Assembly: GCA_903813345.2 (NCBI GenBank)
Contig: CAIIXF020000001.1
Coordinates: 13,351,915-13,415,914 of the forward strand
Direction of reading: 5' to 3'
Length of the DNA stretch: 64,000 nt
DNA from: Owenia fusiformis
Taxonomy: Eukaryota; Annelida; Polychaeta; Sabellida; Oweniidae
Each line of letters begins with the position of its first letter. Within the stretch, counting starts at the first letter, position 1. Below the pieces are notes generated by a model. That model saw nothing but the letters and a program-made list of their open reading frames with translations. It was not told the origin of the DNA and did not search any database. Below are positions 1 through 64,000 of this stretch, in pieces. A program made the position numbers and the translations under genes.

Positions 1-748
1 CATTATTTTGCCGCATTTTGATGCTTAATTTTCAATTTATAATCGTTTGGTACCATCGTGACGTCACAATAAAGCGTCTGGCCTCATGATATGGGTACCA
101 AATTGAAGAGGACGTGACAAGCTTTAAGATGGTACCAAACATGTGGCCATTCATTTGATTAAAATGCTAACTTGAATAAGCCCAAAAGGTGTGTCACTCC
201 CCTACCCCATCCATTTTCAGGCCAGTGAAAAACACCAAAATCTCAAATAATCCAGGCATCTTCAGGGGTCGTTTTTTGGCCCCGTTTTATTCAAAATATC
301 ATGTTTATGGATACCATTTTTATCAGAAATGTCTCAATTACCTAAAAACAGTTACACTAGTGCTGAATAAGAAAACATGTCTCCATATATCCTATGATCA
401 CATGATTAGGAGTGTCTAAGAATTTTGATTGGGATCAATTGTGATGATGTCTATTCCGTATCAAATGACACGTGACTAATTTTCATGTGATACGGTGGGC
501 TGTATCACTACGGAGTCAATAGCAACGATGTGACGTCACTGATTATACCACTTAAGGAAAACAATATGACGTCATACTATTTCACAGACACGTACAAATA
601 CAACGGTATGACGTCATATTGTTTCAAAGCGAAATCAAAAATTATAATAGTTACCAGGAGTACAGGGTACTGAACACAATCATCTGACCAAATCAAAATG
701 CTTCAAAATCCCTAGACATGTGATAAAATCGTCATCACACGTTTCAGC
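1..748. other. Non-coding repeat-like DNA at left edge
   Basis: No gene is recognised here. The stretch contains four perfect TGACGTCA palindromes (59-66, 531-538, 567-574, 609-616), three of them within about 90 bp. It also has short inverted segments around a GTGATACGG / CTGTATCAC pair near 485-525. The composition resembles the foldback elements elsewhere in the window, so an eroded transposon is likely, but no element ends could be fixed. Confidence 0.4.
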
Positions 749-1015
749 TTATGTGATACAGGAAATATTCCACTCGGGTAAGAATGTATCACCACTCAAG
801 CTTCGCTTTCGTGGATGATACAATATAACCTTTCGTGGAATATTAAATCGGCTCTCTGAGTACTTATCCTTAGAAGGTGACGAAGCATCGGGCACAGCTT
901 GCTCATTGTTAGCAACGGATTCAAATTCCGTTTCCCCTAAAAATTCTGTCGTTGACGATGACGATGGAAAATTGTCCAGCTCTCCAGACCTCTTTAGTTT
1001 TCTCAAGAAAAACAT
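749..1015 (-). CDS. Hypothetical short open frame, doubtful
   Basis: An 88-codon frame starting at 1015 that I do not recognise. The N-terminus is basic (MFFLRKLKRS) and is followed by a serine/threonine/glutamate-rich low-complexity middle and a second basic stretch (HPRKR). It has no signal peptide or membrane segment. The C-terminal third overlaps an imperfect hairpin at about 765-850 whose arms share an ATATTCCAC motif with a palindrome in a WASHC5 intron. The frame may therefore be a chance reading through a foldback element. It could also be a single exon of a larger gene, but no partner exon was identified. Confidence 0.15.
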   Translation of the reverse strand: MFFLRKLKRSGELDNFPSSSSTTEFLGETEFESVANNEQAVPDASSPSKDKYSESRFNIPRKVILYHPRKRSLSGDTFLPEWNISCIT

Positions 1016-1562
1016 TTTAGTTATTAAAAAATCGCAATCCCAGCGACCTTATTCAGTATAACACAGACATTGGTCTCCTTAGCAGTGATTGATTTTAGTG
1101 TTTATAGTTCGCTCTTGCATTTAACCAGTTAAGTGAACACCAATGCAAGAACAAATGAATTCCAAATGTGCTCATGCTCCGGCGTATATTACTTTAATCG
1201 AGGTCACCTCAATCCTCCAACGCATACGACTTATGGTACTACTAACATCTCTGATACCACACATCAATGCTTGATTCAACAATGTATTGTTTTAACCAGA
1301 ACAACGGCAACGCCAAAGCGTAGCGAATCCCATCGAACAGCCATGGAGGGCATTTTTACAAACAAAGGATATAGCAAAATGGCAGCCATTTTTCAAAATG
1401 GCCGCCTTCTACCAAAAGTGTCATTAGACCATGTGCCATGCTTATGGTATTCACATACCAAATATGAACAAAATCGCTCCACTACTTTTCAAGTTATAGT
1501 AAAAAACGTTAAAATGGCGGCCATTTTTCAAAATGGCCACCTTCTACCAAAAGTGCCATTAG

Positions 1563-2019
1563 GATATAGTCCTGAGTAAGGACACTAGCGGTTACCGTTA
1601 GTGATTTGGTTTTCTGTATAAAAAGTCATTTTTCTCCTTTCCTACCCCATTGGAGCGCCATTTGGCGTTTGGGAAGTGAATTGGGACTAAATATTTATAA
1701 GGTAGGTCCTGATTTATCTGAAAACATGCCAAAGTTCAGTGGGAAATCTCATTTTAAGCTGGCGGCGGAGTGATTTTGACCTTGGTGATTTTACCAGAAT
1801 TCTCTGAGAAATCTGACGATAGAGGGGGTTAGTGTCTTCAAGTTTATTTATCTCAAAAATTCGGTGGACATCCCATGGTAAGATTGTTATAGCAGTCTAG
1901 GCGAGTCTCTCCCGAACACTGTGGTATGTTGCACTAGGCTTGGATACTAATCGTTAATAAGATACAGGGTAAAATGTTATAATGGCCACCTATGGGAAAC
2001 TCTACTGTGGTCTTCAACC
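1563..2019 (+). repeat. 457-bp direct repeat, copy 1
   Basis: Left terminal repeat of the TRIM-like insertion, identical to 2616-3072. ATTAG stands immediately before it, and TATTAG follows it. Confidence 0.85.
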
Positions 2020-2615
2020 TATTAGAAGGCGCATTTTTGGGGTATTTTGTAGGTTTTGTCCCCTTTTGAGGTTTTTAAGTTCATTAAGAAGCCTAATAGC
2101 GCATATCATATTAAAGGAATGTATCTTAGCTGAACAATGGTACCAAAATCGTGACATTTTGAAGCAACTTTAGTGTTTTGGGGGCGAGGCCATTGTGCCA
2201 AGTACCCCGAATTCCATTCTCCCGTGCCATTCAATTGTCTTCTGGGCAGTTTTGAATGAACCTTTGTTTCTCCCTAACGTTATGACGTCATAATATGCAA
2301 TTGAACGCCTTGACATGGATATCACTCGAAAGATAGTAGAAATCGCTTTCCAATGATACCCCATATGGCCATGTTCCCCTCAGTTGGGTGTACTCAATCT
2401 GTGATGCAAACTGTAAGGTGCACCCCTACCCCAAGGAAATCTCAAAATCAAATTTCCTGAATTTTGCTAAAAGGACCTGTGTCTATAAGGATTGAATCTT
2501 CCCCCGTGCATTTTCTCAAATATAGCATTGATATATACCATTGTGATCGGGATAATGCCTACAATGCTAATATAACCATGTTGAAAGAAAACAAACTAAT
2601 TCAGTTTACTATTAG

Positions 2616-3072
2616 GATATAGTCCTGAGTAAGGACACTAGCGGTTACCGTTAGTGATTTGGTTTTCTGTATAAAAAGTCATTTTTCTCCTTTCCTACCC
2701 CATTGGAGCGCCATTTGGCGTTTGGGAAGTGAATTGGGACTAAATATTTATAAGGTAGGTCCTGATTTATCTGAAAACATGCCAAAGTTCAGTGGGAAAT
2801 CTCATTTTAAGCTGGCGGCGGAGTGATTTTGACCTTGGTGATTTTACCAGAATTCTCTGAGAAATCTGACGATAGAGGGGGTTAGTGTCTTCAAGTTTAT
2901 TTATCTCAAAAATTCGGTGGACATCCCATGGTAAGATTGTTATAGCAGTCTAGGCGAGTCTCTCCCGAACACTGTGGTATGTTGCACTAGGCTTGGATAC
3001 TAATCGTTAATAAGATACAGGGTAAAATGTTATAATGGCCACCTATGGGAAACTCTACTGTGGTCTTCAACC
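2616..3072 (+). repeat. 457-bp direct repeat, copy 2
   Basis: Right terminal repeat of the TRIM-like insertion, identical to 1563-2019. It too is bordered by ATTAG on both sides. The two short open frames inside the middle region do not resemble known proteins. Confidence 0.85.
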
Positions 3073-4432
3073 ATTAGACAGTGTGCCGTGCTTATAGTAT
3101 TCACATACCAAATATAAACAAAATCGCTCCTCTACTTTTCGAGTAATAGTAAAATACGTTAAAATGGCGGCCATTTTGAAAAATGACCGCCTTCTACCAA
3201 AAGTGTCATTAGACAGTGTGCGATGCTTACAGTATTCACATACCAAATATGAACAAAATCGCTTCACTACTTTTCGAGTTATAATAAAATACGTTAAAAT
3301 GGTGCCAATTTTTAAAATCTTTTTCAAAATGGCCGCCTTCTACAAAAAGTGTCATAGGACAGTGTGTCATGCTTATAGTATTCACATACCAAATATGAAC
3401 AAAATCGCTCCACTACTTTTCGAGTTATAATAAAATACGTTAAAATGGTGGCCATTTTGAAAAATGGCGTCCATTTTTCAAAATGGCCGCCTTCTACTTA
3501 AAGTGTCTTAAGACAGTGTGCAATGTTTATAGTATTCACATACCAAATATGAACAAAATCGCTCCACTACTTCTCGAGTTACAGCAAAAATCGTAAAATA
3601 ATGAATAAAGACCGCCATTTTTCAAGATGGCTGCCATGTGCTTCTTTAATATCTAAATTTCTAGCTTTATTAATGTCCTATATAGTTTTTTTACATCTAA
3701 AACATATTGCTATTACAGTTTTACATATTGCACCTAAATTACTGTAAATTCGGCACTAAAATGGCCGCCATTTTGAAATGAGTGGCCATTTTGAAAATCG
3801 GCTTTCGAGCAGAACTTCTACCCCCATAGGGTATATGTGTACAAAATATGAACAAAATCGGGCCAACGGTATTTGAGTTATTGCCCGGACGGACGGACGT
3901 ACGTACGGACGGACGGACGGATGGACGTACGTACGTACGGACGGACGGAGGCGTTCCCTATATCCCTCCGAACTTCGTTCGATGGGATAAAAAACATTTG
4001 TTCGAAGTGGAATTCATGAAAGCTGTTACTAAGGGGATAACTGAGGTACATTTATCATACATTATTTAATGATAGCGCATTAACAAGATCATGTTCAATG
4101 ATGATGGGTCCATTGACAATCAAATAACAAAACATGCGATTACTAGACGTGCCAATCATACAGTCATATAGGCCAATGAATTGTGATGCATAATGCATCA
4201 TGTAATTCACGATCATCTTTCGTTGATCACCGATGCTCCTGGGATTTTAGACAAACTGTTCTGTAGGATTCTGGTTTTCATAGGATAGACTGGTTTGATG
4301 ATCTTGATCATACTGCTGACCATAAAACATGTTATATTAAATGTTGAGTGAAGAAACTAAGAAAAATGTGGCAAAAGAAGAAAAACACTGAAACAAACTG
4401 TAACAGGTACCCTTCTTGGCTTCATTATGATT

Positions 4433-4438
4433 TTTATT
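4433..4438 (-). terminator. Poly(A) signal of GNAT gene A
   Basis: AATAAA on the minus strand, 27 bp past the stop codon of the first GNAT gene. It is the canonical metazoan cleavage and polyadenylation signal in a suitable position. Confidence 0.6.
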
Positions 4439-4464
4439 TAGTACCATAACACTAACTGATTTGA

Positions 4465-7400
4465 TTAAAAGGGAGCAGATGACAACATCTTGTCCATTCC
4501 TGGAGGGATCACCACAGTTTTGGTGAAGAGGGCTCTTCCGCTTATAACTTTGTTAAGCTGATATTGTTCAATTATGTGAGCAATTGCATCGGGTGCTGGT
4601 TCACATACGTACAACTGAATCCTCGGTTTAACGGGTAACCGTCGAACCATTTCGTTGAATAACGAGTTTGCTATCGCATTTGTGTTTGCCATGAACGGAG
4701 CCACTATAAAGACATCGCCAACCCCTCGAACTGTTAAGTATCCACAAACATTACCACCGATTTTTGCGATTAAAAACATATCACTATCCCTGTTTCCATT
4801 TTCTTCAAGAAATCGCCTTCTACTGTATCCTTGATATCCTGTTATGGCCTCATCGTATGCAATGACGTCATCCATATGGGTTGAATCGCCAATAATGACG
4901 CTTCCATCAAATATTGCTGGTTCCAGAGTGATTTCACTGTTAACAATACCATTATATATACCAATAGCATACCCTTCGTGTTTATATCCGCACTTGTCTT
5001 TATACAGTCCAGCAATGGCGTCCACGGAGTTAACCATAAGATTGCGGTCTCCTAAACATGTTTTAGAAGCAGCTACAAGTTGTCGTGCGATACCACGATT
5101 TCGCATGTCATCTCTCACAATTATTCTCGTTCCTATACCAAGTGATGGATTTATATCACACCATTGTGCAAAACCTAAAAATGCAACAATGAGATATATT
5201 GACGTAACACCTTAATCTTAAAACAGACGGACGGACGAATGCAAAGACGAGAACCCGACAAATGAACACTGGACGGTAGACGTACAAATTGGTAAACAAA
5301 TGTGTTAAACAAATGTGTGTACCTATGGGCCTATCACTATCATCGACAGCTACAATCCCTTTATCGCCGTAAACTCGCAGATACATCTAAAAATATAAGT
5401 ACAACTTTAATAAACTAGTGATTGTAACGCGGAATATGGCATATATTCATGGTTGCGCGGTATTTGTGATACGAGTGAATACTGCCATACTGACCTGTGG
5501 TATATGGCATATTCTGCAGGTGAGTATGGCGTATTCCGCAGTGAATATGCGATACATTGGTTTCAGTGAAAACCCGATACTCATTGCGGTATATGTCATA
5601 TTCTCCTGCGGAACATGGCATACTCACCTGCGGAATATGCCATATAGCGGTGAAAACGCGATACAGAAAGCCTCGATTTGATTGGTCAAAAGAATCGATT
5701 CTAAATATAAAACTATGCTGGGTTACCAATGTTGTTAGCGCTTCGAGTACTAATAAATAAAGCTTGAATTGACCTTTTTCCATATAATGGAAAAATAGAT
5801 GGCAATATGGGTACTGGTAGGGCTATGGTAGGGCTAGAATCAAAGTTGTTTTGATAGAAAATTACACACAGAATTCAAATATGCCATCAAATAGAATAAA
5901 ATGTTAGTTTTTAATGGTTAAAATGCAGACCTCCAAAAATCTCATTAAAAACGAGATTTTAACGAGATTTCAAAACTATATGGAAAAAATACCATTGATT
6001 AAGCACGTTTATTACGTATAATTGCTAAATGATGATTCTGAAAGTATCAGGAATGTGTAAACTGTGAGAGCCAATACAATAATACATGAATACTCGTGTT
6101 TTTGTAGCTTTTCATCTGGTCTATGTCAACAGTTGATTTGGTTATTAAAATCATTCATCACTCATTAAGCTCCACGAATGTTGGTTCGTTTATTTATGCC
6201 TTTATAATGTTTTCCTTGAATTAGTGTGTATTTGCGTGTAACACATACATAAAACAACATCAAACAATACAGGTACCACTGGTGTATGTTATTCAATTGT
6301 ATTAGTTTATATGTTCAGTGCACTGACCTGTTGATTCGGCAATCTTTAATTTATAAATCTTTGCCCCTTTGTGAATTAATGTACTTGACAACTGCGTACT
6401 TCCGTATCGCGTTCTCATTGATTAGTGAGTATGCCATAAACCGCAGGAGAATCTGTCATACACCACAAGTGTATATGCCATATTCGTCGCGGGATATGAC
6501 ATATACTATTGTGTTTACCGCGTAACAGTGATCGCCAATGTATTAGCACCTCAACTGAAACACTCGATTCTGATTGGTTGATTAGCGAAAAAACATGGTA
6601 GACGGACATTTTGTAAACGTTGATGGAAGTGATATTTTGACTTTACTAGACGACAAATAGAAATGTAAAATTAACATTAATTTACTAATGAGTACGCATT
6701 GCTGGAATGGTTCGGAGGAAATATTGTGAAATGAAGCCATGCCGATTGATGATTGTCGTCTTTATGTGTATTATTAGTTTCTTCGGACTAACAAAACAAT
6801 TGTAGACCTCTCCATTCGGTCAACCGTCAAAATCATATACCTCGACTGTAAATCTTGAAACTACTGTTGACCTCGACCTTCAGTCTCTGTCAACAGTAGT
6901 TTATCGGTTTACAGTCTCGGTTTACAATTTTGCAGGTTGACCTCTGGAGAGGTCAACAAGTGTATACTGTGAAGGTCAAGAAGGTCTCAACTCGCTTCAA
7001 ATTGACCAAAAACCTAAACAATAGAAAGAATGTCTAAATATCCCAGATGCGAGTAAAAATAATCTTGATTTACGTCATTAAAAATTCACAATTCAGTCAA
7101 ACTGATGTCATATTTGGAAATGGGTTTTGAAAAGAGTTTATCAACTTTGAAAATTTAATTTTCTTTGAAAATGTGACTTCTAGGTCGGGGAGATTCCCCA
7201 TAGACCCCATGCTGTAAAACCATGCTGTGTTGGGTAGATAATATTTTCTTTTACTGGACATATTTTAATTTGTATAACTATCAGATACATAAAGGTAATA
7301 TGAAAAGTGAACCACTAAAGCTGATGCATATTCAAGTTTAAAGGAATTTTGTAATACCTTGCCATGTTAATTCCCCCGAATAAGCCACCTGGTGGCGGAA

Positions 7401-8054
7401 CAGGTAACTACCAACTCGCATCTGAGTAATTATTTTTTGACGAATTTCGGCCTCGTTTCTGGCTACACTCATTTATTATCAAGCTTTGTTGACAGCTGGA
7501 GATCTCTCTTGAGGTCAATTGGCAAAATTGTATACTGATACTGTAAACCTTGAAAGTACTGTTGACCGAGACCGGATGTCGAGATCAACAGTACTCTCAG
7601 GGTTTACTGTTGAGGAATACACTTTTGCCAGTTGACCGAATAGAGAGGTTAACAATTGTTTTGTTAGTCCGGAGAATATAATAATTGGAAGGATATATTA
7701 TCGAATATCACGTGAATATATTTGGTATAATATTTTAGCAAAAAATCCCCAAACCGTAGAACATTTGTAATTTGTTTCACGAGTTATTTTTCAATTTTTT
7801 TCAAAATTAAAAAAAATTCAACATTTATTCAAAAGTAGCGGTCAACAGTACCTAGTAGCGGTCAACAGTATATATCGCTGACCGCTCATCAACCAATTAG
7901 AATTGAGTATTTCAATTGAGGTACTAACAATATCAGTTATTACCTCGAGTAGTTCCTTATCTGCGTTCCAATGGTTTTCTTGCATCCATCTTGCCGGCTC
8001 TGCTAGATCCTCAATACGAGCAGGACGAATCTTAACACCGTCTACATTGGCCAT
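4465..8054 (-). CDS. GNAT-family N-acetyltransferase, paralog A (3 coding exons)
   Basis: Coding exons on the minus strand are 8054-7944, 5386-5323 and 5174-4465, joined at GT-AG sites in phases 0 and 1, giving 294 codons. The N-terminal half (about residues 1-145) reads as a GNAT acetyl-CoA-binding fold. The motif-A loop is R83-N-R-G86-I-A, following a strand ending TRIIV. Next comes a block typical of the family (GDRN..., then YKDKCGYKHEGY). The C-terminal half (about 160-294) resembles the second acetyltransferase-like domain found in many invertebrate two-domain GNATs (Acetyltransf_18 type) and ends in SAPF. Substrate and compartment cannot be told; there is no signal peptide. Intron 1 (2.6 kb) holds several foldback elements. 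The start is the first ATG of an exon that aligns with paralog B (IRPAR near the N-terminus). Family assignment is firm; exact function is unknown. Confidence 0.85.
5430..5680. repeat. Foldback (palindromic) element in GNAT A intron 1
   Basis: Repeated near-palindromic words of the type GGAATATGGCATATTC. The arm at about 5498-5545 is an imperfect inverse of 5607-5655, so the strand can form a hairpin of about 47 bp. A related, more eroded set occurs at 6420-6540, and both are followed by a similar CTCGATT..GATTGGT tail. Probably two copies of one non-autonomous foldback transposon. Confidence 0.5.
6420..6600. repeat. Second, diverged copy of the GGAATATGGCATATTC-type foldback
   Basis: Shares the GAGTATGCCATA..CCGCAGGAGAAT words and the CTCGATTCTGATTGG tail with the element at 5430-5700. 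Order and spacing are altered. Confidence 0.4.
6781..7674. mobile_element. Foldback MITE with about 45-bp terminal inverted repeats
   Basis: The left end CGGACTAACAAAACAATTGT is inverted at the right end (ACAATTGTTTTGTTAGTCCG). The match continues inward through a GACCTCTCCATTCGGTCAACC-like block. Inside each half is a further hairpin, with ACTACTGTTGACC opposing its inverse near 6860-6900 and 7555-7600. The total is about 894 bp with no transposase frame. It lies in intron 1 of GNAT A. The target duplication could not be fixed. Confidence 0.6.
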
Positions 8055-8408
8055 GCTAAAATATCGTTGTACATGTAGGTTATTCACTTATCTTATGCAG
8101 ATATGTCAATAGTTGGACTTCGTGTCAATATAGTCTCTAGTCCTGTACACGTCTGGGTTTTAATTTAAGTTACTTACAGTATACTTCCTTATTTATAAAA
8201 AAATCCATATTCAGACTGTATGTACCAGTTAGATTGTAGTCTACAAACTCTGACCTGGAATCATGTACTGATGTATATGCATAGTTGCATACGATGTGGC
8301 TGCATATGATGTTTTGTTTTGCAACCCTCATAACCTAAAACCTCTTTCAAAGGATGACTGATCTAATAGAACAATTAGAAAACAGCAACTCCATGCTGTT
8401 TGCACCAA

Positions 8409-9434
8409 ATCCCACCGAACAAAACATGTTCTGATAAATAACGGTTATTTTGAAAATGTCTTCATGAACAGAGCTCCGTTATCCCTAGGTTTCAGCATAT
8501 AACTTTGAACCAAATCCGTCTGGTATTTGAGTTATCAAAGATTAGGTTTTTAAGAAAAATGGCAGCCATTTTGAATTTCAGCTGCCATCTTGAAAACTTC
8601 TCTTTGAGCAGAGCTCCTTTATCCCTCGGCGTCAGTATATACATTTTGAATCAAATCCATCCGTTAGTATTTGAGTAACAATTCAAATTGCGGCCATTTT
8701 GAATTGAGTAGCCATATTGAACATTCCTTCTCGAGCAGAGCTTATGGAATTTTAATCAAATCCGTCAACCTTACTCACGTCGAGAGCTACCATGTTAGAT
8801 TTTGAAAGTATAGCTCTCCATCGTGAGGATCTCCAGCTGAAGAATTGTGACATCTAAATTTGATCAGCGCCAGTCAGCGGCTTACTGTTTGTCTCAAACT
8901 GTAGCCTACATATGGGCTCATATGTGTCTACTTTCCCCGTGCATGTAGGATCGCGGATGTGCTTCTATGGCGATCAGGAGTTCTAATCGTTTTTTGTTCG
9001 ATACCCATTTCCAATATGGCGGTTAAACGGAAATATTATCGACGCATGCGCAACTTGGGAAACGTCAAGCCGCCATATTGAATATACCTGGCCAAAACTT
9101 TTGACACGACCAATAAAATGAAGTCCTGATCGATACATAGGGCAGTGAGACGTTCTATAGTTGAGCTGAATGAAAGATGGCGATGTAGGATACATTTTCA
9201 GGTATATAATGTGCAACATGAGTCAGCTGAATTCCCTGAAATTTTCTTTGAAGTCAGGATTCCTAATCTGTTGATTCTAGCAATAGAGAGCTATACTTTC
9301 AAAATCTAAGTAGCTCTCGACGGGAGTAACGTCAACCGGTATTTGAGTCATCGCCTGGACACACGAATGGACGAACGGGTGGACGTGTCGGACGGATTGC
9401 TTTTAAATCCCCCTCGAACTTCGTTCGGTGGGAT
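8409..9434 (+). mobile_element. Repeat element with inverted ATCCCACCGAAC ends
   Basis: ATCCCACCGAAC at 8409-8420 is perfectly inverted at 9423-9434. The interior carries units with GCAGAGCTCC..TTATCCCT and AAATGGCAGCCATTTTGAATT, and the right end ends in CGAACTTCGTTCGGTGGGAT. It is a sister family of the ATCCCATCGAAC element at 1327-3988: the ends share 11 of 12 bases and the general plan is the same, but the unit sequence differs. It is split by a hAT-type MITE. Confidence 0.6.
8771..9329. mobile_element. hAT-type MITE with 8-bp target duplication
   Basis: A 559-bp insertion flanked by CGTCAACC at 8763-8770 and 9330-9337. Its ends are inverted: TTACTC.CGTCGAGAGCTAC on the left and GTAGCTCTCGACGGGAGTAA on the right. 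The inversion continues through TTAGATTTTGAAAGTATAGC. An 8-bp duplication is characteristic of hAT transposition. No transposase is present, so it was mobilised in trans. Removing it restores the surrounding element. Confidence 0.8.
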
Positions 9435-10137
9435 AATCAAGTCCTCGAAAGAGGTAAACCTAAATTGCTCCGTATTTCTCAATCTCATTTAGCGTTTCCT
9501 CGCAGAAGAAATGTATATTATTTCCGTTAGAATATGTAACCCATAAAGTTCATTTATAGTCCTAATAGAAATCATCTCAACGACTTGCAATACACTTCAA
9601 GTTTCTTTACGTGGTTATGTTCAGAAATGTTCGTGGATACCTGGGGATCTGATGGGCTATAAAAAATCATGTGAATAGACGCGATAGATGCCATGGATAA
9701 TGCATATCCAAAATAACTCACAGAGCATGCAAGACCTTGTGGGTATATGTGTAACTGTAGCTAAACTAAACTGGAAATGAAAAATGACAAGGGGAGAAAT
9801 AAAAACTAATTTAATGTTGAATCTTGAAATCGAACGTGTCGAATAAACATGATAAATGTGTCATAAACCACATGAGCAAAACTCAACTCGTCGCAAATCC
9901 CTTTTAATTTGGAAATCTTAATTATGAAACGAAAAATATAAATTGTTTAATTGGATCGTTGTAAGGAACCGAATCCAGAGGTGTGGAAGAATCATATCAA
10001 GGTATATCTTGCAACATATTCATCGTGTACTCAGTATTTATTTCACCTTTGACTTTCAAAGTTCATTGCTGATTTTTCCAAAACCATAGATATGCACGGG
10101 CCTAAAACCGCTACGCATTCGTGTTTTTGTAAATTTT
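9435..10137. other. Intergenic, nothing recognised
   Basis: AT-rich DNA between the ATCCCACCGAAC element and a LINE fragment. I see no exon-like stretch, RNA gene or repeat ends. Confidence 0.4.
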
Positions 10138-10585
10138 ATAGTTAGTTAGTTAAATATTTATTAGAGTCTCACGCTGTAAAATATATCAAAAACAAGAAAT
10201 ACAATTAAAATATAACTTGTTTTGCACTAAAATTGAGTAAAGATAAAACAAACAGCCCAGCCGGCACCGGCTTATGTGAGACTTTAAACAGTTCATAACA
10301 TTGAAGAATAGTTTTAAACTTTAAGAGTCTACTTTGCTAGTATGCGTTGCAATGGGGGGTGTACATTCTATTACAGTATTTCCCTAATGATGGAAGGTTT
10401 TCAAAGTCAGGAATTGTATCTCTAGCTCTTTGAAAAAGGATAAAACATAATGTTTCATGTAAGGGACAGTCAATTAGAAAGTGTTGCTCGTCTTCAAGAG
10501 ACTCATTTGAACAAGAACAAGTCCTATCCGCACGGGGTGTGGCACTGTATCTCCCTTCTATTTTTAATGGAAGTGCCCCTGGGCT
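10138..10585 (-). pseudogene. 5'-truncated LINE 3' end (ORF2 C-terminus plus 3' UTR)
   Basis: On the minus strand a frame reads IEGRYSATPRADRTC, then CSC...EDEQHFLIDCPLHE. This is the cysteine/histidine (C..C..H..C) knuckle found at the C-terminus of many LINE ORF2 proteins. It is followed by a 3' UTR with a GTGAGACTCTAATAAATA end and a short TTAGTTAG-type tail at about 10138-10160. Everything 5' of the knuckle is missing or decayed, as expected for incomplete target-primed reverse transcription. It lies just downstream of the stop codon of GNAT B and may contribute to that gene's 3' UTR. Confidence 0.6.
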
Positions 10586-10729
10586 ATGTTACTTCTTTGT
10601 CAAAAAAGCAGTATTTTAACAATGATTTGACGAAACAGGGCTTGCAAAAACACTTTAAGTCGAGCAATCCAGCATCTATACGAGTTTTTATTCTCATTGA
10701 TCATGGGTGTACCACTGGTTCCTTAACAT

Positions 10730-12197
10730 CTAAAAAGGGGCAAACGAATAGATTTTCTCCATGGGGAAGTTTACACTGTTTTTACTGAAAAGCGCCAACT
10801 CACGGTCCATCTTCTTCAATTTATATTTCTCAGTGATATACTCGATGGACTCGGTAACAGTAAACGTGTTGAGCTCAATTGTAGAACCTTCGGGAATCTC
10901 CGATGACAGGCATTGAATCAGCCTATTAGCAATTTTTGCAGTATCAGCATAAAATGGTGCAACTCTGTAAACGTTGTTGATAAGATGTGCTATAAGGAAC
11001 CCAACGATAATACCATCTTTAGTCGCAGATATGAGATAATTTTCAGAACCAGCAGCAAACTCAGTTAGGAAAGCTTTACGATCTTGGAGCCCGGTGATTT
11101 CCTCATCATACGCTACTATATCATCAATTGATGCAGCAACATCACGACGGACAACTTCCACAGTTGAATCCACATCTAACGCCACATCTCTGTGTAACGA
11201 ACCAAGAAATATTTCTGCATTGTAACCTTCGTGGACAAATCCATACTTCTTGTAAAAATCAACAGCATGGATATCGGCGTGTAGCCATGCATTACGATCC
11301 CCAATGCAGGACTTGTAGGCACATACTAGTTTCTTCCCAATGCCCTTACCACGGTGTTCTTTCTTCACAATGATTTTTCCTCCAAGTCCAATATCGGGAC
11401 CTAAGATATTCCATGTAGCAAATCCTATAAGATTGAAAACTTACGTATAACTAGACATTTGAATTAGATTTTGCTAATTTGTTGAGGCCCATTTATGAGA
11501 TTATTTGAGGTCAATAAAAGGTAAAATCTGAAAATAAATGAGCATATGGTAGATAATACATGTTAATGAAAAAATATATTGAATTTCAACTTTTCACAAA
11601 GGGTAAAAAGGTCAACTCTCAAAATTGAGATCGGATCAATCCTTGGGAATTCGTTTTACAGGTTTTTAGGTCAATATTAGTTTAAACAAGTTGAAATTTG
11701 ATGAGCTCACCAACGGGGCTGCCTGTATTATCTTCGGCAACAATGACCCCATCTCCATAGACCCTCTTGAACAACTAAAAATGATAATAAGATTTGAATT
11801 TTCGTTGAAAATTAACAGGCTTTGACTAACAATCTAATAGGGACATCGTCAACCATTTTTGAAATAACTAGTAAATTCACGGTAAACTGAACCATGTATT
11901 TCCAATCTGAAATTATTTAACGTTAGGATTAATTCGATGATCATTTTAATCAATTAACTGCCTACTCATAGCCTAGATGATAATTCTTTACCGTTGAAGT
12001 GTTGAATCAGAATGGATTAGTAATGACCTAATTACACAAAGCTCTGAGAACAATAGAACAGTCTACATAAGAGACTGAGTATTGTGCAAAATATTTACCT
12101 TGAGATCTTCAACATCCTCTACCCATCCATTCTCTTGTTGCCAAGCAACAACCTCTTCAAAGTCCTCTTCCCGAGCTGGACGGATGGTTACATCCAT
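10730..12197 (-). CDS. GNAT-family N-acetyltransferase, paralog B (3 coding exons)
   Basis: Minus-strand coding exons are 12197-12099, 11774-11711 and 11424-10730, in phases 0 and 1, giving 285 codons. The intron positions match paralog A exactly, and exon 2 has the same 64-bp length. The GNAT loop is intact and more canonical than in A (H78-R-G-K-G-I-G84). It is preceded by strand GGKIIV and followed by IGDRNAWLHADIHAVDFYKKYGFVHEGY. The C-terminal second domain ends in SFAPF. The start ATG gives MDVTIRPAR, aligning with A after a 4-residue offset. Introns are short (about 325 and 286 bp), unlike A, whose intron 1 has swollen with transposons. It is an acyl-CoA N-acyltransferase by fold; substrate is unknown. 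A tandem duplication is the simplest origin for A and B. Confidence 0.87.
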
Positions 12198-14212
12198 GCT
12201 TTATTTTTAGATGATCGGTCTTATCGGTTTATTCTATTCGTGAATAAATCAGTAGTGGAGGAACTCACACAACGTGTTGTTCAATCGATCTTCTGTCTAA
12301 ATGTAGTGTCAAGTGTTGATTAGAGAAAATGGGCCGAACCATAAGTTAAAAGAACCATATTACATTTTAAGAAAAATGTTTTTGTTTGGAATTTTGAAGG
12401 GGTTTTAATAGGTGAAAGGGGGTTCTGGAAATCAGAAACTCGTTCTGGTCCCAAATCGTTTAAGTTCAAAATCTGCACGAGAGAGATAGGATGTTCCTAT
12501 TATCCTACACTTAGTGTACTAAATGTTTAGAAATATCCTAATAAAGGAAATATCCTATATGGTTTTGAAAAAAATATCATTTATATCTATGAGTGTATTG
12601 GTATCTTCACGAATGAGCGCACCGAATGAGCCCAATTGAGTGAAGATTGATACCCATGCTATTGATATCCATGTGTGGATATAATCGATATTTTCGAAAA
12701 ACCATACAAGTGTCCGTTTATCTCTTTAAAATGATTACCCCCCCGTTTATCTCATTAAAATTATTACCCAGCAAAAAATGTTGAGAAATGTGAAAAAGAT
12801 TTTGAGAAAATTTGAAAAATGAGGAAAAATTTGTGTGGATATAATTGATATTTTTGAAAAACATTTAAGTCTCCGTTACCTCATGGAAAATTATTACCCA
12901 GCAAAAAAATGTTGAAAAATTTGAAAAGATATGAAAAGAAATTTGAAAAATTGTAGAAAAATGGAATGCTTTTTAATTTTGGGAAAACCTTAATATGCTT
13001 GCAAGTATGGAATAAAAACAAATTCACCGGCCTGTTTACGCAAACACCTGTAAAATAGACTTAAAGGGACGCGGGGTGGAATCATGGGCTCTGATAGAGC
13101 CCATGGTGGAATCAAAGATTTGTCCGCTGTTGGGCAGCAAGCTATTTTTCATAAAAACACCTACAAAAAGTTCATATTATTTTCTAACTCGTATCTTTGT
13201 ACGCACCAAAGAAAATTACAAATGTACCTGTCCTATGCATGCATGGGTATATCATTTGCGGGTAACCTTCACTTCTATTTGAAGTTCAGTAAGCTAGGAG
13301 TAAAAGCCGCTTGAAAACGGTGCTAGAGTATCATACTCTAAAACGTACCATTTTTTAACGTTTTAATGGCTTTCAGTGTCTGAAGGTATCCTAGAATCTA
13401 GATGTTTTGGGGGTTTTCATTTGTATTTATAAAAATTAATGATTAAATCACTCTCGGGATAGTTATCAGTGCACCAAATAAGAAATGAAAATAAACACTG
13501 GATTTTTGAATTGATTAAATAAATATTATCTTAAATTATCTTATCTGTCATTACATTGGGCACATTTTCTGAAAACTGGCAGTGTGCCTTTCTGTTTAGA
13601 GATCTTTCCGAAAGGATAAATATTTTTCAGTCACAACTTCAGAGGGCTCAAAAAGCTGTTCCATCCTCAGGCCATCCTGTTTTGGATAACTTTAACCATG
13701 AAAATTGCAATCCTGGTTATGTATGTTTGTTTATGTTTAAACAAACGTATGAGACGCTAAAGTTGCTCCGATTTGATGGAAAAACTTTCTAAAGTCCGTT
13801 TACACTCCCCTTAAATGATTGATGAGTGCCTGCCGGGTGCGAGGTCGGGCCCGGCCGAGTGAGGACCTCTTGTTGTAAACGCCCCATCCACTGTGATATA
13901 CACAGTGGAACACCCGTAACAGAACACCTTCCCCAAGGTTGGTGCCTGGTAGTTAAATAATACCAATGCAGACTTCATCAATTGGTCAAAATAATAACTT
14001 ACAAGAGGATTGCAGGTTTGATACTGTGCATTCCCTCATTGTAAAACTCCCAATTACCGGCCAAGTGCAAGTACCGATCGACAACCAAGGATAGGTATAA
14101 AAGGGTCAAAAGTTTAAAAAAATTATTGATGGAGCCAACTGGCATTTCGCCTTAGCCACAGCCATCTTGAACATGTAAATGATATGTCTAGTGAAACTTA
14201 GTAAAAATGACT
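12198..14212. other. Intergenic, no gene seen; weak local duplication
   Basis: No exon or RNA gene is recognised. Two related stretches of about 120-130 bp (about 12660-12790 and 12830-12960) share TGTGGATATAAT.GATATTTT and TTATTACCCAGCAAAAAA. A short GC-rich patch lies at about 13830-13865. The rest is featureless AT-rich DNA. Confidence 0.35.
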
Positions 14213-14940
14213 TTAAGCTATGTTCACACCAACGGCGAATGCCACGCTTTAAATCGGCAAGCAAAGCAACCATTGCATCTTTGACTCGAGAACACGATGG
14301 CAGAACAAGATCCAAAAATTCCAGATGGACCACAGCATGACCTATCTGAAGAAGACATGATGTTTGTCGTACGGCGTGAAAGAGCACGAGAGCGTGAGGA
14401 AGCTTGTCAAGCGTAACAAAGCCTAACAAAGCGTTTCAATCCTTGATTAAAGCGTCTCAATTCGTTGGAAAGCTTGAAAGTCCTTCATGAAAGCGTAACA
14501 AAGAGTGTCAGATATTGATGAAAGCGTCTGACATCGTGTCAGATCTCATGCCAGATCGTAGCAAATCTTGAGACATCTTAACGAAGCGTGTCAAGTGGTA
14601 AGCCTAACAGACGGTGAAGAGAATGGGGTCCCCGCTTTGAACCAAGCTCTGTTTAGCTTTCCTACGCTTAAGGTCAAGCTTTGCTGAGCTTTGTTACGGT
14701 TTGTTAAGCTTTGATACGCTCTCGGCGCTTAGGCCTAAATCAATTCGTAACAGCACGGGTAACAGAAGGCCCAAAATTTTTAAACAGTTTAAAAGTTTTT
14801 GGCGCTCTTGCCGAATACCCCGCTTTACTCCGAGCTTCGCTAAGACCTATTACGGCCCTTGATCAAGATTTTTTACGCTTTGGTGCCGCTTTATAAGCCG
14901 CTTTGAAGGGCCATAAAAAGCGCCGTTGGTGTGAACGTAG

Positions 14941-17661
14941 TGTAACGACCCATCAGTCTGTCTTCTCTTTTCAATGGCTTATATCTGGCCTGATGTGCCG
15001 TTACTGAGCCTTATTATTGCATTGCTTTAGTCAAAATAACTAACAATTTCACTGTTCACCAGTATGGAGTTTTACTGTATTATATATGTCCTGTATTTGC
15101 ATGTATTCTGTGGCCAGCGCCTTCATAGCGCCAATGCTAGTTTTGTTTACAGTTAATGCAGAGTGCATCTGTACTTTGCTGGCTAAGCCTATAGCGACTG
15201 GACATCGCCTTGTAATTGTATGAATTTTGTCTGTTAACTTTAGTAAGAGTCACCATGAGTCATAGGCTGTGTAGCCCGTCCACTACTTCAGTTTTTGCAG
15301 TTACTCAGCTTAAGGATATAGTTCCATTGTTTATATCGCCTTGTTGTGATTATTTTGACCTATGTACGCTATTTAGTGTGTCTAATTTATTGTATACATG
15401 TTTATATATATGTACATAACTCTACTGTGCTTCGAATTGTCTTATTTTAAAGTGTAGTTCATCTTGTTATGTGAGTAGTGATATGTAATCATGTTGTGTG
15501 ATCAGTCTCTTGGAAATCTCAAAATGGTGGAACACAGGTTGCTAATTTCTCTTCAATTAAATTGGATTTATAGCAGTTTCCGTTCGTTAATCGAGGTGAA
15601 TGGTGTTCTAAGGTAATTATGAAGTAGTTATTTAATTGGTCAAGAAGTTTCAACGCATTTCATTAACTGATTCAGTTGTTATTTAGAGTCAAACTTTTGA
15701 TGTGATTTCCATGTAACTTTGAGTTTAAATCATGTCTTTTCTTGTTAAAATCTACCTCTTATTACGGTAATTATGCTTAATTGTTAGTGTTAATTATACC
15801 CAGTATACCGGTAGAACACGTATTGGTACCAGGGTCCCGTTTTGGAGTGAGTTTTGGGGTGATTCAAGCCATCCCAATGTACGGTAATGGAAGCTGCAGA
15901 TGGCTGTCAGGTTGCTAGCCAAATGTAGCTAGGCTCTAGTTGGAGCCATTTGCAGCCATGTAGGAGTTGCATGGTATTTGGGTATATTTTACACTACATA
16001 AGTCAGATCTTATTCGTTATGTAACATAACTTGTATTAATGAATGATTTCCAATTGAAATAGAATTAATTAATGTTAATCTTTAATTGCTTTTATTATGT
16101 TGTTTTATTGTGTTGGTGAGATTAACACTTATACATACACCCCCCCCCCCCCCCCCCCGACTAACATTGACTATTAACATGGACTGCGACATTTAGACTT
16201 CCCCTAATCAACGCCCCCTCCCTCAGTCACACTGGCTGTTATGCCGTATGTGACTAGTCACTCACCCCCCTCACATTCGCACTTTCCCAGATACGAGCTA
16301 CAAGTGGCTACACAATTGGTGTGTGAATATAGGTGACCAGGCTGACCCCCCCTGGCTACATTTAGCTGCAGCCCTATAGTAACTAGTTAGTTGTCCCACA
16401 CCACCCTTGGTCCGAGGCTACATTGGGCTGCAACCCTATATTGACTATTGAGGTGTCCCATACCACCCTATACCCGGGGCTACATTAGGCTGCAACCCTA
16501 TATTGACTAGTGAGGTGTCCAATACCACCCTATACCCGGGGCTACATCAGGCTGCAACCCTATATTAGCTAGTGGGTTGTCCCATACCACCCTTGGTCCA
16601 GGGCTACATTAGGCTGCAACCCTATATTAACTAGTGAGGTGTCCAATACCACCCTATACCCGGGGCTACATCAGGCTGCAACCCTATATTAACTAGTGAG
16701 GTGTCCAATACCACCCTATACCCGGGGCTACATCAGGCTGCAACCCTATATTAACTTGTGAGGTGTCCCATACCACCCTATACCTGGGGCTACATTAGGC
16801 TGCAACCCTATATTGACTAGTGAGGTGTCCCATACCACCCTATACCCGGGGCTACATTAGGCTGCAACCCTATATTGACTAGTGAGGTGTCCCATACCAC
16901 CCTATACCCGGGGCTACATTAGGCTGCAACCCTATATTGACTAGTGAGGTGTCCCATACCACCCTTTACCCGGGGCTACATTAGGCTGCAACCCTATATT
17001 GACTAGTGAGGTGTCCCATACCACCCTATACCCGGGGCTACATTAGGCTGCAACCCTATATTGACTAGTGAGGTGTCCCATACCACCCTATACCCGGGGC
17101 TACATTAGGCTGCAACCCTATATTGACTAGTGAGGTGTCCCATACCACCCTATACCCGGGGCTACATTAGGCTGCAACCCTATATTGACTAGTGAGGTGT
17201 CCCATACCACCCTATACCCGGGGCTACATTAGGCTGCAACCCTATATTGACTAGTGAGGTGTCCCATACCACCCCATACCCGGGGCTACATCAGGCTGCA
17301 ACCCTATACCAACTAGTAGGGTCCCCATACCACTCTATTCCCTGGGCTACATTGGGCTACACCCCTCTGGTATCAAGTGAGGTGACCAATACCATTTCTC
17401 ATCCTTGACTACACATAGTTATAACCCCAATGTATGTAGCAGGATGATCCTATTGACTTATCCTTACTGACTACATGTGACTTTACTCTCACATATTAAT
17501 ACGGACTTAATACAGACTTATAAACCCACATGTAATTGTTTTATTATTAAATGATAATGTTGAAATGATACTGCTTTGGGAATAAGATAACAGTCTGGGA
17601 CTGTGTTATGCCAAGGCCATGCTACACTTGTATGGCAGATACATGGCCCAGGATTGTTACA
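14941..17661 (+). repeat. 5' LTR of the LARD (2,721 bp)
   Basis: Begins TGTAACGACC and ends GTTACA. It differs from the 3' LTR only in C-run lengths (19 versus 12 near 16140; 7 versus 8 near 16347), which fully accounts for the 6-bp length difference. It contains a 62-bp tandem array. An LTR of this length is unusual for metazoan elements. Confidence 0.92.
16354..17395 (+). repeat. 62-bp tandem array inside the 5' LTR
   Basis: About 16 head-to-tail copies of a 62-bp unit containing GGGGCTACATTAGGCTGCAA and CTATATTGACTAGTGAGGTG. Outer copies are diverged, central copies almost identical. Variants (ATTAACTAG with TCCAATACC versus ATTGACTAG with TCCCATACC) are clustered, as expected from local unequal exchange. 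The array is present at the same place in both LTRs. Confidence 0.9.
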
Positions 17662-17662
17662 C

Positions 17663-17680
17663 TGGTGGCAGCGTCGGGAT
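17663..17680 (+). other. Primer-binding site of the LARD (tRNA-Leu type)
   Basis: TGGTGGCAGCGTCGGGAT, one base after the LTR end. It begins with the obligatory TGG (complement of the tRNA CCA end). It matches the complement of a metazoan tRNA-Leu(AAG) 3' end, as I remember that sequence, with two mismatches. Confidence 0.7.
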
Positions 17681-20365
17681 TTAATTATTACCTAATAATT
17701 AGACCCACTTTATGTTTTTATTAAATATTCTAAAGTAGTGTTGTTTTCAGTTGTTTAATGGTGTCAACTTTTTGTTTGATGCTAATTTAATCTTGTTTTC
17801 CACACTGGTGCGTGTGGATGGCCATTTTGGGATTTTCAGAGACCCAGTCCATGTAGCATTCCACAGGACTGTATCGATTTAGGTTGGTGAAGTAGCCCGT
17901 TGTTCTACTTCCAAGTGTAAAGTGGTACGTATCTTTACCACAGACCCTCTGGTTTGGTATGTAGGTGGGACCTAATATACAAACATATCAAATCTTCCCA
18001 AGCCAAAATTGTAGATCCCAGTTGTAAAACCCTGTCTTATCATGACCCACCAGAACATCTAGAGTGTCATGTCTTGAAAGCACATACATTATGCATTTGT
18101 TGGTGTGGATGTCTCCTGTACCCTGTTCTCGTCCTGTTAGTGAGTTTCTTTCGATGATGGTCATGCTGGGCATGATTATAATCGAGAGATAGCTTGGGTA
18201 GACGTACCCATACAGTGACCCGAATATGCCCCTCCCCTTACATTCCACTTGCCCGAAATGTGTGTGATGGTACGATCCTCTTGTGCTTTCCTGGTTGATG
18301 AGGAAACGTTGTACTATATCTCCCTACAACTGGAGATCTCCATAGCCATATCAGAACGTCTGGTATACTTTTTCTTTTGCCTACTCCAACAAAAGACCCC
18401 AGCAAAACCTGTCCGACTGGTATAGAGCCATTGACTTGGGTAGGGTGGTCCAGGAAGCCCCTGCCCAGTGATCATACTTCTAACCAGTCCCAACATATTT
18501 GTGTGCACCTGTCCCATATCGTATATAGGTGACTAGGAAAGTTGTCTATTGGGAAATAGTCATTATATGACTGATAATGGGAGTAGCGATAATGGAATGT
18601 CCGAAGGATGACCTAATTGGTCTGATCAAGTCCAACTGGCAAACCTATTCAACTTTGTAGAAGTAGGTCACCATGCATACAACCATCTTATGTGTCAATG
18701 GTGGTCCCTTTCATTGAACTGATTTGGGATCTGTTATTTATACGGTCTGATAGATATTTGAGCTACTGCCTCGATCTTGGCAAGTGGTATTGCCAAGATT
18801 AGTTACCAAAATGTTGATAGTGGACTGTCAGTGGAAGTGAGCATGTCTGGACATAGCTTTTGCTGGCGTCAATCAGCTTTTGTTCCAAGGAGGGCTGATT
18901 GTCACAAGTCCCCTATGTGGAGTGTTATCAGTCAACAATCCATGTACCATCTGATGTGGCTGACATTTACCACATATGTATGTGGCATTTACTACGAGAG
19001 TAAATGTCATTTGCTATGTGTGTACATGTATCCTTGGCGACTTATATTTCCTGAGAAGCCGCGGGGTTGTTGTGTTTCTTAAGAGTGGAACCCTAATTAT
19101 AGCTAGATGGTTTGAGTGGCCTGTGCTACCTGTTGTCCCTACTGTCTCTGATTGCCAATATCATGTAAATATTGATTAATATTGACACATTGAATAAAGC
19201 TTCCCTTAGCGTTCCCCCCTTTAGTGATGTTGATACCTCCACACGGGAAGATGGTTCCCATAGATCCGAAGAGTTGCTAAATAAACCCCAAGTTTACATC
19301 TCTGATAATGATGGCGTCAGGATAATGTACAGTCTCTGGTGCCTCATTGATTTATCCTTTCCATTATTGATTACCAACTGAAGTAATGAGAAAAGACTGT
19401 CTACCCAAACTGTTACCTTGTTGCCCTAGTAGATGACCTAGGCTCAACCGTTACACAATTGGAGTAATTGTGAACGTAATGTTTGAGGCAGAGTTCCCTT
19501 GTACATAGTGTATATAATTGTGATGGTGCCGAAAGCTGTCAGTAAAACATTGCACCAACTGTAAAATGTTATCTCCATCCCTCAATGGTCCCTAAATGCC
19601 TAACTCCAGCAATGTCACTTAGCTGTAGCCTATTTTGTCTTGTCCCACAGTCTTAAGGTAGGCGGACATTGAATATGTGTGTGGTTACCATGGTTGACGA
19701 TCCCTGGAGCTAGTATAGATATGAATGTCTATGTAACGTGTCTCCACAAGAGACTTATTCGTTGGCTGGCAATGGGAGGAAGTTGTAGCTATTGTAGATT
19801 GGAACATCCGCATAGCAATGATACGAGAGTGGAGTTTCTCTTCCAGGTTTAGAGATGTCGACCACAAGCCAACAATATAGAGAGACATTAAGAGGACATT
19901 CTGTAACCATACACCAAGGATTATTGGAGAAGCTTACTACATATATTTGATCTTCATACTGTATTTGATGTGCTATATATGAACTTATGACTATCTCTGT
20001 TATACAGAGGCGTTACCAGGGTACGCAGTGTTCTGGATACGACTAGTGCCAACTTAGTATAAAATGACTAAACATTCATTGGAATTCTAAGAAGAAAACA
20101 ATCTTAATGACTATAGCTACAAAATACATGTGCTATTCTGAACTCTTGATATTAATATAAATGTGGTTTCTTCATACGAATATTGTAATGACATGTTTTT
20201 TCAGGTGATGCAAGTCATAAATGTATAACCATGTAAACTACTGTATTATTATGCACCTTTGAGATCATATCTTCACATTGAATTACAAACTTATCATGTA
20301 TATTTTTGATTTATCTTTTAATTATTTTGTAACAATTGTGTAAAAGTTCGGGACGAACTTATTTC

Positions 20366-20379
20366 AAAGAAGGGGGCAG
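20366..20379 (+). other. Polypurine tract of the LARD
   Basis: AAAGAAGGGGGCAG immediately before the TGTAAC start of the 3' LTR, the expected position and composition for plus-strand DNA priming. Confidence 0.75.
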
Positions 20380-23094
20380 TGTAACGACCCATCAGTCTGT
20401 CTTCTCTTTTCAATGGCTTATATCTGGCCTGATGTGCCGTTACTGAGCCTTATTATTGCATTGCTTTAGTCAAAATAACTAACAATTTCACTGTTCACCA
20501 GTATGGAGTTTTACTGTATTATATATGTCCTGTATTTGCATGTATTCTGTGGCCAGCGCCTTCATAGCGCCAATGCTAGTTTTGTTTACAGTTAATGCAG
20601 AGTGCATCTGTACTTTGCTGGCTAAGCCTATAGCGACTGGACATCGCCTTGTAATTGTATGAATTTTGTCTGTTAACTTTAGTAAGAGTCACCATGAGTC
20701 ATAGGCTGTGTAGCCCGTCCACTACTTCAGTTTTTGCAGTTACTCAGCTTAAGGATATAGTTCCATTGTTTATATCGCCTTGTTGTGATTATTTTGACCT
20801 ATGTACGCTATTTAGTGTGTCTAATTTATTGTATACATGTTTATATATATGTACATAACTCTACTGTGCTTCGAATTGTCTTATTTTAAAGTGTAGTTCA
20901 TCTTGTTATGTGAGTAGTGATATGTAATCATGTTGTGTGATCAGTCTCTTGGAAATCTCAAAATGGTGGAACACAGGTTGCTAATTTCTCTTCAATTAAA
21001 TTGGATTTATAGCAGTTTCCGTTCGTTAATCGAGGTGAATGGTGTTCTAAGGTAATTATGAAGTAGTTATTTAATTGGTCAAGAAGTTTCAACGCATTTC
21101 ATTAACTGATTCAGTTGTTATTTAGAGTCAAACTTTTGATGTGATTTCCATGTAACTTTGAGTTTAAATCATGTCTTTTCTTGTTAAAATCTACCTCTTA
21201 TTACGGTAATTATGCTTAATTGTTAGTGTTAATTATACCCAGTATACCGGTAGAACACGTATTGGTACCAGGGTCCCGTTTTGGAGTGAGTTTTGGGGTG
21301 ATTCAAGCCATCCCAATGTACGGTAATGGAAGCTGCAGATGGCTGTCAGGTTGCTAGCCAAATGTAGCTAGGCTCTAGTTGGAGCCATTTGCAGCCATGT
21401 AGGAGTTGCATGGTATTTGGGTATATTTTACACTACATAAGTCAGATCTTATTCGTTATGTAACATAACTTGTATTAATGAATGATTTCCAATTGAAATA
21501 GAATTAATTAATGTTAATCTTTAATTGCTTTTATTATGTTGTTTTATTGTGTTGGTGAGATTAACACTTATACATACACCCCCCCCCCCCGACTAACATT
21601 GACTATTAACATGGACTGCGACATTTAGACTTCCCCTAATCAACGCCCCCTCCCTCAGTCACACTGGCTGTTATGCCGTATGTGACTAGTCACTCACCCC
21701 CCTCACATTCGCACTTTCCCAGATACGAGCTACAAGTGGCTACACAATTGGTGTGTGAATATAGGTGACCAGGCTGACCCCCCCCTGGCTACATTTAGCT
21801 GCAGCCCTATAGTAACTAGTTAGTTGTCCCACACCACCCTTGGTCCGAGGCTACATTGGGCTGCAACCCTATATTGACTATTGAGGTGTCCCATACCACC
21901 CTATACCCGGGGCTACATTAGGCTGCAACCCTATATTGACTAGTGAGGTGTCCAATACCACCCTATACCCGGGGCTACATCAGGCTGCAACCCTATATTA
22001 GCTAGTGGGTTGTCCCATACCACCCTTGGTCCAGGGCTACATTAGGCTGCAACCCTATATTAACTAGTGAGGTGTCCAATACCACCCTATACCCGGGGCT
22101 ACATCAGGCTGCAACCCTATATTAACTAGTGAGGTGTCCAATACCACCCTATACCCGGGGCTACATCAGGCTGCAACCCTATATTAACTTGTGAGGTGTC
22201 CCATACCACCCTATACCTGGGGCTACATTAGGCTGCAACCCTATATTGACTAGTGAGGTGTCCCATACCACCCTATACCCGGGGCTACATTAGGCTGCAA
22301 CCCTATATTGACTAGTGAGGTGTCCCATACCACCCTATACCCGGGGCTACATTAGGCTGCAACCCTATATTGACTAGTGAGGTGTCCCATACCACCCTTT
22401 ACCCGGGGCTACATTAGGCTGCAACCCTATATTGACTAGTGAGGTGTCCCATACCACCCTATACCCGGGGCTACATTAGGCTGCAACCCTATATTGACTA
22501 GTGAGGTGTCCCATACCACCCTATACCCGGGGCTACATTAGGCTGCAACCCTATATTGACTAGTGAGGTGTCCCATACCACCCTATACCCGGGGCTACAT
22601 TAGGCTGCAACCCTATATTGACTAGTGAGGTGTCCCATACCACCCTATACCCGGGGCTACATTAGGCTGCAACCCTATATTGACTAGTGAGGTGTCCCAT
22701 ACCACCCCATACCCGGGGCTACATCAGGCTGCAACCCTATACCAACTAGTAGGGTCCCCATACCACTCTATTCCCTGGGCTACATTGGGCTACACCCCTC
22801 TGGTATCAAGTGAGGTGACCAATACCATTTCTCATCCTTGACTACACATAGTTATAACCCCAATGTATGTAGCAGGATGATCCTATTGACTTATCCTTAC
22901 TGACTACATGTGACTTTACTCTCACATATTAATACGGACTTAATACAGACTTATAAACCCACATGTAATTGTTTTATTATTAAATGATAATGTTGAAATG
23001 ATACTGCTTTGGGAATAAGATAACAGTCTGGGACTGTGTTATGCCAAGGCCATGCTACACTTGTATGGCAGATACATGGCCCAGGATTGTTACA
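20380..23094 (+). repeat. 3' LTR of the LARD (2,715 bp)
   Basis: Copy of 14941-17661 differing only in C-run lengths. The copy of the 62-bp array lies at about 21787-22828. Confidence 0.92.
21787..22828 (+). repeat. 62-bp tandem array inside the 3' LTR
   Basis: Same array, same order of unit variants as in the 5' LTR. The array therefore predates this insertion and was copied by reverse transcription. Confidence 0.9.
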
Positions 23095-23290
23095 GTAGCT
23101 TTAACTAAGAATAAGACGCTGTTATCTTCGTATCCAGCATGTTTTTCACTACCTACCAGTGTTTGGTACAATTCTGATAACTACCCAAAGGTTAAATAGA
23201 TAGGAGAACGCAGAATTCCCGATACATACCTCTAACTTGAATTTTGCGATTTCTTTTTAGAAGAATTATCGTAGTGACACCTTAATGTGA

Positions 23291-23337
23291 CACGTGACCC
23301 GGAAGTAGGTATCATGTGATAGCTCAAAATGGCGGCT
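23291..23337 (+). promoter_or_regulatory. Probable WASHC5 core promoter (E-box, ETS, M-box, YY1-type sites)
   Basis: Within 47 bp there is CACGTGAC (23291-23298), directly abutting CCGGAAGT (23299-23306). TCATGTGA follows at 23312-23319, then AAAATGGCGGCT (23326-23337). These match the known E-box/CLEAR-like, ETS/GABP, M-box and YY1 consensus words. YY1 sites of this form often sit at housekeeping transcription starts. A GT donor-like GGAG/GTGTGTAAG follows at about 23347, consistent with a short non-coding first exon. The ATG in the YY1 site opens a frame that ends within a few codons unless spliced. Confidence 0.5.
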
Positions 23338-23861
23338 CGAATTGGAGGTGTGTAAGATTTCATCCTATTCCTTGACAATTTCTTCACACTTCTCAATTAT
23401 AGGCTGTAATATTACCTTAAATTCTCAACTTTAATCATTCTTTTATATTTACAACATATCAGCATTGACAAATAGCTGCGGCGGCCACTAAAGTAGGTCG
23501 TCGTACAATCCAATTTCATTTTCATTCAATTCTGAATTCATGTTTTACTGAGTTTTACTAAGTCCTACTCTAGATCTTCAGTGAGAGTGAATGGGGGTCT
23601 GCTATTTGATTTAGAATCGATTATGTATTCAGGATTTATATAAAGATTAGGAAAACTAAAAAGTTAGCATTGGATGAATTTGTTTCAGTTGGACTCTCAG
23701 TTGAATCAGATAGATCAACTCTACATTTTCTAATTTCAGGCAATATACAATTATGGAATGATGCAAAGAAGAATTAAAGCTAGATCTACTACTATAACGT
23801 ACACATGGTATTGTTACAACGATTAAAAGAATATATTCAACGCACAACCTAAAAATCCAAG

Positions 23862-39169
<15,308 letters not shown>

Positions 39170-40445
39170 TCCATGTCAGGAACTAGATGGGGGAAAGTGT
39201 ATCCTGTATATGTATCATGGTTAAGTTTTTACATTTTCCAGTGGAATATTCTACAGGAATTCTTTATATCTTCATATTTCAAATAATACTTCCTCCCAGA
39301 TATGTATGGAATAAACATTGACAATTCAATTGACAGGAGTAACAGTAGTTTTGTTATGTGGAAGTCAGAGAATTTCAATTCTCAACACTTATCTTAGTTC
39401 CTGTGACTTTGTGCAATACATAACAGTGTAGGTTGTGTATAATGTAATAAATGAAGTTTGTATTACTGCCGCATTATTTTTCTTCAATATTGTACATTCA
39501 AAATTTGAGAAATATGTACTATTATATTCATGATACTGTATGGTTGCTATATACCTAATGAATTTCCGTATTTGTACATAAATATATAATGTAAATAAAT
39601 AAAACATATAAATTGGAATAACCCAATGTCCTATTTGAAATACAAAATACAATGTATGTGTAAAATAGTTTTTCTTTTTGATATGTTAAACTTTACTCTT
39701 CCATTTGGTAGATATACCCCCAGACCTTGTTACATACTTTTACTTTCAACCTTTCATCTAAGTAATCATCAGTCAGAATATGTGTATAAGGAATTTCCTA
39801 CTTGAGCATGTCCTACTTCATCATTGAAAAACATTTGGTAGGAATTCTCCTACTTAAAAATGACATTGTTGAAAATATTAATAGAAATTATTTTACTTGA
39901 ATATATGGCATTGTTGAAACTATGGGTAAAAAATTGTCCCTGGCTTGAAAGTGGCATAGCTGAAAATATGGGTAAAAATTGCCCCACTTGAGTATGGCAT
40001 TGTTGAAAATATGGGTAAAAAATTGTTCCTGGCTTGAAAGTGGCATAGCTGAAAATATGAGTAAAAACTGTCGCACTTCAGCAAGGCATTATAAAAATGG
40101 GTAGAAATTGTCCCATTTGAACACTGTTGAATCATCTTAGTTGTTGATTTATAGAAATTATAGTCTAACTAAGCACTCGCTCACGTTATTAGTACCCATT
40201 ATTTACTCATTTTGTACAAATTGAGTAATCAGTATATCTCCTTTTGTATTTCTCACATATCCTCTCACTTTGGCAATCATCCTGACCCCACAACATAAAT
40301 ATTTACTATTATTATTATGCACTAGTATCGCATAGTAGTCATATTGCACATTTTAACTGATCTGAAGAAGTGCTTGGAATGTTTTTGCAGAATTAGCTTG
40401 CACTTCAAATGCTGATTTCTCTTCATACTTGGCTCACTTGGTGAG
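39170..40445. other. Convergent 3' intergenic region of WASHC5 and ENOSF1
   Basis: Candidate WASHC5 poly(A) signals AATAAA occur at 39310-39315 and 39446-39451, plus an AATAAATAAA cluster near 39592. A minisatellite at about 39840-40130 has CATTGTTGAAAATATGGGTAAAAA-like words alternating with CTTGAAAGTGGCATAGC. No further gene was seen. Confidence 0.5.
39840..40130. repeat. Minisatellite between WASHC5 and ENOSF1
   Basis: Degenerate 30-60-bp repeat built on GGCAT(T/A)G(T/C)TGAAAATATGGGTAAAAA. About six half-units are visible. It lies in the shared 3' flank of two convergent genes. Confidence 0.6.
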
Positions 40446-43400
40446 TTATTGCTTCAGATGAAACTCGTCAACATCTAGTGGTACAAATTCTCCTTCCTTA
40501 AAGAGTCGCTGCCATTCATTACCTTCGGGGTATGTGTAATCAGCTATCGAGGCAGGGCTCAACTCTGTACTGTAGCCAGGAGCCTGAAACAGAAAATGAC
40601 CTTTTTTCATTCGAATAGCATAGGTTGGTGAAAAACAGATTTTAAGAATATTTAGAAAAAAATACCTCTGAATTAAGTGATTACACATTCCCTAGGGGTA
40701 ATATATTTCCTCAACAAGGAAACACATTGATGGAGTATATTCAGGTATTATGTTTCCTCATTGATACACAGATTTGATGACGACATCATCAAGAAATACC
40801 ACAATTGTACACAATGGATTTCAGATTTTCTGTAGCATCTCAGATCATGATTCCAGTATAAAAAGGTGATCATTTACCAATGGAGCAGTGTAGCAGCCAT
40901 TCTTCATGACGACTGGATTAACAAAGTGTTCAAAAAGATGATCAGCGCTCTCAGTCATTCTGAAAAAAATATAACATTAGTTTTTGAACACCTCTCTAAT
41001 CAGAAGATCTCTCAATGTGAATACTTTTCAGTCAAATTTTTATCTATCATAAACTTTTATGTATTGTTGAAAAACCTTGAAATGTGAACACCTGCCAATC
41101 CGAACACTTTTGGCTGGTCTAAATGGTGTTCAGATGAGACAGGTTCTACCGCAAATTCATTTCGTTGATGTAACCTTAGAAATCAAAACTTTATAGTATG
41201 AGTTCAGGAACACTTCTGGTAATACACCCCCAGACTATTTTATATATTTTACTTGTAGGCAGATACTGCTCACCATGTGAAAACAGTTTCAAAGTGTTTC
41301 CCTGGGCCCGATCCTAAGTGGAATATATTCTTACACACGTTCAAATCATTTTTGTTTTCATGGTACATGAGGCAACCAGGATTAATAATTGCAAATCTTT
41401 AATTTTTCTTATTTGTATTAACACAGCATTAATATGCAAAATGTCACCACCTGCCATTTGTTACATACGCCGGATGACAACCAACATCACAAAAAAGTTG
41501 GAGACCATAAGAATATGCCACCACTTTTGGCGGTGACATAAAAATCATAGATTAGTACAAGTTCATGAGCCTGTGGTTGAATGCATTTGTATGGGCGATT
41601 GGTCATACGTATAGGTTGGAGTTTCGATTCTATATGCAAGCTTAAACTCCCTTATACCTCTAGGCTTCCCAAATAGATTTACAGTCTGAAGCAACTTGCA
41701 ATTTTCATACCTACTCTCCAAGGTAGCTGATATACTGATGTAATCAAATATGGACAGATGTTGTACCATCTCACAGAGACCCACCCCTCCTGCATGAGGA
41801 CACACTGGCACTGAAAGAAGCACACCAGGTGTATGTATTCCATAATAATATTGACTAGACTACTGTCTTTGGTACGTAAGAAGTGGGAATTTAGGAGTAC
41901 ATGCTGTTACTTTGAAGCAAGGTCTTAAAGTTACAATACAAGAGCTCTCCTAATTCATGAAAGTTTCTGTATATTGAAATTGACTTATTTGGTTTTAAAG
42001 AGGTTACATACACAGGTCAGTTTGATACTAAAACATGTTTGTTTGATGTTGAAAAGTGAGAGGAAATACTTTAGAAAAGTGGTCCTTTAGGAAGAGGTTA
42101 ATTAAATTAAAATTTAATTATTTAATTAAAAAGTCAAAAAATGTGGATTTTACCATTAAATTTTTTGGCCATTAAAAGAACAGCAATAATCTCATTAACC
42201 CCTCCCAGTCTGCAACTGTCTATTTGGCAGAATTGTAGGCCCTTGGCTTGTAGAAACTGTTTAAACATGACTCTGTTCTGGCAACATTCTCCTGTGGCCA
42301 CTCCACACCCATAGGGCTCCAAGGCCTACAAATGTAGACCCCAAATGTCAGTAAACACATTGTATATTACAGTTCAAAACTCCTCATCACCTGTCAAACA
42401 AATGAATTACACTGTACACTTTTTAATTAAAAATCATAATGAAATAAGTTTGGAATGAATTAAAATTATGTAAACCTCCAAAATAATTTCTTGTTGAAAG
42501 CTCACATTTGAAAACACAGGACTAAATTCTATGCTAAGGGCCTGCTTCTGAAAGCTTTACCTTTGCAATAGCTGCATGCCCAAGGACATCATCTGGACTA
42601 GTAGGTTCTTCTATCCACAGGAGGTTGTACTTCACCAGATGACCCATCCATTCAATTGCCTCATCCACTCCCCATTTTTGGTTTGCATCTACCATCTATG
42701 AAAAGAAAGACATATTAAGTACCAGTCTGAGTTATGAACCAATCACCTCTTTTTTACTCAAATTCTTCCTTGGCTAGTGCAGCTGAATCTATGAAAAAAC
42801 TCCATTCTAAAATTATTTGTAATTTTGTAGGATGACTGACAGATATGTTTGCCATTGGAGTGTAGTTCATAATATAACGAAAAAAGCTGATGATGTATAA
42901 AAAAATGATGTATAAATGTTGAATATGATATGCAACTTGAACTTACAATAGTGGTATCAGGTCCTAGCTCTTTCCTGACAATCTCAAGTCTTCTAATATC
43001 ATCCTGCAGATCTGAGCCGACCTTGAACTTGAACCTTGAAAAGCCATTAGCTTTAGCTGTGGCTAGTCTCTGTAAAATAATAATAAAAACAAGGTATTAA
43101 AATGCAAAATGTCACCACCTGCCATTTGTTACAGACACCGAATGCTGGACAGCAAACAGAGATTGCCAACCGCCATCACAAAAAAAGTTGGAGAACATAG
43201 CAATATGTCACCACTTTGGTGTTGACATAATAAAAATGCAAATAAAATCAAATGCAAATAAAATCAAAAATGATACATAAAGAGATAAAATGTTTTATAC
43301 TACACCTGTTTTATCTCATCATTTGAGTAGCCCAGCCAGCCAGCTGATGTGGTGTATGCTGGGTAACCATTTGTCCGAATTTCCTTCTCTGTAAGATATG

Positions 43401-46400
43401 AAATAGCATTTGACATAAAATGTCCAAGTCTCTGATGTTAAAATGAAGAGAAATGAAACGGGGGTGTCTTATGAACAATGCCTGGCAAAATATGATAGAA
43501 CTGTGAATGTAGTTATTTGTTATTTTACTCAACAGTATGTAGTGTAGACTTATGTACTATACTACCCTGTACTATTGTTTACCTCTTTCTGCTTTGCCAG
43601 CCTGGTTGTTCCTTAAAATCTCCAGGGCTTCTTCCTTTGAAAGGGCATCCTCTCTGCAAACATTGGATATAATAAATATCTCATTGATGGAGATGGAATA
43701 TCAATGCAATTAACATGTTTATTACAGGGTGGGATGGAAAGATTTGTCAGCTATGGGGATAAAGCTATTTTCATAAGAATACTAAAGAAACCTCTTACAA
43801 TGTAATTTAGTACATATAACCTGTCTAAAGTGAACATTTCTAGGATCATCTCAAAGTGTTCCTATTGAGAGATGTGAACACCAAGAGGATCTGATAACAT
43901 CATTAGTCCACTACTTTGTAGAAGCAAAAAGAGTGTTTGTATTTACAGGTGTTCACTTTTGAGTGGTGGTCCCACATTGACACACCTAGGATATAATGTT
44001 GCAGTAAATGTATCTAAGACTTACATATATCTGAAGTCTATCAAAGAGATGATTTTTTCAGGTTCCATATCAACCAGCAACTTCCATACTGGCTACAAAA
44101 ACAAAGTACATATATGCTGAAACTGATCAAGTTGAACCTCTCATCTCAAGTGAGGGTAATCAAAGGGAGACTTACTTAGCTAAGAGTCTTCTGCTTTGGA
44201 GGACAAATGGGCGAATACGGTATTTAGTGACATTTGTAGTCTTTATCATTTTACAAGACCTCATCTAGCCTCACTATGTAGCCTCATGAAATGCTATTCC
44301 TTCTTGCAATATAACCCTAATTTGCATGTTGCATCAAGTAATTCGGAGCTTGATCCAGAACATCATGTACAAAACGCTATGGTGTGTAGTTATGTTTGAA
44401 TGTATCAGGGCAGTGATCTCCCCAGCATTAAAGCGCAGCACCCACCTGACATTTTAAAAACAGGCTTGAACCCACCTGAGATTTCATTTGCACCCACTTT
44501 AAAATGAGAAAAATAGGCATATTTTGACCAATTTTGGACTTAATTGTGAAAATGAGAATTTTTTACCCACTTGAAAAAATATTCTGGGGAGAACACTGCA
44601 GTGCACATAGAACACAAGACTACTTCAATGAGTGGTTCCTTTCATGAATACATGCATAAAAGTATGACCATGTAATATGTGGGATATGTGCCTATGCATA
44701 ATATCATGATCTCATAATACTGATTTCTTTACCTTTCCTTCTATCTTGGCCCAGAGGTCCCAGAGTGCATTCACAATAGCTGCAGTTGCAAGATGCATTA
44801 CTCCCTTCTCTGGTCCCAACTAAAATATAAATGATATAACATTAATGACCTCCACAGAGGTTGACTGTTAAAATTGTATCCTTGTAATGCAGTGGTGCAG
44901 TCTGAATTCATAGTGGATGGAATAAAGTAGACTACTTTTTTTGATTTATATTATATATCACATCATTTTAGGCAAACCCACAATACTATTAACTGGCAAT
45001 GCATTATATGGCCATTTAGTCAAAACTATTAATCACTCTTCGACCAATCAAAATGAAGTATCTAGATTGTAGTTGAAGCAAAAAGAAATATTCTTATGAC
45101 TATTTTTGTGGTGCCATGGTAATAATACATACTAAATATAACCATGAAACAAGAATCATATCATTTTAAGCCATTCCACCAAGCTAAGCAGTTTATCATG
45201 TATTTACCCATCTTAGCTGTTGTTCATTGGTTATCTCTCTCCAAAAGCCAGCAAAATCATCATAAATAGCGGAAAGTTTCCAATCAAGTAGGATTCTGGT
45301 GAGGGGCTTGATAGCAGCACATACTGAAAAAAGAGACTATTGTTTGCAAGTTCTGAACTTCTAACTGATTAAGTACTTGAATAGTACAATCATGTAATAT
45401 ATGTATGTACAATTCATAATGGCATATTAATGAAACATTTACTATTTTAATCTGCAGGATATGACAAAATGTAATTCTGGTAAAAAAAATAATAATTGCA
45501 GCTTGCAATAGATATCAGGGCTCTCCCCAGGCTTTTAGACTGTGGCGCAGCACCACACTTTATTTAGCACCCACCACAACCTACTGGCAAATCATGATTG
45601 TTTCAACAGTCTAAACTTGGCTGAATATACAATAAAAGCATACTGAACGGTAATGTTGATGATGGTTTGCACCCTAAATATTTCCTGATGAGAGCCCTGG
45701 ATATAATACCAAATTATATAAGGCAGGCAGGGACAAGCTAAAATCTAGCATGATTGAATGTCTTAAAGTAATTAGAAGCGAAGAGAGTGTAGACTTTTGG
45801 AATTAGAAGCAATCTTCAAAAATAAAGTCAATGTTTACTTTACAATTCTTATTTCATTTTCTAAAAAAAGATTTGAGATATCCGATGAAATGTAGAAGTT
45901 TTTGAAGATTTCAGATGCAGAAAAGTTCAAATTCATTAAAATTGAAAAGGGAGACATCCTTTTTTCCAATTTTCCAGATAACCTTTAAAAATCAAAAGAT
46001 TACCTGGTACTATATATAGCCAAAATGCTCGACCTGAACAGAAAATAGCCATTTCACGGAATGAGAACAAAACTATTCAGTAAAACTTATCTGCAGCATT
46101 CACTTAAACAGGTTTACTTGTGCCAGAAAACTACTTTTTAAAGTGGAGATATACCTATATGAGTGCCACGGCCAAGGGTAAAGGTCAAACCATGACCTTG
46201 AAGTCCAGTATCTGTGCTAATTATTACATAACCACAGGAATAATCAGGATCTCCATGCTAGAAACAAATAGCAATAACTAGGTGACTCATAAAAGATGAA
46301 AATGAACTTTAAATTAGACATTACAACAAGGTTCCTGTTTTCTTGATGGTTATTATTAGATAATGATGCCTTGAACAGTAATTCACATGAATAATCTTAA

Positions 46401-49400
46401 ATAATGTAATTGTAAATTATACACATATACTATAGACATGCAATTCATAGTTTGATAAATGAAGCATTAATTCGGTAAATAACTGAGCTAAGCAATTCAA
46501 AGCATCACTAGTATGGCAAAGAAAATCAACACAATACTTCAAGACCATGGGTATTTGAAGCAAACATATACTTTTGGAGGAAATATTTTGTTATTATTAT
46601 AAGAATAACAAGTATAAAATTAACTGGCAATCACAGCTAGGTGAGCAGTACAGTAGGGTACAGTATGGTACAGTACAGATAGAATAGTACACAACAGTAC
46701 AGTACAATGGACAATGCAGACACTCTATTTGTGGGTATAGCATGTTACTTTAAGATGATCTCTTAACATAAGACATAAGCATGGCACATAAGGGTTCTAC
46801 ATGTGGCTATTAGGTTAGCAAAATTATCAAAGCATATGATATGTGAGGTTCTAGCTATAGAGTTGGAAAAATTACTCAAGTAAGTATAATGGCTTATAAG
46901 GCTAATGGTTGGCAGAATTCTTCAAGCATGTGTTCTATTTAGTATATGGCACAAGGAAAGGATTATTGACATCCTGAGTGAAATAACAATAACATGGAAG
47001 ACCAACATAGAGACCTCCCATAAACCCTAATCCCCTCCCTCCCATCAGCCAAACCTTCTCTGGCAGAGTTACCTTCTCTACAACAATTCAAATATTTGGA
47101 GTAGATTATTCTACTAAAGGCTAGCTACAAGCTCCTGTGACCCCCCCCCCCCCTTCTACTTGATTACACACCTTTACATGCTTATTGGGATGAGTAGTGG
47201 TTTGGGATCACAAGGGTTTGTAGCTAGACTAATTCCATCAGAGAGATTTGGCTACTGCCCCATGTGATAAGTTTGAATGTGTTCAGAGTCAGGTAATCTT
47301 AAGCTTGTGACTTGGTGAGGTAATACAATGCCAGTAAATGTTACACTTGCTCTCTAACCAATTTCCGTTCCTCTGCCAGCAGTAAATGTCTGCCCACACC
47401 CATAGATGTCACTATCTGTTTGTAGAATTACATGAGCCATGGAATGATCAGGTACACTCTAAAACAGTAGTAGTATGAGTAGATGTATTAGCATGATTTC
47501 CACTACTTGATTTAAAGAATAATACATTGAGTTACTAAATTCCCCAAAAAATTTGCTCTCTTTGATTATTGCAACTTCAATGAAGTCCCTTACATATGTG
47601 TATAAACACACCAGCATTAGAGTTTTGTCAAAGTATAACTGGGCTAGCTAAGCTCAAATCTGACCATTCTCCAGTTTACCAGTGTACAACTGTGGCTATT
47701 TACTTATGTAGTAGCAATGACACTGAATGACCATGTCAATCTCAATGACATGAACATATCATTGTCAATTTCATAGACAGAAATAGAATTGGCTAAATTC
47801 AACCCTAAATTGACAAGGAGGATTGGCTCCCAGGATCGAAACTCGATATTTTCCAACAATGAAAACGTCGAAATGTCGTTATTTTCTGAAATTAAAACCG
47901 ACTATAAATCAGGGGTACAATTACTCCCGGGAAATCCTTCGACCACCATGTTGCCCACATGACACAACCCTCAAGTTTGATGCCCGATCATTTTTTCAAT
48001 TTTTTATTTTTGCGCAAAATTCGTTTTGCACCTTCATTCCAAGATACCCGGGTTTAGCGCGCGCGTACTATAACGTCACTATAGCAACGTTTTGACCTTG
48101 AACTAATAGGATAGAAACGCGCTGCAGTGTCTGAACGGGTCACGACAATGCAGCCTTTTTGCACGTTTCATGGACAATCTTCGGTATTATTAAGGTAAGT
48201 TTAAAACGAGGAATGCCACTGGAATCCTGAGATTCACAGCTTTGACGTGGTATGAAAAAGGATCCATAAATATTGCGATTTCTTACTGATTGAGACTCTC
48301 AAACTTTGATGAATAAAAACAGGTGCTTTTCCTGAGACCCAGCGTCTTCTTAATTTTCAGTACTTTGCTAGAAGGTTAGAAATTTTTTCTTTGGTACTCA
48401 TTTGGAGCACATAACAGGTGTACATTTGAGCAACTTTGAAAATTATTCATCAAATTTTGACGGAATTATCAACCAAAGTGTTGGTGGATTTTGGTGTCAT
48501 TTGCAGTTCAAATTGTTAGTTTTCAGCGTCTCTAGATAAGGGATTTTGAGGAAAAGTTGTGAAAAGCTTATTTCTGAGGGTTCATGAATACAGGTCAATG
48601 TGTGTGTAATATCTAAGCATAACTCCTGGTAGATTTTCTCATCCATCGCCATTTGTACCCCCCGAGACTTCAAATGTGGGTCCCTAGTCCAGTTCGAATT
48701 GTTCGATTTCCTTATATGGTGTTTAGACACCATATGAACGATTATTTCCGAAGGTTCATATATTCAGCTTAATGTGTGTTAAATAGCTAAGCATAACTCC
48801 TGATAGATTTTCTCATCCATGGCCATTTGTACCCCCGAGACCTCAAATGTGGGTCCCAAGTCCAATTCGGATAGTTCGATTTCATTATATGGTGTTTATA
48901 CACCATATGAAAGATTATTTCTGAAGGTTCATATATTCAGCTTAATGTGTGTGTAATATCTAAGCATAACTCCTGGTAGATTTTCTCATCCATGGCCATT
49001 TGTACCCCCCGAGACCTCAAATGTGGGTCCCTAGTCCAATTCGGATAGTTCGATTTTATTATATGGTGTTTATACACCATATGAAAGATTATTTCTGAAG
49101 GTTCAATCATATATTCAGCTTAATGTGTGTTAAATAGCTAAGCATAACTCCTGGTAGATTTTCTGATCCATCGCCAGTTTTACCCCTGAGACCTCAAATG
49201 TGAGTCCCTAGTCACCATATGAAAGATTATTTCTGAAGGTTCATATATTCATCTTAATGTGTGTTAAATAGCTAAGCATAACTCCTGGTATATTTTCTGA
49301 TCCATCGCCAGTTTTACCCCTGAGACCTCAAATGTGGGTCCCTAATCCATGTAATCTGGTTTGGATTGTTCGATTTCCTTAAATGGTGTTCAGACACCAC

Positions 49401-52400
49401 TTGAAAAGTTTATTTCTGAAGGTTCATATAATCAGCTTAGGATGTGTGTATTAGCTAAGCATAACTCCTAGTATATTTTCTCACCTATCGCCATTTGTAC
49501 CCCCGAGATCTCAAATGTGGGTCCCCGACTCCCCAGTCTGGTTTGGATTGTTCGATTTCCTTATATGGTGTTCAGAGTTCAGACATGCACCACTTGAAAA
49601 GTTTATTTCTGAAGGTTCATGTATTCAGCTTAATGTGTATGTAATAGCTAAGATAAACTCCAAGTAGATTTTCTCATCCATCAACATTTGTACCCCCAAG
49701 TCCTAAAATGTGGGTCTGTAGTCCGGTTCGGATTATTTGATTTCCTTATATGGCGTTTAAATACCACATGAAAAGATATAATACAATATATGACAATACA
49801 TGTATTACATTGTATTATATGATCTCAAGCTCATTTTATTTACCAGTTCACTAGTTTTATTTTGTATTTTATTGGGTCTAAATTGATGGGTGCAACATTC
49901 ATTCAAATTACACATATAAAAGCTTTTTATACCTTCTAAATGATCAATATTATTCATTATCAATAATGTACACTTATTTTCTTCCAGCTACCGAGTGAGA
50001 ATGGACATGACTAGCAACCATGCCTCTTTACCTGTTGACTCCATCTTTGAATGTTATGCCAATGATTGAGATCTGCCATGTTGCAGAAAAATGTGATTTT
50101 CGAGGTATGTACACAATGTTAGATAAATCGAATGTACAGAGTGTCAAATAAATATGATAGATAGTTTTACTGTGCTAAGGAACAATTCAGATATCATGCA
50201 GACAAAAAAGTTACCCAACATTATGTGGATCATAAAGTTAAGGGGGAGAACATATTTATTTGATACCCTGTACAGGGTGTCCCGAAAGTATGGGGGCCCC
50301 CTAGGCGGACACATACCAATGTCTTCATAGTATGTGTCATATATCATTTTAAAGCTTATCCAAACTTACATTAATTTGCCAAGTATCATGGTTCAACTCA
50401 CAAAAGGTAAATAGTTACAGGCATTTCAAAACTAAGTGTTTAGCTAAACATATAGTTCATTTCAGTATCCTGGTAACAGCCCTGACCTGAACATGACCGA
50501 AAATATGAGAGCTATTGTCGACAAAAGGATGGATATTGAGTTCTAAAAAGAGGAAGTTGGGGGTAGATACTCCAGGGAAACTCTTCTAGAATGCTTTAAA
50601 AAAGTTTTATGAGGATAAAAAAATGCCAAATCCCTATTTGAAGCACGTTTAAGGTCATATATGGAAAGCATTGCTGCCATTAACATGGCTTAGGGACTCC
50701 GGGAGACACACCGACTATTATTTTGGTGTAAAACTGACTTTAATTTTTTTTTAACTTTTTCCCATTTTGAGTTCAACCGTGATACTTGGCAGATCGGTGT
50801 AATTTTGGATGATCTTTCAAATGATATATGGCACACTATGGAGACATTGAAAAATGTCTGCCTAGGGGGGCCCCCATACTTTCTGGACACCCTGTATATT
50901 AAATGCCCATATAAAGTTCCAGTCACTTTGGCTTAGAGCTTAGGCTTTATTATGCGTGTAGTACTCCAATAGTAGACCAATGTTTTCAAAATGCGGTATG
51001 TGAGGCCTTTCAATTTAATTTCAAGAAGACTTACTAAATACATGTACTAAATCCTGCTCTTGTGTATGTTTCATGAGATTTTATCCAAATTTTGGACAGA
51101 TTTTGTTTTTTTTACTGTGACACCTGAATACTGCCACAACATCATTATTAAATATTATTTGTATACATTTACTAGTAGAATATGCAATTTCTTATATCAA
51201 ATTCAATTTATTTCAGTAATGCTGACATCTGCGTGCGTATTCTATACATCTGTGTGAGTGGGAATGTATGAGACTGACTCCTGAGGGAAATGCCACTGTT
51301 GTAGAGCTGCATCTCAGTCTTCTACTGACTACTATGCGGTAATTTCAAGCTTATATTTTATTTGACAACATGGCATCTCTTGGACTCCAAAGCTGTTTGA
51401 AGCTATGAAACTTGATAATATTGTATAATTTAAAAATAATATCATGAACACTCCTTGTAATCATCGGTAGAATTTTGGTCAATAATGATGTTTTACTTAC
51501 CAAACTTAACTGAGATTTTAAATGGCAAACAATGCAATAATATGCTCCAGAAGAGGAAATAATGGAAATGTATTCAATATATTACGGGTTATGGAAAAAT
51601 TTCAATTGATTTTCTTTGCAAATATCAATGTCTCTAACAATCTATTTAATAACAAACTGCAATGCATAAAAATAGATTCTATGATTATTTTAAAGCTATA
51701 CAATGATAACAAACAACCCCGATACTTTTTCTTGGTATATAAAAACCTAAAAATGTTGATTAAGCAATATAATATTATGAAACAAGTTCAACACATCTAG
51801 AAATTATCATAGAGTCACCAATAGCCATTCATATTTTAGGAATCATTTTGTTGGAAATTCTATTATCTTCCTAATGATATATAATTTATGGATTTATGGA
51901 ACACATCAGCAGATATTACAAAATCAAAATCAAAAATGTGGACTTTTTTGGTCTACCCTGTACATGTGTGAGATGTGTACTATATTTACGAGTGTGCCAT
52001 AACTATTTTAAATCCTGTAACTTCAATTTTGTACCTGTAATGTGTACTAGGCCTGAGGAATGAACCAAGTCAGCTGCTAATGCTGACACACCATCCTTAA
52101 TAAATGTTCTTATTTAGAATATATAATTTCTAATATTAAATTGAATAAATTTCCCAGCAAATTATTTAAAGCTATAAAATATGTAATAAAATACTGATGA
52201 TTACAAGGAACTTCATGTTTTGATTTTTTAACCATAAATATAAAGGGGCTACCACTAAAAATCACTAAAAACAATAATTTCTAGATTATATTTAATAAAT
52301 TTAATGAAAAATCTTGGTCTGTTTTACTTGGTCTTCCAATATTTTCTAAGACTTTCTTTTACCCTACATGTGTTAAATAATCCTCATTTGCTTTCAGATA

Positions 52401-55400
52401 ACAACACATTATGCTCCATTATCCCTCATCGCTCAGGTATCAGGGAACTGGGGAATGAATAGATGACAGGAATCTCCCGAAAATCAAGAAGAAACATATT
52501 CACAGTATCTTCCTAAATACACCTTGGAAAAAAAAAAATCATCTACTAGTGTAGTATATGTAACACTTGGACTTAGAACAATATGATTTAAAATAAACAT
52601 CAAAGTGACAAAGAAGAGACGTAGAACTGAAAAAAGAGCTCTAATACAGAGTGAGCTAAAAAAGGTAACCAAAACAAATCTCAATAACTCAGTCACCTTG
52701 CATGGGTTTAGTGTCATATTTTGCACAACAAGCCTTGTCCAATGTATTAGTATACCAAGTTTTCAGTGGTTATCCCATCGAACAAAGTTCGGAGGGATAT
52801 AGGGAGCGCCTCCGTCTGTCCGTCCGTCCGTACGTACATACGTCCGTCCGTCCGGGCAATAACTCAAATACCGTTGGCCCGATTTTGTTCATATTTTGTA
52901 CACATATACCCTATGGGAGTAGAATGTCTGCTTGAAAGCCGATTTTCAAAATGGCGGCCATTTTAGTGACGAATTTACAGTAATTTAGGTGCAATATGTA
53001 AAATTTTTAAAAATGGCCACCATTTAAACGTATTTTACTATAACTCAAAAAGTAGTGGAGCCATTTTGTTCATATTTGGTATGTGAATACTATAAGCATG
53101 ACACACTGTCCTATGACACTTTTGGTAGATGGTGGCCATTTTGAAAAATGGCCACCATTTTAACGTATTTTACTATTACTCGAAAAGTAGTAAAGCGATT
53201 TTGTTCATATTTGGTATGTGAATACTATAAGCATGGCACACTGTTAAATGACACTTTTGGTAGAAGGTGGCCATTTTTCAAAATGGCCGCCATTTTAACG
53301 TATTTTACTATAACTCGAAAAGTAGTGGAGCGATTTTGTTCATATTTGGTATGTGAATACTATAAGCATGACACACTGTCCTATGACACTTTTGGTAGAA
53401 GGCGGTCATTTTTCAAAATGGCCGCCATTTTAACATATTTTACTATAACTCGAAAAGCAGTGGAGCGATTTTGTTTATATTTGGTATGTGAATACTATAT
53501 CAAACATTCTGAAAGAATACGTTGGACAGTTGATTATTACATTATAAAGACACTCTTGAAAGAACCAATGTCCTATAAAACATAAACAGTATTCATCCAT
53601 TTAAAATGGAAGCTTTTTATTTAATTGTGTGATGTTACCAAATGTAAATATGTTTGTAAAACCACTCTGTTTAAATACAGGTAAATAAATAATTAAATTA
53701 AATATAAGCACGGCACACTGTCTAATGGCACTTTTGGTAGAAGGTGGCCATTTTGAAAAATGGCCACCATTTTAAAGTATTACTATAACTTGAAAAGTAG
53801 TGGAGTGATTTTGTTCATATTTGGTATGTGAATACTATAAGTATGGCACATGGTCTAATGACACTTTTGGTAGAAGGCGGCCATTTTGAAAAATGGCTGC
53901 CATTTTTGCTATATACTTTGTTTGTAAAAATGCCATCCATGGGTGTTCGATGGTATTCGCTACGCTTTGGCGTTGCCGTTGTTCTGGTTGTATCTCTAGT
54001 GGTCATGATTTTATGGCCATAAAATATGGGCGTCAAGTCTGGAGGCCAACTTGAACGTATTGGGCGTAGTCTTGTTCACAACACAAGCATAAACATTTTG
54101 TGTTATGGCTCTCATCTTCCTTCTTATCTCTTGTTTCAATGTTTCAAGGGTTGTTAGTGTAGAAAAAATAGACCCAAAGATAAAAAGCTGGTGGGATTTA
54201 TGTCCAGTCAGTCATTTCGGCATTTGGACCATGTTTTGTAGATGACCATAAAATCGTGACTCTAAGGGACAGACCAATGACATTGATTAAGGTTTAGTTG
54301 TGCCAAATATGATTTTGAACCCATGCTGAATGACTGAGTTATTTACATACATTTGTTTGGGTTACCTTTTTTTGGCTCACTCTGTATGTAATAATCTTAG
54401 TTTTCCTTGAATAAAGTGTGAGATACATATGCAACCCAAATATATTCTAGAATTGAAACAATATAAGTAAAGATTGTTTGTTGCTTGATCTGATTCTACC
54501 TTTACCTATGTGAGGAATAATCAAAATAAAGAAAAATAAAGAAGTGGAACTTTAACCTTAAAAACTTGTAAAATGATTGTTTTTACACTTACATCATTAT
54601 AACAGAGATATAGTGACAATGACAACTGACAAGATAGTAAAATCAGCTTGTAAAATCAGATGATAATCAAAACCAAAGTGCTGCCAAGACTTACACTCCC
54701 CTTCAAAAGTTTGGCTTTAATTTGAACAACTGCTTGGGCTGGAAATCTAAACTGATATAATTTCCTAGTATAACTTCATTTTTTCTCATTTTATATACAA
54801 AAGATTGCAAATTGATGGCAAATTAAATTCATTTTTAAAAATTGTCATCCAGATGTAAACCAAAAATGTTTTAACAAACTTTATTTTTTTAAAAAAATTG
54901 ATATAATTTTTCAGGTTTTATAAAGTTATATGTCTCCAAAGTCAAAACTATGCTTTTTCAAGAAACATATCCCTTAAGATAACATATGAGGTATGAGAAT
55001 ATCCACAAATTGAACTGAAGACTTAGCTAGTAAACAATGGCACCCTTATTTAAAGTGTTCGCATTGCTTATTTAAAGTGTTCATTGCATGTTATGTTAAA
55101 AATCAACCAGAGTAATCTAATAGGGAAGTTTGCAAAACTTGGAGTGGAGTGTAGATGGATATACGATAACGTGAGAATAAAGGGCGGATCAGTTAAATAT
55201 AGAAAAAATCAGCATATACTTCCAGAATAGTAATAAGTTACATCCTTTGATATTTCACTTTTCATTCAAAAGACTGGAGAGACCAATGGATCCATCTAGT
55301 TCATACTCCTTGTTTATCCCCGGTAAAAACGTCATATACACACTAGACGAAAACGCATCCAATGGACAACCCTATTGTGAAAAACGAACCTGACGGCAAA

Positions 55401-56465
55401 CGAAAAGTCTGTCCGATAATGTACGCAATTGATATTTTTCGTCGTGTACCTTGAATATTATGATGAATTTCATTCATGTTATCGCGATTGTGATTGTTTA
55501 CAATGTATTACAGTATGTTTTGGCCGATTCAACCTAAAGAAGGTACTTCTAATTCTCCGTCAAAGACCAATACAAAATGCCGGAAAATCGAAAAATAATT
55601 TTGTTATTGGCTGGATGAAGAAAACTAGGAGACGAATACTATTATTATTTAGCGAAAAAATAAGCTTATGATGTGGGCTTTCTGAATCAAAAAAGATTGA
55701 AATTATTTTTTCATGTTAAAGGGGTCTAATTTATCGTTAAAGTAAGTGTTGTCAATGTAAACAAACATGTCGGCGAATTTGATTTCTCGTCTTTAAACAA
55801 TGATATTTGTGTAATAGTTGAATACTATATTACGAATGTTAATGATTTAGAAACCCAATTTCAATAGCTCCATGCTCGTATATAACATTCTATATATCTC
55901 CCAATAATAATGAAATAAGAAGTAATTTTCTCAAGGGTAGTACAATTTTTTTCGAAAATCCAATGGATCAATCTTGATACGCGCGAGGTTATCACGCCAC
56001 ATCTTGGTGGGCACTATCGTGGGCGAAAGCTCATTGTCCAAATCGCTCTAGTTTGCGACGTTAAACACAGAAGAAAACTCACCCCTGCTATAAATTCAAA
56101 ATAAACAGTTCAAAAGATTCGAACCAATATCTCGATCATTTCTTGTGAGTTTTGGAATTTTTCGTTTGGAAATAAGACCAAAATTCACGATTTAAATGTT
56201 GAAGTGAACAAAATGGCGGCTGTTTGAATTCGAATTTTGTATTACGACATACCCATATATGGGACAGAATATCGGTGGTGCACTCTGGGAGCCAATCCTC
56301 CTTGCTAAATTGAAGAACAATGCATTCTCCGATTTTGATGACAGTTTCTCCAAAATGTAAAATGATACCTTATCTTACCATTGCATCCGATCCATGTTTT
56401 CCCAGTGACGTGGGGAAGCGAATATCTTTGATGTCTACACCAGTAATTTTGGTCGGTTTTGCCAT
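40446..56465 (-). CDS. ENOSF1: ENOSF1, enolase-superfamily L-fuconate dehydratase (13 exons plus alternative exon 2)
   Basis: Predicted to dehydrate L-fuconate to 2-keto-3-deoxy-L-fuconate with Mg2+, by family assignment. Minus-strand coding exons: 56465-56379, 46257-46155 (2a) or 47458-47359 (2b), 45323-45208, 44819-44733, 44092-44025, 43653-43583, 43388-43306, 43079-42957, 42695-42561, 42325-42154, 41810-41711, 40959-40878, 40583-40446. With 2a this gives 454 residues (human 443). The catalytic set is complete: K219-F-K221 (KxK), metal ligands D249, E275 and E304, and the D327/H354 dyad ([16 protein letters not shown]). The C-terminus PGYSTEL..YPEGNEW is diagnostic of ENOSF1. Start at 56465 gives [20 protein letters not shown], aligning with the family N-terminus. 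Intron 1 is about 9-10 kb and full of repeats. In vertebrates the neighbour is TYMS; none was seen here. Confidence 0.96.
41426..41546 (-). repeat. GTCACCACC-MITE copy in ENOSF1 intron 11
   Basis: On the plus strand it begins GCATTAATATGCAAAATGTC and ends GGCGGTGACATAAAAATC, opposite in genomic orientation to the WASHC5 copies but again sense to its host gene. Confidence 0.7.
43092..43230 (-). repeat. GTCACCACC-MITE copy in ENOSF1 intron 7
   Basis: Begins AATGCAAAATGTCACCACCT, contains CATTTGTTACAGACACC and AAAGTTGGAGAACATAG, and ends GTGTTGACATAA. Sense to ENOSF1. It lies between exon 8 (start 43079) and exon 7 (end 43306). Confidence 0.7.
44411..44598. repeat. hAT-like MITE, CAGTG..CACTG ends
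   Basis: Ends CAGTGATCTCCCCAG and CTGGGGAGAACACTG are inverted. It contains repeated CACCCACCTGA words. Same family type as 45516-45699. Lies in an ENOSF1 intron. Confidence 0.6.
45516..45699. repeat. hAT-like MITE, CAGGGCTCTC..GAGAGCCCTG ends
   Basis: Inverted ends CAGGGCTCTCCCCAGG and CCTGATGAGAGCCCTG. GATAT stands directly outside both ends. It shares GCGCAGCACC and GCACCCACC words with 44411-44598. Confidence 0.6.
46155..46257 (-). CDS. ENOSF1: ENOSF1 exon 2a (ancestral-type variant)
   Basis: 103 bp, phase 0 to 1. The acceptor TTTGTTTCTAG and donor G/GTATAT are good. It encodes [16 protein letters not shown] then [18 protein letters not shown], very close to the human and bacterial fuconate dehydratase sequence at this place (..DPDYSAAYV...TFT.G.G). 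It carries the second half of the 20s loop and the 50s loop of the capping domain. Confidence 0.9.
46620..46705. repeat. GTACA-type microsatellite
   Basis: Irregular run of ACAGTA / GGTACAGTA words in the intron between ENOSF1 exons 2a and 2b. Confidence 0.5.
47359..47458 (-). CDS. ENOSF1: ENOSF1 exon 2b (alternative, mutually exclusive variant)
   Basis: 100 bp, phase 0 to 1, with acceptor CTACTGTTTTAG and donor G/GTTAGA. It encodes [15 protein letters not shown] then [18 protein letters not shown]. About half the residues match exon 2a with one codon deleted, and the frame is intact. Conserved P-D, V-I, T-D, T-F-T and G-R-G-T positions show it is a diverged duplicate under coding constraint. 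The tyrosine of PDYS and the leucine before GRG are changed (H and A). Splicing in both exons, or neither, breaks the frame. Confidence 0.85.
47814..47833. repeat. 20-bp repeat CAAGGAGGATTGGCTCCCAG (left copy)
   Basis: Perfect inverse of 56285-56304, 8.5 kb away. It contains an inverted CCAAT box (GATTGGCT) and sits about 300 bp upstream of the candidate small plus-strand gene. Weaker similarity continues a few bases outward (AATT). Confidence 0.7.
48148..50069 (+). CDS. Candidate small spliced gene inside ENOSF1 intron 1 (42 codons)
   Basis: An ATG at 48148 opens [15 protein letters not shown] and reaches a strong donor (AAG/GTAAGT, 48194). It joins in frame to an exon starting at 49988 after TTTTCTTCCAG. 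This continues [12 protein letters not shown]...ECYAND and stops at 50069. The second exon ends at 50104 (CGAG/GTATGT). Further exon-like pieces follow at 51217-51338 and 52398-52436, so this could instead be a multi-exon non-coding RNA antisense to ENOSF1. The upstream 150 bp is unusually CpG-rich, with GTCACTATAGCAAC resembling an RFX X-box. The protein is not recognised. The spliced frame may be chance; confidence is low. Confidence 0.3.
48540..49770. repeat. Seven-copy tandem array, about 173-190-bp unit
   Basis: Each unit has CTAAGCATAACTCCTGGTAG, ACCTCAAATGTGGGTCCCTA and, in several, the palindrome TATGGTGTTTATACACCATA. The AAGCATAACTCC block recurs near 48616, 48789, 48962, 49138, 49275 and 49458, and as a decayed form near 49650. 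It lies in ENOSF1 intron 1 and in the first intron of the candidate plus-strand transcript. Confidence 0.85.
50273..50894. pseudogene. Tc1/mariner-type transposon relic with decayed transposase
   Basis: TA target bases flank inverted ends CAGGGTGTCCCGAAAGTATG (left) and CATACTTTCTGGACACCCTG (right). Pairing extends through the GGGGGCCCCC block. The interior at about 50468-50690 reads [20 protein letters not shown], then continues with stops. This is the conserved C-terminal catalytic block of Tc1/mariner DDE transposases ([11 protein letters not shown]). It is internally deleted and broken. Confidence 0.8.
52647..54384. mobile_element. TA-flanked DNA element containing a nested repeat element
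   Basis: Inverted ends CAGAGTGAGCTAAAAAAGGT and ACCTTTTTTTGGCTCACTCTG (the latter one base longer), with TA on both outer sides. The match continues inward through a CAAATCTCAATAACTCAGTCA-like block and its inverse. The 1.74 kb holds a reversed ATCCCATCGAAC element (52772-53956) and no transposase. Mariner-type by ends and target. Confidence 0.7.
52772..53956 (-). mobile_element. ATCCCATCGAAC element, reversed copy with 135-bp array
   Basis: Same family as 1327-3988 but inverted. Low end ATCCCATCGAAC (52772-52783), high end GTTCGATGGTAT (53945-53956, one mismatch). Array units follow one another with about 135-bp period and are interrupted at about 53500-53700 by a roughly 200-bp insert ending in an AAAT-rich tail. 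The plus strand stays open over three units, repeating [14 protein letters not shown]. Confidence 0.65.
54694..55151. repeat. MITE with CACTCC..GGAGTG ends
   Basis: Left end CACTCCCCTTCAAAAGTTTG and right end CAAAACTTGGAGTGGAGTG are inverted, with TA on both outer sides. 458 bp, no coding frame. Mariner-type by target. Confidence 0.6.
56285..56304. repeat. 20-bp repeat CTGGGAGCCAATCCTCCTTG (right copy)
   Basis: Perfect inverse of 47814-47833. It contains a forward CCAAT box and lies 75 bp inside ENOSF1 intron 1. Confidence 0.7.
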
Positions 56466-56674
56466 TTTTTATCTGCTGGTAAACGACTACTTTATGGGGA
56501 CACACCCCCATTCACGACATTGAATGACAACATTTCTCTTGTTATTTATTGATCTTTTGAAGAAATAAGAAAAGAGACTCGTATCATGAATTATGCTCAC
56601 AGATTTTACCTTCATTACTTTATCTATTTAAAGCAATATTATTCAATGCATTGTCGTAAAATTAAATATCATAC

Positions 56675-56740
56675 AGGAGGGGGAATAACCCAGGATTCAT
56701 TGTCATGTATCTTTGAATCCTGGGTAATTTCATTCTCTTA
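56675..56740. repeat. Hairpin upstream of ENOSF1
   Basis: Arms GGGGGAATAACCCAGGATTCA and TGAATCCTGGGTAATTTC lie around a 13-bp loop, about 210 bp upstream of the ENOSF1 start codon. It has an AGGAGGG-type left edge resembling the next foldback at 56865. Confidence 0.6.
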
Positions 56741-56864
56741 GATTGATCCAACTAAATAATTTACTTTATTTGACAACAATCCTGATTTTTAATGTAATCT
56801 GTTAAATCATTCAAATGTGGATGGTGCTTTCTGTCATTGGATCATTCATTTCAATGTATTTCAA

Positions 56865-57101
56865 CAAGAGGGGGAGAAACCCCAGGGTTGGAAAGATGAC
56901 ATACGCTTATAATGTAAATCTGTATTGAGATGACATCGTCGCTGATTGGTTTAGCGAGTCAGTCCTTGATTGGTTTAAAACTAGGTCAATTTGAAAACTT
57001 CGAAAACCAAGATGGAAGGTAAGAACTTCCATGAAAGGAGGTACGCGAAGGAGGAAATCATATGTCATCAATTGACGCATGGGGGTTTCTCTCCTCTTTA
57101 A
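56865..57101. repeat. Foldback MITE upstream of ENOSF1
   Basis: Ends AAGAGGGGGAGAAACCCC and GGGGGTTTCTCTCCTCTTTA are inverted, followed inward by GATGACATACGC / ATATGTCATC. About 237 bp. Confidence 0.6.
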
Positions 57102-57291
57102 CCAAATATTTTTGTGGGATTACTTGTTAAAGAGTAAGAATAAATAAATGTAACATAGATAAATGTAACATTCTATATAATTAGCCTCTTACCTTTTCTA
57201 GTTATATATTTTGCATGTTTTTCTAAAAATCCAACAGTGTAATCCATGGTATTCACTAAGTTTATTTTTAATGGCAACAATTTTGAAACAA

Positions 57292-57938
57292 GGCGTTAAC
57301 ATGACAAAATGTCACCACCTTGTTGCTCACAATATTATGAGTTTAATCTTAGTCAGATTTGAATTTCTTAGAATTCTTGTAGATGATTTTGAAAAAATAA
57401 ATTACTCAATTTGAAGCAAGTTGTAAAATGACCTTTTTTGACCCTGAGAAGGTCATTGAAGGTGGAATCTCAAATCTAAAGTCAGATTTGAACTTCTGAG
57501 AACTTGTAGATGATTTTGAAAAAAAATTGGTCAGTTGAAGCAAGTTGAAAAAAGACCTTTTTGACCTTTTTTGACCTTGAGAAGGTCGTTGAAGGTCAAA
57601 TCTCAAATCTAAAGTCTGATTTGAACTTCTGATAACTTGTAGATGATTTTGAAAAAAAGGTTAATTTGAAGGAAGTTGAAAAAAGACCTTTTTTGACCTT
57701 GAAAAGGTCATTAAGATCAAATCTTAAGTATAAAGTCAGATTTGAACTTCTGGAGACAAGTAGATGATTTTGAAAAAAATTGAAGTCAGTCTAAACAGTA
57801 TTTGTTAAGTTATTGGAAGTTGTAATTGGAATTTATTACAGACACTGATCGTCAACCGCCAATTGCCAACCACCGATCGCCATGAAAAAAAACGGAGACC
57901 ATAACAATGTCACCACCTTTTGGTGGTGACATAAAAAC
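57292..57938 (-). repeat. GTCACCACC-MITE copy with an inserted tandem array
   Basis: Both MITE ends are present (AGGCGTTAACATGACAAAATG at left, GGTGGTGACATAAAAACC at right). Between them, at about 57350-57785, is a four-copy array of about 117-bp units carrying GACCTTTTTTGACCTT, AGTCAGATTTGAACTTCTG and GTAGATGATTTTGAAAAAA. Confidence 0.65.
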
Positions 57939-58974
57939 CTTTTCAACACTTTCAACTCTTGTGAATTTGAACATTTATGTACTTCAGTTTAAAAAAAAAT
58001 TCAAATTCAAATGTCTCGGCTCATTGAAAAGGGATGTCTTCTTTTTATTCCAAAATTGTAATGCCACTACAACATAATATTATCATAGTGACATATACAA
58101 AGGTTGGCTACATATGAGATTGGACAAAACATACCATTCCATTTTTATGAAAGTAGGTGACACTGGCATCTAACGTTGGTTAGTTTCTCTCCAAATATAT
58201 TTGAGTCTGTCCATTGCAGATGCTAGGTAAATGAAGTATATGGATGTTCCAAAAGTCAAGCATACTTTTGTAATGTAGTCAAAGCACTAAAAATGATATT
58301 TCAACAAAAAAATGTTTTTTTAGAAAAAACAACAGTTTATTTTCAACAAATAACTTAACTAGTACTATATAATGCTTACAAAATTATTAATCTGTGGTAC
58401 AAAAATAATTTATGTATGATTGTTTACAAATTATAAATAAATTAATAACTACAAAATATCCTATATTGTTCAAACACAATTAACCTTAATTACAATAGTT
58501 GAAGTTATTCTCACTTGGCTAAGTTGAAAACAGGCACTGGTGGAAATAAGATAAATACAAGGTGACCCAAAAAGAATAGAAACACCAAAAATTGTTTCTG
58601 ACCCAAAAAGAATAGAAACACCAAAAATTGTATTTTTCCATTTAACATTAAATTTCAGATCTCTTCAAAGTATGACATTATGGTTGTTGTTTTGGGTTAC
58701 CTTGTACAAACTATACACATGTGATTTGTGTGGGAAAGAGCTTCTTTCAGTACAATAAATTCCCATATGTCGGGATTTGATGCCTTTTAATCTGGCCAAC
58801 AAAATATAAGTTTTGAAATTGTTAAATAGATGGCTCTCACTCCAAAGGTTTTAATATTTTCCAATAATTAATGTTTTGATGAAACATGATTGAATTAGTT
58901 ACAAGATGTTGGATGTCAAAACACCAATTGGCAAATGTCAACCACTGAACACATAAAAATGTTGGAGACCATAG

Positions 58975-59152
58975 CACTGTCTGTCACATAACTTCAACAA
59001 AGAGCAATTGGTGAAAAATAACATGGCAGACATACAATTTAATTGTGACAGGTACAATAAAAATATTTGTGTACCTATCACAATCAAATTGTATTTCTAT
59101 TATGTTATTTTTCACAACAATTGCTCTTTGAAGTTACATGACAGACAGTGGA
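58975..59152. repeat. Long hairpin (about 80-bp arms)
   Basis: Arms CTGTCTGTCACATAACTTCA...TGACAGGTAC and GTACCTATCACA...TGACAGACAG are inverted with a short loop. It directly follows a partial GTCACCACC-MITE (about 58905-58975) and precedes another copy. Confidence 0.7.
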
Positions 59153-59158
59153 ATTCAA

Positions 59159-59266
59159 TGAGGCATTAACATGCAAAATGTCACCACCTGCCATTTGTTA
59201 CAGACACCAAATACCAGCCACAAAAGACTATGAATATGTCACCATTTCTGGTGGTGACATAAAAAC
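59159..59266 (-). repeat. GTCACCACC-MITE copy (108 bp)
   Basis: Compact member: GAGGCATTAACATGCAAAATG at left and GGTGGTGACATAAAAACC at right, with almost no internal short repeats. The best candidate for the minimal form of the family. Confidence 0.75.
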
Positions 59267-59707
59267 CTAATGAGGTAAGAGCTTACATGTATATACATAT
59301 TTCTGCAATGCATGGTTTTAAAAGTATGAAGTCATTTTGGTCAGATTAATAGACATCACTGCCCAATGCACCATTTTAAACATGGCACGGTCTCTAGTTC
59401 GAGAGTTGTCCCAAAAGATTATGACTTAATAACTGCCAACATGGCAAAAACCTGTGGTATGATCAGAACTTCTTTTGACTAGACCTTACAATGAGATCAA
59501 CAAATTACACTGGATAAGGTTACATATATAAAGGCTATATCACAACGGCATCAAATTTGAAATCTACATGAATTACAATGTAATATATAACTTTACAAGT
59601 ACAAAATAATATTCTTAAATTGAGCATTCTAAATAACTATAACCTGAGTTTGTTCAGGTGAGACAATGCTTAACGCCATCCCACTGGGCCTAGCTTTACT
59701 TATAAAC

Positions 59708-59864
59708 AAGGCATTGACATGCAAAATGTCACCGCCTGCCATTCGTTACAGATGCTGACCGAAGAATGCCAAACACCCACAGTTAAACAGAGAACACCAT
59801 TTGCAGAACACGGTCCACAAATAAAATAGGAGACTATAACAATATGTCACCACTTGGGGTGAAA
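59708..59864 (-). repeat. GTCACCACC-MITE copy
   Basis: Begins AAGGCATTGACATGCAAAATG and contains CATTCGTTACAGATGC and AGGAGACTATAACAATATGT. Its right end is decayed (GGGGTGAAAAAC). Confidence 0.65.
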
Positions 59865-59869
59865 AACAC

Positions 59870-61628
59870 TACCATTGGTACTTTCTCACACTGGGGAGGG
59901 ACTTCCAATGAAGCAAATCATTTGATATTTTGCTTGAATTCTTGTGGCAAGGCTTAAGGTAGCACCTCCCAAGTGGAGCACTTTTCATAGGCACATGTAC
60001 CAAAGATGTTTCACTTATACAGGTTTTACTTTATATGTTGAGATATTTTCACTCTACTATACCTTGCCTTTGGTGTTCATGAGCAACCCGTTTGGCTCAT
60101 TAGTAATGATTGTTAATTGTTTCTTTGTCTGTTCCTTATTAATGGTTTATCGGATCACCGTTAGATGTTAATAAGGCACTTTCAAAAATATACTAAACAA
60201 TACAATTAGACAAAGTGACATATAGAGGTGACATACTGAATCGTGAACTTTGAACAACAACCTGATCAGATATACATATAAGTGTACATTGTGCAGTCAC
60301 ACTCTATTTGGTGGACATTTTCATTGCTATTAAGAGACTTATCATTTTAAATTATTAATCTAATATATAAAACTAATTATTTCAAGCAATTACAGTTTGT
60401 AAAACATTTGGTCAAGCATGTTCAATTACACAATCAAAAAATAAGATATTTAGAAAACAATGCAAACACACAATATAAAAAAAAAATCATTTGGCTATAA
60501 TCAAGCTATATGTACATGTACATTTATATTAGATAGCACCAACAATCTAGCTTACCAAAATTACTCTACATGATTGCAAACACATGTATATATTTGACAT
60601 GTAATAATGCTTGATTCCTGATTGCACCATTCACACTCATGGGGAATGGGGTTGCGATGATCCCAAAAAAATAATGCACAAATAACTCATTTTCGCCAAA
60701 AGTTCCCTTCACAAAACAATGGCTTAAATGGGGTCCATTAACTTGAAAATAAATCCAATCCAACCAAAAAGTGTCCTCAATAACAATAATAATGCTTTGC
60801 ATGGCAAGAATATTTACAGGAGCACTGTCACTGTCTCAACATTAGGGAGGTTAAGCCACATGTTTTTAAACTTGTATCTGAATGTGTAATTCTATGATAC
60901 ACAGAGTTAACTGCCCCCCTCTCAATTAGTTCCTTGTAACAACTTTGTTCCATAACTCCACATGTTCATGTGCAGTTTTCTGCAAAACATGTGCATTAGC
61001 TTAACAATGTTTCATAAAGATTAATTTAATAAAAAAATTCACTCTTTTAACCATTTTTTGTCAAAAACAGGTATTTTTTAAATATTCTTTTTCATATAAC
61101 ATATTGAATTTTGATCTAGCAAAAGCTCAATACACAATAGCATGCTTTTTTCACAAAATATCAAAATGCCCTTTATAAATGAAAAAGAAAGGATTTATAT
61201 CATCCTTGTGCTTCATTCCTAAAAACATACCCCAGATCTACATACATATACAAGATTCATTCACTCTTATAAAGGCGAACATGCTTTAAAATCAGGCTTT
61301 TAATAATATCATGCTTTTTCATGCTCTCCTTATTTAAATCATGCGCTTCCATAGAGGCATATTCCAATCTCCCTCTTTATAGTCATGTTATATTCCCATG
61401 GAATATGGGTCTGCATGGTACAATAAGATTTGAGTTTTGTCCTTCCATATTTGATTCACTTAGGGATCATTTTCATCATGTTTCGTAGGCTGTTTATGTT
61501 CATATACAAAAACAGTTACAAAGTCAGTTTGCCCATTCGGATCCCTATATTATCTGGAGAGCGTTAGAATTCTATCAAACGTGCAGTCTTCTACTTCATC
61601 GCCAAGTTCCAATGTTTTCATAGTCTGT
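59870..61628. other. No gene recognised; possible 3' UTR or flank of the minus-strand gene
   Basis: AT-rich sequence without exon-like or repeat structure that I can name. It lies immediately downstream of the last exon of the unidentified minus-strand gene and could include its 3' UTR. Confidence 0.3.
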
Positions 61629-62688
61629 CTATTGTGTTGTGCTTTTCGAAGCACTGTTGGTACGCTTGCGTAAGCGCTTCACTAGTGGTACCTCTGGTGT
61701 ATCTGCGGCATCCTGAAATCATATTCTATCCAGAAAACACCATTCCATGGTCATATTTCATGGCATATCTTGAATTGAATTAATACAGAGTTGGATTGGG
61801 TAAACTGGATTGTTAACAGCTAATAGGCAATTGATTTCAAAGTTAACAATCAAAATTTTGAATTAATTTATATTTGAGGTTGACTAGCTTGGAACAAACA
61901 TAACACGGACCTGAGCAGTTCCATCAGTTGTACACTGTTCACAGGATTGTGCTATAGCTTCATCAACAGATATTCTTCTTCCCTTGTTCGTACTCTTGCG
62001 TAGTCTTTGGGAAAGTGTCTGGAGGGGAATCACATCAGACTCAGATTCCTGCAGAAAAATACAACACCCTTTGTCTTGTTTTAAACATTCATTGATTTTC
62101 TTCGACTCGCAGTGCCTTATGTTGCCCAGAATGATTACAGTATCACCATAGTTGTAGCATCAAGCTCAGCCCCCCCCATACTACTGCCATAAATGATGGG
62201 TTGATTTTTCAAATCATATTGAAATCTTGCGGTTGAAAAACATTGTCAGTAGTTGAAACAAAGCTGAATTTTCTAATAACCCACCTTATTTTCTGGTTTC
62301 AATACACAATTAGTTGCAGTGGTGATTTGGAAAATCAACCTCACATTTATGGGGGTACTCTGTACTGAATACCCTACAACATACTTTCTACAATATGATT
62401 TGGAAGATAGAGCAGTGAGACCAGCAAATTAATGAAACTATAAAAGTGATCGGTAACAAGAATTTTAAAATTTTGAATTTTTTGAAATTGTGTAAGATTT
62501 TTACTCTAGTGAAATTATACAATGCCTTTGTTGTTAATTTTCAAAACAAATACAAGGGTTACCTCTGATACTGAGGAGGATGCAGGCAGCTGGCCACTGA
62601 TAGAAGTTGATTCATTTGTATAAGCAGTACAGCCTACATCAACACATTGTTCATATCTATGCTCTTTATGTTCAGGCACATTGGATTC
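61629..62688 (-). CDS. Three last exons of an unidentified gene with repeated basic modules
   Basis: Exon-like segments on the minus strand are 62688-62563, 62048-61911 and 61712-61629 (stop TAG). All are phase 0, with good acceptors (TTTTGTAG, TTTCTGCAG, GATTTCAG) and donors GTAACC and GTCCGT. They encode 42, 46 and 27 residues. The last two share a module: an acidic E/D-S-rich start, then V-I/V-P-L, then a basic RLRK(S/R)TN stretch, which suggests exon duplication. The first starts ESNVPEH with acidic/polar content and also has a C-V-D-V-G-C pair. Low complexity plus basic patches suggests a nuclear or regulatory protein, but I recognise no domain. The 5' part lies outside the window or beyond the LINE at the right edge. 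Confidence 0.5.
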
Positions 62689-62879
62689 CTACAAAAGAGA
62701 AAATGTAAAGGATCTTGGATGGTTGTGTATCAGTGTATATTTTCTACACTTGACACTTCAAATGGTTTGCCAGATGTAGAAGCAGTCAATAATCCACCAA
62801 TTGAAGAACACAAATAATAAAGCAGAGGAGGAAACTCAATTACAAAATGACTCCAAAGAAAGTATTATATATCAACTTA

Positions 62880-64000
62880 TATTTATTTATTTTTTATTTA
62901 TTTATTTATTCAGAACTACGCTTTTGTATCAGCGGCACACTTTCAAAGGTGCGTCTTTACAATAAAACATAATATATCTAAAACTGAGTCTAAAGAATCT
63001 TTAAGGTTGCACTAAAACTTTAATGGTTAAAATAGGTTTCCTATCCGACTCAAATACTAAATAACTAATACATCTTAAGTAAAAACATTTTAGATACTGT
63101 GTCAAATGTTGAACCTAAATCTTGTCCCCCAAGTCTAAAAGCCTCATCACCTAGAATCCATTGAAGTTTATATTCAGGTGAAGACGCGAAGAATGTTTCA
63201 CTCAGGGCAGATGGAATTTTGCTTTCAATTGTTTTGAAGAACACATTACGATGGTCATTATAGTGGGGACAGAGTAGAAGTCTATGTTCTACCGTTTCAA
63301 TCATATTTGTACAAAAATTGCAATTGGGGTCCGAAAGTTTATTTTTCCATCTACATGTTTCACTTTTTAATTGGAACTTTCCTAATCTCACAAGGAACTT
63401 TATCCTTGCGCCCTGAAAGTCATAGTCATTTCTAAAGTAGTTTTGAAGTCCTTTTCTGGTGGAAAGTGTACTATAAAAGGATAAGGATGATTTTTGATCA
63501 ATTTCATTCTTAGTATAAGATTTACATTCTTCCCTTATCCTGTTATCGTATTCATTAATCATTTCATCAGAATCATGACTTATGCCATCGAAACCGATGG
63601 AGGACAGAATGTCATCCATTTGTTCAATGTATTTCCAGCTATTGGTTTTATTATTTTTAAGTCTATGTGACAAAGCTGCAATGAGGTTGCTTATAAGAGA
63701 ATTCTCACTTTTGCCTAAAAGATGAAAAAAGTATTCAACTTGTCGTTTCAGCACAATAAAATGTATAGGAGTCCATCCTAGCTCGTTTATAGCGCCAATA
63801 TATGCCGGAGTGCTTTTGATATTGAAAATTGCTCGCGCTGCGTTATATTGCATCGACTGAAGTTTATTTCTGATCACTTTTGTATCTGTAACCCATACAC
63901 CACACCCATGTAAGATGCTTGGTAGAAATTTACTTGTATATAACGTGTTCCCAAAATCAATCCTCTTAGCATTGAGATGTTTACTAAGGGTATATGAACT
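62880..64000 (-). mobile_element. 3' part of a LINE (non-LTR retrotransposon), running off the right edge
   Basis: Minus-strand element. ORF2 C-terminus comes first, then about 170 bp of 3' UTR, ending in an AAAT-type microsatellite tail at about 62880-62910. It sits in the region upstream of the unidentified gene's exons, probably in one of its introns. The tail form is typical of LINE clades that end in short tandem repeats rather than plain poly(A). Confidence 0.75.
63065..64000 (-). CDS. LINE ORF2 C-terminal region, open at the window edge
   Basis: The frame is open from the window edge to a stop at 63065 (311 residues visible). It starts inside the region after the reverse-transcriptase fingers/palm: FLPSILHGCGVWVTD, then QSMQYNAARAIFN, the usual post-RT helical segment of LINE polyproteins. 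A C-terminal zinc-knuckle-like set follows (C-R-W-K..., CNFC...ETVEHRLLLCPHY), as in the zf-RVT family. No internal stop in the visible part, so the copy may be recent and possibly intact. Catalytic motifs lie outside the window. An in-frame methionine at 63877 is internal, not the real start. Confidence 0.8.
   Translation of the reverse strand, partial: SSYTLSKHLNAKRIDFGNTLYTSKFLPSILHGCGVWVTDTKVIRNKLQSMQYNAARAIFNIKSTPAYIGAINELGWTPIHFIVLKRQVEYFFHLLGKSENSLISNLIAALSHRLKNNKTNSWKYIEQMDDILSSIGFDGISHDSDEMINEYDNRIREECKSYTKNEIDQKSSLSFYSTLSTRKGLQNYFRNDYDFQGARIKFLVRLGKFQLKSETCRWKNKLSDPNCNFCTNMIETVEHRLLLCPHYNDHRNVFFKTIESKIPSALSETFFASSPEYKLQWILGDEAFRLGGQDLGSTFDTVSKMFLLKMY

Follow-up and report, generated by a model that had tools for sequence, protein, structure and literature searches.

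Here we report a complete ENOSF1/L-fuconate dehydratase gene on the minus strand of the analysed window (the whole stretch of 64,000 nt, from the first letter of which all coordinates are counted), which has 13 coding exons and in which exon 2 is present in two versions, 2a and 2b (Table 1). We consider it probable that the two versions are an old in-place tandem duplication within this gene, that one of them is used per mRNA, and that the lid made with 2b would alter the fit of the sugar or the closure of the lid. Two lids on one barrel are well supported as a prediction from the comparisons given below; two substrates from the two isoforms are what we infer, and isoform B may instead have a reduced activity or a non-catalytic role. 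Isoform A, with 2a, consists of 454 aa and isoform B, with 2b, of 453 aa, each being complete when exon 1 and one exon 2 are joined to exons 3-13.

Table 1. Coding exons of the ENOSF1/L-fuconate dehydratase gene and the intron between the two versions of exon 2
Feature	Coordinates	Strand	Remarks
Coding exon 1	56379..56465	-	Start codon at 56465; 29 residues; ends in phase 0
Exon 2b (alternative)	47359..47458	-	100 nt; phase 0 to 1; 33 residues
Intron between 2b and 2a	46258..47358	-	1101 nt
Exon 2a (family-like)	46155..46257	-	103 nt; phase 0 to 1; 34 residues
Coding exon 3	45208..45323	-	Acceptor common to 2a and 2b
Coding exon 4	44733..44819	-	
Coding exon 5	44025..44092	-	
Coding exon 6	43583..43653	-	
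Coding exon 7	43306..43388	-	
Coding exon 8	42947..43069	-	KxK motif (K219, K221, isoform A numbering)
Coding exon 9	42561..42695	-	DANQ...EEPTSPDD (D249, E275)
Coding exon 10	42154..42325	-	ATGE...QIDSCR (E304, D327)
Coding exon 11	41711..41810	-	10-residue motif with H354
Coding exon 12	40878..40959	-	
Coding exon 13	40446..40583	-	Includes stop codon

An earlier sequence-only reading had described both versions of exon 2 as open, of equal phase and flanked by splice sites; this was confirmed at the coordinates given, the flanks being AG and GT. Like tandem-duplicated exons in general, 2a and 2b are neighbours, are homologous and agree in phase. When both were joined in silico, and likewise when both were skipped, an early stop followed, as expected of mutually exclusive tandem-duplicated exons. 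The argument from the frame thus stands insofar as both or neither would be non-productive; frame alone is no proof of exclusive splicing. The intron between the two exons is probably long enough that lack of space does not keep them apart. Splice sites were scored with a splice-site matrix against 759 intronic GT and 701 AG decoys. The donors of 2a and 2b exceeded 84.7% and 84.3% of the GT decoys, respectively, and with this matrix are the two weakest of the 13 in the gene (1 in 78 by chance); the acceptors exceeded 96.0% (2a) and 87.9% (2b) of the AG decoys, that of 2b being tied second weakest of 13. Both exons had been credited with good splice sites, which holds for the presence of AG and GT and not for their strength. 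Docking/selector RNA pairing was sought between six pairs of regions, and in no pair did the observed duplex lie below all 25 shuffles; as whole introns were allowed to pair, this result carries little weight. No third copy of exon 2 was seen, either by tblastn over intron 1 and the 7.5 kb preceding exon 1 or with an exon-2 profile run over 2178 stop-free segments from the whole window, in which neither Rfam nor tRNA searches gave a match.

The assignment of the gene to ENOSF1/FucD, within the mandelate racemase subgroup of the enolase superfamily, is supported by sequence comparison. Isoform A matches the human ENOSF1 chain 4a35 at an E value of 3.4e-191 and 1yey at 1.4e-149, with similarity over the full length. 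In the alignment with 1yey and 4ip4, residues K219, K221, D249, E275, E304, D327 and H354 are unchanged, and all of them lie in exons common to both isoforms; we take them to be the catalytic set, comprising the KxK motif, three metal-binding acids, and the Asp and His of the barrel. The Pfam models MR_MLE_N and MR_MLE_C (cut-offs 22 and 29.4 bits) gave 28.4 and 203 bits with isoform A, and 26.6 and 202.7 bits with isoform B. The swapped exon therefore falls within the N-terminal capping domain, recognised with either exon, and the catalytic barrel is common to both isoforms, as had been claimed. Neither isoform attained the curated cut-off of any NCBIfam model, the best being L-talarate/galactarate dehydratase at 129.7 bits of 500; an advantage of 3-4 bits of isoform B over A with the NCBIfam D-mannonate and D-galactonate dehydratase models was set aside as too small to build on. 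Joins of exons 1-2-3 scored 105.6 bits with 2a and 92.4 bits with 2b against human 4a35, so that 2b, too, is recognised as ENOSF1.

Two patterns, of which one contains GSDAM, served to collect orthologues, and the best 80 of 585 relatives, all bacterial, were retained; through this selection the set leans towards close relatives. The exon-2 profile was built from these 80 sequences and human ENOSF1, 81 members in all, alignments A2 and A3 use 11 of the 80, and the tree has 30 rows, made up of human ENOSF1, the two isoforms and one locus in three. No relatives of the gene were found in viral contigs. Run over the window's 2178 stop-free segments, the profile gave 62.9-63.5 bits for 2a, 45.5-45.6 for 2b and 4.7 for the next best; only 2a and 2b fit, and a chance match of 2b was therefore rejected. 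At 45.6 bits, 2b lies below every one of the 81 members (57.1-95.2) and below the held-out 2a (63.5), a gap that is partly built in because the members were scored by a model built from them.

Relative to isoform A, isoform B has Tyr35 replaced by His, Tyr39 by His, Leu53 by Gln and Leu57 by Ala, and its 20s loop is one residue shorter. Exon 1 presumably encodes the first half of this loop. The two Tyr places are Tyr in 80/80 and 79/80 of the best 80 of 585 orthologues, and His occurs at neither place in any of these 80. A loop shorter by one residue is also present in one of the same 80 (L075, best 80 of 585), so that 2b does not stand alone in this. A further pattern, DAMxxxPD[Y/H]S, which covers only relatives with these neighbouring residues, was run over 1183 genomes of three phyla and gave 91 matches, 89 with Tyr and 2 with His. 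Within these matches a bacterial paralogue with His was considered and rejected: neither the 2 places with His nor an odd one with Tyr encodes a relative of either isoform (tblastn, E <= 1e-3). After these three unrelated matches were dropped, the Tyr35 place was Tyr in 88/88; one of these (L083) was confirmed by tblastn, three lie in G002, G003 and G005, the genomes of L002, L033 and L079, and the rest are counted by the pattern match. Since Tyr is found in all 80 orthologues and all 88 pattern matches, the change of Tyr35 in 2b is specific. Isoform A, which has the Tyr of PDYS (Y35), is predicted to be an ordinary L-fuconate dehydratase; isoform B, because of its His at this invariant place, is filed as a product of the ENOSF1 gene and not as an L-fuconate dehydratase.

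Two claims about the loops were borne out in part. Of the signatures said to be altered in 2b, DPDYS reads VPDHS in 2b, next to a one-residue gap that can be placed otherwise, and TLGRG reads TAGRG, a change in 1/5 only. The exon was also said to swap both loops: the putative 20s-loop stretch does change most (3/7 identical), but the putative 50s-loop stretch is nearly unchanged and is the best conserved part (7/9 identical), the limits of both stretches being estimated. Most of the change in the lid would therefore fall on the strands and on the 20s-loop half. In archaeal relatives with a typical enolase fold, the N-terminal domain is described in section 10 of PMC9795676, as excerpted, as mainly setting substrate specificity.

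Among the alternatives the most serious, though somewhat unlikely, is that the exons are used exclusively and that isoform B is catalytically weak or inactive, serving as a regulatory, dominant (in mixed oligomers) or non-enzymatic protein rather than as an enzyme for another substrate. The loss of one invariant and one almost invariant Tyr, together with a score below the 81 family members used, speaks for it; however, 2b keeps 8 of the 9 columns that are invariant in 80/80 bacterial orthologues (best 80 of 585), among them FT and GRG in the 50s stretch, and the whole barrel is common to both isoforms. In the case cited as a parallel, the N termini of the two forms are different.

The divergence of the two exons bears on their age. 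The estimate that about half of the residues are identical proved correct (17/33 aligned residues, 60/99 nt), and with the human sequence exon 2 of isoforms A and B shares 21/34 and 18/33 residues, respectively. Synonymous sites are near random (8/17 identical codons against 6.4 +/- 1.9 expected), which makes the duplication old, and the introns flanking 2a and 2b have no homology beyond chance except for a stretch shared by both flanks. Taken with the exon-2 identities, these observations argue that both copies have been open for a long time. In a tree of 30 sequences and 41 columns no topology was excluded, with p-AU values of 0.13 for 2a with 2b, 0.205 for 2a with human and 0.916 for 2b with human. 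The dN/dS between 2a and 2b, which the sequence-only reading had proposed as a check, was 0.52 by NG86 (0.476/0.915) and 0.77 by LWL85 (0.556/0.724); values moderately below 1 suggest modest constraint only, and weakened selection on 2b is therefore possible.

A pseudoexon in intron 1, a duplicate in decay or never in use, is an improbable reading of 2b, although the modest dN/dS, the weak donor, the lower profile score and the lost invariant residue would agree with this. The neutral evolution of 2a to the divergence of 2b (39/99 nt) was simulated 5000 times, and 1919 of the resulting exons were stop-free. With the full divergence neutral, 0/5000 reached 45.6 bits, the best having 26.5, and in none did 8 of the 9 invariant columns survive, so that neutral decay throughout the divergence is rejected; with half of it neutral, 9/5000 reached the score of 2b, which nearly rejects this history by score, and 267/5000 kept 8 invariant columns. 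With a quarter neutral the figures were 1176/5000 and 1857/5000, an easy fit. A recent loss of function in 2b is therefore possible. Frame, phase and both splice sites of 2b are nevertheless intact despite its near-random synonymous sites.

Two further explanations are very improbable. Through an assembly error 2b could have been misplaced here from another haplotype or from a paralogue of ENOSF1, and a minisatellite at 48563-49716, about 1.1 kb upstream of 2b, is the kind of place that can break assemblies; yet the window has no N, and tblastn with human ENOSF1 gave no further convincing ENOSF1 exon either within intron 1 or over the 7.5 kb that precede exon 1. Equally improbable is that transcripts with 2b begin at an alternative promoter further upstream, or that a shortened protein starts at the internal Met of 2b: the seventh codon of 2b is an in-frame ATG, and some vertebrate ENOSF1 forms are N-terminally shortened, but 2b has an AG acceptor and the phase of 2a, and exon 1 + 2b + exon 3 fits the family.

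Under the preferred reading of an exclusive tandem pair, duplication in place would have given 2a and 2b long ago, splicing, with both donors weak, would choose one of them, and wrong splice products would be eliminated by frameshift and decay. Isoform B would then hold the same metal site and catalytic barrel beneath a changed lid, which may differ in the acid sugar that it admits or in the tightness of its closure. Only tentatively do we suggest the stronger form of this reading, in which the choice of lid by splicing gives an animal two sugar-acid dehydratases with different substrates, the 2b lid, with its His at the invariant Tyr place, its shorter 20s loop and an Ala in the 50s loop, acts on an acid sugar other than L-fuconate, and the arrangement may predate the split from the vertebrate line, where one exon would have been lost.

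The enolase superfamily is a model for the origin of new substrates on one catalytic barrel through a changed capping domain. If true, the present case would put the same principle to work inside one gene of one organism, allowing a comparison of the two lids with the barrel unchanged, and the little-studied animal L-fuconate dehydratase would gain a second, testable activity. The literature matches listed, mostly titles and abstract starts, hold no case of an exon-swapped lid in this superfamily; the one paper with both "enolase superfamily" and "mutually exclusive exon" (PMC7469106) was discarded, being, in the text available, a SF3B1 cancer review with the latter term in a list of splicing types. 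The closest parallels lie in other enzymes. Exons 6a and 6e of coq-2 are likewise two homologous, mutually exclusive exons, and in the excerpts of PMC7434440 this pair remodels the enzyme core and decides the substrate, the second exon being reported only in rhodoquinone-making animals; coq-2 differs in that its product is a polyprenyl transferase, each of the two exons is 134 nt long, and splicing and product switch are proven experimentally. According to the excerpted PMC1543647, the fatty-acid Gate exons of ACSL6/ACSL1 are a mutually exclusive pair whose gate motif differs by one aromatic residue (Phe/Tyr) near the substrate entry; here the enzyme is an acyl-CoA synthetase, the transcripts are known, and variants without both exons are reported. 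Human tandem-duplicated exon substitutions belong to the same class of event, namely old, homologous, in-phase tandem exons, as far as the portion of PMC9741552 goes, in the main text of which "ENOSF1" has 0 occurrences. Exon-swapped enzyme pockets being known from COQ-2 and ACSL, the principle is therefore not new. Within its own family, the gene shares full-length homology and the same catalytic residues of the barrel with human 4A35, Xanthomonas FucD (1YEY, 2HXT) and 4IP4, and isoform A, like known L-fuconate dehydratases, keeps all nine invariant exon-2 columns; the difference from these lies in the second exon 2 of the gene, with which isoform B carries His at the invariant Tyr35.

The window has a eukaryotic character and carries a complete gene of the ENOSF1 type, with 13 coding exons separated by GT-AG introns. 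The encoded protein is similar over near full length to human ENOSF1 (4a35, E 3.4e-191) and to a bacterial L-fuconate dehydratase (1yey, E 1.4e-149). The sequence-only reading had described two versions of exon 2, the family-like 2a and an alternative 2b, and its coordinates, phases and lengths were correct. Inclusion of either one alone leads the frame to the same stop, giving a protein of 454 aa with 2a (isoform A) or 453 aa with 2b (isoform B); inclusion or skipping of both results in a premature stop.

Coordinates of the ENOSF1-type gene and its first exons
Feature	Position	Strand	Location
Complete ENOSF1-type gene	56465 to 40446	minus	
Exon 1	56465-56379	minus	
Exon 2b	47458-47359	minus	between exons 1 and 3
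Exon 2a	46257-46155	minus	between exons 1 and 3
Exon 3	45323-45208	minus	

Intron 1 contains a minisatellite (48563-49716, units of ~134-193 bp) ~1.1 kb upstream of exon 2b. Separate tandem arrays at 3161-3581 (146-bp units) and 53003-53499 (135-bp units, overlapped by an open frame of 145 aa) seem, on visual comparison, to be one sequence present in both orientations. Two direct repeats (14939-17661 and 20378-23094; ~2.72 kb each, 99.7% identical, starts 5.4 kb apart) carry the same 62-bp minisatellite array and may represent either a partial tandem duplication or the long terminal repeats of an element without coding capacity. Between 17395 and 21786 no open stretch reaches 150 aa. At 24489-24983, a 99-bp unit is repeated in tandem (5 copies, 98% matches) and, because 99 is divisible by 3, the array reads as a repetitive open frame 168 aa long. 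The minus-strand open frames 4465-5118 and 10730-11368, 5.6 kb apart, scored above the cut-off of the GNAT model Acetyltransf_18 and are perhaps exons of tandem paralogues. Another minus-strand frame (63065-63877, 270 aa) had no Pfam match at E 0.001 and may be similar to the final part of a protein encoded by a non-LTR retrotransposon.

An exon-2 profile was built from 80 bacterial orthologues (the best 80 of 585) and human ENOSF1. When the window's 2178 stop-free segments were scanned with it, 2a scored 62.9 bits, 2b 45.5 bits and the third-best segment 4.7 bits. Exon 2b fell below all 81 profile-building sequences (57.1-95.2 bits), a comparison that favours those 81; 2a, held out like 2b, scored 63.5 bits. 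Placed between exons 1 and 3, 2b gave 92.4 bits against the human chain and 2a gave 105.6 bits.

Neutral evolution was simulated by letting 2a diverge at random as far as 2b does (39/99 nt) in 5000 descendants. Function of 2b may have been lost recently, since with a quarter of the divergence neutral 1176/5000 descendants attained its score (1857 retained eight invariant columns), and with half neutral 9/5000 did so (267 retained eight). Neutrality over the whole past of 2b was rejected, as no descendant matched its score at full divergence: 1919/5000 were stop-free, the best at 26.5 bits versus 45.6. Of the nine columns that never vary across 80/80 orthologues (best 80 of 585), 2b retains eight, a number reached by none of the 1919. 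The dN/dS between 2a and 2b was 0.52 (NG86) or 0.77 (LWL85), so that constraint between them is modest. Judged from sequence, exon 2b is probably used.

The duplication itself is old. Identical residues share codons in 8/17 cases (6.4 +/- 1.9 expected if synonymous sites are random), and the intron flanks of 2a and 2b yielded no homology beyond chance apart from a stretch shared by both flanks. Exon-2 identities were 21/34 (A-human), 18/33 (B-human) and 17/33 (A-B), so the 2a-2b distance is about that of either to human. No branching order was excluded when 41 columns were put to a likelihood test.

Within the lid, the N-terminal capping domain over the active site, 2b leaves P33, D34, S36, V40, T44, G50, G52, F55, T56, G58, R59 and G60 unchanged (isoform A numbering). 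Y35 and Y39 are both replaced by His; among the best 80 of 585 orthologues the former is Tyr in 80/80 and the latter in 79/80, with Val in one. His at the Tyr35 position occurred in 0/80 of these orthologues and in 0/88 pattern matches left after removal of three unrelated places. The human ENOSF1 equivalent of Tyr35, Tyr34, is reported in UniProt to be substrate-binding. The UniProt paper (PMC4384041) states only that substrate sites were transferred from the Xanthomonas complex. Further changes are L53Q, L57A, H51C (human also Cys) and G47D (Asp in 2/80 of the best 80 of 585), and 2b is one residue shorter at or near D32, as is 1/80 of the same set (locus L075). By stretches whose limits are our own estimate, identity is 3/7 in the 20s-loop part, 4/10 in the following strand, 3/8 in the turn and next strand and 7/9 in the 50s-loop part. 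Divergence is greatest in the 20s-loop half and in the strands lying behind it; the proposed swap of the 50s loop is thus a weak claim, that part being largely identical.

The barrel residues K219, K221, D249, E275, E304, D327 and H354, which we take to be catalytic, all lie in shared exons, so isoform B would be the same catalytic machine under another lid. The donors of 2a and 2b are the two weakest of the gene's 13 by a splice-site matrix, as would be expected of regulated exons. The intron between 2b and 2a (1101 nt) is probably too long for lack of space alone to separate them; their mutual exclusion would then depend on regulation together with the frame. Isoform B may have another substrate, be a slower enzyme or act as a non-catalytic partner. 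The mechanism put forward earlier, one barrel with two pockets, is plausible and goes beyond the evidence on substrate choice and the 50s loop.

Among the matches listed in the open-licence literature, none dealt with mutually exclusive exons in the enolase superfamily. In ACSL6 and ACSL1 an exon pair swaps a gate residue, as described in PMC1543647. For COQ-2 it is established that mutually exclusive exons determine the substrate (PMC7434440). The 2a/2b pair is real and old, and is a new variant within an already known type of event.
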